Part shown: piece after piece, positions 1 to 64,000 of the stretch | Layout: every line of letters begins with the position of its first letter | Position numbering within the stretch: the stretch's first letter is position 1 | From: Thalassotalea fonticola | Lineage (GTDB): Bacteria > Pseudomonadota > Gammaproteobacteria > Enterobacterales > Alteromonadaceae | Direction of reading: 5' to 3' | DNA length: 64,000 nt | NCBI RefSeq assembly: GCF_032911225.1 | Contig: NZ_CP136600.1 | Span: forward strand, 62,001-126,000 | Translations under genes and position numbers: made by a program | The notes under the pieces: generated by a model | The model's input: the letters and a program-made list of their open reading frames with translations, nothing else | Told to the model about the DNA's origin: nothing | Databases searched by the model: none

Positions 1-2
1 GC

Positions 3-1217
3 GCTGGAATGCCGGGGGTCCCTTTGAGCGGTGATATGTTTCCTACATTAGATGCTCTTACGGGGGTAACAGATTTCGCCTATGAAGTACTTGGTGACCC
101 GCTGGTTTTTGGTCCTAGCTATACCGGTATGATGTGGTCAGAGAACTTTATTAATAACGGTGAGTTTACCAGTTATGGTATTTATTCTGATTTTGACTTT
201 CAGTTAACCGATCAATGGAATGTATTTTTTGGTGTTCGTTACTCTGAAGATGATAAAGACTTTTCATGGGAAGTGAGCGAAACACAGTTTGCTGAAGTTC
301 GCCCTGGTGTGAGCAATATTTTATTCCCTGCACGGGATGAATTATGGCAATCAAAGTCATGGAGTAAAACTACAGGGCGAGTAGGTACCGGTTACCAAAT
401 CAATGATGATCACATGGTGTTTGCTTCAGTTGCAACTGGTTATAAAGCCGGTGGTTTTGATTCTTTAGCTTCACCACATAGCGAAAGTGACGGTTCAATT
501 ATTATTGATCCAGCAACTGGCGATGTTGTTGATGTGTCGTTTGAACCGGAAGAGTCGGTGAACATTGAGCTAGGCTATAAAGGTACTTTATCTGATAGCT
601 TAAGAACGACGTTCTCTATGTTCCATAATATTCTTGATGATCAACAAACAAGTCGTAGCTCTAAACAACCAGATCAAGCACAAGCATTACCGACAATTGT
701 AAACCAAGATGTAGAAATTGATGGTTTCGAGCTTGGCATGGATTGGCAAGTAACGGAGACCTTTGCTACTGGTTTTGTTACAGAAGTTCGTAGTACTGAT
801 ACAGAGTCTGATGAATTTTACAACGATTCAGGTACTTTGATACCTGCAGGAAGTAGCAGTAGCGATACCAATACTTCGTATACCCTTAAAGCTGATTGGA
901 TCCCTGACTTAGGGTTTGGCACTACCATCATCCATGTGGATTACGTATTTAGAGAAAATGATAGAGGCGCGATTATTGGTGAAGATGACTGGGTTAATGA
1001 CATTCCTAACTACTTTGATGACACTGAACTATTAAATGCGCGTATTTCTTGGATAAGCGATAGCGACAGTATTGAAATAGGACTTTGGGGGAAAAACTTA
1101 ATGGACAACCGCTATAGTGGCGGTCCAGGAGGGCGTACTAAAGATATTTTAGGTACTGGCTATACTAGTGTAAACAGAGGGATGGAAGCGGGTATTGACG
1201 TTAAATACTCTTTCTAA
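3..1217 (+). CDS. TonB-dependent receptor, C-terminal part (cut by window edge)
   Basis: The reading frame is open to the first base of the window, so the plug domain and the N-terminal barrel strands lie upstream. The visible 404 or so residues have the alternating strand/loop pattern of an outer-membrane TonB receptor barrel: repeated aromatic-girdle strands, a VFASVATGYKAGGF strand, FEPEESVNIELGYKG, and a closing strand ending in Phe (KYSF), the usual beta-barrel assembly signal. The family imports siderophores, vitamins or oligosaccharides using TonB energy; the substrate cannot be told from this part. A hairpin terminator follows directly, so the gene probably ends its own transcript rather than joining the AraC regulator downstream. 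Confidence 0.9.
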   Translation, partial: AGMPGVPLSGDMFPTLDALTGVTDFAYEVLGDPLVFGPSYTGMMWSENFINNGEFTSYGIYSDFDFQLTDQWNVFFGVRYSEDDKDFSWEVSETQFAEVRPGVSNILFPARDELWQSKSWSKTTGRVGTGYQINDDHMVFASVATGYKAGGFDSLASPHSESDGSIIIDPATGDVVDVSFEPEESVNIELGYKGTLSDSLRTTFSMFHNILDDQQTSRSSKQPDQAQALPTIVNQDVEIDGFELGMDWQVTETFATGFVTEVRSTDTESDEFYNDSGTLIPAGSSSSDTNTSYTLKADWIPDLGFGTTIIHVDYVFRENDRGAIIGEDDWVNDIPNYFDDTELLNARISWISDSDSIEIGLWGKNLMDNRYSGGPGGRTKDILGTGYTSVNRGMEAGIDVKYSF

Positions 1218-1243
1218 TACTTAACTTTATCTAGAATATTATT

Positions 1244-1273
1244 AAGCCACTTTCGAGTGGCTTTTTATTTTTA
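1244..1273 (+). terminator. Rho-independent terminator after the TonB receptor
   Basis: Perfect 8-bp stem AAGCCACT / AGTGGCTT with a stable TTCG loop, followed by a T-rich tail. It begins 27 bases after the receptor stop codon. Confidence 0.85.
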
Positions 1274-1627
1274 TCGCTTTTCCCGTTCTGAACTAAGTTC
1301 AAATATGAAAAAAGCCCTGATACTTTCCAATATTAGGGCTTTCTCAAGGGTTACCATCCGTGGTTTTCACTTTTTTAAAAGTCTTCAGAACTTTAAATTC
1401 TGTTCCACTTGAAGAATCTTCAAGTGGTACGACCTTTATAATCTTTCAAATTAACGCTGCGTTGTCAACCTATTAAATGAATATTTCAAATGGTTGTTTG
1501 AAAATAAGAAAAAAGTTATCTGAATTAACTTTTTATTAACAATGAGTGTTTGACAGTGTTAGAAATACTAGCGTGTCAGTGATGTGAATGATAACCTGAG
1601 CGACAATATAAGTAATTTTAAAACTTC
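1274..1627. other. Intergenic region with two further hairpins
   Basis: No coding region is visible here. Two inverted repeats are present: AAAGCCCT / AGGGCTTT with a long loop (1311-1342), and CCACTTGAA / TTCAAGTGG (1405-1427). Neither has a clear T-run on the plus strand. The last 120 bases before the AraC gene are very AT-rich and presumably hold its promoter; I could not assign -35/-10 boxes with confidence. Confidence 0.5.
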
Positions 1628-2680
1628 ATGATAAATTTCTCATTCCTTGGTTTTACCCAATTCTTCGCTTTATTTGCATTTGCTCAAATTGTAATGGCGT
1701 TTATGCTTTTATCACCTAAGGCAAAAAACAATGAACAAGTGAAATTGTATTGTGCACTTATGCTAGCTACAGGATTTTATTTGTTGCCGAGTATTTTTGC
1801 TGCTATCCCAGATTTAAGTGTTGCTTGGTGGTTGATCTTTTTTGCCAATAATTTGCTGCCCGGTATATTCTTTTTGGTTGGATTGAGTGTCTTTAGTGAT
1901 CATTACAGCATAAAACAAAAGCATTACTGCTTAGCCTTCACACCGGCGTTAATATTATTTTTAGCCAAAATTTTGTCAATTGTTACCATTAGCGAATCTG
2001 AAATTATTATCACCATATTAAATAATATTGCTTTGCTGATTGATATAACGTTAGTTTGCTACGCCTTAATGTTTGCGATTAAGTTTTGGCGAAATGATTT
2101 AGTCAAAGAGCGACGTATAATTAGAGGGGCAGTGATAAGCCTAACTGCAACATACATTATTTTAGTCATCGTTTTTGAACAAGTATTAAAAATTAATTGG
2201 CCTTGGTTAAATACATTTGAAATGTTGATGTTAGCGGTTTTAATTAGCGGGTTAAATTTCTATTTATTTACTCCTAAATTAACCAGCTTATTTGAGCCAC
2301 CAAAGTCAATTGCAACGGTAGAACCTCCGACTGAATTTAAAGATGAATTGGTTAAACTTAAAAATGTGATGGTCAATGAATGTTTATATCGACAAGAAGG
2401 CTTAACCATTTCGAAATTGGCAAGCCATGTTGCAATTCAAGAATATAAATTAAGAACCATTATCAACGGCGCGCTAGGCTATCGAAATTTTAATGATTTT
2501 TTAAACCATTATCGTATTACTGAAGTTAGTGAAAAATTGAGCTGCGAGCAATTTAAATCAACGCCAATATTAACGTTAGCGCTCGAAAGTGGCTTTCGCT
2601 CACTAAGCTCGTTTAATAAAGCCTTTAAAATGACCCATAATGCTACACCCAGCGAATTTCGTAAGAAAAAGGTAGTATAG
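1628..2680 (+). CDS. AraC-family regulator with N-terminal multi-pass membrane domain
   Basis: Protein of 350 aa. The first 220 or so residues are strongly hydrophobic and form about seven membrane helices. The last 110 residues are an AraC/XylS double helix-turn-helix domain; the second HTH reads TLALESGFRSLSSFNKAFKM followed by NATPSEFRKK, the family signature. Regulators of this build sense through the membrane part and bind DNA with the C-terminus while anchored in the inner membrane; the signal is unknown. It lies upstream of, and in the same direction as, the cytochrome module (132-base gap), which makes that module its likeliest target. The ATG at 1628 has no strong ribosome binding site, but the protein begins directly with a membrane helix, as in relatives. 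Confidence 0.85.
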   Translation: MINFSFLGFTQFFALFAFAQIVMAFMLLSPKAKNNEQVKLYCALMLATGFYLLPSIFAAIPDLSVAWWLIFFANNLLPGIFFLVGLSVFSDHYSIKQKHYCLAFTPALILFLAKILSIVTISESEIIITILNNIALLIDITLVCYALMFAIKFWRNDLVKERRIIRGAVISLTATYIILVIVFEQVLKINWPWLNTFEMLMLAVLISGLNFYLFTPKLTSLFEPPKSIATVEPPTEFKDELVKLKNVMVNECLYRQEGLTISKLASHVAIQEYKLRTIINGALGYRNFNDFLNHYRITEVSEKLSCEQFKSTPILTLALESGFRSLSSFNKAFKMTHNATPSEFRKKKVV

Positions 2681-2812
2681 ATAAAGAATTAATTAGATTT
2701 TTTAATAATCCGTCAGCTTTTTTTAGGAATAAATAAGCGTATATCGAAAATTTTAGCTAAGGTAAGTTATCTGAGATTAATATCTCACCTAAATTATTCA
2801 AAGGCAGCATCG

Positions 2813-3460
2813 ATGACATTTTTATCAAATTCTATTAGTAAGTTAGCATTCATATTAATTTCAATTATTTTCTCTTCTTACTCTGTTGTCGCCGCTGATA
2901 TTGTAAAAGGTGAGCAGTTATATAATTCTTGTATTAGTTGTCATGGTGACAAGGCACAAGGTAATGATGAGTTAAATGCGCCAACGTTGGCTGGCCAGTA
3001 TCAATGGTATTTAGCCAGACAATTACAAAACTTTAAAGATGGCAAGCGAGGCGCTAAAGCAACTGATCAATATGGTCAACAAATGGTTGCTATGGCCAAT
3101 TTATTAGTCGATGAAGCAGCAATTGAAAACGTAAGTGCTTACTTAGCTTCTTTAGAAAAAACTAAAACAAGTACGACCATAACTGCTGATTTACGTAATG
3201 GTGATAATAAATATAACGCCGTATGTGGTGCGTGTCATGGCGTAAATGCGCAAGGTAATGAAAATTTGCAAGCACCAAATTTAAGCCTTTTATCACCGCT
3301 ATATTTAACCGCTCAAATTAAAAACTATCAAAGCTCTAATCGTGGCTATCATGCTGATGACAAATATGGTCGTCAAATGAAGATGATGGCAGGTATGGTG
3401 AAAAATGACACTGACCTTAATGATATTGTCGCATTCATCAATGCTCAGCCAATTAAGTAA
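2813..3460 (+). CDS. Periplasmic di-heme c-type cytochrome (c4/c553-like)
   Basis: Protein of 215 aa with a signal peptide ending near residue 28 (YSVVAA-DI), then two similar cytochrome c domains. Heme-binding motifs are CISCH (Cys40, Cys43, His44) and CGACH (Cys138, Cys141, His142). Each domain later carries a Met-rich segment (YGQQMVAMANL; YGRQMKMMAGM) that can supply the distal Met ligand. The internal duplication and length fit cytochrome c4, an electron carrier of the periplasm. The stop codon is four bases before the first possible start of the di-heme peroxidase-like gene, so the two are almost certainly co-transcribed and may be partners, the cytochrome feeding or draining electrons. 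Confidence 0.88.
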   Translation: MTFLSNSISKLAFILISIIFSSYSVVAADIVKGEQLYNSCISCHGDKAQGNDELNAPTLAGQYQWYLARQLQNFKDGKRGAKATDQYGQQMVAMANLLVDEAAIENVSAYLASLEKTKTSTTITADLRNGDNKYNAVCGACHGVNAQGNENLQAPNLSLLSPLYLTAQIKNYQSSNRGYHADDKYGRQMKMMAGMVKNDTDLNDIVAFINAQPIK

Positions 3461-3476
3461 GGTAATGAGTTTTAAA

Positions 3477-4727
3477 ATGAACAAACTCATCGTACTTTGT
3501 TTCTCTATCATATTTACATTTTCTTATAGTGTAACTGCAGGAGAAAATTTAAAACCTCATTCAGGCTCTGAATTTTCATTAACGGCAAAGTGTCCGCCTA
3601 GCTTCGAGTTAATCGAAAATGGCACATGTAAACTAAGAAACATGTACCAATTTTATAATTCAGTGCAGGGCCGGGGCCTAGGGGGGACGCAAACGTCTTT
3701 GCCAAAACATCGTGATGGCTTTACTCCTGCACAAATTGATTTAGGTAGATATCTTTTCTTCGACCCTGCATTGTCTAAAGACAACAGCATATCTTGTGCC
3801 AGCTGTCATCAGCCTGAAAAGGGCTTTAGCGATGATTTAGACCGAAGTATTGGCATAACCGGTGAAAAGGTTGGACGTAGTGCACCAACATTATGGAATG
3901 TTGCATTTCTAGATAAATTTTTCTGGGATGGCCGTGCTGATACACTTGAAGAACAAGCGGTAGGGCCATTGTTTGACTCGAAAGAAATGGGCAATACTCC
4001 GGAGAATCTGTTAAATACTCTTAACGCTATTCCAACATATATCGAAATGTTTAAAGTCGCTTATCCTCAAAATGGCATAATAACAGTTGCTAATATAAGT
4101 GAATCTTTAGCAGCCTTTCAAAGCAGCCTAATATCATTAAACTCACGTTATGATCAATATGCTCATGGCTACCATGAGGCATTAAATAAAAATGAAATCA
4201 AAGGCTTGAATATTTTTCGCTCTTTCGTAGCGCGATGTGCAGAATGTCATCAACCGCCTTTATTTACCAATAACCAAATTGCCGTAATTGGCACACCTGA
4301 CCCTATAGGCATGCCTTTTGATATTGGCGCAGAAAAAACATTCAACAATAAAAAGAATCGTGGCGGTTTTAAAGTGCCAACTTTAAGGAATATAGCTAAA
4401 ACGGCCCCTTATATGCATTCTGGTGGTTTGAAAGACTTGCGTGAAGCTACAGAGTTTTATAATAAAGGCCGCGGCCATGCTGTTCCAGAAGATGAAGACC
4501 TGCTAATTCACTGGCATATTTGGGAGCCCGAGCTGCAAGATGAAGAAATAGATTTAATAGTCGAATTTTTACAAACGTTAACCGATGAAAGTTTAACACC
4601 GCAATTACCAAATAGTTTACCTTCGGGCTTGCCGGTAATTGATGCTGCTTATGCAAAAAATCAAATACAAAAACAACAAAAACAACAACAAAATATAAAT
4701 ACAGAGAGTGGAGACGAAGATGAGTAA
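3477..4727 (+). CDS. Di-heme cytochrome c peroxidase / MauG family protein
   Basis: About 416 aa with a signal peptide (MNKLIVLCFSIIFTFSYSVTA). Two heme c motifs are visible, CASCH (Cys107, Cys110, His111) and CAECH (Cys254, Cys257, His258), together with the family hallmarks FFDPALSKDNSISC, APTLWN, FFWDGRADTLEEQA and FKVPTLRNI. Members are either bacterial cytochrome c peroxidases that reduce H2O2 or MauG-like enzymes that oxidise amino-acid side chains of a partner protein; sequence alone does not separate them here. The N-terminus has an extra Cys-containing stretch (CPPSFELIENGTC) and the C-terminus a Gln/Lys-rich tail. ATG 3477 gives the signal peptide; ATG 3465 is possible. The stop overlaps the start of the next gene (ATGAGTAA). 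Confidence 0.85.
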   Translation: MNKLIVLCFSIIFTFSYSVTAGENLKPHSGSEFSLTAKCPPSFELIENGTCKLRNMYQFYNSVQGRGLGGTQTSLPKHRDGFTPAQIDLGRYLFFDPALSKDNSISCASCHQPEKGFSDDLDRSIGITGEKVGRSAPTLWNVAFLDKFFWDGRADTLEEQAVGPLFDSKEMGNTPENLLNTLNAIPTYIEMFKVAYPQNGIITVANISESLAAFQSSLISLNSRYDQYAHGYHEALNKNEIKGLNIFRSFVARCAECHQPPLFTNNQIAVIGTPDPIGMPFDIGAEKTFNNKKNRGGFKVPTLRNIAKTAPYMHSGGLKDLREATEFYNKGRGHAVPEDEDLLIHWHIWEPELQDEEIDLIVEFLQTLTDESLTPQLPNSLPSGLPVIDAAYAKNQIQKQQKQQQNINTESGDEDE

Positions 4728-6228
4728 AGGCAAAATTTTAGCAGTCGTGTTAATCGCAGGGGCATTTGCTGTTGGTAATTATTGGGGCGGTTTAAATAGT
4801 GCTGCGGTAATTACTTCAAGCAGTGGTGGCGCAAGTTTTAGTGGCGGTTATGATGCTGCTAAAGATGCTGACTTAAGTACTGAGCCGGTAGTTATTGAAG
4901 AAATGGCAGGTGAAGTTCGTGTTGTTAATGATGGTGAGTCTATCATGGCGGCAGTTAAAGCCGCCAGCCCTGGTGATACGATTCAAGTAATGCCTGGTAC
5001 CTACCATGAAACTGTATATGTTGATAAAGAAAACATCTCTATCGTAGGCGTTATTAAAGAAGGTGCACGTGCCACAATGGATGGTAAAGGTGTATTAAAT
5101 GATGCGGTACTTTACTCGGGCAATAATTTTTTGATCGAAAATATGAAAATTACCGGTTACAAAGGTAATGGTATTATGGGCCAGGCGGGTAATAATTTTA
5201 TTATTCGTAATAACCTAATTATTGATACTGGCGTATACGGTATTTTTCCGCAGTTAGGTAAAAATGGTATTGTTGATCACAACATTATTTCCGGTATTGA
5301 AGATGCGGCAATTTATGTGGGCATGAGTGATAACATACTCGTGGCATATAATGATGTATTTGAGAGTGTAGCCGGTATTGAAATTGAAAACTCACGCCAT
5401 GCCATTGTTGAAAATAATTATGTACACAATAACACTGGCGGAATTTTAGCGTTTGTAACCCCTGGTTTACCGATAAAAACAACGTATGACGTTATTATTC
5501 GTAATAACTTTGTCGTAGGAAACAATCATGCAAACTTTGCTATACCAGGTTCTACCGTTGGTATGATCCCAGCAGGGTCAGGTATTGTAATATGGGCCGG
5601 AGATGATGTAATCGTTGAAGGTAATATTATCTCCGATAATAAAACCGGCGGTATATTAATTGCTGGTCATAATGACTTTGGTAGTGGCTCAAATGATCCT
5701 GACTCAGAGCCAAACTCTGATCGCACTATGATCTTAGATAATTTTATGTTGAACAATGGTTATGACACTATTGATGACGTTAAAGCATTATTGCTTACCG
5801 AACTGAAAACTGGCAATGCCGATATTTTAAATGTTGGTTCAGGGGTAGGTAGCTGTATTATCAATCGCCATCGTTATGTAACCGCTGGTGTTAATGACTG
5901 GAAAGAGTGTGACTTTACTAACACTAACGACATTAAAACCTATTTATTAGATAAACCAGTCCCACCTCGAGTAATTGATAAATCTGAGACTGGAAAAATT
6001 GCTTATCTAGGTGTTTGTACTGGTTGCCATACATACACTGATCGCATGATCGGTCCACCAGTAAATATTATTCAAGCATTGTATATGGACAATCCTGAAG
6101 GCATTGCAGAGTACATCGCAAACCCAACTAAAAAGCGCGACGATTACCCTGAAATGCCACCACAAAATTATTTAGATGCCGAAACACGTTTAGCCGTTGC
6201 TAAGTATATGCTGTCTAGGAAGAACTAG
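4720..6228 (+). CDS. Right-handed beta-helix protein with C-terminal cytochrome c domain
   Basis: About 502 aa. It has an N-terminal hydrophobic anchor or signal (residues 5-25), then from about residue 65 to 320 a run of parallel beta-helix (PbH1/NosD-like) repeats with the rhythm NNFLIENMKI, NNFIIRNNLI, KNGIVDHNII, DNILVAYNDV, HAIVENNYVH. The C-terminal 75 or so residues hold one heme c motif, CTGCH (433-437), and a probable Met ligand (YPEMPP). Beta-helix domains usually bind or cleave polysaccharide, or act as scaffolds as in NosD; fusion to a cytochrome suggests an exported redox or carbohydrate-linked protein. Start at ATG 4720 is chosen because of the TGGAG ribosome site 7 bases upstream; GTG 4708 is less likely. 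It overlaps the preceding gene by 8 bases, implying translational coupling. Confidence 0.82.
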   Translation: MSKGKILAVVLIAGAFAVGNYWGGLNSAAVITSSSGGASFSGGYDAAKDADLSTEPVVIEEMAGEVRVVNDGESIMAAVKAASPGDTIQVMPGTYHETVYVDKENISIVGVIKEGARATMDGKGVLNDAVLYSGNNFLIENMKITGYKGNGIMGQAGNNFIIRNNLIIDTGVYGIFPQLGKNGIVDHNIISGIEDAAIYVGMSDNILVAYNDVFESVAGIEIENSRHAIVENNYVHNNTGGILAFVTPGLPIKTTYDVIIRNNFVVGNNHANFAIPGSTVGMIPAGSGIVIWAGDDVIVEGNIISDNKTGGILIAGHNDFGSGSNDPDSEPNSDRTMILDNFMLNNGYDTIDDVKALLLTELKTGNADILNVGSGVGSCIINRHRYVTAGVNDWKECDFTNTNDIKTYLLDKPVPPRVIDKSETGKIAYLGVCTGCHTYTDRMIGPPVNIIQALYMDNPEGIAEYIANPTKKRDDYPEMPPQNYLDAETRLAVAKYMLSRKN

Positions 6229-6248
6229 ATAACAACAATATTTAAATT

Positions 6249-6284
6249 AAGATCGGTTGTTTACTTAAACAACCGGTCTTATTT
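6249..6284. terminator. Bidirectional terminator between convergent genes
   Basis: Near-perfect stem, AAGATCGGTTGTTTA against TTAAACAACCGGTCTT with one mismatch and a tiny loop, placed between the cytochrome operon and the convergent GNAT gene and flanked by AT-rich tails on both sides. Confidence 0.8.
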
Positions 6285-6303
6285 AGAAACTAGAAAGTGA
6301 ATT

Positions 6304-6861
6304 TTAGCGTATTTCGCCATATACATAAGTATCGTGCCATACGTCATTAATTCGATATTCTTGACGCATTAACCCTTCACGCTGCATGCCAATTGCTTCC
6401 ATGACTTTCCAGCTGCCAGTATTGCCAACATTACAAAACGCAGACACTCGGCGCATGCCTATTTCATTAAACAGAAACTCTTTTATCGCCATTGCACCTT
6501 CGCTGGCATACCCTTTATTTTGATTGTTAGGCGAGATCAAAAAGCCAATTTCAGCGTTTAAGCTATGATTACTGATTAATCTTAAAGAGAAACAGCCAAT
6601 ATATTCTTGAGTCGTTCTATCAACGCCAATAAGCATGGACCATTCCATGTCTTTAGCTTGCCAAGGCAGCAACAGCGATTGGAAAAACTGCTCAGCTTCA
6701 TCATCACTAAGCACCTCCTTTACATGAAGCATAAGATCAGAATCTTGCTCAAGATCTATAATAAACTGCCTATCCTCAGCTCTAGCCGGTCTAAGTTCTA
6801 GTCTTTCGGTTTTGATCGTTTTGATTGAATAGTGTGACTTTAATGTAGGACTATTGTTCAT
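6304..6861 (-). CDS. GNAT-family N-acetyltransferase (RimJ/RimL type)
   Basis: Protein of 185 aa. It starts with the RimJ/L-like TERLELRPARAEDRQFI and contains the acetyl-CoA binding strand/helix around IGFLISPNNQNKGYASEGAMAIKEFLF (Q/RxxGxG/A loop), then the ending strand MRRVSAFCNVGNTGSWKVMEAIGMQREG, typical of acetyltransferases acting on ribosomal-protein N-termini or on small amines. Substrate unknown. A single gene, divergent from the SDR gene. Confidence 0.85.
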   Translation of the reverse strand: MNNSPTLKSHYSIKTIKTERLELRPARAEDRQFIIDLEQDSDLMLHVKEVLSDDEAEQFFQSLLLPWQAKDMEWSMLIGVDRTTQEYIGCFSLRLISNHSLNAEIGFLISPNNQNKGYASEGAMAIKEFLFNEIGMRRVSAFCNVGNTGSWKVMEAIGMQREGLMRQEYRINDVWHDTYVYGEIR

Positions 6862-6983
6862 GTTTAATGCTTTAATTTATGGATATGTTAATAACTTATT
6901 ACAAATTAGCTATGATTTTAAGCTAAAGTTTAGACATACTGAGCCCATATGCTTATTTACTAGATAAATTTTAAGGATTGAAC

Positions 6984-7649
6984 ATGTCTAAAACAGTAGT
7001 AATTACCGGAGCAAACCGAGGCATAGGTTTTGCTTTTGCAAACCTTTATAAATCTCGTGGCGAACATGTTATTGCTTTATGCAGACAAAGTTCTTCGCAA
7101 CTTGATGAACTAAACGTCAGAGTTGTGGAAGGAGTAGATGTATCGACTGAGCAAGGCCTAGATATTATGGTTCAGGCTTTAGCAAATTTACGTATTGATA
7201 TTCTTGTTAATAATGCCGGAATATTGCGTGATGAAACTTTGTCTGATTTTAACACTCAAACTATAACAGAACAGTTTTTAGTTAACGCTATAGCTCCTAT
7301 TCAAGTGTGCCAAAAGTTGCAGAATAATTTACACGCGGGTAGCAAAATTGGTTTGGTTACTTCTAGAATGGGCTCGATAACTGATAATACATCGGGTGGT
7401 CGTTACGGTTATAGAATGAGTAAAGCAGCATTAAATATTGCCGCAGTTTCATTGGCTAAAGACTTGACCGAAAAAGATGTCGCAGTCGGCATTTACCACC
7501 CCGGTTATGTACAAACCGATATGGTAAATCACGGTGGTGATATTTCAGCAAACGAGGCAGCTAATCGGTTGATAGGACTTATGGATAAATTATCTATGGA
7601 TAATTCTGGTGTGTTTTATCATTCAAACGGTGAAGTACTACCATGGTAA
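6984..7649 (+). CDS. SDR-family oxidoreductase
   Basis: About 221 aa, a classical short-chain dehydrogenase with the dinucleotide-binding TGANRGIG near the N-terminus, LVNNAG, and the catalytic YxxxK in RYGYRMSKAALN; the serine of the triad lies in VTSRMGS. Closest in build to C-factor/CsgA-like SDRs; substrate unknown. ATG 6984 is used because TAAGGA sits six bases upstream; the in-frame TTG at 6978 overlaps that site's spacing. The last codons overlap the start of the next gene. Confidence 0.87.
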   Translation: MSKTVVITGANRGIGFAFANLYKSRGEHVIALCRQSSSQLDELNVRVVEGVDVSTEQGLDIMVQALANLRIDILVNNAGILRDETLSDFNTQTITEQFLVNAIAPIQVCQKLQNNLHAGSKIGLVTSRMGSITDNTSGGRYGYRMSKAALNIAAVSLAKDLTEKDVAVGIYHPGYVQTDMVNHGGDISANEAANRLIGLMDKLSMDNSGVFYHSNGEVLPW

Positions 7650-9187
7650 TTACAATAGTCAAAAGTATTAAAGTGAAAAAGAAAAGTTTTCAAAGTTATT
7701 TTTTATGCGTGTTTGCGTTAGCAGGTATGGCATTTTCGTCCAACTCTTTTGCAAGAGATTTTTATGAATTTTCACATTTCCAATTAAATGCGCCATTCAA
7801 TATCAGCCAGGAACCAATAAGAGCAAATATATTGCCAAATATGGGTAAAGAAATAATTGTAATTGGTGAAAAAAATAATATTCCTCAACTGGCTTTATTC
7901 GCGTTTGAAGAGACTGAAAAACAGTATAAGCAAATATTACATATTGATTTATCAAATGCATATTTTGGTTTTGATGTCAGTGATGAAAATACATCAGGTG
8001 AACAGTCTCTTTATTTTTTGGCAAGCGATAAAGTTGTTCGATTTGAGCCCAGCCTTAAGCAACCTTTTGTAGATTTAGTCAATGTAAGTTCTATTTATGT
8101 CAATCAAGATGCTGACTATTTAAAACAGGCTAATTTTGTTACTGATTTAAACAATGATGGTTTAAGTGATGTTATTCTTTCTGATTTTCGCAGCTTAAAT
8201 ATCTATTTAAACCAAGGAAATTCCAGCTTTGTTAAGCAAAGCTTACCAATTAATCCAACCGTTGAAATATTTGATGGCAGTGTCAGTTATACAGAAAAAC
8301 CTTACTACTTAATTGATACAAACTTTGATCAACAAAAAGACATTGTCATCAGTGGTAACGGAGAATTACTAACGTTTGCTCAAAATAACTCTGGGCAGTT
8401 TTTAACTATCGCTAAATCAATACCTGTAAACAAGCAAATTACTTCAACTAATTGGTGGGATTCTCGCGGTGCAGACGGTAAAAATTTAGATCAAAGCGAC
8501 TTTTCACATCGCAGTGTTGATACGTTGAAAGACATCAATAACGATGACATCCCAGATCTTATTGTTCGCTTTACAAAAAGCTCTGGCGTATTAGATAAGA
8601 GCAATGATTATGAAGTGTATTTAGGTTCAAAAAAACTAGGTAAATTAACTTATAACAGTAATGCTGATACGGCGATTAAATCAGAAGGCACGTTAGCGCA
8701 ATTAGATTTTGTCGATTTAAATAGTGATGATCGTCACGAGGTAATGGCATCATCTTTTGATATTTCTGTATCGCAAATCATCGGAGCCTTGCTTACCGGC
8801 AGTGTAGATCAGGATGTGCTTATATTTGCACTAGATTCAAAACAGCGCTATCAACAACGCATTAGTGAGCAAGTGCAAATGAAATTTAGTTTATCGTCTG
8901 GAAGGAGTGGTGCTCCGGTAATTAAATTAGCTGACTTAGATGGTGATGGCGCGAAAGAGCTTATTTTATCTGAAGATGAAAACCAGCTAAAAATATTTCC
9001 AGGATTGAAAAAAGGCAACATCTTGCATAAACACTCACAAATACTCGATATTCGCTTACCTAGCAATGGTGCGTTATTAACCAGTGAAGATCTAAATTTA
9101 GATGGTAAAGATGAGTTGATTGTGCGCTACGCTAGTGAAGATGGGGTGGACAAACAAAGCCGTCTTTTAATTTTGCAAGTAAACTAA
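7643..9187 (+). CDS. Exported VCBS/FG-GAP repeat protein of unknown function
   Basis: Protein of 514 aa with a signal peptide (FLCVFALAGMAFSSNSFA, cleavage near residue 38). The mature part has several Asp-rich calcium-loop motifs of FG-GAP/VCBS repeats: DLNNDGLSDVI, DINNDDIPDLIV, DLNSDDRHEVM, DLDGDGAKELI, DLNLDGKDELIV, each followed by a strand. This predicts a beta-propeller in the periplasm or on the cell surface. The ATG lies inside the end of the SDR gene (ATGGTAA), so the two are translationally coupled. No enzymatic motif is visible. A GTG at 7673 is an alternative start that would keep the signal peptide. Confidence 0.75.
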   Translation: MVITIVKSIKVKKKSFQSYFLCVFALAGMAFSSNSFARDFYEFSHFQLNAPFNISQEPIRANILPNMGKEIIVIGEKNNIPQLALFAFEETEKQYKQILHIDLSNAYFGFDVSDENTSGEQSLYFLASDKVVRFEPSLKQPFVDLVNVSSIYVNQDADYLKQANFVTDLNNDGLSDVILSDFRSLNIYLNQGNSSFVKQSLPINPTVEIFDGSVSYTEKPYYLIDTNFDQQKDIVISGNGELLTFAQNNSGQFLTIAKSIPVNKQITSTNWWDSRGADGKNLDQSDFSHRSVDTLKDINNDDIPDLIVRFTKSSGVLDKSNDYEVYLGSKKLGKLTYNSNADTAIKSEGTLAQLDFVDLNSDDRHEVMASSFDISVSQIIGALLTGSVDQDVLIFALDSKQRYQQRISEQVQMKFSLSSGRSGAPVIKLADLDGDGAKELILSEDENQLKIFPGLKKGNILHKHSQILDIRLPSNGALLTSEDLNLDGKDELIVRYASEDGVDKQSRLLILQVN

Positions 9188-9197
9188 AAGGTATCCA

Positions 9198-9560
9198 GTG
9201 TCTTTAAAATCGACAAAACCGGTCAACCCTAACTATCAAAGAATATGGCACACAGTGCTTTGCATTCCTTCAGGTAAGGTCGCCAGTTATGGTCAAATAG
9301 CCGATTTAGCCGGTTTACCCGGTAAAGCCAGATTGGTCGGGCGGGCATTAGGTTTTGCACCAAAAGAATTAAACGTTCCTTGGCAACGGGTGATAAATTC
9401 ACAAGGCAAAATTTCATTCCCTTTAGACAGTGAGTATTTTGATAAACAAAAAGGTTTACTGCAATCAGAAGACGTTGTGGTGCTAAATGGCAGGATAAAA
9501 TTAAAAGAGTTTCAATGGCAGCCCGATTTAACTGAGCTGCTGTTTACTCTGCAATACTAA
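9198..9560 (+). CDS. Alkyltransferase-like (ATL) protein, MGMT fold without the active cysteine
   Basis: Protein of 120 aa matching the DNA-binding C-terminal domain of O6-alkylguanine-DNA alkyltransferase: IPSGKVASYGQIADLAG (HTH), LVGRALGF (Asn/Arg finger region), then PWQRVINSQGKIS. In true MGMT the motif is PCHRV; here the cysteine position is Trp62, the mark of ATL proteins, which bind alkylated guanine and hand it to nucleotide excision repair. GTG start at 9198 is supported by AAAAGG six bases upstream. It follows the VCBS gene by 10 bases, probably in the same transcript. Confidence 0.85.
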   Translation: MSLKSTKPVNPNYQRIWHTVLCIPSGKVASYGQIADLAGLPGKARLVGRALGFAPKELNVPWQRVINSQGKISFPLDSEYFDKQKGLLQSEDVVVLNGRIKLKEFQWQPDLTELLFTLQY

Positions 9561-9571
9561 TGCCCTTGTTA

Positions 9572-10168
9572 TTATTGCATAGCACAATAGCCCGGATGTT
9601 GTTCAATCCTGTTTAGCCATAGCTGAATATGCGGATAAGAAGTCAAATCAAAGCCGCCTTCATGAGCAACATGGGTATAGGCATATAATGAAATATCGGC
9701 GATGGAATATTTGTTAGCAACTAAAAATAGATTATCAGCCAAATGGCTTTCCATAATATCTAACGCTTTATAGCCGCCTTCTTGCTTTTGCTTATATTCA
9801 GCTAACCGCTCTGTAGGTAAATTTAAATACTTTTCAATAAAACGAGCTACTGCAATGTAAGGTTCATGGGAATATTGCTCAAAAAATTGCCACTGCAATA
9901 CTCTTGCTCTTTTTAAAGGTTCTGCTGGCAATAATTCCGTATTGTCTGCAAGGTAGTTCAAAATAGCGTTAGACTCGGTTATTACCTCGCCCGACTCCAG
10001 TTCAATAATGGGGATTTTTCCGTTAGGGTTTTTTGCTAAAAAGTCAGCGTTTTGGGTTTCTTTATTTAAAATATTAAGCTCTACCCAAGTATATTTTAAC
10101 CCTAAGTTGGCACACACTAACTGTAGTTTGTAACAATTACCTGATTTACTATCACCATAAATTATCAT
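9572..10168 (-). CDS. Glutathione S-transferase family protein
   Basis: Protein of 198 aa with an N-terminal thioredoxin-like GST domain (MIIYGDSKSGNCYKLQLVCANLGL; the glutathione-binding NPNGKIPIIELESGEVITESNAILNYLA) and a C-terminal all-helical domain with the N-capping segment FLVANKYSIADISLYAYTHVA. Probably cytoplasmic glutathione conjugation or disulfide reduction; substrate not predictable. It converges on the ATL gene with an 11-base gap. Confidence 0.87.
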   Translation of the reverse strand: MIIYGDSKSGNCYKLQLVCANLGLKYTWVELNILNKETQNADFLAKNPNGKIPIIELESGEVITESNAILNYLADNTELLPAEPLKRARVLQWQFFEQYSHEPYIAVARFIEKYLNLPTERLAEYKQKQEGGYKALDIMESHLADNLFLVANKYSIADISLYAYTHVAHEGGFDLTSYPHIQLWLNRIEQHPGYCAMQ

Positions 10169-10232
10169 TACTCATCCCCAATAAATTTAAATTATCCTTA
10201 ATTTACGGTTAAACAAAATAAAAGCCAAGAGT

Positions 10233-10484
10233 TTACTTACAAAAGGCTTTGTTACCTATTATTTTAAAGGCTGGCGTGCCATTAACTAACGTATCTCTCG
10301 CAAATAACGTCTCACAACTAGGGCATACGCAAGGTGTTATTGTGAAATCCTCAACAATTCTTTCTTTAAAGCATTTAAGCAATGCTCCTTTGCCATTTTT
10401 TTTGTATTTAAATAGCTTAGCTCTGCAGTTCTGACAGTATATACACACACTTTTAGTTGGTAACTTTTTATTTGGTTTTGCCAT
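10233..10484 (-). CDS. Small zinc-ribbon-like protein
   Basis: Protein of 83 aa, basic, with cysteine pairs arranged as CIYCQNC near the N-terminus and CVCPSC in the second half, consistent with a zinc ribbon; another Cys lies at LLKCFKE and one in the last residues. No known family recognised. Clear ATG; the gene sits alone between the GST gene and a divergently oriented hydrolase. It could bind RNA or DNA, but nothing in the sequence proves it. Confidence 0.6.
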   Translation of the reverse strand: MAKPNKKLPTKSVCIYCQNCRAKLFKYKKNGKGALLKCFKERIVEDFTITPCVCPSCETLFARDTLVNGTPAFKIIGNKAFCK

Positions 10485-10551
10485 TAAATGAATACAGTTC
10501 TAAGATAGTATTATCTATAATAATCGTTCTTGTAATTAATTGGTATTGGTT

Positions 10552-11346
10552 GTGTCAAACTTAGAGAAACATAATTCTGGTGTGTTTGTTAAAGGCAATT
10601 TAAATGGCGAAGCAGTAGTAATACTGCATAGTTCATTAAGCAGCAGTGGCCAATGGCGTACCCTTGAATTCAAACTCAAAGATGACTGTTTAACTATCAA
10701 TATCGATTTACTCGGTTATGGCAGAGCACCACAAGTAGATAACCCTAACAGCTATAACTTAGATACTGAGTATGTGCGAATTATGAATGCAGTTGAAAAT
10801 GTTATTGGTACTAAACCTTTTCATTTAGTTGGTCATTCGTTTGGCGGAGCCAATGCATTGAAGATAGCAGTGCAAAACCCTAAAAGAATATTAAGTCTGA
10901 GTATGTTTGAACCTGTTGCGTTTCATTTACTCGAAGAGGGGACTCAGGTTCGTCAGCAAGTCGTTGATTTTGCCGCTGTGGTTGCATCATCTTCAGCTGA
11001 ACAGGCCGCAAGACACTTCACTGACACATGGAATCGAAAAGGTTTTTTTGACAAATTACCAAGTAAAATGCAACAGCTTATGATGGCAGACATAGATAAG
11101 GTTAATCTAGACTTTGTTGGTTTAATATCTGAAAAATATACATTAGAGGACTGTCGTAAAATAACCTGTCCAGTTGCGTTAATACATGGCTCACACAGTC
11201 AGGAAATTAGCGGGGAAGTTATAAAACGCTTACTTAATGTTTTCCCCAATGTGATTGAATATGAAATACAGGCAGGGCACATGGCGCCTATTAGTCATGC
11301 TGATGAAGTCGCTGATATTATTATTAGCTCTATAAAGCAGAGATAA
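10552..11346 (+). CDS. Alpha/beta hydrolase
   Basis: About 264 aa. Alpha/beta-hydrolase fold with the oxyanion region VILHSSLSSSGQW, DLLGYGRAP, the nucleophile elbow GHSFGG (Ser96), a late acid in the CPVALIHGSHS region, and the catalytic His in AGHMAPISHADEV. Small-molecule esterase or hydrolase of unknown substrate. GTG 10552 (SNLEKHNSG) is the most natural start; two in-frame TTG codons lie 6 and 12 bases further upstream, and none has a strong ribosome site. Confidence 0.82.
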   Translation: MSNLEKHNSGVFVKGNLNGEAVVILHSSLSSSGQWRTLEFKLKDDCLTINIDLLGYGRAPQVDNPNSYNLDTEYVRIMNAVENVIGTKPFHLVGHSFGGANALKIAVQNPKRILSLSMFEPVAFHLLEEGTQVRQQVVDFAAVVASSSAEQAARHFTDTWNRKGFFDKLPSKMQQLMMADIDKVNLDFVGLISEKYTLEDCRKITCPVALIHGSHSQEISGEVIKRLLNVFPNVIEYEIQAGHMAPISHADEVADIIISSIKQR

Positions 11347-11480
11347 ATTGTTCCCGACAATTTGTTCAGGAAGTTATCAAGCTTTATATACATTCCCTAA
11401 AGGGAACTCATATGTTTTTTATATGAGTTACTCAATGACCAGATCATTATACGGATTGGTATAATATTAATAACAGCTCT

Positions 11481-12863
11481 CTATAAACCTATTCGGACCC
11501 ATTTTTGCCATTGCAAATTTTCTTTTTTATACAAGCGCTTTAAGCTTCTAAATAGCGCTTGAAATTCAACCACATCGACAACTAAAAATAACAGCCAGGC
11601 AATTGGCGCAATTAACAATAAATTTTTATGGAAATGTTTTTTTGAATCAAAAAAGACCTGCAGCATTATTAATGTAGCCATTAATGTTATCAGCATAACT
11701 AATGGCACATAATCATTACAAATAAAGGTGTATGAGAAAAATACAGCAAGCACAACTACTTCAATGAGTAAAATAAACTCTGCATATACGGCGATAGGCA
11801 ATAGCAACCAAGTCAGGTATTTATTGTGCTGTTTGTGCTTACTGAAAAACAAATTTTGAAATTTAATAAATGTTTGAAATCGACCAAATTTCCAACGCAG
11901 TCTTTGTGCACACAAGCTGCGCCAAGTTGATGGCCCTTCGGTATATGTGACAGCGTTGGCGGCATATCTGGTATTATAACCCGCGGCTAATATACGAGTA
12001 GACATTTCAATATCTTCAGTGACAATATCAGTACAAAAATCACCAACTTCTAACAATACATTACGTCGATAAGCCGCTGCTGCACCGCCAATGATAAATA
12101 CTGAATTAAATACTGAGTCGGCGCGTCTTAAGAAAAAACCACAAAGGTACTCAAGTTGTTGAATTACTTCGATTGCTTTTGATTTATTACCTACAATAAC
12201 ATTTCCGGCAACGGCGCCAACTTTATCGCAATTAAACCGTTTAACTGTATTACTGATCGCATTTTTATCCATCAAACAATCACCATCTATGGTCATAATG
12301 ATATCATTGCTTGCTAATTTTAGGGCTTTGTTTAATGCTCGTGCTTTTCCGCCATTATTCAACTGCAGATATTTAATTCGAGTATTGTCATACTCATTTT
12401 CTTTAATCTCGCTAATAAAATTAGTGACCAATTGATGGGTATTATCTGTTGAACCATCATTAACAATAATGACTTCAAGTTTTTTATAACCAGTATTTAG
12501 TACCGATTTTAGTGTTTTAATTATACCTACTTCTTCATTATAGGCTGGAATAATTACTGATACAGATAAGGTAGATTGATTAGTTTTTTGGTTACTTTTA
12601 TGTTGCAGCTTTTCTTTCAACGTATAAAAAGGTAATGCTATTAGTTGAAGAATGTATTTGCTTAAGATCGGTAATAATAAGATACAGATAAATGTTCTGG
12701 CGATAGCTAAGTTTTCATTCTGGCTATTTATGCTTGTTGCCGCTAAATAAAATGCTGCTATAGTAATCGCATAAAAAACGCTCAGTATTAGTACGTTTTG
12801 CTTACTCGGTGGATGCCAATTTTTCATAAACTCTCTGTAAAACTTAACCAGGACTTCAACCAT
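11481..12863 (-). CDS. Membrane glycosyltransferase family 2 (PgaC/cellulose-synthase-like)
   Basis: Protein of 460 aa. Two N-terminal membrane helices are followed by a GT-A domain with SVIIPAYNEE, NDGSTDNT, TIDGDCLMDK (DxD), IVTEDIEMSTRIL (TED) and the processive-synthase motif QRLRWKFGR (QxxRW), then three or four C-terminal membrane helices. This is the layout of processive beta-glycan synthases such as poly-GlcNAc synthase PgaC or hyaluronan synthase: it would polymerise a UDP-sugar at the inner membrane. There is no pgaA, pgaB or pgaD homologue beside it, so the product is uncertain. It is a single gene, terminated before the hydrolase. Confidence 0.82.
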   Translation of the reverse strand: MVEVLVKFYREFMKNWHPPSKQNVLILSVFYAITIAAFYLAATSINSQNENLAIARTFICILLLPILSKYILQLIALPFYTLKEKLQHKSNQKTNQSTLSVSVIIPAYNEEVGIIKTLKSVLNTGYKKLEVIIVNDGSTDNTHQLVTNFISEIKENEYDNTRIKYLQLNNGGKARALNKALKLASNDIIMTIDGDCLMDKNAISNTVKRFNCDKVGAVAGNVIVGNKSKAIEVIQQLEYLCGFFLRRADSVFNSVFIIGGAAAAYRRNVLLEVGDFCTDIVTEDIEMSTRILAAGYNTRYAANAVTYTEGPSTWRSLCAQRLRWKFGRFQTFIKFQNLFFSKHKQHNKYLTWLLLPIAVYAEFILLIEVVVLAVFFSYTFICNDYVPLVMLITLMATLIMLQVFFDSKKHFHKNLLLIAPIAWLLFLVVDVVEFQALFRSLKRLYKKENLQWQKWVRIGL

Positions 12864-13093
12864 GATAAAAATGTTAAAGTATTGTTACTGTGCGCCAGTA
12901 TGCCAGTTATTTACAGCAAGTAAAATATAAAATTGACTGGTAAGAGTACGGACAAGCCATTTAATGGCTACTTTAGATGGGGCTTTATACCGCAAAACTT
13001 ATACATTTCCATGGCAATTCTAAGTTAATTCATCCCTGACTCAACAGAATTCAAACCATCCATGGCAATTCTAAGTTAATTCATCCCTGAATC
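12864..13093. other. Intergenic region carrying a short direct repeat
   Basis: No gene seen. It contains a small palindrome, AGCCATT TA AATGGCT (about 12955-12970), and the two-copy direct repeat listed separately. It may hold the promoter of the glycosyltransferase gene. Confidence 0.4.
13008..13090. repeat. Tandem direct repeat, 32-bp unit with 51-bp period
   Basis: An identical 32-base unit beginning TCCATGGCAATTCTAAG occurs at 13008-13039 and 13059-13090, with 19 bases between the copies. The second copy abuts the ibpA terminator. No open reading frame uses it. It may be a relic of a local duplication or a pair of protein binding sites. Confidence 0.85.
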
Positions 13094-13117
13094 AAAAAAG
13101 CCCAGCGATAGCTGGGC
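13094..13117 (-). terminator. Terminator of ibpA
   Basis: Stem GCCCAGC / GCTGGGC with a four-base loop; read on the minus strand it is followed by six T. It is 68 bases beyond the ibpA stop codon. Confidence 0.8.
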
Positions 13118-13184
13118 AAAAGGTATAGGGAGAAAAAATGCCAACAACTTTTATGTTGGACTTAATTGCGCGAGCAAATCAGAC

Positions 13185-13643
13185 CTAGTTAGAGTTACCT
13201 TCTAGTAAGCTTTTACCATTGATAGCAATTTTACGAGGCTTTAAAGCTTCAGGGATTTCTCGTAATAAGTCTATGTGTAATAAACCATTTTCCATATGGG
13301 CTGATACTACTTTAACGTGGTCGGCTATTTGGAATTTTCTTTCAAAGTTGCGCTCGGCAATACCTTGATAGAGGAATTTTTTGCTGGCATCTTCTTCTTT
13401 CGGAACTTTCGTACCGGTAACAATTAATGCATTGGCTTTCGATTCTATATCGAGTTCGCTTTCAACAAAACCTGCTACTGCCATGGTAATTCGATACTTA
13501 TCTTCGGCGATAGATTCAATGTTGTAAGGAGGATAAGCAGGTTGCTTTTCTGCTTTAGTAGCTTTGTCCATCATTGACGCTAAGTGCTCTGCACCAATAA
13601 GTGAACGGTAAAGTGGGCTGAAATCTTTAGTAATTGTACGCAT
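13185..13643 (-). CDS. ibpA: Small heat shock protein IbpA (Hsp20)
   Basis: About 152 aa. Closely follows E. coli IbpA/IbpB: MRTITKDFSPLYRSLIGAEHL, YPPYNIE, YRITMAVAGFVESELDI, KKFLYQGIAERNFERKFQIAD, and ENGLLHIDLLREIPEALKPRKIAI. The alpha-crystallin domain spans roughly residues 35-130 and the C-terminal I-x-I-like tail is present (RKIAI). It holds unfolding proteins as oligomers for DnaK/ClpB. ATG 13643 is chosen over 13649 because AGGA is correctly spaced only for the second ATG and because IbpA proteins begin at this residue. A possible thermosensor leader is listed separately. Confidence 0.93.
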   Translation of the reverse strand: MRTITKDFSPLYRSLIGAEHLASMMDKATKAEKQPAYPPYNIESIAEDKYRITMAVAGFVESELDIESKANALIVTGTKVPKEEDASKKFLYQGIAERNFERKFQIADHVKVVSAHMENGLLHIDLLREIPEALKPRKIAINGKSLLEGNSN

Positions 13644-13670
13644 AGTCATATCCTATTATTTAGCAATATG
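13644..13670 (-). promoter_or_regulatory. Candidate ROSE-like thermosensor element in the ibpA leader
   Basis: On the minus strand the leader reads TTGCT (13662-13666) shortly before the AGGA ribosome site (13651-13654). In ROSE-type RNA thermometers of ibpA genes a U(U/C)GCU segment pairs imperfectly with the ribosome site at low temperature. The match is short; the fold was not computed. Confidence 0.35.
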
Positions 13671-13911
13671 TTGATTATTAAATCTCTGCGATCTATATAA
13701 AATAGTGATTTAATAAATATAAAGTGCCTTTCATTAAGAACAGGCGGTTATTTTTACCAATTGAAAAATTATCAACTTGGTTGTTGTAGACCCTTTATGG
13801 CGACTACAATAAAGAGATGCGGACAGATGTTTTATTTTCAAGGAATAATAAAAAATAATTTGAAATTAATTTACAATAGTCAATTAACTTACTGAAATTA
13901 AAGAGATTAAA

Positions 13912-14526
13912 ATGTTCGGAAATATTGATAAAGTTATTGAGTTCTGGTTTGGCAATATTAAAGATCAACTTTCACCTGCTAATAAAAGTCAACTTTGGTA
14001 TCAAGCAACATCTGAAGATGATGAAAACATAAGAAGTCAATTTGAACATTTATACGAACAAGCATTTCATGGTCTGTTAGCTAATTGGCTGGAATCGGCA
14101 AAAGGCACAATAGCATTAATCATCTTACTCGACCAAATGCCTAGAAATATGTATAGAGGCACTAAACGAGCATTTTTAAGTGACCATTTAGCCTTAGATT
14201 ATTGCATGAAAGGTTTATCTAAGGGTTATGATAAACAATTACAGCTAGTGCAAAGAGCCTTTTTTTATCACCCATTAGAGCATGCGGAAAATTTAAAGAT
14301 GCAGCAAGTTTGTGTGGTTGAATTTCAACGATTACAGCAAGTGTATCAAGGTGAGTCACAGCAACAATTTATTCGAGGTTCATTAAGTTATGCCAAGCAA
14401 CACCTTGAAATTATTGAACGATTTGGCCGTTTCCCATACCGAAATAAAACATTAGGGCGAGAGTCGACAGCCGAAGAATTAGAGTTTTTAAAAGAAGGGA
14501 TTAATTTTGGCCAAGCAAGTAGTTAG
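13912..14526 (+). CDS. DUF924 family protein
   Basis: Protein of 204 aa with the DUF924 signatures VIEFWFGNIKDQ near the N-terminus, LIILLDQMPRNMYRGTKRAFLSD in the middle and FFYHPLEHAENLKMQ after it; RFGRFPYRNKTLGRESTAEELEFL closes the domain. Helical, TPR-like cytoplasmic protein of unknown biochemical role, widely conserved in proteobacteria. A single gene; ATG with AGAGAT upstream. Confidence 0.87.
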   Translation: MFGNIDKVIEFWFGNIKDQLSPANKSQLWYQATSEDDENIRSQFEHLYEQAFHGLLANWLESAKGTIALIILLDQMPRNMYRGTKRAFLSDHLALDYCMKGLSKGYDKQLQLVQRAFFYHPLEHAENLKMQQVCVVEFQRLQQVYQGESQQQFIRGSLSYAKQHLEIIERFGRFPYRNKTLGRESTAEELEFLKEGINFGQASS

Positions 14527-14573
14527 ACGAATTGATATTAACCTGAACTACTTGCTTAAATTATATTACTCGC

Positions 14574-15173
14574 TTATTTAGTAAGTAAACTATTAGCTTC
14601 TTTAACAGCATTTAAAGCTGTATCGTAATCAGGGTGGGTAGAAATATCGGCAACTAATTCTTTATAAGCAATTTTTCCAGTGTTATCAATAACAAAAATG
14701 GCTCTGCTCAGTAAGCCCATGTCTTTGATAATTAAACCATATTTAGCGCCAAAATCACGCCAAACAGAATCTGATAATACCTTTAAACTTTCTACCCCCT
14801 CAGTAGAACAAAAGCGCTTTTGTGCGAATGGTAAGTCGTTACTTATGGTTAAAATTGCAACGTCTTCAGGTAAGTTTGCTACTTCTTCATTAAAACGTTT
14901 TGTTTGTAATGAACATACGCCAGTATCTAAGCTAGGTACTACGGAAATAAGTATTGTTTTATTGGCAAAGTCGTTCAACGTTACTGGTGAAAATCGATCA
15001 TTGACTACTTTAAAGTTTGGCGCTTGATCGCCAACGTATACTTGTTTACCTAACAAGGTAATTGGTTTGCCTCCAGCCACAACTAAACCGACTGTTTCAC
15101 TCACTGCTGGCTCAGCAGCAATAACTGAACAAGAAAAGGCTGTAGCCATGCATAGGGTCATAAATTTTTTCAT
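14574..15173 (-). CDS. tpx: Periplasmic thiol peroxidase (Tpx-type peroxiredoxin)
   Basis: About 199 aa. A signal peptide (MKKFMTLCMATAFSCSVIAA) precedes a Tpx domain: GKQVYVGDQAPNFKVV, the peroxidatic cysteine in SVVPSLDTGVCSLQTKRFNEE, and the resolving cysteine in FAQKRFCSTEGVESLKVLSD. Tpx normally has no signal peptide and works in the cytoplasm; this one is predicted to be exported and to reduce peroxides in the periplasm. ATG 15173 is the start giving the signal peptide. Same direction as the amidohydrolase upstream (67-base gap), possibly one transcript. Confidence 0.87.
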   Translation of the reverse strand: MKKFMTLCMATAFSCSVIAAEPAVSETVGLVVAGGKPITLLGKQVYVGDQAPNFKVVNDRFSPVTLNDFANKTILISVVPSLDTGVCSLQTKRFNEEVANLPEDVAILTISNDLPFAQKRFCSTEGVESLKVLSDSVWRDFGAKYGLIIKDMGLLSRAIFVIDNTGKIAYKELVADISTHPDYDTALNAVKEANSLLTK

Positions 15174-15240
15174 AGAAATTCTTATATTAAATGGTAAATA
15201 ATTGTCTAAATGGTAACGTTTATTGGCAATAGGGAACAAG

Positions 15241-16908
15241 TTAAAATTTAACTTGTTTACCATTAACCCAAGTATTAAGTACCTTAGTCTTCCAAATGTT
15301 TTTGGCATCTATGCTAAAAATATCTTGATCGATTAAAATAAAGTCAGCTTTTTTATTGACTTCAATTGAGCCTATTACTTTTTCTTGGTGGCCGGAGTAT
15401 GCGGCGTCTATAGTAAATGACTTAAATGCTTCACTTACTGTCATGCCTTCATTTTTATACCAACCATTTTCTGGTTGATTACTCCTGTCTTGACGAGTTA
15501 CCGATGCATGTAATCCATAAAATGGGTTAGGGTATTCAACAGGAAAATCTGAGCCTGCCGCGATTATTGCTTTCGCGTTAATTAATGAGCGCCAGGCATA
15601 AGCGCCTTTGATACGATCACTGCCCAATCTATCTTCTGCCATGTTTTTATCGCTTGTCGCATGAGTAGCTTGCATCGAGGCAATTATTCCTATTTCGGCA
15701 AACCTTGGAATGTCTGATAATTGTAAAACCTGCGCATGCTCCACGCGATGGCGTAAATGCTTGGTTTTGGTCTCGATGATTAATTGTTCATAGTTATCAA
15801 TAACAAGCTTGTTGGCATTATCGCCTATGGCGTGAGTATTTACTTGAAAGCCCGCTTGCATTGATTGTTTCATTAAATTGCTAAGCTCGCTTTCACTGTG
15901 CAGCAGCAAGCCACGATGGTGCGGTAAATCTGAGTAATCATTAATTAACGCTGCACCACGGCTGCCTAAAGCACCGTCAGCTGAAATTTTAACTGAATTT
16001 ATCGTTAACTTTTGGTCTTCACTAGCAAATGGACCTTGGGTGAAGTGCTGCTTAATGTTTTTGTCATTAGCATAAATCATCGCGTTGATGCGAATGATCA
16101 TTTCATCGTTTTTGCTTAATTGTTTAAAAGCTTCTACATTTTTTGAGTCTATACCTGCATCGTGAACACTGGTTAATCCTACTTGTGCTAATGATTTCAT
16201 CGCCAGTTTTAATGCTGCCTGAGTCTGGGCAGGGGTAAGAGCAGGGATCTTGGCGTAAATCAGGCTCATCGCATTGTCGACTAAAACACCTGTTGGGTTA
16301 CCCTTGCTATCTCGAATGATTTGGCCACCGTCGACATCTTTAGTGTCTCTAGTTATTCCCGCTATTTCGAGTGCTTTACTATTTACCCAAACCGCATGAC
16401 CATCAACTCTATTGAGCGCAACTGGCACATCTTTAAAATGAGTATCTAAAGTGGCCGCACTTGGAAAACGGTTAGTGGGCCATTGAACTTGATTCCAGCC
16501 ACGACCTTTTATCCAGCCTTGTTGCGGGTTAAGTTTTACAAACTCTACTACTTGCTGCGCGGCGTCATTTTCAGATGAGGTATTGTAAAGCTCTGCGCTT
16601 TGCAAGCTTATACCGTAGCTAAGCACATGGCCGTGCGCATCAATCAGGCCTGGTAATAAGGTTTTTCCTTTACCATCAATCCGCTCTATTTCTTTAGATA
16701 CAGGGATGGTGTCGTTGCTAAAAAATACCCTATCAATTTTATCATCGCTAAATTGCACCGCCTTAAATTTTTGCAATTGTTGTCCATTGTGGCTGTAGCC
16801 CTGAATATTTTCGATAATTGTAGTGGCTGCAAATATGCTTGGCGAAATCAAGCACGCAACAATGGAAGTGGTGATAGCTGATGTTTTATAAGTATTTTTC
16901 ATTGGCAT
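15241..16908 (-). CDS. Exported metal-dependent amidohydrolase (YtcJ type)
   Basis: Protein of 555 aa with a signal peptide (AITTSIVACLISPSIFAA). Amidohydrolase-superfamily TIM barrel: LLPGLIDAHGHVLSYG (HxH metal site), the Lys/Asp region SADGALGSRGAAL, NTHAIGDNANKLVID, RHRVEHAQVL, and IIAAGSDFPVEYPNPF (late Asp). The C-terminal strand KKADFILIDQDIF rejoins the small beta domain. YtcJ-like enzymes hydrolyse N-substituted or formamide-type small molecules; the substrate here is unknown. The signal peptide places it in the periplasm. Confidence 0.85.
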   Translation of the reverse strand: MPMKNTYKTSAITTSIVACLISPSIFAATTIIENIQGYSHNGQQLQKFKAVQFSDDKIDRVFFSNDTIPVSKEIERIDGKGKTLLPGLIDAHGHVLSYGISLQSAELYNTSSENDAAQQVVEFVKLNPQQGWIKGRGWNQVQWPTNRFPSAATLDTHFKDVPVALNRVDGHAVWVNSKALEIAGITRDTKDVDGGQIIRDSKGNPTGVLVDNAMSLIYAKIPALTPAQTQAALKLAMKSLAQVGLTSVHDAGIDSKNVEAFKQLSKNDEMIIRINAMIYANDKNIKQHFTQGPFASEDQKLTINSVKISADGALGSRGAALINDYSDLPHHRGLLLHSESELSNLMKQSMQAGFQVNTHAIGDNANKLVIDNYEQLIIETKTKHLRHRVEHAQVLQLSDIPRFAEIGIIASMQATHATSDKNMAEDRLGSDRIKGAYAWRSLINAKAIIAAGSDFPVEYPNPFYGLHASVTRQDRSNQPENGWYKNEGMTVSEAFKSFTIDAAYSGHQEKVIGSIEVNKKADFILIDQDIFSIDAKNIWKTKVLNTWVNGKQVKF

Positions 16909-16952
16909 TCTTTTATAATTTCTTATGCAAATATCATATCAGCAATTAGATA

Positions 16953-16976
16953 ATAAAAAAGGGCAATAAAGCCCTT
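16953..16976 (-). terminator. Terminator of the ABC efflux operon
   Basis: Stem AAGGGC / GCCCTT with a six-base loop; on the minus strand it is followed by a T-run. It lies 30 bases beyond the last permease gene. Confidence 0.8.
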
Positions 16977-17005
16977 AATAAAATCAACATTATAAAATAG
17001 ATTAT

Positions 17006-18220
17006 TTATGCCGTTCGTGTTGCTGTTGCTGGCGAGATCATTGCCGCTTTCCTTGCTGGATATAGCACCGAAATTTGTCCAATAATGTATAGCGCAACAA
17101 TACCAAAAAGAATTAAATTTATATTTATAGGTGATAATGAAAATGTGCTCACTAGCCATATGTTTAAACTAACGGCACCAGCAACACCTAAAATAATACC
17201 AAAACTTGAAATCATTAAGTTTTCAATCATAAAAAAGCTCATGATCTGCCATTGAGTTGCACCTAAAGCTCGGCGAGTACCTATTTGTTTTGTTCTGCGG
17301 TTAATGCTGAACATAGCAAGCCCTACAATACCAAAGCCGGTAATTAAGGTTAATACAACAATCACAGAAGAGAGAATTTTATTTACCGCATTATGACCTC
17401 GATAACTACGTTCACGGGTTTCATCCATGGTAGTAACTCGGCGAATAATTCTGCCTTTATTACTTTCACTTAATAGTTTTTCAATAATGGGCATTAGCTC
17501 ATCTCTTCTACCTGGCTGGGTACGGATCATAAAACGACTACCACTGGATTCCATTTTATAAGGCACTAGCATACTGCGCTCAACTCCGTCCCAGCCATTC
17601 CATGGCGCTTGTAATGATTTGACAATGCCAGTAATTAGTAACGGCTCATTATTGTTAATATAAGCTGTTGCCCCAATTGCGGATTGCCAATCGTCAGGAA
17701 ATAACGCTTCTGCCATAGCTTGAGTTATGATGGTTTTTGCCGGCCAACTATTTTTACCACTTGGTCGCCATTCGACGTCTGTAGGTGAAAAATTCTCACC
17801 GGCAATTAACTCTAAGCCCAAGGTATTAATTGCATGATCATCTACCATGTAAACCGCAACTCCAGTGCTGCTGATATCATCGCCAGGTTCGGTTTTCAAG
17901 CCCATTGACCAACCACCACCACTAATTGGTATAGCATTAATTTGGATAGCATCAACTACACCATCAGTCTGCCTTAATAACGCTAAATCATTTTCAAGGT
18001 TAACTGGTTGATTATATTCTTGGGCGAAAATAGTGTTGCTTAGATGAAACAGGTTTGCTTCATCTAAACCACTTGAACGTTGCATTTGGGCACTACGCTC
18101 CTGCATCATAAAAATAGCATTCACCATAATGGTCAGGGTTAACGCAATTTGTAAACTAATTAACAAAGCGCCAACTTTATTGCGCAATAGAGCGCGAAAT
18201 ATCAATCCTAATTCTTGCAT
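17006..18220 (-). CDS. ABC transporter permease, MacB/FtsX family (second of two)
   Basis: Protein of 404 aa. One N-terminal membrane helix (VGALLISLQIALTLTIMVNAIFMM), a large periplasmic MacB_PCD-like domain (about 50-270), then three helices of the FtsX domain with RTKQIGTRRALGATQWQIMSFFMIENL and a C-terminal Pro/Ala-rich YPARKAAMISPATATRTA, the typical MacB/LolC ending. It lacks an ATPase domain, so it works with the separate ATPase upstream in the operon. An 11-base gap from the first permease; ribosome site GAGGGG before its ATG. Confidence 0.87.
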   Translation of the reverse strand: MQELGLIFRALLRNKVGALLISLQIALTLTIMVNAIFMMQERSAQMQRSSGLDEANLFHLSNTIFAQEYNQPVNLENDLALLRQTDGVVDAIQINAIPISGGGWSMGLKTEPGDDISSTGVAVYMVDDHAINTLGLELIAGENFSPTDVEWRPSGKNSWPAKTIITQAMAEALFPDDWQSAIGATAYINNNEPLLITGIVKSLQAPWNGWDGVERSMLVPYKMESSGSRFMIRTQPGRRDELMPIIEKLLSESNKGRIIRRVTTMDETRERSYRGHNAVNKILSSVIVVLTLITGFGIVGLAMFSINRRTKQIGTRRALGATQWQIMSFFMIENLMISSFGIILGVAGAVSLNIWLVSTFSLSPININLILFGIVALYIIGQISVLYPARKAAMISPATATRTA

Positions 18221-18231
18221 AATATGCCCCT

Positions 18232-19542
18232 CTATTGGCTTTTTAATTGTTGCGATGGCTGCACATTACAAGCTCGCCAAGTTGGATAAAGTCCTGCAAT
18301 GATACTGGTGATTACGGCTAAAACTATCGCGCTAACAATCATTGTTGTATCTAAGCCTGTTAAGCCCTTAAGCATGTCGCCATATAAAGATTCAATACCT
18401 TGTAATCCTAACCAGGCAAACAATAACCCAAGCAGACCTCCTGCAACACCTATGCATCCAGATTCAATAATGTATTGAGAAAATAATGTTCTACGACTGG
18501 CACCTAAAGCTTGGCGAAGACCTATTTCTGGTGCTTTCCCTATAAATTTAGCCAACAGTAAACCAACAGTATTTAGCAGACAAACCACTAAAAACATAAA
18601 CGACATAGTCATCATCATAACCGCATCATCAGATACGATTTGTTGTTGTTCCAACCACTGCATGACATTGTTTAAACGATTGTTCAATGGGCGCTCAAAA
18701 CGACCAAGGGCCTTTTGTTCTTCTACATAAGCATTTAAAAAACTGAGGTATTCTTCTTTTGCTTGTTCGTTAGGCAGTTCTACCCAAAATTGCAGCCAAA
18801 CACATTCAGAATTTAAGAACGCTTGAAAGCCGTCGCCTGGCGGTTTCCAACAGCTTGTGTTACCGCTGCGATTAATTTTTTCTTCAGCGATTAAAGAAAA
18901 GGGTACGAATATTTCCTCTGAGTCATCAAATGCGCCAGTTGAAATATCATAAAATTTAGGGGTAGGGTTCCAATAATCGATAACACCCACTACTTTAAAA
19001 TAGTTACCACCAATTTTTATTGATTTACCTACCGAGTCTTCACCTCCAAACACACGTTGGTTAATTTCAGAGCTTAATACCACTACTTGTTCTTTATTAT
19101 CATCAGCGCTTTGATCCCAGCCACTGCCGTAAATGAACGGCAAGTCGAACATGCTAAAAAAACTTGCTGAATTGGCACGTGCTGACACCATAAATGGTAG
19201 TGCGCCATCACCTTCCGGCTCAATAACTGAGTGTGCTTGTGCTTGAATGTTCTGGCGAAATGCTTTTTTAGCGCTCATTAAATAGGTAGCGTCTCTATAC
19301 GTGAGTTGCTCGGGCGGTGATCCATCATCATTGGCAGGTTCATTTATATCCCAGCTATCGAGCTGTACGTTATAAAGCACGCTGCTTTTGTGCGGAATAG
19401 GGTTAGCTGACATTAAATAGTTAACCGTAACCGTCGTCATTGATGCCCCAATACCAAGGCCAATAGCGGTTATCATCACTAAACTTAAGCCCCAGTGCTT
19501 TATTATGCTGATCCAGGCAAGGCGAAGATAATAAGAAAACAT
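18232..19542 (-). CDS. ABC transporter permease, MacB/FtsX family (first of two)
   Basis: Protein of 436 aa with the same layout as the next gene: N-terminal helix (WGLSLVMITAIGLGIGASMTTV), a periplasmic domain of about 250 residues, and a three-helix FtsX domain with GKAPEIGLRQALGASRRTLFSQYIIESG, ending YPTWRACNVQPSQQLKSQ. The two permeases differ in sequence, so the transporter is probably a heterodimer. It starts 9 bases after the ATPase gene with GGAGATAATC before the ATG. Confidence 0.87.
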   Translation of the reverse strand: MFSYYLRLAWISIIKHWGLSLVMITAIGLGIGASMTTVTVNYLMSANPIPHKSSVLYNVQLDSWDINEPANDDGSPPEQLTYRDATYLMSAKKAFRQNIQAQAHSVIEPEGDGALPFMVSARANSASFFSMFDLPFIYGSGWDQSADDNKEQVVVLSSEINQRVFGGEDSVGKSIKIGGNYFKVVGVIDYWNPTPKFYDISTGAFDDSEEIFVPFSLIAEEKINRSGNTSCWKPPGDGFQAFLNSECVWLQFWVELPNEQAKEEYLSFLNAYVEEQKALGRFERPLNNRLNNVMQWLEQQQIVSDDAVMMMTMSFMFLVVCLLNTVGLLLAKFIGKAPEIGLRQALGASRRTLFSQYIIESGCIGVAGGLLGLLFAWLGLQGIESLYGDMLKGLTGLDTTMIVSAIVLAVITSIIAGLYPTWRACNVQPSQQLKSQ

Positions 19543-19551
19543 GATTATCTC

Positions 19552-20250
19552 CTAAGCAATTGCTTGTGCGTTGGTTTCAACTACATCAAGTTCACTCACG
19601 CGGCCATCTTGAATTTGAATTTTTCGTGTGGCACGATTTGCTAATTCAGTATCATGGGTCACCATAATTATGGTTGTGCCTTGCTTATTAATCTCTTCTA
19701 ATAAGCTCATTACGCTTTGTGCCATTTGCGTATCTAAATTACCGGTAGGCTCATCGGCGAGTAGAAATCTAGGGTGAGTAGCCAAAGCTCTGGCAATAGC
19801 AACTCGTTGCTGCTGGCCACCAGATAGTTGACTAGGTAAGTGCTTCATTCTTGAGCTTAAGCCAACCATATCAAGATAGTGTTCAATACGTTTTTTACGC
19901 TCTTTCGAATTTAAACTTTGATAACGTAATGGTACATCTACATTGTCATATAGATTTAGATCAGGTATTAAGTTAAAGCTTTGAAAAATAAAGCCTATTT
20001 TTTCATTTCTGGTTTTAGAACGACCACTGTCATTGAGGTTACTTATATCGGTATCATCAAGCATAAATGAACCGCTAGTAAAACTTTCTAATAGGCCGGC
20101 AATGTTTAAAAATGTAGTTTTACCTGAGCCTGAAGGGCCAGTAACACTGACGAAATCACCTTCGTTTACGGTTAAATTAAAATCTCGTAAGGCATGGGTT
20201 TGTACTTCATCGGTTTGAAATACTTTACTGATATTGCTCATGGTTAACAT
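19552..20250 (-). CDS. ABC transporter ATP-binding protein (MacB/LolD type)
   Basis: Protein of 232 aa with a complete nucleotide-binding domain: Walker [11 protein letters not shown]-loop [12 protein letters not shown], signature [16 protein letters not shown], Walker [13 protein letters not shown], switch His in [10 protein letters not shown]. The NLI/LIPDL and GNLD features are those of the MacB/LolD group, which drives transenvelope efflux or lipoprotein release by mechanotransmission. Second gene of the four-gene operon after the periplasmic adaptor. Confidence 0.92.
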
Positions 20251-20301
20251 AGTGTTTCCTTCTGAATTTATTCGTTTTTATCTAGTTAAAGTAATCATTG
20301 T

Positions 20302-21579
20302 TTATTGCGTAAGCATTACTTGCTCAGCATTTTGAAAAATGTCAGTACCTGAAATTACAATCTGCTGGCCTGATGTTAAGCCTTTGATAATTTCAACGCT
20401 ACTTAGGCTTCTGGCGCCTGTGTTGATAGAGGTTTTAGTGGCAATACCATCATTTACTACATAGGCAAATCGGCCATTAGAACTGTCTAAAAACTGACCG
20501 CGACGAACTTGTAAAATATCGGTTCTGGATTCTAATAAAATACGAGTGTTCAACCGTTGATTTTGGCGTAAACCAGGTGGTGTTGCTTGTTCGAAGCGTA
20601 CCCGTCCAGTAACCTGATTGTTCAGTATTTCGGGGGAAATCGTTACCAGACGAGCATTAAACCCTTGTTGGTCAAAATTAATTTCTACATCCATACCTAT
20701 GGCTAAATCATCGGCATAACTTTCAGGAATATCGACTTCAATTTCAAACTTGCTTAAATCAACGACCATTAAAATGGCTTGGTTTTTAGCTAAATAGGTT
20801 TTATTTTCGACGTTCAAATTACCGACAATGCCATTAACCGGTGACATCACGGTTAACGCGTTAACCTGGCGTTGTAGGTCTTTAACTAATAAGGTTTGAC
20901 GTTTTATTTGCAGCTTTAATGATTGCAAGTCAAAGTCTAATGATTCTTTATCAAGACTGGCATCAGCAACGGCATGATCAAATTGCAACTTAGCATTGGC
21001 TAGATCATCCTGAGCTTTTTCAAAGTCAATTTGGCTGATTGCATTTTTGCTATAACCTTGATCCGCTCGACGTTTTTCTCTGCTTGCTGTAGTTAACGCT
21101 ACGTGCGCAAGATCTACCGCTTTTTTATCTATCAGTTGTTGTTTCTTTGCTTGGATAACTTGACGCTTTAAGCCTGTTTGTAAGTTTTCTAAACTAGATT
21201 GCTCTTGATCTAAACGGCTGGTTAACTCCGGGCTGTCAATGATCGCTAAGGGAGTCCCTGCTTTTACTTCACTGCCAGCTTCAATAGAGAAAGTTATGGT
21301 ACCTTCTGCAGGGCTATAAACGGTAGGACTTACCGCAGCAACCACTCTACCTTGCACTGAAATATCGCGAATGAAGTCACCCCGGTTAATGGTGGCAATG
21401 CGAACACGCTTTAATGGAATGGATAACTCAGCTTGACTCCAGCGACTCGCTGCCGGAGCAAATTGCCAAAGTGCCAGACTTAGCATAGCCGCAATAGCGA
21501 AACCCCAAATGATGAGCTTTTTCTTTGGTTTGTTTTCTATAACCGTCACATCTTGTGAGCTGGTGTCTGCGATTTTCAT
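20302..21579 (-). CDS. Periplasmic adaptor of an ABC efflux pump (MacA/HlyD family)
   Basis: About 425 aa. A membrane helix near residues 21-40 (KKLIIWGFAIAAMLSLALW), a biotinyl-lipoyl half-motif (SPAEGTITFSIEAGSEVKAGTPLAIID), a long coiled-coil hairpin (about 120-240), the second lipoyl half (VMSPVNGIVGNLNVENKTYLAKNQAIL), then beta-barrel and membrane-proximal domains. It would bridge the ABC permeases to a TolC-type channel encoded elsewhere. ATG 21579 has a GGGGA ribosome site; the upstream in-frame TTG (21618) has none. First gene of the operon. Confidence 0.87.
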   Translation of the reverse strand: MKIADTSSQDVTVIENKPKKKLIIWGFAIAAMLSLALWQFAPAASRWSQAELSIPLKRVRIATINRGDFIRDISVQGRVVAAVSPTVYSPAEGTITFSIEAGSEVKAGTPLAIIDSPELTSRLDQEQSSLENLQTGLKRQVIQAKKQQLIDKKAVDLAHVALTTASREKRRADQGYSKNAISQIDFEKAQDDLANAKLQFDHAVADASLDKESLDFDLQSLKLQIKRQTLLVKDLQRQVNALTVMSPVNGIVGNLNVENKTYLAKNQAILMVVDLSKFEIEVDIPESYADDLAIGMDVEINFDQQGFNARLVTISPEILNNQVTGRVRFEQATPPGLRQNQRLNTRILLESRTDILQVRRGQFLDSSNGRFAYVVNDGIATKTSINTGARSLSSVEIIKGLTSGQQIVISGTDIFQNAEQVMLTQ

Positions 21580-21702
21580 AAATTCCCCGAATTCCTGAAC
21601 CTTAAAAGTAGGTTTCAAGTATTAGTCGAGGTAAGTGTGAAAAAGGTTTAAAAAAAGTAACAAAAATTTAACAGTGAAAGGGGGGACTTGCGAAAGTGTG
21701 GA

Positions 21703-23256
21703 TTATTTAATGAACTTTTCTCGTACTAAGTACATTAAAAATAACAACATTAAAAGTTTATCTAAATAACGGCCCCAGGCACTATAATGTGTCTCACCAT
21801 TCACCAACTCTACTGTGGTTTGCAGCACAGCTTTGCTAAACTGGGGAATGTCAGCGATGATTTTACCTTGGTGATCAATTACTGCCGTTAAGCCATTATT
21901 CGTAGCTCTAAGCATTGGTTTTCCAAACTCTAAAGCGCGCATTCGGGCTATCTCTAAATGTTGATCTGGTCCATGCGAGGCGCCAAACCAGGCATCGTTA
22001 CTCACCGTTAAAATCATATCGGTATGTGGGCGAATATTCGCTGCCAGTTGTTGCGGAAATGCGATTTCGAAACAAATTAATGGTGCCAGGTTAATACCAT
22101 TAGCAACAAGGTTAGGCTGAACATAATCGCCACGAGAAAATGACGACATTGGTAAATTAAAAAATGGTGCAATAGGTCTTAATAAGTCGGCAAATGGTAC
22201 AAACTCACCAATAGGTAGCAGGTGATGTTTATTATAATGATTGTTGTTGCCGTAGTAGTAACTACCATCAAAATTATCTTGATTCTTTTTACCTAAGACG
22301 ACTAACCGGTTAAAAAACTTACGGGTGTCAGGGTCATAGTTGATTAAGCCGGTAATTAAACTTGATTGCACACTGCCGGCTTGAATGTTTAGCTCGGTTA
22401 AGTAATTTTGCGCTAAAGGCTCAATCCTTGGGATCGCTGCCTCCGGCCAAATGACTAAATCGTTATTGCTGTATAACGGTTTTGATGCCTCAATGTAGCC
22501 GTTTATAATATTGGTTTCTGCTTCTTTATCCCAACGTAATTCTTGTTTAATATTACCTTGAACTAGGGCAACGCTTTTTGTTTCACCGGTTTTATCTACA
22601 ACGTTTAATAATGGGCTTGATGATGTAATAACTACTGTTATTGCAATTATAATCAAATTTACTGTTTTATGGCATCGATTGATTAATTGCACAGTTACTA
22701 CGCACATCAGTATAATGGTGAAGCTGATCCCTACTTCACCAATAATAGGTGCAAGCGCTGATAAAGGGCTATCTATTTGACTATAACCTAAAGACAACCA
22801 GGGAAAACCAGTAAGCATCACGCTACGTAAGTATTCACTGACTAACCAGGCAAATGGTAAAAAATATAAATTAGCACTTTTATTCTTAGTAAGCTTTGCA
22901 CAAAGCCAAGCGGCTAGTGCGGGATATAAAGCAAGATAGCTACAAAGTAGTAGCATCAAAAATATTGATGCAATTAAAGGCATGCCACCAAACTGCTCTA
23001 TTGAGACATGTACCCAACTGATACCGGCAGCAAAATAACCAAAGCCAAAACTAAGGCCAAGTTTAAATGCTTGTTTAGGTGATTTATCTGTTAATTGTGA
23101 AAGCCAAAAAATTACCGCAATAAATGTAATGGGCCACAACGAGAAAGGGGCGAAAGCAAAGACTAAACTGGTACCCGTTAAAAAACTGAATAACAGAGCA
23201 TAAACAGGCTGTTTAATGGTAAACCTATTAAAAGTACGTCCGTTTAACTCTGTCAT
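21703..23256 (-). CDS. lnt: Apolipoprotein N-acyltransferase Lnt
   Basis: Protein of 517 aa. About six membrane helices in the first 200 residues, a carbon-nitrogen hydrolase (nitrilase-like) domain (about 225-490), and a last helix near the C-terminus. Catalytic triad candidates: Glu in LVIWPEAAIP, Lys in YNKHHLLPIGEFVPF, Cys in LAPLICFEIAFP. It transfers the third acyl chain to the N-terminal Cys of lipoproteins in the inner membrane. Last gene of the miaB-ybeZ-ybeY-corC-lnt block, the same order as in E. coli. Confidence 0.95.
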   Translation of the reverse strand: MTELNGRTFNRFTIKQPVYALLFSFLTGTSLVFAFAPFSLWPITFIAVIFWLSQLTDKSPKQAFKLGLSFGFGYFAAGISWVHVSIEQFGGMPLIASIFLMLLLCSYLALYPALAAWLCAKLTKNKSANLYFLPFAWLVSEYLRSVMLTGFPWLSLGYSQIDSPLSALAPIIGEVGISFTIILMCVVTVQLINRCHKTVNLIIIAITVVITSSSPLLNVVDKTGETKSVALVQGNIKQELRWDKEAETNIINGYIEASKPLYSNNDLVIWPEAAIPRIEPLAQNYLTELNIQAGSVQSSLITGLINYDPDTRKFFNRLVVLGKKNQDNFDGSYYYGNNNHYNKHHLLPIGEFVPFADLLRPIAPFFNLPMSSFSRGDYVQPNLVANGINLAPLICFEIAFPQQLAANIRPHTDMILTVSNDAWFGASHGPDQHLEIARMRALEFGKPMLRATNNGLTAVIDHQGKIIADIPQFSKAVLQTTVELVNGETHYSAWGRYLDKLLMLLFLMYLVREKFIK

Positions 23257-23307
23257 AAATGTCTTTGCTTTGTTGTTTTTATTAAGTGTTAATTATATTG
23301 GTCGCAA

Positions 23308-24189
23308 TTAGCGTTCATCGGCAAGCTTACCGAAAATTTCATGGCCAGTTGGTATAGTAACTTGCATTTGTTGAATACGGCGTTTATCCGCGTTCACAAT
23401 TTTAAACTCAAAACCATTTATTTTGGTGTTTTCTCCACGCTTTGGCATGTGACCAAATTTATGAATAACAATACCGCCAATAGTATCGGCTTCTTCTTCA
23501 TCAAAAGCTGAACTGAAATACTCGTTAAAATCATCAAGATCGGTTAATGCTTTAACTTGGTAAACGTTACCGCTTAAATGGCGAATTTCTCGTTCAAGCA
23601 TATCATCGTGCTCATCTTCAATTTCACCAACAATAAGTTCAAGAATATCTTCAATGGTTACTAAGCCTGAAACTCCACCATATTCATCGACCACTACGGC
23701 CATGTGGTAGCGCTCTTGGCGAAATTCTTTTAATAAAGGTTCTACTCGTTTACTTTCTGGAATAATAATCGCTGGGCGAATAAGATCTTTTATTGAAATT
23801 TGTTTCGCTTTTTCACTAAAAGCATGAGCTAACAGATCTTTTGCCAATAACACGCCTTCAATATGATCAATATCATCATTTACCACTGGAAATCTTGAGT
23901 GTGCGGATTCAAGAACGATAGGAATAAATTCTTCTACGGTCTGTTCTATGTCTATTGTGACCATATGTGAGCGAGGGATCATGATATCGCGTACACGCAT
24001 ATCACTAACTTCTAGTACACCTTCAAGCATTTGCTTGGTTGATGGTTTGATCAGGTCTCGGTCTTGTGCATCATTTAATACCTCAACCAGTTCTTCTTTG
24101 TTTTTCGGCTCACCAGTAAACACTTGAACTATTTTTTCCATGAGTGTTTTTGAAGAACCGTTTCCAGAGTGGGGATTATCGTCGCTCAT
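23308..24189 (-). CDS. corC: CorC, CBS-domain protein (magnesium/cobalt efflux-associated)
   Basis: Protein of 293 aa, soluble: an N-terminal linker, a CBS-domain pair (about 70-190: [66 protein letters not shown]) and a C-terminal CorC_HlyC transporter-associated domain ([16 protein letters not shown] to the end). It lacks the DUF21 membrane domain, as does E. coli YbeX/CorC. Its position between ybeY and lnt is the classical one. Linked in the literature to Mg2+/Co2+ homeostasis and ribosome function. Confidence 0.93.
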
Positions 24190-24220
24190 AGAGCTTTTTG
24201 TACACCTTTATTAATTAACA

Positions 24221-24700
24221 TTAAGAGGCAATGTAAGGATCGCTATAGCCTAATTGGGCCATTAATCCTATTTCTATTGCTTCCATTTCTTTCGCTTCAT
24301 CTTGTGTTATATGATCATAACCTAATAAATGCAAGCATCCGTGAATGATCATATGAGCCCAATGGCTAAAAAGTTCTTTATTTTGATCTTTTGCTTCAAA
24401 TTCAACTACATCTGCACAAATAACTAAATCGCCTAATAAATCCAACTCGATACCTGGTGGTACTTCAAAAGGAAAAGATAGCACATTAGTTGGTTTATCT
24501 TTATCTCGGTATTGGTGATTTAATTGTTGCGATTCTTCGCGGTCGACCAGACGAATGGTTAATTCAAAGTTTTTGTTATATGGCTTTAGTGCAGTATCAG
24601 CCCAAAGTTGCAGTTGCGATAGTGTAGGAAGCTGAACATTGTTACAAACAACCTGCAAATCGACGGTAATAATTGCTGCATTAGGTGGGTTATTAGTCAT
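24221..24700 (-). CDS. ybeY: Endoribonuclease YbeY (16S rRNA maturation)
   Basis: Protein of 159 aa with the UPF0054 metal site H-x3-H-x5-H in [15 protein letters not shown] and the conserved [14 protein letters not shown] segment. Metal-dependent single-strand RNase acting in 16S rRNA 3'-end maturation and ribosome quality control. Its ATG shares one base with the stop codon of the PhoH-like gene, so translation is coupled; the two proteins are functionally linked in many bacteria. Confidence 0.95.
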
Positions 24701-25704
24701 TAACGAGCCGGGGTTTGATTGTGACTGTCATGCTTTTCGTACGCTTCAATTATTCGGCCTACCACAGGGTGTCGAACCACATCTTTCGCTTGAAAATAAT
24801 TAAAGCTAACGCCTTTAATATCATCTAATACTTCAATAGCATGGCGTAAGCCAGAACGTTGACCACGAGGTAAATCAACTTGGGTAATATCACCGGTGAT
24901 CACCGCTTTTGAATTAAAGCCAATACGAGTCAAGAACATTTTCATTTGTTCAACCGTGGTATTTTGACTTTCATCTAAAATTACATAGGCATCATTTAAG
25001 GTGCGACCGCGCATATAAGCAAGTGGCGCTACTTCAATAACATTACGCTCTATTAATTTTTCCACTTTTTCAAAACCTAACATTTCAAATAAAGCGTCGT
25101 AGAGTGGACGTAAATAAGGGTCAACTTTTTGCGATAGATCGCCAGGTAAAAAGCCTAGTTTTTCACCAGCTTCAACGGCTGGGCGAGTCAATAATATGCG
25201 GCGTACTTCTTGACGTTCAAGTGCATCTACTGCACAAGCAACCGCTAAGTATGTTTTTCCTGTACCGGCAACACCAACACCAAAACTAATATCGTTAGTT
25301 AATATGTTTTGCACATATAAACTTTGATTTTCGTTACGTGGTTTAATAATACCGCGTTTGGTCTTTATGGTAACCATTTGGTCAAATTCAGCGGCATTAT
25401 CAGTTGGTTGCTCAAGTACATTTAACTCAGTAAGGGCTAAATGTAAGCCCTCCTGGCTGATTGTACCTGCTTTACCTTTAACAATAGCTGTTTCAACGTA
25501 TAAGCTTTTTAATAACTCTATGACAGCTTTACATACAATGTTTTTGCCATGCACTTTAAAAACATTACCACGGTAACTTAGTTCAACACCTAAACGACGT
25601 TCTATACGGCGTAAATTATCATCTAACGGCCCACATAAGTTTGCTAAACGATTATTATCAAGTGGCTCAAGGCTTACTTCATGGCTGATTTTGTCTGTAG
25701 TCAA
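24700..25704 (-). CDS. ybeZ: PhoH-like ATPase YbeZ
   Basis: Protein of 334 aa. An N-terminal KH-like region ([24 protein letters not shown]) is followed by the PhoH ATPase domain with Walker [35 protein letters not shown] and Walker [12 protein letters not shown] predicted RNA-linked ATPase/helicase that partners YbeY. The first codon appears to be TTG (25704), preceded by a GAG-type ribosome site; no ATG lies nearby in frame. Confidence 0.93.
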
Positions 25705-25741
25705 TTGGTACTCTATCTTTAAATTATTTCAGTAAAATTAA

Positions 25742-27184
25742 TTATGGTGTAAAAGTCGCAACACCTAAATCATCAGTATGTTCAGTGACTGATTGATGAT
25801 GTTGGTTTGCTAATATATCTGCAGGAGAATGCGCAATACGCAGGCCCATTTCTTCTTCGGTGCGAATTAACTTACCACGTAATGAGTTACTGTAGACATC
25901 AGTTACTTCAATATCAACAAATTTACCGATTACCGTGTGTGGTGCTTCAAAATTCACAATACGATTATTTTCAGTACGGCCACGAAGCTCCATAGGATTT
26001 TTCTTAGACGGGCCTTCAACTAAAATACGTTGTTCAGTGCCAAGCATTTTTCGAGCAATCGATAATGCTTGGTTATTAATACGCTCTTGTAGAATATATA
26101 AACGTTGTTTTTTGGTGTCTTCACTAACGTCATCTATCGCATCAGCAGCCGGCGTACCTGGGCGAGCACTGTAAATAAAGCTAAAGCTTAAATCAAAGTC
26201 TACTGCTTGAATTAAGTTCATTGTTGCTTCGAAATCGGCATCTGTTTCACCTGGATAACCAATGATGAAATCAGAAGACATACAAATATCTGGGCGAGCT
26301 TTTTTAAGCGCGCGAATTTTTGATTTATATTCAATAGCGGTATGACCACGCTTCATCATATTCAAAATTCTGTCTGAACCACTTTGTACTGGTAAGTGTA
26401 AATGACTTACCAATTCAGGAATTTCTTTATAGACTTCAATTAAGTCTTCGGTAAATTCTACTGGATGAGAAGTGGTGTAACGGATACGGTCGATACCATC
26501 TATGGTAGCAACTAAGGTTAATAACTCAGAGAAGCGGCAAATAGTACCATCGTGCATATCGCCACGGTAAGCGTTTACGTTTTGTCCTAGCAGGTTAACT
26601 TCGCGCACGCCTTGCTCGGCCAGTTGGGCTATTTCATAAAGTACGTCATCAAGCGGACGGCTTACTTCTTCACCACGAGTGTAAGGTACAACACAGAAAG
26701 TACAATACTTTGAACAACCTTCCATAATCGAAACAAATGCTGTTGGGCCTTCAGCTTTTGGCTCGGGTAAACGGTCAAATTTTTCAATTTCAGGGAAGCT
26801 TACATCTACTACTGATGTATGTTCGCCATTCACTTGGTTAATCATTTCAGGTAAGCGGTGCAAAGTTTGTGGACCGAATACAATATCAACAAATGGTGCA
26901 CGTTGACGTATGGCATCACCTTCTTGCGAAGCAACACAACCACCAACACCAATAACTAAATCTGGCTTGTCATTTTTGAAATTTTTCCAACGTCCTAGTT
27001 GATGAAAAACTTTTTCTTGGGCTTTCTCTCGAATAGAGCAGGTGTTTAATAACAGCACATCCGCTTCTTCCGGCTCATGAACTTCTGTGAAGCCGTGCGT
27101 AGAATCTAATAAATCTGCCATTTTCTGCGAGTCATACTCGTTCATTTGACAGCCCCAAGTTTTAATATAAAGCTTTTTACTCAT
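25742..27184 (-). CDS. miaB: tRNA-2-methylthio-N6-dimethylallyladenosine synthase MiaB
   Basis: About 480 aa. N-terminal UPF0004 domain with [19 protein letters not shown] and conserved cysteines (also [11 protein letters not shown] and GVGGCVASQ) for the auxiliary 4Fe-4S cluster, a radical-SAM core with CSKYCTFC, and a C-terminal TRAM domain ([12 protein letters not shown] to RGKLI). It adds the 2-methylthio group to i6A37 of tRNAs. ATG 27184 begins MSKKLYIKT as in relatives. First gene of the ybeZ-ybeY-corC-lnt block. Confidence 0.96.
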
Positions 27185-27346
27185 TACTAGTTTGCCCAAT
27201 AAATAATGTTTGTTTAACGTGTTTAGCCATAACTGTTGCCAGTTATTAACTAAAAGGGGGCGTATTTTACTCTTTCTTCACATTCTGCGCTAGCATGCAG
27301 CGAGTATTAATTTGTAATTAATTGCATTTAAGCCCTTATTTAACGC
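27185..27346. other. Upstream region of miaB
   Basis: Presumed promoter region of the miaB operon, AT-rich with an interrupted GC patch (AAAGGGGGCG near 27252). No gene seen; no confident promoter boxes. Confidence 0.35.
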
Positions 27347-27372
27347 AAAAACCGACAGATAATTGTCGGTTT
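27347..27372 (-). terminator. Terminator of the small secreted-protein gene
   Basis: Perfect nine-base stem AAACCGACA / TGTCGGTTT with a six-base loop, followed on the minus strand by TTTT. It lies 38 bases after the stop codon of the 103-aa gene. Confidence 0.85.
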
Positions 27373-27409
27373 AAGTATTATTACAACGAAGTAAGCTTTT
27401 ATTAATTGG

Positions 27410-27721
27410 CTATTCTGCTGTTTCGATATCAAGGTTAGTGGAGTTTTGTTTTGCTACTAGCTCACTGTTTAAATGTAAACGGGCACCAATGTAATCAATA
27501 TTGTTTTTAGCCTGAGCACGAATATCTAGTGTTTGTTGATAATTAAGTTGTTGTAATGTGTTTGTTGTTTGTTTGGCTATTACATCGACACTTTCAACAT
27601 AAAGTACTTCATAAATTGGCATAGTTTCCACATGTGTAGATGCATATACTGAATTTGCTAAACAAGCTGCTGGTGCTGACATAATTGTTAATGCTAATAA
27701 AGTTGTAGTTAACGTTTTCAT
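27410..27721 (-). CDS. Small exported protein of unknown function
   Basis: Protein of 103 aa with a clear signal peptide (MKTLTTTLLALTIMSAPAACLA, cleavage near ANSVYA). The mature part, about 80 residues, is predicted helical (TTNTLQQLNYQQTLDIRAQAKNNIDYIGARLHLNSELVAK) and acidic at the end. No cysteine or enzymatic motif. The signal peptide, AGGAAATT-type ribosome site and dedicated terminator argue that it is a real gene. Not recognised. Confidence 0.65.
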   Translation of the reverse strand: MKTLTTTLLALTIMSAPAACLANSVYASTHVETMPIYEVLYVESVDVIAKQTTNTLQQLNYQQTLDIRAQAKNNIDYIGARLHLNSELVAKQNSTNLDIETAE

Positions 27722-28098
27722 AATAATTTCCTAAAAGTTTGTAGTAATGTATTTAAAAATAAGTGCTGTTTTTTTGTACTTAACTATAAGATACACGATG
27801 TTAAAAAAACGTTGCAAAACCCTTGTAAGCAAGTGTGTCAAAACAAGGGAATTGAATGTTTTTGTTACATTCAAAATGGAAATTGCATTTTATCGCTATA
27901 AATATGTCATTCATCGATGTTGCCGTTAAATGTTTAATTATTTACTTAAAATCAATGTGTTAAGCTTTGTTTTCACGTTTCTTTTATTGTGCTAAGTTAA
28001 ATTTTTTTGCAAAAGTTATTCGGTTAAGTACTTGGTATTGTGTATAAGCTTGGTTAAAATCATTAACAAAATAACGTGCCTTAAAAGTTGGATTGATA
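27722..28098. other. Divergent intergenic region before ubiF
   Basis: Low-GC spacer between the divergent small exported-protein gene and ubiF. It must hold both promoters. No convincing gene; the open frames present have no ribosome site and no family signature. Confidence 0.45.
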
Positions 28099-29268
28099 GT
28101 GTTGAAAGTTGATTGTTTAATTATTGGTGGCGGGATGGTCGGCGCTGCTACTGCGTTATCATTAGCTGATTTAGGCTTAAAGGTTGCGTTGGTAGAAGCT
28201 AACGCTCCACAATCTTACTTACCTGAACAAGGACTAGACTTGCGCGTGTCGGCGATATCTTTAGCGTCAGAGCAACTTTTACAGCAATTAAACGCTTGGC
28301 AGCAAGTAAAGGATTGGCGCAGCTGTGTTTATAAACGCTTAGGAGTTTGGGAAGATGATATTGCCTATGCTGAATTTAACGCTGATGAAATACAACAATC
28401 ACACTTAGGCCATATTGTCGAAAATAGATTGATTCAGTTATCGCTTTGGCAGCAACTCGAGCAAAAGAACAATGTCACATTATTATGCCCTGAGCAGCTT
28501 GATACATTCAGCCAAAGTAGCGATAAAGTTTTTGCACAATTAACAAATACTCAAGTTGAAGCCAATTTCATTATTGGCGCAGATGGTGCGAATTCCAAAG
28601 TAAGGCAAATTGCTGGCATTGGCATCACAGGTTGGGACTATCAACAAAGTGCAATGTTGATAAACGTTAAAACTGAACTAGCCCAACAAGATATTACTTG
28701 GCAAAAATTTGTACCTGGTGGGCCATTAGCTTATTTACCTATGCCGGGCAATAATGGTTCATTAGTGTGGTATCAAGATAAAGCTGAAATAAGACGTTTA
28801 TCAGAATTAACTAACGAGCAATTACAAACTGAAGTAGGTAAAAACTTCCCTAAACGTTTAGGGAAAGTTGAAGTGATTGCTAAAGGGGCCTTTCCTTTAA
28901 CCAGGCGACATGCAAATAACTACGTTAAAAGGCGAGTAGTACTATTGGGCGATTCAGCTCATACAATTAACCCTTTAGCGGGGCAAGGGGTAAACCTTGG
29001 CTTTAAAGATGTTGCTGCTTTGCAAGCTGTTATTGCTAAAGCGATAGGCTCTGGTGAAAATTATCATGATGAGACAGTATTAAAGCGTTATGAACGTAAC
29101 AGACGCACAGATAATTTATTAATGATGACCGGTATGGATGCTATTTACTCAACCTTTGCTAATCCATCGACGCCAATCAAACTATTAAGAAATATTGGAA
29201 TATTTGCAGCGCATCGAGCACCGTTATTGAAGAAAAAAGCTTTAGCTTATGCCTGTGGTATTCGTTAG
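28099..29268 (+). CDS. ubiF: Ubiquinone biosynthesis flavin hydroxylase UbiF
   Basis: About 389 aa. UbiH/UbiF/VisC-family FAD monooxygenase: Rossmann GGGMVGAATAL, the DG motif IIGADGANSKVRQIAGIG, and the second FAD motif LLGDSAHTINPLAGQGVNLGFKDV. Segments LRVSAISLASEQLL, WQQFTP-like WQKFVPGGPLAYLP, GAFPLTRRHANNYV and LKKKALAYACGI follow E. coli UbiF more closely than UbiH or UbiI. It hydroxylates the quinone ring in aerobic ubiquinone synthesis. The GTG at 28099 has GTTGGA six bases upstream. Position next to miaB and the tRNA cluster matches E. coli. Confidence 0.88.
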   Translation: MLKVDCLIIGGGMVGAATALSLADLGLKVALVEANAPQSYLPEQGLDLRVSAISLASEQLLQQLNAWQQVKDWRSCVYKRLGVWEDDIAYAEFNADEIQQSHLGHIVENRLIQLSLWQQLEQKNNVTLLCPEQLDTFSQSSDKVFAQLTNTQVEANFIIGADGANSKVRQIAGIGITGWDYQQSAMLINVKTELAQQDITWQKFVPGGPLAYLPMPGNNGSLVWYQDKAEIRRLSELTNEQLQTEVGKNFPKRLGKVEVIAKGAFPLTRRHANNYVKRRVVLLGDSAHTINPLAGQGVNLGFKDVAALQAVIAKAIGSGENYHDETVLKRYERNRRTDNLLMMTGMDAIYSTFANPSTPIKLLRNIGIFAAHRAPLLKKKALAYACGIR

Positions 29269-29355
29269 CTTTATTTGCTTTTCATTTATTATATTTCAGG
29301 CATTACCGAACCTACAGCATCCATGGTGGTTCGGATTACCTTCATCTCTAAACGC
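29269..29355. other. Short spacer after ubiF
   Basis: No gene. The segment TTATATTTCAGGCATTACCG resembles the stretch at 29518-29533 just before the next terminator copy, suggesting local duplication. Confidence 0.35.
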
Positions 29356-29400
29356 AAAAAAACTCCAAAATAAACTTAAAAAGTTCACTTTGGAGTTTAA
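29356..29400 (-). terminator. Terminator copy downstream of the decayed tRNA-Leu
   Basis: Long stem AAACTCCAAA...TTTGGAGTTT with an inner AACTT/AAGTT pair; on the minus strand it ends in seven T. Almost the same sequence recurs at 29532-29577 and, diverged, at 34549-34601, each time just downstream of a tRNA-Leu or its remnant. Confidence 0.85.
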
Positions 29401-29401
29401 A

Positions 29402-29499
29402 TGGTGCGGACTTCGATGTTTGAACTCTCACATCGCAAGATACTGGAACGCTTATATATACAGGCAGCGCGTCTAGGTCCAATATTAGTGCCACGTCCG
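29402..29499 (-). pseudogene. Decayed tRNA-Leu copy
   Basis: Matches the intact tRNA-Leu (29578-29662) at both ends: TGGTGCGGAC, the TTGAACTCTCACATCGCAAG block, AGCGCGTCTA-like and CCACGTCCG segments. The T arm is altered (ttcgatgt for ggagagac) and about 13 extra bases interrupt the anticodon stem and D arm, so it cannot fold as a tRNA. Confidence 0.8.
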
Positions 29500-29531
29500 A
29501 TATTTTCTTGGAACTGTTATGCTTCAGGCAT

Positions 29532-29577
29532 AAAAAAACTCCAAAACAAACTTAAAAAGTTCACTTTGGAGTTTAAA
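29532..29577 (-). terminator. Terminator directly after tRNA-Leu
   Basis: Stem AAACTCCAAA...TTTGGAGTTT starting at the last base of the tRNA's encoded CCA end; a run of seven T follows on the minus strand. Confidence 0.85.
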
Positions 29578-29662
<85 letters not shown>

Positions 29663-29674
29663 AATCCGAGGGGA

Positions 29675-29702
29675 ATTATAGAGATCGTTTACTAAAGCGC
29701 AA
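29675..29702 (-). promoter_or_regulatory. Promoter of the isolated tRNA-Leu
   Basis: On the minus strand TTGCGC (29697-29702), a 16-base spacer, and a perfect TATAAT (29675-29680), then a GC-rich discriminator (TCCCCTCGG), the pattern of stringently controlled stable-RNA promoters. The tRNA starts 12 bases after the -10 box, so the leader is very short. Confidence 0.7.
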
Positions 29703-30266
29703 GTGATTTTTATCAAAAACAAAAAAAACTTAACTGGCTGTTTAAAAAATGCACATATTCTAATTATTTCCCATTTATCGAAGGCCTCCAACTGCTAATA
29801 ACAGAGAGAGAAAAAATACACCTTCATGCCTGATAATCTAAAGTGACATCGGGGACTTCATTAAGCGTTTTTTGAATATAAAATAAGAAATCTTCTACGA
29901 CTGGATAGCGTTGCATTCACCAGTTGAACTCACAGCCAAAAGCGGAAGTAGAAAAACACCGTCATTCCCGCGAAGTCGGGAGTACATGATTTCGGCTGCT
30001 TTGTGCCAGAAGCTGAAGTAGCTTACTCAATAATTCAGTTCAGGTTTTGCCACTAACCGGACTGTTTGGTTTGGGCTATAGATATTCAAGCACCGCACAA
30101 CAGCTTAATACTGACTTACTAAGAAAAATATAGGAAAACCCAGAGAGCAGACGTTTGAAACTTTTAAATTCCAGCTTTTCAGTTATTCGATTGGGTTCTA
30201 AGAAGAAAGGCAAAATGTCAGGCTCGGACCGTCAGGTCAGTGCTGCCTTTTTATTTTATTATTAAA
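29703..30266. other. Gene-poor left part of the accessory insert
   Basis: About 560 bases without a convincing gene. On the minus strand a 30-aa open frame (29824-29916, beginning MQRYPVVEDFLFY) looks like a fragment of a larger protein I cannot name. A short GC-rich hairpin, ATTCCCG/CGGGAGT (29964-29982), resembles a common dispersed repeat. The end (30205-30250) holds AAGGCA/TGCCTT before a T-run, a possible plus-strand terminator. The patchy composition suggests eroded DNA. Confidence 0.5.
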
Positions 30267-30755
30267 TCAATCATCCGTTTGGCTTACAACAACAAGTATC
30301 AACGCACTGGCAGTAAAAATCATAAATGCACCTTTATAGGATGAATCACCTATAGCTGTTTGCCACATTTGAAAATATGCAGCAGCAACCACCATAAATA
30401 AGCCAAACCAAGTAACCATAGAAACCAAACATCCGATAATCGCATAATGTTTTGCGCTATTAAATTCGTGACTTGTTGCCTGCCGGTTCTGCCACATATG
30501 ATAAGCACCTAAAGTAGATATAATGCCAGCGCTAAACTCACAAGTTAACACTATCGCTAACGTAATCCATATAAATATCGGGTTTGTAACGTCAGGTCCC
30601 ACCGAGAAAGGGTAAGCTTGGTGATCTTGATTAGAGATCACATAGGCTATTGATTGATAAGTTGCATCAATATTCACTACATTTTGAATTGCATAGATTA
30701 ATGCTTGTAATGCAACCAATAGTATAAGAGTGATTTTTAAATATCTAATAGCCAT
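30267..30755 (-). CDS. DUF2165 family small membrane protein
   Basis: Protein of 162 aa with four membrane helices (about 7-25, 60-82, 105-125, 140-157). The pattern YLKITLILLVALQALIYAIQNVVNI, PIFIWITLAIVLTCEFSAGIISTLGAYHMW and TWFGLFMVVAAAYFQMWQT is that of DUF2165, predicted integral membrane proteins of unknown role. First gene of the accessory insert next to the isolated tRNA-Leu; transcribed alone. Confidence 0.8.
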   Translation of the reverse strand: MAIRYLKITLILLVALQALIYAIQNVVNIDATYQSIAYVISNQDHQAYPFSVGPDVTNPIFIWITLAIVLTCEFSAGIISTLGAYHMWQNRQATSHEFNSAKHYAIIGCLVSMVTWFGLFMVVAAAYFQMWQTAIGDSSYKGAFMIFTASALILVVVSQTDD

Positions 30756-30922
30756 AAGCCCTCTCTAATAACACACAAAAACAAATGATTGTTTCAATTG
30801 CTATTAAGCATAGCAATAAATAATATATAAAGGGCTTGAGTCTTTTTCCTTATTTTGAAATGAAGTTGATCGTCTCAGAAGTGCCATGAGCCACCATTCG
30901 ATATTAGAATAAACACTCCGTC

Positions 30923-30947
30923 ATCCCATAATGCTTTTGAATGGGAT
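30923..30947. repeat. Short inverted repeat in accessory insert
   Basis: ATCCCAT / ATGGGAT with an 11-base loop, preceded by CCGTC. It resembles the hairpin at 29964-29982 (CCGTCATTCCCG...), so both may belong to one family of dispersed intergenic repeats. Confidence 0.5.
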
Positions 30948-30997
30948 CTCCTCCAGTTTTAAGGTGACTTCATCCGGCAGGTTTGTGCCATTAACCG

Positions 30998-32140
30998 TCA
31001 TTCAGACGTGAGTGTTGTTTCGTTTTCACAAGGGGAATAATTCTCATTTTTTGAAAGGTTAATAGCTTCTTCTACCAATAATTTTGAAGCTTTTAACTCA
31101 CCGTAATTTTCATAATTATTTAGCCAAGATTTAAATAAGCTTTCATCCGCTATCATCAATGATGAAGCTTTCACAACTTGCTCATTTCCTAAATATTCTC
31201 TTGTGTTCTTAAATTCTATATCTGCTGCTTCGAATAGTGATAATTTCCCCTGAGCTTCAAAAATTATTTTCTTAATAGCAATGCCTATCACTTGGTCAAT
31301 TAATACCTTGCTTCTTTTTTCCATGTAATTGCCTAATTGTAAGCAAATATCCGCCTCTAGTGTGCTATTTTTATTTTGCTTACACCACTTGGTTATAGTT
31401 GAGTACGCGGGTAATTTTATTACTTCCTCTCCAAATGCAATAATTAAATTAAAGTGGTTATTATTAGCTATAGAGCCTTCTAAAGATTTAGAGTAAAGTT
31501 TGACACGCCTCACAAAACCATCATCAAAATAAGTTGATTTTACCAGTTCTTGAACTGCATAAATTATACCTTCATCATCTTCTCTCGATGCATTGAAAAA
31601 TAAGAGTTTTAGCCACATGGCACCATTATTTTTATCTGATGCTAAAGCCGTTTCTATAAGCTTTGTGTTGCATTCCTTGTTATCATTTAAATTCTCACAC
31701 TCTCGCATAATCTCCTGCAAAACTAGAGGATTGTTTGGAAAACTTTCATTAAATTTAAGCAATAAACTTAACCTAGTATCACCTTCTAGTGGCTCAGAAA
31801 ACAAAGTATATTCAAGTTTCTTATCTTTTAAGTTCGAATTGGATAGTGATTTCAGAAAAGTTTTGGCGGATTGAGAGTATTCATCAAATTCTTTATCATC
31901 GATTGTTTGCTCAAGAGAGCAATCGACTATGTAATCTTTCTCATTATTGGTCGTTTCGTAAGTTGCTATAGCAGTAGATTCTTTTAAATCAGTCTTTACA
32001 ATACTGTGGACTTTTCTTTCATTTAGAAGAAGAGGAGATTCATCTGAAGTATCTGGCTTTACTTGTTGAACTGGAGAAGTAAATAAAAGCCAAACTCCAA
32101 GAATAATAATTGCTGATACCAGTAAGGCTTTATTAATCAC
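30998..32140 (-). CDS. Membrane-anchored or exported protein of unknown function
   Basis: Protein of 380 aa starting at GTG, with GGA six bases before it. One N-terminal hydrophobic helix (ALLVSAIIILGVWLLFTSP) and then a long, largely helical, hydrophilic region. Repeated helix pairs such as TKLIETALASDKNNGAMWLKLLFFNASRED suggest degenerate TPR-like repeats, but no consensus TPR is certain. Two Cys pairs (DCSLEQ...; CENLNDNKEC; CKQNKN...CLQLG). No family recognised. Part of the accessory insert. Confidence 0.6.
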   Translation of the reverse strand: MINKALLVSAIIILGVWLLFTSPVQQVKPDTSDESPLLLNERKVHSIVKTDLKESTAIATYETTNNEKDYIVDCSLEQTIDDKEFDEYSQSAKTFLKSLSNSNLKDKKLEYTLFSEPLEGDTRLSLLLKFNESFPNNPLVLQEIMRECENLNDNKECNTKLIETALASDKNNGAMWLKLLFFNASREDDEGIIYAVQELVKSTYFDDGFVRRVKLYSKSLEGSIANNNHFNLIIAFGEEVIKLPAYSTITKWCKQNKNSTLEADICLQLGNYMEKRSKVLIDQVIGIAIKKIIFEAQGKLSLFEAADIEFKNTREYLGNEQVVKASSLMIADESLFKSWLNNYENYGELKASKLLVEEAINLSKNENYSPCENETTLTSE

Positions 32141-32305
32141 TGTAAGTCCATTTATATTTTAATTCAGATAATACTATTTCTGCTGCTCGCTCGGAGTCGA
32201 CACTCACGATGTGTTCTTTCATTCAATATTTCGACTTCATTATATGGTTGTTTTCGTCAGAGAAACAATTCGAACAAACTAAATTCATTGTTAGAGAGTG
32301 AATCA

Positions 32306-32800
32306 CTATAATTCACTCTTTGCAGTTACTTTAGATATCATACGAACAAAAAGTCTCAGTATTATAACGAAAGAAAATGCTCCTATTGGGTAGAGCCAGT
32401 TAATTGATTCTTCGTTCATAAAATAATTAAATATTTCTATAACTGCTACTATGACTCCGACTTGAAAACTAAAAATTAAATCAGTTCTTATATTGTCATT
32501 GGCCATTTGGGCTGACATGTTTTTCAAATACTTCTGTTGAGCTTTACGTTCTACTCTTAAAGATTTAAATAAAGTTAAAAGAAAGATGAATAAAGCTACC
32601 TCAGATACAAAATAATATCCCCAATAGTCTTTTATATATGATGAGCTTAAATAACATAAACAGGATAACCCCAGATAAAATTGCCCTTCACCTGAATACC
32701 CTTGCCACTTTCCTTTTTGAGCTAGACCATTGAAATGTCGCAGTGCATTAAAAAAGCTGGAGAATATAATCAATATTAAAAGTATTTCGACGCCGTCCAT
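32306..32800 (-). CDS. Small membrane protein, paralogue of the next gene
   Basis: Protein of 164 aa with about four membrane helices. Shares with its neighbour (32975-33457) the N-terminus ILLILIIFSSFFNALRHFNGLAQKGKWQGYSGEGQFYLG, a basic middle loop (KSLRVERKAQQKYLK), NDNIRTDLIFSFQVGVIVAVIEIFNYFMN and WLYPIGAFSFVIILRLFVRM. No known family recognised. The two genes lie in tandem, 174 bases apart, within the accessory insert. Confidence 0.7.
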   Translation of the reverse strand: MDGVEILLILIIFSSFFNALRHFNGLAQKGKWQGYSGEGQFYLGLSCLCYLSSSYIKDYWGYYFVSEVALFIFLLTLFKSLRVERKAQQKYLKNMSAQMANDNIRTDLIFSFQVGVIVAVIEIFNYFMNEESINWLYPIGAFSFVIILRLFVRMISKVTAKSEL

Positions 32801-32974
32801 AGGTTCATTCCACTTGTTAAATGTCCTTTCATCACTCTTAATAGAATAACTACTTTTCGCTTTGAGTCTATTGAATGTATGTTGATTTTTTATTAATTAT
32901 TTATCTAATAACAGGTATATGAAGGAAGTGGATATTTTCTAAGTTATTTGAGTTTTCAAACGGCTGGTTATCGC

Positions 32975-33457
32975 TCATTGGAGACGCTTTGAAGCCGTTG
33001 CCCTTTGTGCAATTCTTACTATTAAAACGAAAGAGAACATACCCAACGGGATGAACCAATTAAAGAGTTTGTCGTTTATATAATAGTCATAAGCCTCAGC
33101 TATGGCGATAATTAGCCCAATCTGAAAACTAAATATAATATCATGATTTAATGCGTCACTACCTTCGGTTGCCAATTTCGTTAGTTGTTTGGTTTGAGCG
33201 ATTTTTTCTATTTTCATAGAACGGAATAAAATAAAGAGATAGAGAAACATAAATGCAAGTGATAAAAAACCGTTCCCTATATACTCGTCGCCATATAGTG
33301 ATATGCAAAGACATGAAAATGCTATTGCTGTATAGAATTGACCTTTTGCAGAGTATCCTTGCCAAGCTCCTTTTTTAGCCCACCCTTTGAAATGACAAAG
33401 TGCGTTAAAGAATATAAGTATTGTTACTAATATAATTAATATTTGGTATCCGCCCAT
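32975..33457 (-). CDS. Small membrane protein, paralogue of the preceding gene
   Basis: About 160 aa when started at ATG 33457, which aligns exactly with the first residue of the paralogue at 32306-32800 (MGGYQILIILVTILIFFNALCHFKGWAKKGAWQGYS...). An upstream in-frame ATG at 33544 would add 29 residues with no counterpart. Four membrane helices and a basic cytoplasmic loop (RSMKIEKIAQTKQ). Function unknown; the conserved KG-x-WQGYS-x-x-GQFY segment between helices 1 and 2 is the best family signature. Confidence 0.65.
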   Translation of the reverse strand: MGGYQILIILVTILIFFNALCHFKGWAKKGAWQGYSAKGQFYTAIAFSCLCISLYGDEYIGNGFLSLAFMFLYLFILFRSMKIEKIAQTKQLTKLATEGSDALNHDIIFSFQIGLIIAIAEAYDYYINDKLFNWFIPLGMFSFVLIVRIAQRATASKRLQ

Positions 33458-33626
33458 TAGATAATTCCATCTATTGAATGTAGTGTTATCGACTAAGCGG
33501 TCTGTGAAGACCACTAAAAACTTGTGTTTAAACAATAACATCATGTATTGTACATTAATACAAATTATTAAAGTTGCTCAGGGGCAGCTTTGAGCGAACA
33601 ACAGCCCCTCGTATGGAATATTAAAA

Positions 33627-34451
33627 ATGAGATGGATAGCAATAACTTTGGCAGCAATGACCGTTTATTCTGTCCATGCTACTCCCTTAGTAAAATTAGA
33701 AACAGAGAACAAAGTTTCTTTTTACAAAATCAACTCCAATGGGTTATCGCCTAATAAAACACTCTCCACTAGTAATTATAGCTACCAAAAACGTGAGCAT
33801 ATTAAGGTCGATGAGAGCCTCCATAATACTTTGATAACTTCGTACCTTAAAAACTTCCTAAACTGTGATAATTCCGATTCGAAGCAATTAAATAGATGGA
33901 TAGAGCAGCGAAGGGACAGTTATAAACCAGAGCTATACTTAACTGAATTGCCCAATGATTACCTTGTACTTAGCAATACGTACAAGCAAAATGTTAGCCT
34001 CATTAAGAATTCCGAAGTATTAAGTCAATGCGTTGTTTCAAATAAGAATTTCTTTTACTCTGATAATAAAAAGTATCTAGCAATTGTTTCTCAAAAAATT
34101 GAAGAGGTAGAGTTTTTAGAAACTCCAAAAGTTATTCACTCCAATATCGACTCAGAAGAAGAATATACAACAATCCTTTACGAGCTTGGTGATATACCAA
34201 ATCCTGTTTTTGAAATAAAAAGCGAAGAAAGAGTAAAAGATATTTATATTTCTAACTCTGGAGAAGTGTATATTTTATTCGAAGAACTTCATTTGCAATG
34301 GTTTAAATTACTGCACCTAATATCTGGGCATCCTTCATATAAATCAGATATTCGCTTTGTTAAATATAATAATAAAGGTCAAATTGTAATCGACAAATCA
34401 TTAGGTACTGGATTGAAGAATCCTTATGTGAGTTTCGTCACTAGTCACTGA
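33627..34451 (+). CDS. Exported protein of unknown function
   Basis: Protein of 274 aa with a signal peptide (MRWIAITLAAMTVYSVHA). The mature part is rich in beta strands and polar residues, with one central Cys in LKNFLNCDNSDS and another in EVLSQCVVSN. The spacing of strands (DYLVLSNTYKQN, KKYLAIVSQ, DIYISNSGEVYILFEELHLQWFKL) hints at a beta-propeller-like fold but no repeat consensus is certain. The only plus-strand gene of the accessory insert. Not recognised. Confidence 0.6.
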   Translation: MRWIAITLAAMTVYSVHATPLVKLETENKVSFYKINSNGLSPNKTLSTSNYSYQKREHIKVDESLHNTLITSYLKNFLNCDNSDSKQLNRWIEQRRDSYKPELYLTELPNDYLVLSNTYKQNVSLIKNSEVLSQCVVSNKNFFYSDNKKYLAIVSQKIEEVEFLETPKVIHSNIDSEEEYTTILYELGDIPNPVFEIKSEERVKDIYISNSGEVYILFEELHLQWFKLLHLISGHPSYKSDIRFVKYNNKGQIVIDKSLGTGLKNPYVSFVTSH

Positions 34452-34548
34452 CTGCAAGTGGCACAAAGCTGCCTAATTGATAGATCCTGAAAGTTCAAGA
34501 ATGCAGTATATTTATTTTTAATACTTTCCTTATAATAAATTTTATGCA

Positions 34549-34601
34549 TAAAAAAACTCCAAAATTAACTTTATAAAATAAGTTAGCTTTGGAGTTTTTT
34601 T
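34549..34601. terminator. Terminator at the end of the tRNA operon
   Basis: Stem AAAAAAACTCCAAA / TTTGGAGTTTTTTT with an inner AACTT/AAGTT pair; T-runs on both strands make it bidirectional. It closes the minus-strand tRNA transcript and is a diverged sister of 29356-29400 and 29532-29577. Confidence 0.85.
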
Positions 34602-34618
34602 GTTTACTTGCAATCAAA

Positions 34619-34703
34619 TGGTGCGATGGATGAGCTTTAGCACTCACATTGCCAAAGGTATTAGGAGAACCTAAACCCCATGGATTCAATTTATTGCTAA
34701 ATA
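34619..34703 (-). pseudogene. Decayed tRNA-Leu copy
   Basis: Begins TGGTGCG like the intact gene, keeps ACTCACATTGCCAAAGGTA and GAACCTAAA-CCCCA, but the T arm is disrupted and the acceptor 5' half is replaced by AT-rich sequence. It shares private changes (TTGCCAAA, ATGGATT, GCTAAATAGTAAA) with the remnant at 35195-35280. Confidence 0.75.
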
Positions 34704-34708
34704 GTAAA

Positions 34709-34793
<85 letters not shown>

Positions 34794-34834
34794 ATTTTGA
34801 TATCGAGTTAGACAACTTGATATAAGGTAGTAAA

Positions 34835-34911
34835 TGGTGGCTACACCGGGACTCGAACCTGGGACCCCATCATTATGAGTGATGTGCTCTAACCAACTGA
34901 GCTATGTAGCC
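34835..34911 (-). tRNA. tRNA-Met, elongator (anticodon CAU)
   Basis: 77 nt with CCA. GGCTACATAGCTCAGTTGG start, anticodon stem-loop CATCA-CTCATAA-TGATG, T arm CCCAGGTTCGAGTCCCGG. Same type as E. coli metT/metU. Identical to 35378-35454. Confidence 0.96.
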
Positions 34912-34985
34912 AAACAAATTTTACTTTTCATTAAACAAAAAAAAAGCCATAAGGCTTTATTTTATGCTTACAAATTAAAAGAAAG

Positions 34986-35060
34986 TGGCTGGGATACGAG
35001 GATTTGAACCTCGGAATGACGGGATCAAAACCCGCTGCCTTACCGCTTGGCTATATCCCA
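34986..35060 (-). tRNA. tRNA-Gln (anticodon UUG)
   Basis: 75 nt with CCA. TGGGATATAGCCAAGCGG start, anticodon stem-loop GCGGG-TTTTGAT-CCCGT, T arm CGAGGTTCAAATCCTCG. Identical to the copy at 35110-35184. Confidence 0.96.
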
Positions 35061-35109
35061 ACTGTATTTCTTTTATTTTTATTTACATCGCTGTAGCCAA
35101 TCAAAAAAT

Positions 35110-35184
35110 TGGCTGGGATACGAGGATTTGAACCTCGGAATGACGGGATCAAAACCCGCTGCCTTACCGCTTGGCTATATCCCA
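35110..35184 (-). tRNA. tRNA-Gln (anticodon UUG)
   Basis: 75 nt with CCA; same sequence as 34986-35060, anticodon loop TTTTGAT. Confidence 0.96.
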
Positions 35185-35194
35185 ACAATGTAAA

Positions 35195-35280
35195 TGTCAC
35201 GATTAATGAGATTTAACTCTCACCTTGCCAAAAAATATTAGGGAACCTAAATCTAATGGATTTACTATATCGCTAAATAG
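35195..35280 (-). pseudogene. Decayed tRNA-Leu copy
   Basis: Recognisable from TTAACTCTCACCTTGCC, GGGAACCTAAATC and the flanking GCTAAATAGTAAA, aligned with the remnant at 34619-34703. The acceptor stem is destroyed at both ends (TGTCACGATT in place of TGGTGCGGAC), so it is not functional. Confidence 0.72.
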
Positions 35281-35284
35281 TAAA

Positions 35285-35369
<85 letters not shown>

Positions 35370-35377
35370 AAATGTTA

Positions 35378-35454
35378 TGGTGGCTACACCGGGACTCGAA
35401 CCTGGGACCCCATCATTATGAGTGATGTGCTCTAACCAACTGAGCTATGTAGCC
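35378..35454 (-). tRNA. tRNA-Met, elongator (anticodon CAU), first gene of the tRNA operon
   Basis: 77 nt with CCA, identical to 34835-34911. First tRNA after the strong promoter at 35496-35524. Confidence 0.96.
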
Positions 35455-35495
35455 ATAACATTACTTTCTTGAGTTGCCTCAAGCAAGTGCGGCGT

Positions 35496-35524
35496 ATTAT
35501 GCAAATCTGCCTTGGTGTCGTCAA
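35496..35524 (-). promoter_or_regulatory. Promoter of the tRNA operon
   Basis: On the minus strand TTGACG (35519-35524), a spacer of exactly 17, CATAAT (35496-35501), followed by a GC-rich discriminator ACGCCGC, as expected for a stringently controlled stable-RNA operon. Transcription would start about 35 bases before tRNA-Met. Confidence 0.8.
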
Positions 35525-35683
35525 CTGTTTTTTCAAAATAAATGCGACTTTTTTCGCGATTGCTCAAAGAGTCGTCATTTTGAGTTATTAATCGACGTTT
35601 ATTCATGAACTTTTGCTATCTAAATTGTATTTTTCGTTATCTTGATAGCAAGCTAGATTTGTTTTTACTTGATATATTTTTAA

Positions 35684-36709
35684 TTAGCTATCGGTTTTAG
35701 CTGTACCTGATGAATCTCTAACCAATAACTTAGGTGTAAATTGTTCACAAATCTCTTCAGATTTTTGCTCTCTTATTTCATTAATAAGTAAAGCGGTGGC
35801 ATTTTGAGCAATGGTTTGGTTTGGTTGATCAGCCGTGGTAATTTTTGGCCAAGTTTGACGTGAGAATGGGCTATTTTCAAAACCAACAATCGATAGTTCT
35901 TCAGGTATAGCAACATTTTCCAAACGGGAAGCAAATAAGGCTCCGGCTGCTATTTCATCGTTACATGAGAATATTGCAGTTGGTCTTGTTGATTTTGCCA
36001 GTAATGTTTGCGCACCCTGTACGCCTGATTCGAATGAGTATTCACCATCTATAATCAAGTCTTCACGACAGGTGATTTCATTCTTGGCTAGAGCAGCTTT
36101 AAAGCCTTCTATACGCTCGAAGGTCGATTTGTGCTCTTTGCCACCACTGATAAAGCCAATTTCTTGGTGTCCTAACTCAATTAAGTGTTCTGTTATTTCA
36201 AATGCAGCATCAAAGTCATTCACCATTATGCATGGAGATAGTGTATCTGGCACGGTATGGCCTGAAAATATTCTGACAAATTTAACCCCTAAATCATTTA
36301 GCCGATCAACAACATTAGGCATCTCTGAAAAAGGAGGGGTTAATACAACCCCTGCGATTCGAGAATGACGGATCATTGTGGTTATTTCTTCAAGAATATC
36401 TACCGATTTTGAATTACACGGGTGGATCAAAAGTTCGAAACTTTGTTTTCTGCATTCCGATAATATACCGTTTTGCATATCAATAATGTAATACGCGTTA
36501 GGGTTATCATATATATAAGCAATGTTATAAGATTTGGTACCTGCTAAGCTACGAGCTGCGAGGTTTGGTTGGTAATTTAGTTGCTTTACTGCAGCCATTA
36601 CTTTGTCACGAGTAGCCTGTCTTACCGATGCTTCATTATTCATTACCCGCGATACGGTTTTGATCGAAACACCTGATAATTTTGCTACATCGTTTATTGT
36701 TACTTTCAT
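35684..36709 (-). CDS. nagR: LacI-family repressor, probable NagR-type regulator of GlcNAc use
   Basis: About 341 aa. The N-terminal LacI HTH (MKVTINDVAKLSGVSIKTVSRVMNN) and hinge region (KQLNYQPNLAARSLAG) are followed by a periplasmic-binding-protein-like effector domain (YNIAYIYDNPNAYYIIDMQNG to KLLVRDSS). ATG 36709 has AAAGG eight bases upstream. It is divergent from pgi, and a 14-bp palindrome of LacI type lies on the pgi side; the same palindrome is at the TonB-receptor and nagK promoters. LacI-type NagR is the known GlcNAc regulator in Alteromonadales, with a GlcNAc-pathway intermediate as likely inducer. The assignment to nag control is inferred from these sites. Confidence 0.82.
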   Translation of the reverse strand: MKVTINDVAKLSGVSIKTVSRVMNNEASVRQATRDKVMAAVKQLNYQPNLAARSLAGTKSYNIAYIYDNPNAYYIIDMQNGILSECRKQSFELLIHPCNSKSVDILEEITTMIRHSRIAGVVLTPPFSEMPNVVDRLNDLGVKFVRIFSGHTVPDTLSPCIMVNDFDAAFEITEHLIELGHQEIGFISGGKEHKSTFERIEGFKAALAKNEITCREDLIIDGEYSFESGVQGAQTLLAKSTRPTAIFSCNDEIAAGALFASRLENVAIPEELSIVGFENSPFSRQTWPKITTADQPNQTIAQNATALLINEIREQKSEEICEQFTPKLLVRDSSGTAKTDS

Positions 36710-36905
36710 GGCTAAGCCTTTAATTATTCTTATATACAAACTACTTACACGGCAATGAAAGCGCATTCCTTGCGTGTTTAATACATCCGCACTATATATT
36801 ATTTTTTATGACTTTGTACAAAAATTACAAAATTTAAATCAGTAAAGTCGCCGTAATAAGTTTAATGGGATATTTAATTACATGTTACAAACAATTCACA
36901 AATAA

Positions 36906-36935
36906 ATTGACAGCGCTGTCATTTAACCTTAGTTT
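36906..36935 (+). promoter_or_regulatory. Operator/promoter of pgi (TGACAGCGCTGTCA palindrome)
   Basis: Perfect 14-bp palindrome TGACAGCGCTGTCA at 36908-36921. Its left half completes a consensus -35 box TTGACA (36907-36912), with TAGTTT as a possible -10 box 17 bases on. Bound repressor would cover the -35 box and spacer. Confidence 0.75.
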
Positions 36936-36976
36936 ATAAATGAAATTATACAAGTTCAATTGTAAAAAGGCTTAAA

Positions 36977-38623
36977 ATGACTGTTAGAACAGAATTATCT
37001 AGTTGGAAAAAACTCACTTCGCTTGCTCAAAATATGCAAAACATTCACATGAATGATTTGTTTGCAGCAGACTCTGAACGATTTGATAAATTCTCAATTA
37101 AGTTACCAAATATACTTTTTGATTATTCAAAAAACATTATTGATGACGCAGTCGTTAAGCAACTGCTGAATTTGTGCGAGCAGGTAGAGCTAGAAAGCTG
37201 GCGCGATAAAATGTTTAATGCTGAGCGCATAAACCTAACTGAAAACCGTGCCGTTTTACATACAGCTCTGCGAAATCGAAGTAAAAAAGCGATTGTACTT
37301 GATGGCGAAAATGTTACCGACCAGGTTGAAGATGCACTCGCTCATATGGAAAAGTTTGTTAATCAAGTTAGGCAAGGGCAATGGAAGGGATATTCTGGCA
37401 AGCGTATTACCGATATTGTTAACATTGGCGTAGGTGGCTCTAATTTAGGGCCACAAATGGTTACTGAAGCGTTAAAACATTATAGTGACCAAAGTGTAAA
37501 TGTACATTACGTTTCTAATGTTGATGGCGCACAAATTACCGAAGTGCTAGCGCCATTAAACCCTGAAAAAGTATTGTTTATTGTGTCGAGTAAAACCTTC
37601 ACCACGACTGAAACCATGACCAATGCCAATACTGCTACGCAATGGTTATTAAAATCAGCAATCGATAAAAATGCAATAGCGAAACATTTTGTTGCTGTAT
37701 CCGCCAATATTAAAAATGCTACAGATTTTGGTATTCACCCCGATAATATTTTTTCAATGTGGGACTGGGTTGGCGGTCGATTTTCATTATGGTCAGCAAT
37801 AGGGCTGCCCATTGCCCTTGATTTAGGCTTTGACAAGTTTATCGAATTACTTGATGGGGCATTTGAAATTGATGAGCACTTTCAACAAGCGCCATTAAAT
37901 GCAAATGTACCTGTTCTTATGGCACTACTCAGTTTATGGAATTGCACCTTCTTGGGCTTTAAGTCACAAGCAATTTTGCCTTACGATCAAACTCTGCACA
38001 TGCTGAGTGCTTATTTGCAACAAGCAGAGATGGAAAGTAATGGTAAATCGGTGTCTTGGGAAGGCGAAAAAATAACGTATCCCACGGTACCCTCTATTTG
38101 GGGCGAGCTTGGTATTAATGGTCAACATGCTTTTTATCAATACCTTCATCAAAGTAACAATATAGTGCCAGGTGACTTTATTGGCTCTGTAGAAAGTGTG
38201 ACACCAGTAGCCGGCCATCATGAAACATTGATGAGTAACTTCTTTGCACAAACACAAGCGTTGATGACAGGCGTAAACGAAGAACAAGTTAGAGCTGATT
38301 TAAAAGCCAAAGGCCGTAATCAAGAAGTTATTGATAAACTTGCGCCACATAAAGTGCACGAAGGTAATAGACCGACTAATACTTTACTACTTTCACAGAT
38401 CAGTCCCAAAACATTAGGGCAACTGATTGCTTTGTATGAACAAAAAATATTCGTACAAGGGATCTTGTTGCAAGTTTGTTCATTTGATCAATGGGGAGTT
38501 GAGCTTGGCAAAGGTTTAGCTGCTAATATTGAAACTGAACTATTATCCGATGATGTTGTACAAAGTCATGATAGTTCTACCGCAAACTTAATTAAATTTT
38601 ACAAGTCAGTAAAAGCTAATTAA
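36977..38623 (+). CDS. pgi: Glucose-6-phosphate isomerase
   Basis: Protein of 548 aa, the usual length. Two SIS-like domains and PGI signatures: VNIGVGGSNLGPQMV, FIVSSKTFTTTETM, GGRFSLWSAIGLPIAL, GKSVSWEGEKITYPTVPSIWGELGINGQHAFYQYLHQ, and the C-terminal signature FDQWGVELGKGLA with the catalytic Lys. It interconverts glucose-6-phosphate and fructose-6-phosphate; in this locus it would channel Fru-6-P from GlcNAc into the upper sugar-phosphate pool. Ribosome site AAAAGG before the ATG. Likely repressed by the adjacent LacI protein. Confidence 0.97.
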   Translation: MTVRTELSSWKKLTSLAQNMQNIHMNDLFAADSERFDKFSIKLPNILFDYSKNIIDDAVVKQLLNLCEQVELESWRDKMFNAERINLTENRAVLHTALRNRSKKAIVLDGENVTDQVEDALAHMEKFVNQVRQGQWKGYSGKRITDIVNIGVGGSNLGPQMVTEALKHYSDQSVNVHYVSNVDGAQITEVLAPLNPEKVLFIVSSKTFTTTETMTNANTATQWLLKSAIDKNAIAKHFVAVSANIKNATDFGIHPDNIFSMWDWVGGRFSLWSAIGLPIALDLGFDKFIELLDGAFEIDEHFQQAPLNANVPVLMALLSLWNCTFLGFKSQAILPYDQTLHMLSAYLQQAEMESNGKSVSWEGEKITYPTVPSIWGELGINGQHAFYQYLHQSNNIVPGDFIGSVESVTPVAGHHETLMSNFFAQTQALMTGVNEEQVRADLKAKGRNQEVIDKLAPHKVHEGNRPTNTLLLSQISPKTLGQLIALYEQKIFVQGILLQVCSFDQWGVELGKGLAANIETELLSDDVVQSHDSSTANLIKFYKSVKAN

Positions 38624-38631
38624 TCATAATA

Positions 38632-38665
38632 AAAAAGCGCTATAGGTTCTCTATAGCGCTCTTAA
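38632..38665. terminator. Bidirectional terminator between pgi and aqpZ
   Basis: Perfect ten-base stem AGCGCTATAG / CTATAGCGCT with loop GTTCT, A-run before and T-rich stretch after, between convergent genes. Confidence 0.9.
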
Positions 38666-38676
38666 CAATTTTTCAG

Positions 38677-39372
38677 TTACTCCTCAGCAGAAACCCAGCC
38701 GTAAACTTTGCCGGCAATAATAGCCCCTACAATTGGTGCTACCCAGAATAGCCATAGTTGCGCTGTTGCCCAGTCACCAACAAATACTGCCACACCAGTA
38801 CTACGTGCAGGGTTTACCGAAGTATTACTTACTGGAATAGTAATTAAATGAATCAGAGTTAAACATAAACCAATAGCAATAGGTGCAAAACCAGCAGGAG
38901 CTCGTTTGTCTGTAGCGCCTAAAATAACCATCAAGAACATAAAAGTCATCACTACTTCAGCAATTAGTACCGCCATCATAGAATAACCGCCAGGTGAATG
39001 TTCAGCAAAGCCATTAGAAGCAAAACCGCCAGCTAAGTCGAAACCTGGTGCGCCTGATGCAATAGAATAAAGGACCGCAGCACCGGCAATACCACCAATA
39101 ACTTGAGCAAGTATATAAGGTACTAATTCATTGGCAGGAAAACGACCACCAGACCATAAACCGAATGAGACGGCAGGGTTAAGGTGGCAACCCGATACAT
39201 GACCAATGGCATAGGCCATAGTCATTACTGTTAAACCAAATGCCAGTGAAACACCAACAAAACCAATACCCAAATCAGGTATGCCTGCCGCTAATACCGC
39301 GCTCCCACAACCACCTAAGACCAACCAAAATGTGCCAAAGAATTCAGCAGCTAATTTATTCGTTAAAGTCAT
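38677..39372 (-). CDS. aqpZ: Aquaporin Z
   Basis: Protein of 231 aa with six membrane helices and two NPA boxes, [14 protein letters not shown] and [15 protein letters not shown]. The latter includes the Arg of the selectivity filter, and the residues around it ([12 protein letters not shown]) are those of water-selective AqpZ rather than glycerol facilitators. Passive water flux across the inner membrane. Convergent with pgi and divergent from the TonB receptor; a role in sugar uptake is not shown, and its presence here may be simply positional. Confidence 0.93.
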
Positions 39373-39587
39373 AATGTTTTTCCTATTATATTGTTATGTC
39401 GTTTCAAGCAAATATAAGGTATCGCCAATTACTTAAAACACGCCACTAATCAATTATTCTAGCCACTGTTCTGTTTGTTTAATTAGTTTTAATTCTGTAG
39501 ATCAATGAAATTATTAAATAATTTTTAGCTTACATAAAATTTAGCTCTAAATTGGGAAAACTTCCTGAAAATATCATTTTTAATTTA

Positions 39588-39605
39588 AATGACAGCGCTG
39601 TTTTG
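39588..39605. promoter_or_regulatory. Imperfect LacI-type operator
   Basis: AATGACAGCGCTGTTTTG: the left half and centre match the palindrome at the other promoters, and the right half is degenerate (TTTTG for CATT). Possible auxiliary operator. Confidence 0.55.
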
Positions 39606-39822
39606 TTGTTTTTTAGCTGAAAATTGACTACTGAAGTTGAATATTTGTATAAAAGTAAATAAAAGCTATACTGAAGTGGGATGTTTTGTAAGTGTTTGTT
39701 TTTAAGGTTGTATATGCTTAATTTGTTAAGCTTGTGTTAATGGTTTTTGCCTTGTGTTTACAATTTTTTGTAATTTTTTGTAGCCAAGAGGTCAATTTCT
39801 GTGTATGGTTTTGATTAAGCTT

Positions 39823-39850
39823 TTGACAGCGCTGTCATTTGAGTTAAACA
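39823..39850 (+). promoter_or_regulatory. Operator/promoter of the GlcNAc-locus TonB receptor
   Basis: Palindrome TGACAGCGCTGTCA (39824-39837) overlapping a consensus -35 box TTGACA (39823-39828); TAAACA 16 bases further is a possible -10 box. The receptor ATG is about 106 bases downstream of the operator. Confidence 0.72.
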
Positions 39851-39942
39851 AAAACTTAAAAATAGGTTGTAGGTGATTTTTAAATTTTTTAACTGGTTGC
39901 GCGGTTGTGGTGAAAACTAAAATAAATCTAAAGGGTAGGAAA

Positions 39943-42522
39943 ATGTCGTCAATCAAATTCCAGAAACATGTACTAGCTAGTAGCATCGCTGTAGCACTGA
40001 TCGGAAGTGTTTCTTCTGTAAGTGCCGCTGAAGAAGCTCAAGCTGCAGAAAAGAAAATTGAAGTTATTGAAGTTACCGGTATTCGCGGTAGTTTAAAGAA
40101 AAACCTTAATGCGAAACGTTTTGCCAATGCCGTCGTTGAATCTATTTCAGCAGAAGACATTGGTAAATTCCCGGATAAAAACATTGCTGAATCTTTACAG
40201 CGTGTATCAGGTGTTACTATTAACCGAGGTTTTACCGGTGAAGGTAATGAAGTATCAATACGTGGTATTGATCCACAATTAACTCAAGTGCAGCTAAATG
40301 GTAACTTTGTTGCTTCTACTGGTTGGTTTTCACAATCTGCTAACAACCGTGCATTTAACATGGATTTGATGCCATCAGAACTAGTTGCTGGCGTTGATGT
40401 TTACAAATCTCCACAAGCTAATATTGATGAAGGTGGTGTTGGTGGTACGGTTATTATGCGTACACGCAAACCACTTGATATGGATGCTAATACTTTATTT
40501 GCCTCTGTAGAAATGAATTCAAACAGTCTAGCTGATGATGAAGGTACTGGTGTAACTGGTATGTATAGTTGGAAAGACGAAAGCGAAACGTTCGGTGTTT
40601 TAGTTACCGCGTCAACGCTAGAAACTATTGGTCGTGCACGTAAAGCTGAAAACTACTGGGAAGAAGGCTGGTCAGCTTCAGGTGTTGCCGCTTTTGATCA
40701 AGATAGAACTCGTGATGCCATTGATGTTACAGCTCAGTTTGCTGCAACCGATGATCTAGTACTTACTGCGCATGTTCTTTCTTTAGAGCTAGATGCCGCT
40801 AACACCAACCAGAATATGCTTGCTTACAACGGCTGTTGTGGTCCATGGAATAGTAATGCTGATAATGGTGGTTTTGGAGGCACGTATACTTCAACTGGTC
40901 GCTTAGCTGAAGGTGCAAATGGTTTACCTTTGACCGGTTCTGTTACTAACATTAATGGACTTGCTCAAGATACTAATACACGTCGTGCAAACATAGAAAC
41001 TACGGTTGCTGAGCTTTCTGCAGATTATGAAGGTGATGGGTATAGCATTCACGCTAAAATTGGTACTACAGAATCCGATGGCGGCAACGGTGGTAACTAC
41101 AACGGTTTATGGGGTAACGGTTGGACTACCGGTCCGGTAGATGATGGGATTGTAGTTGAATTTGATATGGATCTTAATGACACTATGTATCTTGCAACAC
41201 CAGGTTTTGATACTACTGATCCTACAAGCTTTGCTCACTTAGGTAGTTCAATTGCTCGAACTGAATTGTCAGATGAAGAATCTTACGCTCAAGTAGATCT
41301 TACCTTTGATGTTGATTTAGGCGCTATTTCAAGCATCGAAACAGGTTTAAAAATTCGTAGCCATGAATTTACTCAAAACCAACTTAATGCAACTTTAGAA
41401 GATGCGATTGTTACCGATATTTCAGAGTTTGCTGATGGCAATGTAAATGATTTTGGTGAAGTTATGGCTTCTGGTTCAATTTCATCTTATGTGAAATTAA
41501 ACGGTAGCAAATACGCGAACTTTTTAGATTCAAAAGTGACCGGTTGGGTACAACAAGATCCAACTTGGGGCGAAGTTGAAGAAGATATCATCTCAACATA
41601 TGTTCAAGGTAACTTTGAAGGTGACGGTTTCCGCGGTAATGTTGGTTTACGTTACACTGAAACAGAGCTGACGGGTAAAGCTATTGGACCAAATGGTGTG
41701 ATCAGTGTTCCTGGTGATTATTCAGATTGGTTACCAAGTATGAATATTTCTATCGATTTAGCTGATGATTTAATTTTACGTATGTCAGCGGCTCGGGTAA
41801 TGAGTCGTCCAGGCTATTCACAATTAACACCTTCTGTTAGTAATGTTAACCCAACTTCGTATACTGCAAATATGGGTAATCCTGATATGGACCCATTCCG
41901 TGCAACTCAAACGGATATCGGTTTAGAATGGTACTTTAACGAAGAGTCTTTAGCATCTGTTGCTTACTTTACCAAAGATATTAAATCTTTCGTAACCTCT
42001 AAACAGGAAACAATAAGTTTTGAAGATGAAAATGGTGTTGTACGTGATTGGCGTGTAACAGTACCAGCTCAAGGCCGTGGTGGTAATGTAGATGGTGTTG
42101 AGTTCCAGTATCAACAAACCTTTGGTAACTTTGGTACTATCTTTAACTATACCTACACAGATGCAAAAGCTGAAAATGATGCAGGTGACATTATTCAATT
42201 ACCAGGTAACTCAAGAAATTCATATAACCTAACGGGTTACTATGAAAATGATATGTTTGCTGCTCGTGTAGCTTATACATACCGTAGTGATTTCTTAGCA
42301 CCAGGTACAGCAATTGCCAACCAGTTAGATACTAACGATGAACAAGCGTTCTTAGATGCTAACTTTACTTGGCATGCAACGAAGAACATCGATATTACAA
42401 TTGAAGGTATCAACTTAGGTGGAGAAGTTGTTTATGCTCGTCACAGCGGCGGCGCACAAACACTACGTACTGCTGTAGATAACGGTTCACGTTACTTCCT
42501 TAAAGCAACATACCGTATGTAG
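39943..42522 (+). CDS. TonB-dependent receptor, probable GlcNAc/chito-oligosaccharide transporter
   Basis: About 859 aa. A signal peptide (VLASSIAVALIGSVSSVSA), a TonB-box-like IEVIEVTGIRGSLKKNLNAKR, a plug domain (FANAVVESISAEDIGKFPDKNIAESLQRVSGVTI to VGGTVIMRTRKPLD) and a barrel with CCGPWNSN in an outer loop. The N-terminal signature is of the receptor subfamily first defined in Xanthomonas and Caulobacter, often tied to carbohydrate loci. It should carry chitin oligosaccharides or GlcNAc across the outer membrane. ATG 39943 has GGGTAGGA upstream. Substrate is inferred from the neighbouring nag genes and the shared operator. Confidence 0.9.
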   Translation: MSSIKFQKHVLASSIAVALIGSVSSVSAAEEAQAAEKKIEVIEVTGIRGSLKKNLNAKRFANAVVESISAEDIGKFPDKNIAESLQRVSGVTINRGFTGEGNEVSIRGIDPQLTQVQLNGNFVASTGWFSQSANNRAFNMDLMPSELVAGVDVYKSPQANIDEGGVGGTVIMRTRKPLDMDANTLFASVEMNSNSLADDEGTGVTGMYSWKDESETFGVLVTASTLETIGRARKAENYWEEGWSASGVAAFDQDRTRDAIDVTAQFAATDDLVLTAHVLSLELDAANTNQNMLAYNGCCGPWNSNADNGGFGGTYTSTGRLAEGANGLPLTGSVTNINGLAQDTNTRRANIETTVAELSADYEGDGYSIHAKIGTTESDGGNGGNYNGLWGNGWTTGPVDDGIVVEFDMDLNDTMYLATPGFDTTDPTSFAHLGSSIARTELSDEESYAQVDLTFDVDLGAISSIETGLKIRSHEFTQNQLNATLEDAIVTDISEFADGNVNDFGEVMASGSISSYVKLNGSKYANFLDSKVTGWVQQDPTWGEVEEDIISTYVQGNFEGDGFRGNVGLRYTETELTGKAIGPNGVISVPGDYSDWLPSMNISIDLADDLILRMSAARVMSRPGYSQLTPSVSNVNPTSYTANMGNPDMDPFRATQTDIGLEWYFNEESLASVAYFTKDIKSFVTSKQETISFEDENGVVRDWRVTVPAQGRGGNVDGVEFQYQQTFGNFGTIFNYTYTDAKAENDAGDIIQLPGNSRNSYNLTGYYENDMFAARVAYTYRSDFLAPGTAIANQLDTNDEQAFLDANFTWHATKNIDITIEGINLGGEVVYARHSGGAQTLRTAVDNGSRYFLKATYRM

Positions 42523-42541
42523 TACTTAAGTTTTAAATTTA

Positions 42542-42570
42542 AAAGGGAAGGCTGTGCCTTCCCTTTAATT
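42542..42570 (+). terminator. Terminator after the TonB receptor
   Basis: Perfect stem AAAGGGAAGGC / GCCTTCCCTTT with a three-base loop and a short T-rich tail. The tail is weak, so partial read-through into the halogenase genes is possible. Confidence 0.8.
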
Positions 42571-42621
42571 TAAGATAACGTTACATTTAACTCCTACTAT
42601 TCTCTATTTGGTAATTACTGT

Positions 42622-44181
42622 ATGTCTGATCAAATTATTAATCATGTGGTTATTGTTGGTGGTGGTACCGCTGGCTGGCTAACTGCTGCAAATTTAGCGA
42701 AACAGTTTAATAGTAAATTACCTAATTCCATTCAGGTTACACTCGTTGAGTCACCTGATATTCCAACCATTGGCGTTGGTGAAGGCACTTGGCCAACAAT
42801 GCGTAAAACGTTGGCAAAAATTGGCATTAGTGAAACAACATTTATGCGTAAATGTAACGCTTCATTAAAGCAGGCGACAAAATTTGTAAATTGGAAAGAA
42901 ACACCAAAAAATGATGTAAATAATCATTACTATCATTTATTTACTTCTATCTTTGACCCTTCTGAATTTAACTTAGCACCTTACTGGAATTTAAATAACA
43001 GCTCAGAAAAATTAAGCTACGCAGATTCTGTAAGTGTACAGGGGCAGGTCTGTGAATTGGGCCTGGCACCAAAAACAATGTTGAATAAAGAATTCGAAGG
43101 CGTCCAAAACTATGCCTATCATTTAGATGCCGGCTTATTCACCGATTTATTACGAGAACACGCCACTGAAAATTTAGGCGTAAATTTAATTTCAGCCAAT
43201 GTGACCGATGTTGACTTAGATGCTGATGGTTATATTGATACTATTTCTACCGACACCGCAGGTGTTGTACAAGGTGGATTTTATGTAGATTGTACCGGTT
43301 TTAAAAGTTTACTGTTGGGAGAAGCACTAAAAGTACCTTTTAAGAGTATTAAAGATACCTTACTAACCGATCATGCTATCACCATACAAGTTCCATATGA
43401 AGATGAGAACTCTCCCGTATCAAGCTGTACAATTTCTACCGCTCAAGAAGCGGGTTGGACCTGGGATATCGCCTTAGCAAATCGTCGCGGCACTGGTTAT
43501 GTTTACTCTTCTGAACATACAACTCATGAAAGAGCTGAGCAGGTATTAAGAGACTATATTGGCCCGCAAGCAGCAAACTTAGATGCTAAATTAATTAAAA
43601 TGAATGTTGGCTATCGAGAAAAGTTTTGGCATAAAAACTGTTTAGCCATTGGTTTGTCGGCAGCGTTTGTTGAGCCACTTGAAGCATCGGCGATATTTTT
43701 AATCGAAGCCGCCAGTAATATGCTTAGCGAGTTATTGCCGCAAAACCGCAAGTCTATGCATATTGTCGAGAAAAAATTCAATTCATCATTCACCTATCGA
43801 TGGCAGAAAACCATCGACTTTATTAAAATGCATTATTTTTTATCCAACAGAAATGAACAATTTTGGCTGGATAATAAAAACTTAGCAACCGTGCCAGATT
43901 CTTTATTGGAATCTTTAGAAAGGTGGCGTTACCAACCGCTTACTAATTATGATTTTGATAATGTTTATGAGCCATTCCCATTAGAAAGCTATCAATATGT
44001 GCTGTATGGGATGGGATTTGAACAAGATTTAAGTTTTAATCACAATGCTTATGCAAATAATGACACAGCAATAATGCATTTTAATAAAGTACAAGAAATT
44101 GCCAAGCATTTAAAAGCGCAATTACCTTTAAACAGAGAACTGCTAAAAAAAATACAACAATACGGTTTTCAAACAATATAA
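42622..44181 (+). CDS. Flavin-dependent halogenase-like protein 1 (tryptophan halogenase family)
   Basis: Protein of 519 aa. FAD-binding VIVGGGTAGWLTA (residues 10-22); GVGEGTWPTMRKTL; Lys83 in NASLKQATKFVNW aligns with the catalytic Lys of PrnA/RebH; EAGWTWDIALANRRGTGYVYSS corresponds to the WxWxIP motif that blocks monooxygenation, but here the final Pro is Ala (residues 279-284, WTWDIA); SAAFVEPLEASAIFLIE is the second FAD contact. The natural substrate is unknown; relatives beside TonB receptors in Xanthomonas and Caulobacter have been reported as brominases of free indoles. Followed by a SapC-family gene and then by a second copy of the pair. Needs a flavin reductase, which is not encoded here. 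Confidence 0.87.
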   Translation: MSDQIINHVVIVGGGTAGWLTAANLAKQFNSKLPNSIQVTLVESPDIPTIGVGEGTWPTMRKTLAKIGISETTFMRKCNASLKQATKFVNWKETPKNDVNNHYYHLFTSIFDPSEFNLAPYWNLNNSSEKLSYADSVSVQGQVCELGLAPKTMLNKEFEGVQNYAYHLDAGLFTDLLREHATENLGVNLISANVTDVDLDADGYIDTISTDTAGVVQGGFYVDCTGFKSLLLGEALKVPFKSIKDTLLTDHAITIQVPYEDENSPVSSCTISTAQEAGWTWDIALANRRGTGYVYSSEHTTHERAEQVLRDYIGPQAANLDAKLIKMNVGYREKFWHKNCLAIGLSAAFVEPLEASAIFLIEAASNMLSELLPQNRKSMHIVEKKFNSSFTYRWQKTIDFIKMHYFLSNRNEQFWLDNKNLATVPDSLLESLERWRYQPLTNYDFDNVYEPFPLESYQYVLYGMGFEQDLSFNHNAYANNDTAIMHFNKVQEIAKHLKAQLPLNRELLKKIQQYGFQTI

Positions 44182-44222
44182 CAAATAATTGAACTCTAAA
44201 AACAGTGTTCAGGAGAAGTAAC

Positions 44223-44924
44223 ATGGCTGATATTCAAGCAATAAATAATAAAATTCATAGCAATATTAAAATTAAGCACAATCCAGCATTGGCTCAAAGT
44301 GCAAATAGACACTTCGTGCCGTTAGTTGTACAAGAGTTCGCCGCGGCCAGCCAAGACTTTCCTATTGTTTTTATTAAAGACTCAGAAACAGGACAATTTA
44401 GAGCCATTGCATTATTGGGCTTAAAGCCAGAAGAAAATTTATTTGTTAGTGAAGATTCATGGCTTGCCACATACAAGCCACAATCATTGTCTTTATACCC
44501 ATTCTTATTTAGTCAACAAGAAGGCAGCGATCAAGGCGTTTTATGCTTTGATGTAGAAAGTGATTTAGTCAATGAAGAAGAAGGTGACGCCTTATTTGAT
44601 AGCGACGGTAAACAAAGCACTTGGTTAAATAATAAAGCTGAAAGTGTGGTTAAATTTATTGAAAATAATTATGCCACACAGGGCTTCATCAAAATGTTGA
44701 TTGAAAGAGACTTACTCACTGCCCAAACATTAAATTTAAAGTTAGAAAATGAACAAGAATACGCATTAAATGGCTTATACACCATTAATGAAAAAGCATT
44801 AAATGAGCTAAGTGATGAGCAATTTTCGATACTTAGAACCAGTGGTGCATTAAAAGCTATTTATGCTTCACTATTATCAATGCAGTGTATTCATAATCTG
44901 GCTAGTAAAAAGTTAGCTAAGTAA
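44223..44924 (+). CDS. SapC family protein 1
   Basis: About 233 aa. The SapC-family pattern is NRHFVPLVVQEFAAASQDFPIVFIKDSETGQFRAIALLGLKPEENLFV, then DSWLATYKPQSLSLYPFLF, an acidic VNEEEGDALFDSDGKQS, and a C-terminal helical part. The family is named from Campylobacter S-layer genes, but in gammaproteobacteria its function is unknown and it travels with TonB receptors and halogenase-like proteins. No signal peptide, so probably cytoplasmic. ATG 44223 has AGGAG seven bases upstream. Confidence 0.85.
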   Translation: MADIQAINNKIHSNIKIKHNPALAQSANRHFVPLVVQEFAAASQDFPIVFIKDSETGQFRAIALLGLKPEENLFVSEDSWLATYKPQSLSLYPFLFSQQEGSDQGVLCFDVESDLVNEEEGDALFDSDGKQSTWLNNKAESVVKFIENNYATQGFIKMLIERDLLTAQTLNLKLENEQEYALNGLYTINEKALNELSDEQFSILRTSGALKAIYASLLSMQCIHNLASKKLAK

Positions 44925-44938
44925 TAAGGCATAATCGT

Positions 44939-46498
44939 ATGGCAAAAGTAATAAACAATGTATTAGTTGTAGGTGGTGGCACCGCCGGCTGGCTTAGCGC
45001 ATCAATACTGGCCAAACAATTGAATAGTATTTCTCCTGATGCGGTACAAGTTACCTTGGTTGAATCGCCTAATATTCCTATTATTGGTGTTGGCGAGGGG
45101 ACTTGGCCAACAATTCGGACAACATTGGAAAACCTTGGTATTGACGAAGGTGAGTTTATGCGTGAATGCGATGCCACGTTTAAGCAAGGTTCTCAGTTTG
45201 TAAACTGGGCTGAAACACCAAAAGGTGATGAAACACAAAGTTACTACCACCCCTTGAGCGCAGTATTTCATTCATCATACGATTTTAATTTAGCACCTTA
45301 TTGGTTATTGGGTAATGCTGCCGACAAAGCTTACGACCAAGCCGTTGCTACGCAAGCATACGTTTGTGATCAAGGCTTAGGACCTAAAAAAATTACAACT
45401 CCTGCTTTTGATGCTATTCAAAATTACTCGTATCATTTAAATGCTAATAAATTTGCTGGGTTTTTAGCAAAACATAGCACCGAGAAATTAGGTGTTACAC
45501 AAATCAAAGCCAATGTTACTAAGGTTAATTTAGACGCCGAAGGTTTTATCCGCTCAGTTGAAACTGATACTGCAGGAGAGCAGGTAGCTGATTTCTTTAT
45601 TGATTGCTCAGGCTCAAAGGCAATTTTAGCTGATGGAGCTTTAGATATTCCTTGGCTTAAAATTGATGATGTATTGTTTAATGACACGGCCATAGCAATG
45701 CAAGTCCCTTATGAGTCTGCTGACACACCCATTGCTACGCATACTATCGCAACCGCTCATGAGGCCGGTTGGACTTGGGATATTGGATTACATAATCGCC
45801 GCGGTGTTGGCTATGTGTATAGCAGTAAATATACAACAGACAAGCGAGCCGAAGAAGTACTTCGAGAATATGCTGGCCCCATGTCTGAAGGAATCGAAGT
45901 TCGAAAAATTCCATTAAATTTAGGTTATCGAGAAAAATTTTGGCATAAAAACTGTGTTGCTATTGGCATGTCTGCCGCATTTATTGAACCATTAGAAGCT
46001 TCGGCTATTTTCCTTGTCGAAGCCGCGGCCAATATGCTTGCTGACCAATTTCCTCGCACGCTTGATGCAATGCAATATGTTGAAGAAAAATACAATTCTA
46101 CGTTTCGTTTGCGTTGGGATAAGAGTGTTGATTTTGTCAAACTTCATTATTGTATTACCAAGCGAGAAGATACACCTTATTGGGTTGATAACTGTGCAAC
46201 TGAATCAATACCTGAAGCATTACAAAAACGTTTAGCGCATTGGAAAACTCATCCTCCAACTAAATATGATTTTGATTATGCCTATGAACCGTTTGTATTA
46301 GATAGTTATTTATTTGTGCTTTATGGAATGAAATATGATGTAGATATTTCAGTAAACAGTTCATCTTTTGCTCGAACAGAAGAAGCCGTTAAAAAGTTTA
46401 AAAGCGTTGATAATGTTAATGAGATGCTAACTAGGGAGCTGCCTACACATAGGGAGTTAGTAGAAAAGGTGTATAAATACGGGTTTCCAAAACTTTAG
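44939..46498 (+). CDS. Flavin-dependent halogenase-like protein 2 (tryptophan halogenase family)
   Basis: Protein of 519 aa, the same length as protein 1 and clearly its paralogue along the whole chain: VLVVGGGTAGWLSASILAKQL, GVGEGTWPTIRTTLE, catalytic-Lys region CDATFKQGSQFVNW (Lys82), HEAGWTWDIGLHNRRGVGYVYSS (WxWxI with Gly where Pro is usual) and MSAAFIEPLEASAIFLVEAAANML. Starts 14 bases after SapC 1, so the genes are one transcription unit. The two enzymes may act on different substrates or form a heteromer; no experiment is implied by the sequence. Confidence 0.87.
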   Translation: MAKVINNVLVVGGGTAGWLSASILAKQLNSISPDAVQVTLVESPNIPIIGVGEGTWPTIRTTLENLGIDEGEFMRECDATFKQGSQFVNWAETPKGDETQSYYHPLSAVFHSSYDFNLAPYWLLGNAADKAYDQAVATQAYVCDQGLGPKKITTPAFDAIQNYSYHLNANKFAGFLAKHSTEKLGVTQIKANVTKVNLDAEGFIRSVETDTAGEQVADFFIDCSGSKAILADGALDIPWLKIDDVLFNDTAIAMQVPYESADTPIATHTIATAHEAGWTWDIGLHNRRGVGYVYSSKYTTDKRAEEVLREYAGPMSEGIEVRKIPLNLGYREKFWHKNCVAIGMSAAFIEPLEASAIFLVEAAANMLADQFPRTLDAMQYVEEKYNSTFRLRWDKSVDFVKLHYCITKREDTPYWVDNCATESIPEALQKRLAHWKTHPPTKYDFDYAYEPFVLDSYLFVLYGMKYDVDISVNSSSFARTEEAVKKFKSVDNVNEMLTRELPTHRELVEKVYKYGFPKL

Positions 46499-46606
46499 AA
46501 TATTCAGGCTGTTAGAAATTTTATGAAAATTCACTTGTAATAGGCTGTCTGTACAGTTTAGTCTAGTGACTTCATAAAAATAGGCCTGCATTTTTGGAGT
46601 AGTAAG

Positions 46607-47320
46607 ATGAGCCAACAAAACATACAACCATTAAATAAAACTGCGCACGCTAAAACTAAAGTTAAAGCGCAAAAAAATTTTTTACACGTGAGCTCGCAAC
46701 ACATGGCTCCAGTAGTCGTACATGAATTTTCAAGAGCCTCAGCCGAATTTCCAGTCGTTTTTGTAAAAAACTCTGAGTCTGAAAGCTTTCAACCAGTTGC
46801 GTTATTTGGCGTTAAACCTGGCGAAAATCTATATACAGTAACTGAAAGCTGGGAAGGAACATATGCACCTGCGTCTGTGACTAACTTCCCTTTAGCACTT
46901 GTTCCTGAAACAAAAGATGCAAATAACTTTATGGTTGTCATCGCAACCGACAACGCTGTTGTAAATGAAGATGAAGGTAATGCGTTATTTGAAGATAACG
47001 GTGACGAGTCAGAATATTTAACTCGTCGTAAAGAAGCGTTAGGCAAGTATTTTGAGCATGCACAAATTACGCAAGCATTTACTAAAGAATTAGTTGAAAG
47101 AGATTTATTAACTCAACAGAACTTAGAGTTGACTCTTGGCAGTGAAAAAATCCAGATCAATGGTTTATATCTGGTTGATGAGAAGAAGCTTAATGAATTA
47201 TCTGATGAAGATTATACAGCGCTTCGAAAACGTGGTTTCTTAGCGCCAATATACGCGCACTTGAATTCAATGCATCAGTTACATCGTTTAGTGAAAAAGA
47301 AAGTAACTCTGGCTAGTTAA
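46607..47320 (+). CDS. SapC family protein 2
   Basis: Protein of 237 aa, paralogue of SapC 1: SSQHMAPVVVHEFSRASAEFPVVFVKNSESESFQPVALFGVKPGENLY, ESWEGTYAPASVTNFPLALVP, VNEDEGNALFEDNGDESEYL, and a closing LNSMHQLHRLVKKK. Its basic N-terminal 25 residues (TAHAKTKVKAQKN) are predicted unstructured. 108 bases after halogenase-like protein 2; a strong terminator follows, closing the halogenase/SapC unit. Confidence 0.85.
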   Translation: MSQQNIQPLNKTAHAKTKVKAQKNFLHVSSQHMAPVVVHEFSRASAEFPVVFVKNSESESFQPVALFGVKPGENLYTVTESWEGTYAPASVTNFPLALVPETKDANNFMVVIATDNAVVNEDEGNALFEDNGDESEYLTRRKEALGKYFEHAQITQAFTKELVERDLLTQQNLELTLGSEKIQINGLYLVDEKKLNELSDEDYTALRKRGFLAPIYAHLNSMHQLHRLVKKKVTLAS

Positions 47321-47345
47321 TCGTTTTTCTTAAAACTTTTAATTA

Positions 47346-47371
47346 AAACCCAGTGTTTACTGGGTTTTTTT
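47346..47371 (+). terminator. Terminator of the halogenase/SapC unit
   Basis: Stem AAACCCAGT / ACTGGGTTT with a four-base loop and a run of T. A second small hairpin, ATGCCT/AGGCAT, follows at 47372-47388. Confidence 0.88.
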
Positions 47372-47415
47372 ATGCCTGTAATAGGCATAAAACATATTAA
47401 AGGTTATGAGTAAAA

Positions 47416-50061
47416 ATGAACAAATTTATTAAAATATTATGTTGTACTGTGTTTCTAAGTGCTTGTACTGATGTTAAACAACAGTCTCCAGAGCCCTCTG
47501 ACAATACAATTTATCAATCAACAGTTGATCACTTTGCTGACACTCTAAAGGTTGAATATCAGCTAATCACCAATATTCCTGATGAACAATGCGACCAAGC
47601 ACGCAGTGAGGGTAACTGTTTTCAATTGCAATTAAATTTAACCACTGCTAAAGATTTTATATCAACTGATTGGGAAATCTACTTCTCTCAAATTAATCCT
47701 GTGCAAAGTGTTGAAAGCGAACTCTTTAGGATTGAACATGTAAATGGTGATCTGCATAAGATCATTCCAACTTCTAACTTTACAGGTTTCCATGCAGGTA
47801 AAACATATGGCTTAAATTATCGTGTTGATTTTTGGACGTTATCAGAAACAGATGCTTTACCAAACTATATAGTTAACATTAATGGCTTGATGCCACGGGT
47901 AATAAAAAGTACACAAACACAAATTGATGCTGATACTGGTCTTGAAATTTATCCTTTTGTGAAAAATTTTAGCAGTGTCGAAAAACACTTTAAACGTTCG
48001 GCAACAGATGAAACTGTTTGGGCTACGGCGAATGTATTATTTGAGCGTAATGCACAAATGAAAGTAGCCAACAATAAACTGGCTCACAGTTTAATTCCTA
48101 CCCCTAAAAAGTTGCAAGTAGCCAGTACAGGTAAATATCTTGATTTGTCGAATGGTATTTCTTTAACTTTAAATGGCGTAAACATCAACAAAATCACAGC
48201 TGCAGTTGAACGTTTAGCTCACCTTGGCATTACCGAAAATACACAAGGTGTGGCAGTTAACCTGAATAAAAATGAAAAGCTTGTAGGTGAGGCGGGGAGC
48301 TATCAAATAGTTAGTGATGAACAAGGTATCATTATCAGCGCCAATAATGATATGGGCTTGTTTTATGGATTACAAACTATTGCTGGCTTAGTGTCATTAG
48401 ATAATTTAAGCATTCCTCATGTAACTATTGAAGATGAACCACATTATGAGTTTCGTAGTATGATGGTGGATGTTGCTCGAAATTTTCATTCAAAACAGTT
48501 CATTTTTGATTTACTCGATCAAATGGCCGCGTACAAATTAAATAAATTTCATCTTCACCTTGGTGATGATGAAGCGTGGCGTTTGGAAATTAATGACTTA
48601 CCAGAGCTTACCGATATTAGCTCTAAACGTTGTTTTGATTTAAGTGAGCAAACTTGTTTGTTACCACAGTTAGGCGCTGGAGTTGATCCAAACAGTTCGG
48701 TGAATGGTTATTACAGTAAACAAGATTATAAAGAAATTTTACAATATGCATCCAAGCGCCATATCCAAGTGATCCCATCATTAGATATGCCGGGTCATTC
48801 ACGTTCATCTATTGTGGCAATGAAAGCTCGTTTCAACAAGCTAATGGCACAGGGTGATGAGAAGGGGGCTAAACAATATCTGTTACATGACAAAAACGAT
48901 GCAACAGTATATTCATCAATACAATATTATAACGACAATACGATCAATGCATGTATGGAGTCATCTTATGATTTTGTGGCAAAGGTTATGGATGAAGTTA
49001 AAGCAATGCATAGCGACGCTGGTCATCCGTTAACACGCTATCATATTGGCGCCGATGAAACGGCAGGAGCGTGGGTTGAATCACCTATTTGTAAAGAGTT
49101 CATTGCAAATAATGGCTTAGGTATTACTAAAGCGGAGCAGCTCGGGAGTTATTTTGTTGAACGGGTTGCAAAAATATTAGCCGAACGTGATATTGAAACC
49201 GCTGGCTGGAATGATGGCATGATGCATACAAATTCAAAAAATATGCCTGAGACGGTGCAAGCCAATGCTTGGGGGTTAATTCAATGGCAAGGCCATAAAG
49301 AAGCGCACAAACTGGCCAATCAAGATTGGGACGTTGTAGTATCTAGTCCTGACGTTACTTATTTTGATTTTCCTTATGAACCGGATCCTAAAGAGCACGG
49401 TTATTACTGGGCTTCCAGACATTCTAATACCGAAAAATTATTTCAATTCATGCCAGATAACTTACCTGCGCATGCTGAATTTTGGCTAGATAGAGAAGAT
49501 AAACCTTATAGTACTGATGACACGGTTCAACTGAATGAGCAAGGCGAAATCATTTCTTCTCCGCTTAAACCAGGTAAAAAGCTTGCCGGCTTACAGGGGC
49601 AATTATGGAGTGAGAATACCCGTAATGATAACTTAGCCGAGTATAAAATATTCCCTCGTTTATTTGCTTTAGCAGAGCGTGCCTGGCATAAACCTAATTG
49701 GGCCGTCCCTTATTCATTTAGCGGCCAAGTTTATAACCAAGAAAGCAATCGATTCACTGTTGAAATGCGCAATAATCGCGATCAACAATGGGCCAACTTT
49801 GCCCGTGTGATTGCCCAAAAAGAGCTCGCTAAATTAGATAAAGCGCAGGTGTTTTATCGAATTCCTACCGTTGGTGCAAAAATTATTGATTCCCAATTAT
49901 TCATCAATAACGCTTATCCAGGTTTGGCCTTGGAATATAAATTGACTGATGAGTCATGGCAAATATGGACAAAACCACTGGAAATAAGTGGGGATGTTGA
50001 AGTTAGAGCTCGTTCAATAGATTCTAAAAGAGCAGGCAGGAGCTTGTTTTTATTGAATTAA
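47416..50061 (+). CDS. Beta-N-acetylhexosaminidase, GH20 lipoprotein (chitobiase type)
   Basis: Protein of 881 aa. A lipoprotein signal (MNKFIKILCCTVFLSAC, Cys at 17) anchors it in a membrane facing the periplasm or surface. Domains: carbohydrate-binding CHB_HEX (about 35-190), GH20b (about 225-345), GH20 catalytic barrel (about 350-770: RSMMVDVARNFHSK, NKFHLHLGDDEAWRLEI, and the catalytic pair Asp547-Glu548 in HIGADETAGAW) and a C-terminal CHB_HEX_C-like Ig domain. It releases GlcNAc from chitobiose and longer chito-oligosaccharides by substrate-assisted catalysis. It supplies the substrate of the nagK-nagB-nagA-nagP operon downstream. Confidence 0.95.
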   Translation: MNKFIKILCCTVFLSACTDVKQQSPEPSDNTIYQSTVDHFADTLKVEYQLITNIPDEQCDQARSEGNCFQLQLNLTTAKDFISTDWEIYFSQINPVQSVESELFRIEHVNGDLHKIIPTSNFTGFHAGKTYGLNYRVDFWTLSETDALPNYIVNINGLMPRVIKSTQTQIDADTGLEIYPFVKNFSSVEKHFKRSATDETVWATANVLFERNAQMKVANNKLAHSLIPTPKKLQVASTGKYLDLSNGISLTLNGVNINKITAAVERLAHLGITENTQGVAVNLNKNEKLVGEAGSYQIVSDEQGIIISANNDMGLFYGLQTIAGLVSLDNLSIPHVTIEDEPHYEFRSMMVDVARNFHSKQFIFDLLDQMAAYKLNKFHLHLGDDEAWRLEINDLPELTDISSKRCFDLSEQTCLLPQLGAGVDPNSSVNGYYSKQDYKEILQYASKRHIQVIPSLDMPGHSRSSIVAMKARFNKLMAQGDEKGAKQYLLHDKNDATVYSSIQYYNDNTINACMESSYDFVAKVMDEVKAMHSDAGHPLTRYHIGADETAGAWVESPICKEFIANNGLGITKAEQLGSYFVERVAKILAERDIETAGWNDGMMHTNSKNMPETVQANAWGLIQWQGHKEAHKLANQDWDVVVSSPDVTYFDFPYEPDPKEHGYYWASRHSNTEKLFQFMPDNLPAHAEFWLDREDKPYSTDDTVQLNEQGEIISSPLKPGKKLAGLQGQLWSENTRNDNLAEYKIFPRLFALAERAWHKPNWAVPYSFSGQVYNQESNRFTVEMRNNRDQQWANFARVIAQKELAKLDKAQVFYRIPTVGAKIIDSQLFINNAYPGLALEYKLTDESWQIWTKPLEISGDVEVRARSIDSKRAGRSLFLLN

Positions 50062-50125
50062 ATTCAATTTTTAAAATTAATTAATATAAAGAATTATATT
50101 TATATTAAAAAAATGTAAAAACATA

Positions 50126-50154
50126 ATGACAGCGCTGTCATTTGTATGTAATAT
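50126..50154 (+). promoter_or_regulatory. Operator/promoter of the nagK-nagB-nagA-nagP operon
   Basis: Palindrome TGACAGCGCTGTCA (50127-50140). ATGACA (50126-50131) serves as -35 box and TAATAT (50149-50154) as -10 box, with a spacer of exactly 17. The operator covers the -35 box and most of the spacer, the classical arrangement for repression. Confidence 0.8.
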
Positions 50155-50238
50155 AAATTCAACAAGTTAAAGTGTGAACGCCAAAATAGAGTTTTGGTTT
50201 CATATTTTGACAACAGGCAGTTTTGCTAAGAGGCGTTA

Positions 50239-51123
50239 ATGAAAAGTAATAAACAACAGCTGTTTTTAGGTATTGATGGCGGAGGCAGCAAGTGCAAGGC
50301 TGTGATCCTGAATAATTCAATGCAAGTGCTGGGTGAAGGCATCTCGGGTGCTGCCAATCCTTTTCATAATTTAGAACGAGCACAACAATCAATTAGTCAC
50401 GCTGCAGAGCTGGCATTAACAGATGCTAATTTAGATATTTCTTTAAAAAGCGAACTCATTGCTGGTGTTGGGTTAGCCGGTGTGAATTTGCCAAAATATT
50501 TTGATCTAATGCAGCAATGGCAACACCCGTTTAAAAGCATGCATTTAGCTACTGATTTACATATAGCATGTTTGGGTGCTCATAGTGGAGAAGATGGTGC
50601 CATTATGATCACTGGTACAGGTTCATGTGGATACTTAACCAATCAAGGCGAATCATTAGTCATTGGCGGCCATGGTTTCCCGCATGGTGATGTTTGTAGT
50701 GGTGCTTGGTTAGGCTTTAAAGCGGTAGAAAATGTATTACTTAGCTCAGACGGCATCATTAAAGATACATCGTTAACCGAAAAGATATTTCGCGAATTAG
50801 GTTGCACTGATTCTAATACTTTAATTGAAACCATTGTCGGTAATGGCGCAACCTTTTATGCAAGATTAGCAATACATGTTTTTGACGCTGCCGATGCTGG
50901 AGATAAAGTTGCGATTGAGATCATTACCGAAGGTTGCCAGTACTTTGAAGCCGTATTTTACAAGTTAATGGCAATGAATCCTAATAAATTGTCACTAATT
51001 GGTGGTCTAAAACCTCGTTTGATGCAGTGGTTACCAGAAGCCGTGGCAACACAAATTAGCGAGCCTGAAAATCCCCCTGAAATTGGCGCAGTCCTTTTTG
51101 CTATGAACGAGCATAAAAACTAA
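50239..51123 (+). CDS. nagK: N-acetylglucosamine kinase, BadF/BadG/BcrA family
   Basis: Protein of 294 aa. ASKHA-fold ATPase: phosphate-1 loop FLGIDGGGSKCKAVI, ATDLHIACLGAHSGEDGAIMITGTGSCGY (phosphate 2), GGHGFPHGDVCSGAWLGFKAVEN, and an adenosine motif near LSLIGGLKPRLMQWL. Belongs to the eukaryote-like/BadF kinase family that serves as NagK in Shewanella-type GlcNAc pathways, distinct from the ROK-type E. coli NagK. Makes GlcNAc-6-P in the cytoplasm after NagP uptake. First gene of the operon. Confidence 0.92.
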   Translation: MKSNKQQLFLGIDGGGSKCKAVILNNSMQVLGEGISGAANPFHNLERAQQSISHAAELALTDANLDISLKSELIAGVGLAGVNLPKYFDLMQQWQHPFKSMHLATDLHIACLGAHSGEDGAIMITGTGSCGYLTNQGESLVIGGHGFPHGDVCSGAWLGFKAVENVLLSSDGIIKDTSLTEKIFRELGCTDSNTLIETIVGNGATFYARLAIHVFDAADAGDKVAIEIITEGCQYFEAVFYKLMAMNPNKLSLIGGLKPRLMQWLPEAVATQISEPENPPEIGAVLFAMNEHKN

Positions 51124-51176
51124 CTGGTTGATTTTTAAAACGAACACGTAAGTTAAACAAATAATTGAGTAATGTT

Positions 51177-52172
51177 ATGACCACATTAATGGAACAAGAA
51201 GCTAAGCAAACACCAAAAGTAATTGCTGAGCAAATCAAATTAAATGCAGCGGTTGCTGAAAAAATTGGCAATAAACTGACTACTATTGATCCAAAAATGG
51301 TGATGATTATCGGTCGTGGCTCTTCTGATCATGCTGGTGTATTTGGTAAATATTTAATTGAAATTGAAGCTGGTATACCTACATTTGCAGCTGCACCTTC
51401 TGTTGCATCTGTTTATGGCAAAACCTTAAAACTTGATAATGCGTTTGTAATTGTTATCTCTCAATCAGGCCGCAGCCCAGATATCTTATCACAAGCACAA
51501 ATGGCGAAAGATGCCGGTGCTTACGTTGTAGCATTAGTTAATGATGAAACATCACCACTAGCCGAAATTGCTGATGATGTTCTACCACTGCGCGCAGGCC
51601 CTGAAAATTCAGTTGCAGCAACTAAAAGCTATTTAGCTACCTTGTCTGCGTTATTGCAATTAACTGCTTATTGGAGCAAAAATGACGAATTGGTTTCTGC
51701 TCTAAATACTTTGCCAGAAGCGCTTTTAAAAGCAATTGATGCACCTGCTCAGTTAACTATTGATGGCTTAGGTGATACTCGAAACTTGGTGGTATTAGGT
51801 CGCGGTTTAGGTTATGCAGTGTCTAAAGAAATTGCTCTTAAATTAAAAGAAGTATGTTCAATACACGCTGAAGCATTTTCAAGTGCAGAGTTTTTACATG
51901 GTCCCGTTACTTTGGTCGCGCAAAAATTAACAATATTGGATTGTCATGTAAATGATGAGTCGGATCAGTCTCATAAAGAACAAATCATCGAAGTTAAATC
52001 CCGTGGTGCTGACTTAATTCACTTACAACAAATTGTTAATGATGTTCACCCTAGATTAGCGCCTTTATTAGTACTACAACGTTTTTATCTAGATGTAGAG
52101 AAAGTAGCACTAGCGAAAGGTTTTAATCCTGATGAACCGCAAGGTTTGAAGAAAGTAACCAGGACGCTTTAA
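51177..52172 (+). CDS. nagB-II: Glucosamine-6-phosphate deaminase, SIS type (NagB-II)
   Basis: About 331 aa with two SIS domains: MIIGRGSSDHAGVFGKYLIE, VIVISQSGRSPDILSQAQMAKDAGA, GPENSVAATKSYLATLSAL; second SIS NLVVLGRGLGYAVSKEIALKLKEVCSIHAEAFSSAEFLHGPVTLV; C-terminal FNPDEPQGLKKVTRTL. This is the isomerase half of glucosamine synthase without the glutaminase domain, the nonhomologous NagB-II of Alteromonadales. It converts GlcN-6-P to Fru-6-P and ammonia. ATG 51177 preferred over TTG 51165. Its stop is one base before the nagA start. Confidence 0.92.
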   Translation: MTTLMEQEAKQTPKVIAEQIKLNAAVAEKIGNKLTTIDPKMVMIIGRGSSDHAGVFGKYLIEIEAGIPTFAAAPSVASVYGKTLKLDNAFVIVISQSGRSPDILSQAQMAKDAGAYVVALVNDETSPLAEIADDVLPLRAGPENSVAATKSYLATLSALLQLTAYWSKNDELVSALNTLPEALLKAIDAPAQLTIDGLGDTRNLVVLGRGLGYAVSKEIALKLKEVCSIHAEAFSSAEFLHGPVTLVAQKLTILDCHVNDESDQSHKEQIIEVKSRGADLIHLQQIVNDVHPRLAPLLVLQRFYLDVEKVALAKGFNPDEPQGLKKVTRTL

Positions 52173-52173
52173 T

Positions 52174-53295
52174 ATGCTTAATACCATTAACATTGCAACA
52201 TTCTTTGATGGCCAAAAACTGCGTAAAAATGTAGCGGTGAGCATTTCTAATGGCAAAATTGTTAGCATAGATAAAGCGGCAAGTGATGTACAGCCAGGAA
52301 TTATGGCTCCGGGTTATATTGATGTGCAAGTTAATGGTGGTGGCGGGGCATTATTTAATAGCGCTCCCACTGTTGAGACAATTAAAACCATAGGTGCCGC
52401 TCATGCAAAGTTTGGCACAACCGGTTTTTTACCTACCTTGATCACCGATAAAGTTGATGTGATGCAACTCGCGGCTGATGCCGTATGTGAAGCTATAAAG
52501 CAAAAAACGCCGGGTGTTTTAGGTGTACATTTTGAAGGGCCACATTTATCAATTCCTAAAAAAGGAGTACATAGCCCTGAATTTATCCGCGGTATTACCA
52601 ATGCTGAAATGGCGGTGTTTACTCGTCAAGACCTTGGCAAAGTAGTTGTTACTTTAGCCCCCGAAAATGTATCTATTGAAGATATTAAAACGTTGGTAGC
52701 TGCTGATGTTCATGTTTGTTTAGGTCACTCTAATGCAGACTATGAAACCGTGATGAAAGCGTTAACTGCAGGAGCCACAGGTTTTACTCATTTGTTTAAC
52801 GCAATGTCGGCATTTGGGGCTCGTGAACCTGGAATGGTTGGCGCAGCATTGCTAGATGATAACAGCTGGTGTGGATTAATTGTTGATGGTCATCATGTTC
52901 ATTTCGATGCAGCCAAACTGGCAATTAAGGCTAAAGAAAATGGCAAAATGATGTTAGTGACTGATGCCATGCCGCCGGTTGGCACTGATGACGAAAGCTT
53001 TCCTTTCTTTGATTCAAAAATCATTCGTACTGGTGACCGGTTAAACGCACTTACTGGTGAACTGGCTGGCTCTTGTTTGGACATGGCTGGCGCGGTTATA
53101 AATACCGTTGAACATTTGCAGGTAGAATTTACTGAAGCGCTGCGTATGGCATCAACATATCCTGCTGAGTTTTTAGCATTAGACAATCAAAAAGGGCGCC
53201 TGCAACCAGGCGCCTGTGCAGACTTTGTTATACTCAATGACAATTTGTCGGTTAAGCAAACTTGGATTTCCGGGCAGCCAGTATTTAAGAATTAG
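52174..53295 (+). CDS. nagA: N-acetylglucosamine-6-phosphate deacetylase
   Basis: Protein of 373 aa. Amidohydrolase fold: APGYIDVQVNGGGGALFN, HFEGPHLSIPKKGVH (metal-binding Glu), CLGHSNADYETVMKALTAGATGFTHLFNAMSAFGAREPG (two metal-ligand His), LIVDGHHVHF, and the catalytic Asp in MLVTDAMPPVG. The first metal position reads IDVQVNG, with Gln where other amidohydrolases have HxH, as is common in NagA. Yields GlcN-6-P plus acetate. Separated by one base from nagB-II. Confidence 0.95.
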   Translation: MLNTINIATFFDGQKLRKNVAVSISNGKIVSIDKAASDVQPGIMAPGYIDVQVNGGGGALFNSAPTVETIKTIGAAHAKFGTTGFLPTLITDKVDVMQLAADAVCEAIKQKTPGVLGVHFEGPHLSIPKKGVHSPEFIRGITNAEMAVFTRQDLGKVVVTLAPENVSIEDIKTLVAADVHVCLGHSNADYETVMKALTAGATGFTHLFNAMSAFGAREPGMVGAALLDDNSWCGLIVDGHHVHFDAAKLAIKAKENGKMMLVTDAMPPVGTDDESFPFFDSKIIRTGDRLNALTGELAGSCLDMAGAVINTVEHLQVEFTEALRMASTYPAEFLALDNQKGRLQPGACADFVILNDNLSVKQTWISGQPVFKN

Positions 53296-53382
53296 CATTT
53301 AATCTACAATGATTAAAACCAATTAAAACAGCAAAATAAAAATAATAAAAACTTTAATAAGCTGAAAACAAAAGGCAAAATT

Positions 53383-54690
53383 ATGACAATATCGATTGAA
53401 ACTCAATCTAATAAACAAAGCAGTATTATCCCAATGGCGATAGTCGCAGGGTTATTTTTCATTTTGGGCTTTGCGACCTGGCTTAATGGTTCTTTAATGC
53501 CTTATTTAAAACAAATATTGCAACTTTCACCATTCCAAGCCTCTCTCATTCTTTTCTCTTTTTACATTGCAGTAACGTTTACAGCGCTGCCTTCAGCATG
53601 GGTTATTCGCAGGGTTGGTTATAAAACCGGAATGGCGTTGGGTATGGGCGTTATGATGCTTGCCGGTCTTTTGTTTATACCAGCAGCAAAAAGCCAAATA
53701 TTCGCTTTGTTCTTGCTTGCCCAATTGGTAATGGGAACGGGTCAAACATTGCTGCAAACGGCAGTTAATCCGTATGTTGTTCGAATTGGACCTGAAGAGT
53801 CTGCTGCCGCGCGCGTCAGTGTGATGGGGATTTTAAACAAGGGTGCAGGAGTTGTTGCACCAATTGTGTTTAGCGCATTAATTTTGGATAGCTTTAAAGA
53901 TCGAGTTGGTACTGAACTCAGTCAAATACAAATAGATGAGATGGCTAATGGTCTGGTACTTCCTTATTTGGGAATGGCAATTTTCATCGGTATATTAGCT
54001 ATTCTTGTTAAAAAATCACCTTTGCCGGAACTAGAAAGTGAAGGCGATACTAGCGAAAGTGGCAAAGGGCATTTAAAAGAGGCATTATCGCACCCAAATC
54101 TTGCTCTTGGTGTTGCCGCATTATTTTTCTATGTTGCCGTTGAAGTGATAGCCGGTGATACGATTGGTACATTTGCATTATCGCTTGGTGTTGAGAGCTA
54201 CGGTGTAATGACATCATATACGATGGTTTGTATGGTTGTGGGCTATAGTATCGGGATTTTAACAATCCCAAGATTCATTTCTCAACCTACAGCGTTAACA
54301 ATTTCGGCGGTATTAGGCTTAGTATTAACAGTATTAATTGTTACCGGTGATAATACCTCATACACAATCGCCAACACCCTGTTAGTACCATTTGGCGGTA
54401 CCGCATTGCCAGATACCTTATTAATGATTGCTTTATTAGGCCTAGCAAACGCTATCGTTTGGCCAGCAGTATGGCCGTTAGCCTTATCGGGCATGGGTAA
54501 ACTTACCAGCGTAGGCTCAGCATTACTGGTAATGGGAATATCTGGAGGTGCATTTGGGCCTCTATTTTGGGGCTTAACAAGTTCTGCTACTGACTTAGGT
54601 CAGCAAGGTGGTTATATGGTTATGTTTCCTTGTTACCTATTCATCTTATTTTATGCCGTGAAAGGCCATAAAATGCGTAGCTGGTCTTAA
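53383..54690 (+). CDS. nagP: N-acetylglucosamine permease NagP (MFS, FucP-like)
   Basis: Protein of 435 aa with twelve membrane helices. Typical FucP-like start IIPMAIVAGLFFILGFATWLNGSLMPYLKQILQLSPFQASLILFSFYIAVTFTALPSAWVIRRVGYKTGM, and a VMGTGQTLLQTAVNPYVVRIGPEESAAARVS segment. Takes GlcNAc across the inner membrane with a cation. Follows nagA by 87 bases without a terminator, so it is probably the last gene of the operon. Confidence 0.92.
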   Translation: MTISIETQSNKQSSIIPMAIVAGLFFILGFATWLNGSLMPYLKQILQLSPFQASLILFSFYIAVTFTALPSAWVIRRVGYKTGMALGMGVMMLAGLLFIPAAKSQIFALFLLAQLVMGTGQTLLQTAVNPYVVRIGPEESAAARVSVMGILNKGAGVVAPIVFSALILDSFKDRVGTELSQIQIDEMANGLVLPYLGMAIFIGILAILVKKSPLPELESEGDTSESGKGHLKEALSHPNLALGVAALFFYVAVEVIAGDTIGTFALSLGVESYGVMTSYTMVCMVVGYSIGILTIPRFISQPTALTISAVLGLVLTVLIVTGDNTSYTIANTLLVPFGGTALPDTLLMIALLGLANAIVWPAVWPLALSGMGKLTSVGSALLVMGISGGAFGPLFWGLTSSATDLGQQGGYMVMFPCYLFILFYAVKGHKMRSWS

Positions 54691-54731
54691 TCTTATAAGC
54701 TAACTTAAAACCTTCTCTCTCCCTAGAGAAT

Positions 54732-54765
54732 AAAAGCCCTGACTCTGCGGAGTCAGGGCTTTTAT
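54732..54765 (+). terminator. Terminator of the nag operon
   Basis: Perfect 14-base stem AAAAGCCCTGACTC / GAGTCAGGGCTTTT with loop TGCG, the strongest hairpin in the window. Confidence 0.93.
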
Positions 54766-54780
54766 CTATTTAAGAAATGA

Positions 54781-54934
54781 GAAGCTAGAAACGAAAAGCG
54801 CAGTAAAGTGACCACTATTTAGCTTTAGTTATTCTACGGATAGCCCATAGCTAATACAAATAAGTTATCTCGTTATAAATACAAATTATATCTATCAAAG
54901 GCTTTTCGTTTCTCGTACCTCGCATCTCGTTTCT
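54781..54934. repeat. MITE-like inverted-repeat element, copy 1
   Basis: AGAAACGAAAAGC (54787-54799) is the exact reverse complement of GCTTTTCGTTTCT (54901-54913); the outer sequences are also rich in GAAACGAGA-type words. About 100 bases of AT-rich, non-coding interior lie between. The right arm, extended to 17 bases (GCTTTTCGTTTCTCGTA), recurs at 63971-63987. Confidence 0.65.
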
Positions 54935-54937
54935 GTT

Positions 54938-56002
54938 TTAAGCTTTGTTTTGAACACTTACTTTCTGTCCATCTTGTAAACGCTCTGCACCGCGAACAGC
55001 AACATTATCACCAGCCTCTAAATCGCCTTTAATTGCCACCCAGTCACCTTGCCCATCGCCAACGGTAACCGTCATTTTATGAGCAGTATTGTCTTGGTCT
55101 ATTTTCATTACATACGTTTCATTTCGTCGTAAAATAAGCGCATCTCGATGAATTGCCAAAGTTTGAATTTCGGCTTGCACCGGTATTTCTACTTTAACCA
55201 GTTCACCTGCAGTCCAATATTGTACGCTGTCATTATCTAAGGTAATACGCAATTCAAAGGTTTGTGAACGAGGATCTGCTGAAGGAATTATTGCATTTAT
55301 TCGCGCTTTAGTTTGATAAGTATCACTAAACACAGTTAATGTTTTGTCTCTTTTAATAAAAGCCATATAACGAATTGGTACAAATAAACGAACCTGCAAG
55401 TTTTCAGTATCAATAAATCTTAATAGCACTTGCGAGCGATTTACATCGCTACCTTCGCGTTCTAGGCGTTCAGTTATAACGCCGGTAAAAGGGGCAACAA
55501 TATGAGCACGTTCTAATTGATCATTAATTTGTTTTAATTTTAACTGGGCAATTTCCAAATCGGCGGCAGCTAATTCATACTTAGACCGAGTTTGATCGAG
55601 TTGGAATTCAGCGGTATTATTTTGCGCTTTTAATGTTTGTAAACGAGCTAATTCACGCTTTAAATAGGCTAAATTGATATTTTCTCGCTTGATTTGAGCC
55701 TGTTTTTCAAGTTGCAGTAATTCAAGTGGTAAGGTGTCCATTTTTACTAAAGTGTCACCCTCGTTGACATAACTTCCAGGTTCAATAATCCATTGCAACT
55801 GACCATTTACACCAGCGGTAATAGCGACATTAGAACTGCTATAAACAGTGCCTAATAAGTTAGCACTTGGCGATAAGTTGGTGTTTTTAACGACTTCAAT
55901 TTTTACCGGACTCGACGGGTGTTCACCTTGAGCATAGGCAAAGTTACCTACACATAACAAGCTGCTAAGAAGTACGACTGATTTTATTGTAAACATATTC
56001 AT
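54938..56002 (-). CDS. RND efflux periplasmic adaptor (MFP family)
   Basis: Protein of 354 aa with a signal peptide (VVLLSSLLCVGNFAYA). Lipoyl half-motifs VAITAGVNGQLQWIIEPGSYVNEGDTLVKM and HIVAPFTGVITERLEREGSDVNRSQVLLRF flank a coiled-coil hairpin (about 85-150), followed by beta-barrel and membrane-proximal domains. Works with the adjacent inner-membrane pump. It lies after its pump gene with a 5-base gap, the reverse of the common adaptor-pump order. Confidence 0.88.
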   Translation of the reverse strand: MNMFTIKSVVLLSSLLCVGNFAYAQGEHPSSPVKIEVVKNTNLSPSANLLGTVYSSSNVAITAGVNGQLQWIIEPGSYVNEGDTLVKMDTLPLELLQLEKQAQIKRENINLAYLKRELARLQTLKAQNNTAEFQLDQTRSKYELAAADLEIAQLKLKQINDQLERAHIVAPFTGVITERLEREGSDVNRSQVLLRFIDTENLQVRLFVPIRYMAFIKRDKTLTVFSDTYQTKARINAIIPSADPRSQTFELRITLDNDSVQYWTAGELVKVEIPVQAEIQTLAIHRDALILRRNETYVMKIDQDNTAHKMTVTVGDGQGDWVAIKGDLEAGDNVAVRGAERLQDGQKVSVQNKA

Positions 56003-56007
56003 AATTA

Positions 56008-59000
56008 TTACCCATTCACCGCTTTGGATTGTAATTTCTCTAGATTTTCTATTTGTAAATCTTTAGCATTCATATTGTCAAAACTCCCCGAGTCTGTTTC
56101 TTCACCTAAGCGTAATAAACTGGGCAGTAGTATTAACGTAAATATGGCACTTATTGCCATTCCGCCAACAATGACTGTTGCTAAACCTCGATATATTTCA
56201 GCGCCAACTCCTGGCATTACCATTAACGGTAGCATGCCAAAAATACTGGTTAACGTACTCATATAAACAGGCCTAGCCCTTATCCTTACAGCTTGTGCTA
56301 CTGCAACTCTACGATTCGCGCCTTCTCGTTCAGCTACCCTTGTTTGATCAACCAACAAAATTGCGTTATTTACCACTAAGCCTAATAAAATGATAAAACC
56401 AATCATGGTTAACAAATCCAATGACTGAAATGTCACAAGATTTAATATTGCCAGTGAAGCCACACCTCCGGCTACAGCCATTGGCATTACTAATAACACT
56501 AAAAGACTGTCTTTTGCTGATTTAAATAATGCTGTCATTAGTAAAAATAAAATAATTAATGCAAGTATAAAATTAGTGATCATGTCAGTGATCGCTCGCT
56601 TCATTTTATTCGCATTACCGCTTAATTTTATTGTTGCATTATTTGGTAATACTTGGTTCATTAATGGAATGACATTTTCGTTTAATGTGCTTATAGCTTC
56701 CTCAAGAGACATGTCTTCTGGTGGAGATACTCTTAAGCTTATGGTTCGTTTACCATCAACTCTACGTAATTGGGTTGGACCAACCGTACGCTTGATTTTA
56801 GTAAGTTCACCTAATGTTTGTACTCCAGCTAATGGGGTATAAATTGGTAAAGTCGCCAGCTCATCTGGATTAGACCAATCAGAGCCTCGTAGAATAATAT
56901 TCATGCGGTTATTACCATCAAAATATTCACTGACAAATAAACCATCTGTAAATGCTCTAACGGCATTAGCCACATCATTTCTATTCAGACCTGCTTGCGC
57001 TATACGGCGATCATTAGGGATAAGTTGCAGTTCAGGCTCGGCCATAGATAAGCCAGGAATAGGTTGCGCACTTACGCCGGGCATGTGCTGATTAATGGCA
57101 CTGATCCCCGTTTGAGCGGTTAGCATTAGTTCTTCAAGGTTAGGTCCTTGAATATCTAAATTAATAGAACGACCATTACCGCCGCCACTTACGTTTATCA
57201 TTGAACCTCTAAACAAATAGACTTGTGTATCGGGTAAGTCCGCGAGAATATCGCTGCGCACAATAGTCATTAACTCTTCTACTTTGCTCGGATCGTCAGC
57301 ATAAATAAAACCACCGCTAAAACTTGCGCCATAAGAATAGAAGTTATAGCTTTTAATTTTTGGTAACTGTTCGCCGGTTAAGTGGGGTTGAATTCGTGCT
57401 TTTACTAATTGTGCCATCTCTTTATCAATAAAGTTTAAGTTACCCCCTGGCGGTAAACTGATGTTAAAAAAGAAACCATCTATGGGAGTTCTTGGCATAA
57501 AGTCGGTTTTAGGAACAAGTAAAGCGCTTATTGCTAATGAACCACCGAGTAAAATACTTATCCAAGTATATCTTTTTGTTGAAGAGTTAGTTAAACGCAT
57601 CACCAAAGAGGTAATTTTTTGCCAATAATGTTCGAAAGGATCTGCTTTAGGTAAATCTTTTAACCAGTACTTACTGGCAATGGGTAATACCGTAATTGCT
57701 GCAATTAAAGAAGCGACAACAGCAATTGAAAGCGTTAAAGCTAAGTCTGAAAACAGCTGTCCTTCAATGCCTTGCATGAATAGAATAGGCAGAAAAATAG
57801 CAACACTGGTTGCCGTTGAGGCAAATAATGCTCCTGTAACTTGAAATGCTCCTAGCAAAACCGCTTTATGATTTTTAAGACCATTAGCTCTGAGGCGGAC
57901 AATATTTTCTTGTACAATAATTGCTGCATCAAGCACCAAACCAACCGCAAACGCTAAGCCTGCAAGTGATATAACATTCAAGCTTCGATCAAACAAACTC
58001 AACCCTAAAAATGCCACCATTAATGATATAGGAATAGTACTGGCAATAATTAATGTTGGTTTTAATCCGCGTAAAAATAACCACAAAACCCCTAAGGCTA
58101 GTAACACACCTAACCCTAAGTTGCTTTTAACTAGAGTAAGAGCATTTCTGATATGTACTGATGAGTCAAAACTTAAATCAATAGTAACGCCATGCTCTGC
58201 TAACACGCCAGTGTTGAGTTCGTTAATGGCAAGGTTTATATCATCTAATAACTTAACCGTATTGGCGTCATTATTACGGGTAACTGTGATGTAATACGCT
58301 GGGCTGCCATTTCGTAACGTTAAGCCAAAACGATCAACCAAAGTTTCTTCTATTGTAGCTATGTCTTTTAAAAATATAGGACGTTGACTTTGATAGCCTA
58401 TGATCATGTCATTTAGGCTACTAACATCATACTGGCCAATAAAGCGAACAGTGTATTGGCGTCTTCCAACATCGGCAAAACCACCAGATATATCAGCAGA
58501 GCGAGCAATAGTAGAACTGATTTTACCTAATTCAATACCCATAGCTGCTGCTTGGTATGGGTCAAAACTAATGCGCAGTTCTTTCGGTCTTTTAGAGTTT
58601 AAATTTACTTGTCCAATACCGGGGATACGAGCGAGCCTTGGCTCGACAACATCTTCAATGAGTTTTTGATAACTTCCCATGTTTTTATTTGGATTAGTAT
58701 CTAATATCTTTACCAATAGGGATGCCGCATTTGGTCCACCACGGCCTCCGCCAGCTGCAACAACTGGTTCAATAGCATCCAGCGGCAATGGAGGGGCTTG
58801 ATTTAATTTATTAATAACATCAAGCATGGCTTGTTGCATATCACTGCCAACGGCAAAAGTAAGGGTGATATTACCGAAGCCACTATTAATACTGGTGGTT
58901 ACATCAGTTACCCCTCTAGTATTTTTAACCACGTTCTCTTGCGGTTCTATAATCACTGACTCCATTTCTTGCGGAGAGGCACTGCGCCAGCCTGTTGAAA

Positions 59001-59139
59001 TTGTAATTTGCGGCTGTTCAATATCTGGCGTTAACTGGATTGGCAATTTAGCAATACTGATCGCACCAAATACAAAAATAAGTGCGACTATTACTAAAAT
59101 AGCAGCAGGATTGTTTAAGGAGCTACGGGTTAAATTCAT
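56008..59139 (-). CDS. RND-family inner-membrane efflux transporter
   Basis: About 1043 aa with twelve membrane helices and two large periplasmic loops. N-terminus ILVIVALIFVFGAISIAKLPIQLTPDIEQPQITISTGWRSASPQEMESVIIEPQENVVKNTRGV; GLAFAVGLVLDAAIIVQENIVR carries the proton-relay Asp of helix 4, and TMIGFIILLGLVVNNAILLVDQTR matches helix 10. Proton-driven export of hydrophobic compounds is the family role; the substrate is unknown. ATG 59139 is used (59142 is TTG). Needs a TolC-type channel encoded elsewhere. Confidence 0.92.
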   Translation of the reverse strand: MNLTRSSLNNPAAILVIVALIFVFGAISIAKLPIQLTPDIEQPQITISTGWRSASPQEMESVIIEPQENVVKNTRGVTDVTTSINSGFGNITLTFAVGSDMQQAMLDVINKLNQAPPLPLDAIEPVVAAGGGRGGPNAASLLVKILDTNPNKNMGSYQKLIEDVVEPRLARIPGIGQVNLNSKRPKELRISFDPYQAAAMGIELGKISSTIARSADISGGFADVGRRQYTVRFIGQYDVSSLNDMIIGYQSQRPIFLKDIATIEETLVDRFGLTLRNGSPAYYITVTRNNDANTVKLLDDINLAINELNTGVLAEHGVTIDLSFDSSVHIRNALTLVKSNLGLGVLLALGVLWLFLRGLKPTLIIASTIPISLMVAFLGLSLFDRSLNVISLAGLAFAVGLVLDAAIIVQENIVRLRANGLKNHKAVLLGAFQVTGALFASTATSVAIFLPILFMQGIEGQLFSDLALTLSIAVVASLIAAITVLPIASKYWLKDLPKADPFEHYWQKITSLVMRLTNSSTKRYTWISILLGGSLAISALLVPKTDFMPRTPIDGFFFNISLPPGGNLNFIDKEMAQLVKARIQPHLTGEQLPKIKSYNFYSYGASFSGGFIYADDPSKVEELMTIVRSDILADLPDTQVYLFRGSMINVSGGGNGRSINLDIQGPNLEELMLTAQTGISAINQHMPGVSAQPIPGLSMAEPELQLIPNDRRIAQAGLNRNDVANAVRAFTDGLFVSEYFDGNNRMNIILRGSDWSNPDELATLPIYTPLAGVQTLGELTKIKRTVGPTQLRRVDGKRTISLRVSPPEDMSLEEAISTLNENVIPLMNQVLPNNATIKLSGNANKMKRAITDMITNFILALIILFLLMTALFKSAKDSLLVLLVMPMAVAGGVASLAILNLVTFQSLDLLTMIGFIILLGLVVNNAILLVDQTRVAEREGANRRVAVAQAVRIRARPVYMSTLTSIFGMLPLMVMPGVGAEIYRGLATVIVGGMAISAIFTLILLPSLLRLGEETDSGSFDNMNAKDLQIENLEKLQSKAVNG

Positions 59140-59450
59140 CAAAAAATTCCAATCGAATAATACTTAATGTTATTGCCGAATATTATAATTAGTTAACATG
59201 GCATTAACATAAACAAAGTGTTTCTAATTATTTCACTCAGTGTAATCGTTTAATATAATTATGTGGTTATTTTAAGACCAACACCTGCTTGGTTACGATA
59301 AGTAACAATCCCTCCAATAATTGTTACAAAATATTTGAAACTTTATGATGAATATCAATGTCTTTAGGTCATAATGTAAATGATGACTATACTCAGTGTA
59401 AGTACTTGTAATTAAATTTATATCTCTATACCTATACCTTCGGAATTTCT
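59140..59450. other. Divergent promoter region between two RND systems
   Basis: About 310 bases without a gene. Holds an inverted repeat (59302-59327, listed separately) and an 11-base direct repeat, ACTCAGTGTAA, at 59235-59245 and 59391-59401, one near each gene. No regulator gene of TetR or LysR type is adjacent. Confidence 0.5.
59302..59327. promoter_or_regulatory. Candidate operator: GTAACAAT-N10-ATTGTTAC
   Basis: Perfect eight-base inverted repeat with a ten-base spacer, lying about midway between the divergent pump genes; a third half-site GTTAC occurs at 59292. The arrangement suits a dimeric repressor controlling both systems. Confidence 0.5.
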
Positions 59451-60605
59451 ATGAAACCAATGAATGTGATTAAAACCCCTTTAATAGCACTAACTTTGCT
59501 AAGTTTATTTGCTTGTGAACAGCAAAAGCGAGAAAAACCACAAGTTGAAGTGGTAGTAAAAACAGTTGAGCAATATCCTTATCAAAGTAGCAATACTTTT
59601 GTTGGCCATTTAACCGCTACTAGCGATGTTGCCATACAAGCTCGAGTGAAAGCGAAAATCACCGCCGTAAATTTTAAAGAAGGCTCCAAGGTGGTTGCCG
59701 GCGATGTGTTGTTTGAACTCAATGATGATGAATTGCAAGCACAATACAAGCAGGTGAAAGCTGAAGTCTCACGCTCCGTTTCGGCATTAAATGTTGCGCA
59801 AAAGAACTATAACCGCGGTCAAGAATTAGCACCCGATGGTTACATTTCTACATCAGAATTAGATAACTTAGAAGGCAAGCTGGCAGAAGCTAATTCGCAA
59901 TTGGAAGCAGCAAAAGCGCAACTAGAAACCGCCAAAGTTAATCTCGCCTACAGTAAAATTGCTGCACCATTATCGGGAACAATAGATCGAAGTAAATTTA
60001 GTGTTGGCGATATTGTCAGTCCCGAGGTTGGTTCATTAACGACTATCGTTGCGGTGAATATGATGGAAGTACCATTTCAGTTGAGTGAAAAGGTATATTG
60101 GAAACTTGTTCGTCGTTTTCAAAAAGAAAAGATCAAAATGGGGGCGCGTAAGCCTATAGTGGAAATTGCTTTTGCTGCCGATGACATTTATGAGCATCAA
60201 GGTTCGATCGAGTTTATATCAAACCGGGTAAACCCTGAAACAGGCTCTATGGAAGTCAGAGCAACAGTACCAAATCCCGATGGTATTTTAAAGCCAGGGC
60301 AATACGTTCAGGTTATCCTCAAATCACCAACAGCAGTTGATACTATTATGATCCCGCAAAGTGCAGTGCAATCTGATCAACAAGGCGACTTTGTGATGAC
60401 CATTGTTGATGATCATAAAGTCAAACGCAGCAACGTTACCTTAGGAAAACGGGTCGATACTTTAGTTATCGTTGAAGACGGGTTAGTGGTTGATCAAACC
60501 CTGGTGATTAGCGGCGTACAACAAATTCGTGTTGGTCAGCAAGTTAAAACCAAATTCGCTGTAGCACCAACGTCTGCCGCTGATAGCTCTGCAAATAATC
60601 ATTAA
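59451..60605 (+). CDS. RND efflux periplasmic adaptor, lipoprotein (AcrA/MexE-like)
   Basis: Protein of 384 aa with a lipoprotein signal (IALTLLSLFAC, lipid Cys near residue 22). First lipoyl half ATSDVAIQARVKAKITAVNFKEGSKVVAGDVLFEL, a coiled-coil hairpin (about 85-170), second half AYSKIAAPLSGTIDRSKFSVGDIVSPEVGSL, beta-barrel domain ending KPGQYVQVILKSP, and MPD. Start ATG has CGGAA six bases upstream. It precedes its pump by 12 bases. Confidence 0.9.
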   Translation: MKPMNVIKTPLIALTLLSLFACEQQKREKPQVEVVVKTVEQYPYQSSNTFVGHLTATSDVAIQARVKAKITAVNFKEGSKVVAGDVLFELNDDELQAQYKQVKAEVSRSVSALNVAQKNYNRGQELAPDGYISTSELDNLEGKLAEANSQLEAAKAQLETAKVNLAYSKIAAPLSGTIDRSKFSVGDIVSPEVGSLTTIVAVNMMEVPFQLSEKVYWKLVRRFQKEKIKMGARKPIVEIAFAADDIYEHQGSIEFISNRVNPETGSMEVRATVPNPDGILKPGQYVQVILKSPTAVDTIMIPQSAVQSDQQGDFVMTIVDDHKVKRSNVTLGKRVDTLVIVEDGLVVDQTLVISGVQQIRVGQQVKTKFAVAPTSAADSSANNH

Positions 60606-60617
60606 TAGGCGATAACA

Positions 60618-63600
60618 ATGATCAGTAAAACCTTTATTACACGCCCAAAACTTGCGTTAGTTATTGCCATTATATTAACCCTGATTGGCATAATTTCGGG
60701 CATAAACCTGCCAATATCTGAATATCCAAGTGTGGCACCGCCGCAAGTAGTAGTGTCAGCCAACTATTCTGGTGCATCTTCTGATGTGGTTAAAGAAAGC
60801 GTCGGCTTGCCCATTGAAGAAGCGGTTAATGGTGTTGAAGGGATGATTTATATGTCTTCAAAAAGCGCGAACGATGGCAGCTATAAGCTTACAGTAACCT
60901 TTGCGGTAGGCACCGACCCTGATATGGCACTGGTACGGGTGCAAAACCTGGTGTCGATGGCTGAGCCGAAATTGCCCCAAGAAATTAAGCAAGCAGGATT
61001 AACCATCAAAAAGCAATCACCTGATATGTTGTTTTTAGTTAACCTGTTCGCCACCGATGCTGGTTTTGATCGGGCATTTATTTCCAATTATGTGAAAATT
61101 AACCTGCTTAATGCCTTGAAAAGGGTCGATGGTATTTCTGAAGCTAGCATTATGGGAGAAGCCGCTTATTCAATGCGAATTTGGTTAGACCCACAAGAAA
61201 TGGCAGCATTGAGTGTCACCCCAAGCGATGTTCAATCGGTTTTACAAGAACAAAATATTCAAGTTGCTGCGGGTAAAGTTGGTGCCCCACCTTTTGATAA
61301 TAACGTGCAAACGCAATATACCCTGCAAGCGCAAGGTAAACTTGCTACCGTTGAAGAGTTTGAAGATATAGTGATCCGTGCCGGCGCGGGCGGTGCTTTG
61401 GTGTTGCTAAAAGATGTTGCTGAAGTTGAACTTGGGCAAGCAGATTATTCGATAATCACGAAAGTGGATGGCAAAGATTCGAGTACGGTTGCGCTGTATT
61501 TATTACCCGGCGCGAACGCTTTGGATACGGGGGATAGAGTTAAGCAGTTATTGGCGGAGGTTGCCCCAAGTTTTCCCGAGGGTATTGATTACTCCATTGG
61601 TTATGATACCACGCGTTATGTCAGTACTTCGATTGCCAAAGTAGTGGTGTCTTTACTCCAGGCAATCGCCTTGGTTATTATTATCACCTTCGTCTTTCTT
61701 GGTAGTTGGCGCGCAGCATTAGTGCCATCTATTGCCATTCCCGTTTCACTTATTGCTTCCTTTTCTGTACTGTTGTTGGCCGGAATGTCGATCAATACCA
61801 TAACCTTGTTTGGCTTAATTTTAGCCATAGGTATTGTCGTAGATGATGCTATTTTGGTAGTGGAGAATACGGAACGACATTTAGATGAAGACCCGAATAT
61901 CAATCCAGAGCAAGCGGTAACCAAAACCATGGAAGAGGTGAGTGGCCCTATTATTGCCACTACTTTAGTCTTGTTGGCAGTATTTATTCCCGTTGCCATG
62001 CTGCCCGGCTTAACCGGTATTATGTATCGTCAGTTTGCGGTGACTATCTGTGTGGCAGTATTATTCAGTTCGTTAAATGCATTAACTTTGTCACCAGCAT
62101 TATGTAAATTACTATTAAAACGCCAGGAAACTGAAGCTGGCTGGTTTAAAAAGTTCAATAGTGGCTTTAATTTTATTAAAGGTAAATATGGCGCCGTTGT
62201 CGCTACATTGATCCGAAAAACGCTGGTCATTGCCATCGCTTTAGCTGTGGTCTTTGCAATGCTTGGATATGGATTTATAAAAACGCCAACCGGTTTTGTC
62301 CCACCTGAAGATAAAGGTATATTCATCGTCAGTGTGCAGTTGCCTGATGCCAGTTCGCTAGTTCGTACCGAAGAGGTATTGACTAAACTCACTGAGCAAT
62401 TGAATCAAGATAGTCGTATTGAAAGTATTACTGCCGTTTCGGGGTATAGTATTTTAAATAGCGCCGCGCAAAGTAATGCAGGGTCAATGTTTATTGTATT
62501 AAAGCATTGGGACGAGAGGGAAAGTCGCCAGGATATCGTATTTGCAATAACTCAGAAAGTGAATTATTTAGCGTTTATGCACGTACCTGAAGCGCAGGTA
62601 TTTGCGATGTCGCCACCGGCCGTTCCCGGCATGGGGGCGGTAGGCGGATTAGAGTTTATTTTACAGGATAAAATGGCTCGTTCACCAACAGAAATGGCCA
62701 GTATTCTCAATGAGTTTGTGATTGAGGCGAATCAACACCCGGCATTAACCGGCGTTTACAGTACCTATCGAGCTAATGTGCCACAATACCTTGTGGATGT
62801 AGATCGTAAGAAAGCGAAAACACTAGGCTTAAACATTGCAGACGTTTATAGCACTTTACAGGCACAACTGGGCTCTGTTTATATCAATGATTTTAATAAA
62901 TTTGGCCAAACCTATAAGGTGATCATGCAAGCCAAATCTGAATATCGACAAAATATCTCGGATTTACAGGCCTTATATGTACGTAATAGCAATGGGGATA
63001 TGATCCCATTAACTACCATTGCTGAAATCGAAGCGATTCATGGCCCGGATATAAGTGACCGTTATAATTTATTTAACTCGATAAGTATTAGAGCATCCGC
63101 CAGCCCAGGGTTTAGTTCTGGTGAAGGTATAGCTGCAATGGAACAAATTGCCGCACAAGTGTTACCACAAAGTTTTCAATACGAATGGACTGGCATGACT
63201 TATCAAGAAATTGAAGCGGGTAACATGGCGATTTATGCTTATGCGCTGGCATTGGTTTTTGTGTATCTGTTTTTAGTCGGGCAATACGAGAGTTGGTCAA
63301 TTCCTGCCGCCATTATTTTGGTTGTACCTATTGCCATGGGCGGGGCGATACTTTCTTTGAACTTGGTCGGTTTTTCGTTAAATCTTTTTGCCCAAGTAGG
63401 CCTTATTTTGTTAATTGGCATGGCGGCAAAAAATGCCATTTTGATTGTTGAGTTTGCTAAAAATCTACGTGAAGATGAAAATAAATCGATAATAGAAGCG
63501 GCTAGCATGGCGGCCGATTTACGTTTTCGTGCGGTTTGCATGACCGGGGTATCTTTTATTGTGGGCATAATCCCTTTGGTTTTGGCAACGGGGGCAGGGA

Positions 63601-63728
63601 TGTTTAGCCAGAAATCGTTAGGTATCACAGTATTTGGTGGTATGTCAGTAGCTTTAGTGGTTGGTACGCTTATTATTCCTGTGTGTTATGTAATGGTCCA
63701 AAGCACAAGAGAAAAACTTAAAGGGTAA
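60618..63728 (+). CDS. RND multidrug efflux transporter, AcrB/MexF (HAE-1) type
   Basis: Protein of 1036 aa. HAE-1 features: [90 protein letters not shown]; helix 4 [26 protein letters not shown] with the two Asp of the proton relay; [16 protein letters not shown] [16 protein letters not shown]; helix 10 [20 protein letters not shown]. Closest in build to MexF/OqxB/AcrB pumps. A terminator follows, and no outer-membrane channel gene is in the window. Confidence 0.94.
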
Positions 63729-63749
63729 TTGAGAGACTTTAATGATACA

Positions 63750-63780
63750 GGCTGGGAGGTTGAATTCCCGGCCTTTTTTA
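63750..63780 (+). terminator. Terminator of the RND operon
   Basis: GGC-TGGGA paired with TCCC-GGCC (one bulge), loop GGTTGAAT, then a run of six T. Confidence 0.8.
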
Positions 63781-63793
63781 TAACTTTAGTAAC

Positions 63794-64000
63794 TAGTAAC
63801 GAAGAGCGTTGAGGTTAATCTTGAAGCTAGGTTGATTCTGATTCATTAGACATTACTTTCCCTGCTCCATGATATCCAGAATAAAGGAACCACTTCCTGA
63901 ACTTGTTTCAGGATCTGCTTTTATTCTTTGAAGTTGAGTTGTATTGCGGAATGTATAGACGTGGTATTTTGCTTTTCGTTTCTCGTATCTAAATTCTAGC
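63794..64000. repeat. MITE-like inverted-repeat element, copy 2 (reaches the window edge)
   Basis: TAGTAACGAAGAGCG (63794-63808) matches the left arm of copy 1 with two changes, and GCTTTTCGTTTCTCGTA (63971-63987) matches its right arm exactly. The interior differs and includes CCTGAAC...GTTTCAGG, a short palindrome. No gene is visible in this last 270 bases. Confidence 0.5.

Follow-up and report, generated by a model that had tools for sequence, protein, structure and literature searches.

Halogenase-like and SapC proteins as part of a putative oxidative tailoring cassette accompanying TIGR01782 TonB-dependent receptors

Described relatives and the Thalassotalea locus

The best sequence relatives with structures of the two halogenase-like proteins analysed here are 2pyx, 9lu2 and 9ltb, scoring 480-497, 417-451 and 413-429 bits, respectively. 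All three carry WxWDI[GA] and EPLEA as in both proteins, and 2pyx, whose source we take to be Shewanella frigidimarina, is annotated as a tryptophan halogenase in PDB. BrvH (6frl) and Xcc4156 (presumably the 6y1w entry) belong to the same Pfam family, with a lower similarity of 216-231 bits. The free-tryptophan halogenases PrnA, RebH, PyrH and Thal have the family and the Lys and Glu residues in common with the proteins studied; unlike them, the present proteins show WxWDI[GA] for WxWxIP and lie in a probable receptor operon and not in a biosynthetic cluster. The QhpG, LodB and GoxB maturases, which have a role on protein tryptophan, were considered as a possible family, and membership was rejected as the scores of only 22-43 bits are far under the NCBIfam cut-offs of 240-400. 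The SapC family PF07277 is named after the S-layer-associated SapC of Campylobacter fetus; at the present locus no S-layer context was seen, nor, by eye, a signal peptide at the SapC N-termini. Xcc4156 has been described as having an open active site suited to 'possibly even peptides', as inactive on free tryptophan and as having an unknown native substrate, as is stated for the BrvH/Xcc type in general, and TonB does not occur in the main text of that paper (PMC7336383). The CUT loci of Xanthomonas and Caulobacter likewise combine a receptor with transporter, enzymes and regulator for one sugar, and neither halogenase nor SapC occurs in the main text describing them (PMC1790865).

The window analysed is a stretch of 64,000 nucleotides from Thalassotalea fonticola. 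Profile search of the window revealed two halogenase/SapC pairs flanked by a TIGR01782 TonB receptor on the 5' side and a GH20 hexosaminidase on the 3' side, as follows.

35684..36709, minus strand: LacI-family regulator, probable GlcNAc regulator (NagR-like), from its nag-locus position; all LacI-family models score below their cut-offs; start (MKVTIND) picked by eye
36906..36923: operator-like palindrome 5' of pgi (pgi identified by eye)
39588..39605: degenerate operator copy 5' of the TonB receptor, 3 mismatches
39822..39839: operator-like palindrome 5' of the probable receptor-halogenase-SapC operon, by pattern match
39943..42522, plus strand: TonB-dependent receptor, TIGR01782 (TonB-Xanth-Caul) family, 580 bits against a cut-off of 310; ATG 39943 is the most likely start, judged by eye
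42542..42568, plus strand: hairpin separating receptor and first halogenase, read by eye; possible attenuator or mRNA stabiliser
42622..44181, plus strand: flavin-dependent halogenase-like protein a, 519 aa, A-type GWTWDIAL (PF04820)
44223..44924, plus strand: SapC family protein a, 233 aa counted from ATG (PF07277); ATG 44223 (AGGAG upstream), not GTG 44205, is the most likely start by eye
44939..46498, plus strand: flavin-dependent halogenase-like protein b, 519 aa, A-type GWTWDIGL (PF04820)
46607..47320, plus strand: SapC family protein b, 237 aa (PF07277; AF2 model, pLDDT 92.5)
47345..47370, plus strand: terminator-like hairpin and T run 3' of SapC-b, from sequence
47416..50061, plus strand: GH20 beta-hexosaminidase, by profile search
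50125..50142: perfect 18-bp operator palindrome 5' of the GlcNAc kinase gene, by pattern match
50239..54690, plus strand: GlcNAc catabolic genes by profile search (BadF-type kinase, NagB-II deaminase, NagA-like amidohydrolase, NagP transporter)

The first-pass annotation had described two 519-aa halogenase-like proteins, each with a SapC, between receptor and GH20 enzyme, and its coordinates, lengths, order and families were right. The equivalog models were passed by NagP (775 bits, cut-off 625) and NagB-II (554 bits, cut-off 430). The palindromic operator TGACAGCGCTGTCA was found upstream of the receptor, pgi and GlcNAc-kinase genes, and its exact form occurs at only four sites in the 4.9-Mb genome, the fourth being upstream of acs. 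As the operator before the receptor is common to other GlcNAc genes, receptor, halogenases and SapC are probably encoded in a single operon under GlcNAc control, and the earlier proposal of a link to sugar uptake is thereby strengthened. In the loci collected, 62 of 155 distinct receptor genes have the operator pattern nearby. No signs of a secondary-metabolite cluster were found at positions 1-56000 of the window, in accordance with the earlier view that secondary metabolism is not involved. A precursor peptide inside the operon was considered and is judged unlikely, as the intergenic gaps of at most about 110 nt leave little room.

Association with TIGR01782 receptors

The gene neighbourhoods were surveyed in a set of 59 genomes including that of T. 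fonticola, in which 87 SapC genes were found and 86 examined. A halogenase was located within 6 kb of 61 of the 86 SapC genes, and a TonB receptor within the same distance of 65. In 62 of the 65 cases the receptor lies upstream in the same orientation, and 52 of the 61 halogenases share the SapC strand at a distance of no more than 350 nt. Genomes with a TIGR01782 score above the cut-off carry a full-length halogenase in 27 of 28 cases and SapC in 26 of 28, as against none of the 11 below it for either. The co-occurrence of SapC, halogenase and receptor is therefore beyond chance, and the annotated idea of a conserved module tied to TonB receptors and nutrient uptake is borne out. The expectation that it would be specially linked to GlcNAc receptors was not supported, since the same module also sits at TIGR01782 receptors whose loci serve the metabolism of beta-glucan, galactose, glucose, agar or alpha-glucan, or one of lysine type. 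The constant neighbour of the module is the receptor family and not one nutrient. The papers listed by a literature search, among them PMC7333567, PMC3377617 and PMC3684763, do not by their titles treat the halogenase-SapC-receptor association, most subscription papers being outside its coverage.

The families of the cassette, present in varying subsets, are the receptor, A-type halogenase, SapC, a JmjC-like Cupin_8 protein, B-type halogenase and DUF6445. The best reading of the sequence data is that halogenase and SapC would be part of an oxidative tailoring cassette which travels with TIGR01782 receptors.

Halogenases, SapC and their partners

The two halogenase-like proteins match PF04820 over their full length with 408 and 415 bits against a cut-off of 21. 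Each retains the FAD motif GGGxxGW, the sequence context of the catalytic Lys and the EPLE glutamate, while GWTWDIAL and GWTWDIGL replace the IP of WxWxIP; the Ala and Gly at this place had been read correctly before. By profile and catalytic residues, both can be classed as putative flavin-dependent halogenase-like proteins. Among 193 aligned relatives, the A-type with altered IP accounts for 102, and in 101 of these the residue following the catalytic Glu is altered too. The catalytic Lys is present in 192 and the catalytic Glu in 190 of the 193 sequences, which points to catalysis. Proteins a and b are 52% identical, and the comparison indicates that their split predates the divergence of several genera, so that they would not have been 'duplicated here' as had been supposed. 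All six halogenases of the genome lie within four receptor loci. No signal peptide was seen by eye on the cassette enzymes.

The SapC proteins score 228 and 231 bits for PF07277 (cut-off 28.9), and the AF2 model of SapC-b found no match among solved folds in the PDB structure search. Each of the three SapC genes of the genome is directly 3' of a halogenase gene. In a sample of 299 genomes, a full-length halogenase was accompanied by SapC in 35 of 36 genomes, whereas SapC was accompanied by such a halogenase in only 35 of 104, the remaining 69 having none by the cut applied here. A halogenase thus nearly implies SapC and the reverse is false; some loci hold halogenases without SapC nearby. An obligate 'two-protein enzyme' is therefore unsupported. 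In one relative (G009) SapC and the receptor family occur in a genome that lacks any halogenase. Outside the receptor context, some SapC genes adjoin exported giant proteins or their exporters, a link read in 7 of 19 halogenase-free loci. A distant SapC match of 23% identity was also observed in one unannotated faecal phage record.

A JmjC-type Cupin_8 protein is encoded at 27 of the 86 SapC loci and DUF6445 at 13. The HxD...H motif was present in 40 of 40 Cupin_8 sequences, and for the one Cupin_8 protein tested the best solved-structure matches were JMJD5 and FIH, which are protein hydroxylases; 3al5, which we take to be a tRNA-modifying enzyme, was also among the matches. The single Cupin_8 gene of the T. 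fonticola genome is far from the halogenases. For DUF6445, the H, D, H and R of HxD...H...R are invariant in 18 aligned sequences, and 29 of 43 sequences contained the complete motif when a stricter scripted pattern was applied. The fold search gave 66 PDB matches at E <= 0.001, of which the best 50 are mostly 2OG enzymes with PHD2 at rank 2; among the matches listed most are small-molecule oxygenases, and the TM-scores are moderate (about 0.35-0.54). By these matches, DUF6445 has a 2-oxoglutarate-oxygenase fold. It had no match in the T. fonticola genome, where a control query likewise returned none.

Possible targets and function

The explanation preferred here, and held tentatively, is a receptor-linked oxidative tailoring cassette which acts on a polypeptide, perhaps the receptor. 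The enzymes would be cytoplasmic and modify a polypeptide, in all likelihood the receptor chain prior to export, by halogenating or hydroxylating its aromatic side chains, with SapC holding or presenting the chain and halogenases a and b acting at different sites. A GlcNAc derivative would release the LacI-type repressor and so induce the receptor jointly with the tailoring enzymes. Candidate target residues, numbered from GTG 39907, were sought in a set of 98 receptors sharing less than 70% identity, of which 69 are linked to a halogenase and 23 unlinked; 6 with SapC and no halogenase were left out. No Trp, Tyr or His was both general among the 69 linked receptors and absent from the 23 unlinked. 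Tyr 637 (0.61 linked, 0.04 unlinked) and Trp 255 (0.77 linked, 0.43 unlinked) were rejected, as they are rare in receptors with halogenase and without SapC (0.13 and 0.20) and so track the receptor clade. Tyr 166 (0.77 linked, 0.30 unlinked, 0.60 with halogenase and without SapC) is neither universal nor exclusive and was also set aside. No aromatic residue is thus peculiar to the linked receptors, which speaks against the receptor as target, and we infer the polypeptide target and do not assign it. In favour of the cassette reading are the operator in common with GlcNAc genes, the receptor family as constant neighbour, the kept catalytic residues, the protein-hydroxylase matches of Cupin_8, the fold of DUF6445, the open site of Xcc4156 and the SapC genes beside exported proteins. 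Against it stand the small-molecule oxygenases that dominate the listed DUF6445 matches, the 3al5 match of Cupin_8, the restriction of the exported-protein link to 7 of 19 loci, the SapC genes with a receptor and no halogenase (five loci and the genome of G009), and, in T. fonticola, the distant Cupin_8 gene and the lack of a DUF6445 match. A fuller version is rather unlikely as a whole: a sugar-induced post-translational modification of outer-membrane receptors, in which cytosolic halogenases with JmjC-type and 2OG oxygenases would oxidise or brominate the TIGR01782 receptor before export, SapC being the polypeptide-binding adaptor and, more widely, an adaptor for exported surface proteins.

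It is also conceivable, though doubtful, that the halogenase substrate is a small aromatic molecule, such as an indole-type signal, a phenol or a compound arriving with the imported glycan, which is made or detoxified during sugar feeding, with SapC as an accessory or storage protein. The intact catalytic residues, the control in common with uptake genes and the mostly small-molecule enzymes among the listed fold matches of DUF6445 are consistent with such a role, and BrvH and the Xcc halogenases are reported to convert indole and its derivatives in vitro (PMC7336383). However, chemically unrelated nutrients are handled across loci which hold one receptor family with the same cassette, no aromatic-precursor biosynthesis genes were recognised by eye at positions 1-56000 of the window, and SapC is left unexplained. 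The retained Lys and Glu also argue against the improbable case of a regulatory or quality-control companion, a flavoprotein that binds without modifying and senses oxygen or redox, receptor binding being mainly the task of SapC, even though the A-type changes at IP and after the catalytic Glu would fit it, as would the receptor-associated SapC genes with no halogenase within 6 kb in 5 of the 86 loci (L157, L165, L170, L189, L198). Quite improbable is genomic hitch-hiking, in which halogenase and SapC of general function merely use sugar-regulated receptor promoters; SapC does occur in other contexts, named by eye, such as before mraZ/rsmH/ftsL/ftsI-like genes or with efflux genes (L139, L145, L153), but the conserved order and strand extend across many genera, and four receptors of one genome carry separate cassettes.

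For the tailoring cassette preferred above, the halogenase context offers a direct test of the native substrate, which may be the receptor encoded next door. SapC, which is without a fold match, gains a reproducible set of partners, and DUF6445 is placed, by its fold matches, among the 2OG oxygenases.

Architecture and control of the GlcNAc locus

The genes of the locus follow one another on the forward strand of the window in this order:

39943..42522 (+), TonB-dependent receptor, placed in TIGR01782 by NCBIfam
42622..44181 (+), halogenase a (PF04820)
44223..44924 (+), SapC-a (PF07277)
44939..46498 (+), halogenase b (PF04820)
46607..47320 (+), SapC-b (PF07277)
then (+), GH20 hexosaminidase and the GlcNAc catabolic set

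The coordinates of the first-pass annotation held, apart from two start codons that are better set further downstream. The transporter and the deaminase were assigned to NagP and NagB-II, each over the NCBIfam cut-off. A hairpin lacking a T run (42542-42568) separates the receptor from halogenase a and could give unequal expression within the operon.

Inverted-repeat searches revealed AATGACAGCGCTGTCATT upstream of the kinase gene and, upstream of pgi, a near copy. At up to 3 mismatches the window holds 4 matches to this operator against 0.04 expected, one of them about 84 nt ahead of the receptor frame's first start codon, and the LacI gene at 35684-36709 probably encodes its binder. Genome-wide (4.9 Mb) there are 4 sites with the exact 14-mer core, 3 of them in the window; the fourth (L258, G000:C1:4624057) lies about 150 nt 5' of a gene judged by eye to be acetyl-CoA synthetase-like. 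This fits the release of acetate by deacetylation of GlcNAc-6-P, and the copy would link acetate use with the GlcNAc regulon. The looser pattern TGACANCGNTGTCA was found between 700 nt upstream and 120 nt downstream of the start of 62 of the 155 distinct receptor genes among the loci examined, and all 62 have, no more than 5 kb away, a halogenase or SapC; since many come from close Pseudoalteromonas relatives and many stand in glucose-type loci, the pattern does not prove control by GlcNAc alone.

Distribution of the module

The own genome contains 6 halogenases, 3 SapC and 18 TIGR01782 receptors that pass the cut-off. Each of the 3 SapC comes directly after a halogenase, and the 6 halogenases all fall within 4 receptor loci; the searched stretches (18-19.5 kb) of the other 14 receptors gave no halogenase, SapC, Cupin_8 or DUF6445 match. 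The module is not tied to a single nutrient. The four loci are nag, a GH97/pullulanase alpha-glucan locus, a GH3/GH1-like locus (by eye) and one with saccharopine-dehydrogenase-type enzymes and an Na+/H+ antiporter, and other genomes show zwf/pgl glucose, beta-glucan and galactose loci (all by eye); Catenovulum adriaticum and Pseudoalteromonas nigrifaciens carry the module on named plasmids, in loci for agar and galactose.

The 59-genome set of relatives has 87 SapC, of which 86 were counted (one on G017:C9 was left out). Within 6 kb of these, a halogenase was present for 61, a receptor for 65, Cupin_8 for 27 and DUF6445 for 13, the absence of partners being uncertain at L142, L143 and L188, which are close to contig ends. 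Neither receptor nor halogenase was near 20 of the 86, and 14 of these belong to a single clade of 18. Among 80 named loci retrieved by SapC alignment, a set biased toward close relatives, receptors matched in 63 and halogenases in 52, all 52 having a receptor. In L213 (G011, assembly 87% complete) the receptor and halogenase frames are fragmented and SapC is intact. Eight SapC loci (L151, L162, L164, L169, L182, L190, L193, L199) lie near mraZ-rsmH-ftsL-ftsI-like cell-division genes (by eye); these SapC form a separate subfamily with receptor and halogenase not nearby. TetR/RND-efflux-like genes (by eye) adjoin SapC at L139, L145 and L153, as though the nag genes once surrounding it had disappeared.

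Across 299 genomes of the phylum, SapC was detected in 104 and full-length halogenase (our own cut, best E < 1e-40, up to 5 candidates scored per genome) in 36, of which 35 also have SapC (exception G169); shared ancestry of the relatives means that the Fisher values overstate independence. Twenty loci without a SapC match nearby were drawn from the best-ranked halogenases; 16 of them have a TIGR01782-like receptor match, and 26 of their 29 distinct typed halogenases carry IP. Nineteen SapC loci of genomes without full-length halogenase contained none of the other cassette families. By reading, seven of these (L238, L241, L244, L246, L247, L249, L253) adjoin exported giant proteins or their exporters, and the remainder have mixed neighbours; at L241, L246, L238 and L244 the SapC neighbours are giant RTX-repeat proteins and/or a HlyD-, PqqD-, SecA-like exporter set. 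Eight plasmid regions were viewed out of 56 records with a match: two hold receptor-halogenase-SapC loci, an Azospirillum plasmid has SapC after a gene whose product is about 5,140 aa long (no Pfam match in its last 2,640 aa), and the other five show no such arrangement. A distant SapC-like frame occurs in an unannotated faecal phage record (MT835646.1, 14535-15122).

The halogenase pair and SapC

Typing of 193 non-identical halogenase-like proteins from the examined loci gave 102 A-type (WxWDI without Pro), 62 with IP and 29 other. The catalytic Lys is kept in 192 of 193 and the Glu in 190, the latter followed by Ala in 101 of the 102 A-type proteins. Halogenases a and b share 52% identity and belong to sister clades, one of 7 and the other of 6 members (support of the joint clade 0.86). 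Because each clade spans Thalassotalea (L146, which is the named locus L044), Microbulbifer (L050), Pseudoalteromonas (L119) and a further family in the order (L184), the pair appears from these sequences to represent a long-standing division of labour. In L219 and L220 a divergent halogenase-like protein is flanked by two others, and in L221 such a protein adjoins a single other.

The AF2 model of SapC was confident (pLDDT 92.5, pTM 0.86), and the structure searches made returned no solved structure resembling it, which is not proof of a new fold. Invariant across 22 diverse sequences are H14, E40, P49, F52, G68, N74, W82, P88, P95, G124, F128, F158, L167 and S221, among which no catalytic signature was recognised. 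The family shares its name with the S-layer SapC of Campylobacter fetus.

Oxygenase partners and the substrate

Six loci (L135, L136, L138, L148, L152, L163) have the order receptor, A-type halogenase, SapC, Cupin_8, B-type halogenase, DUF6445, the Cupin_8 and DUF6445 families being assigned by Pfam. One Cupin_8 protein compared with the PDB matched JMJD5 and FIH on top and JMJD7 and 3al5 lower; these relatives include protein hydroxylases. DUF6445 had no sequence match in the PDB. Its model (pLDDT 91.4) matched 2OG oxygenases that mostly act on small molecules; PHD2 ranked second and prolyl-4-hydroxylases came further down. These fold matches do not favour protein substrates. The maturases QhpG, LodB and GoxB act on tryptophan in proteins.

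In a dispersant experiment halogenase transcripts were assigned to Colwellia and phages, and the paper puts forward hypotheses only (PMC11337851); TonB and SapC do not occur in the main text of PMC8269204.

Setting halogenase-linked receptors against unlinked ones did not support a fixed target residue. For this reason, and since the DUF6445 fold matches do not favour proteins, oxidative tailoring of a polypeptide by the cassette is held as a tentative reading, somewhat on the doubtful side. As to the substrate itself, the receptor family is constant, the nutrients are varied and the Cupin_8 relatives include protein hydroxylases, so that a polypeptide is favoured over a nutrient-derived compound, and the receptor would be its nearest candidate.
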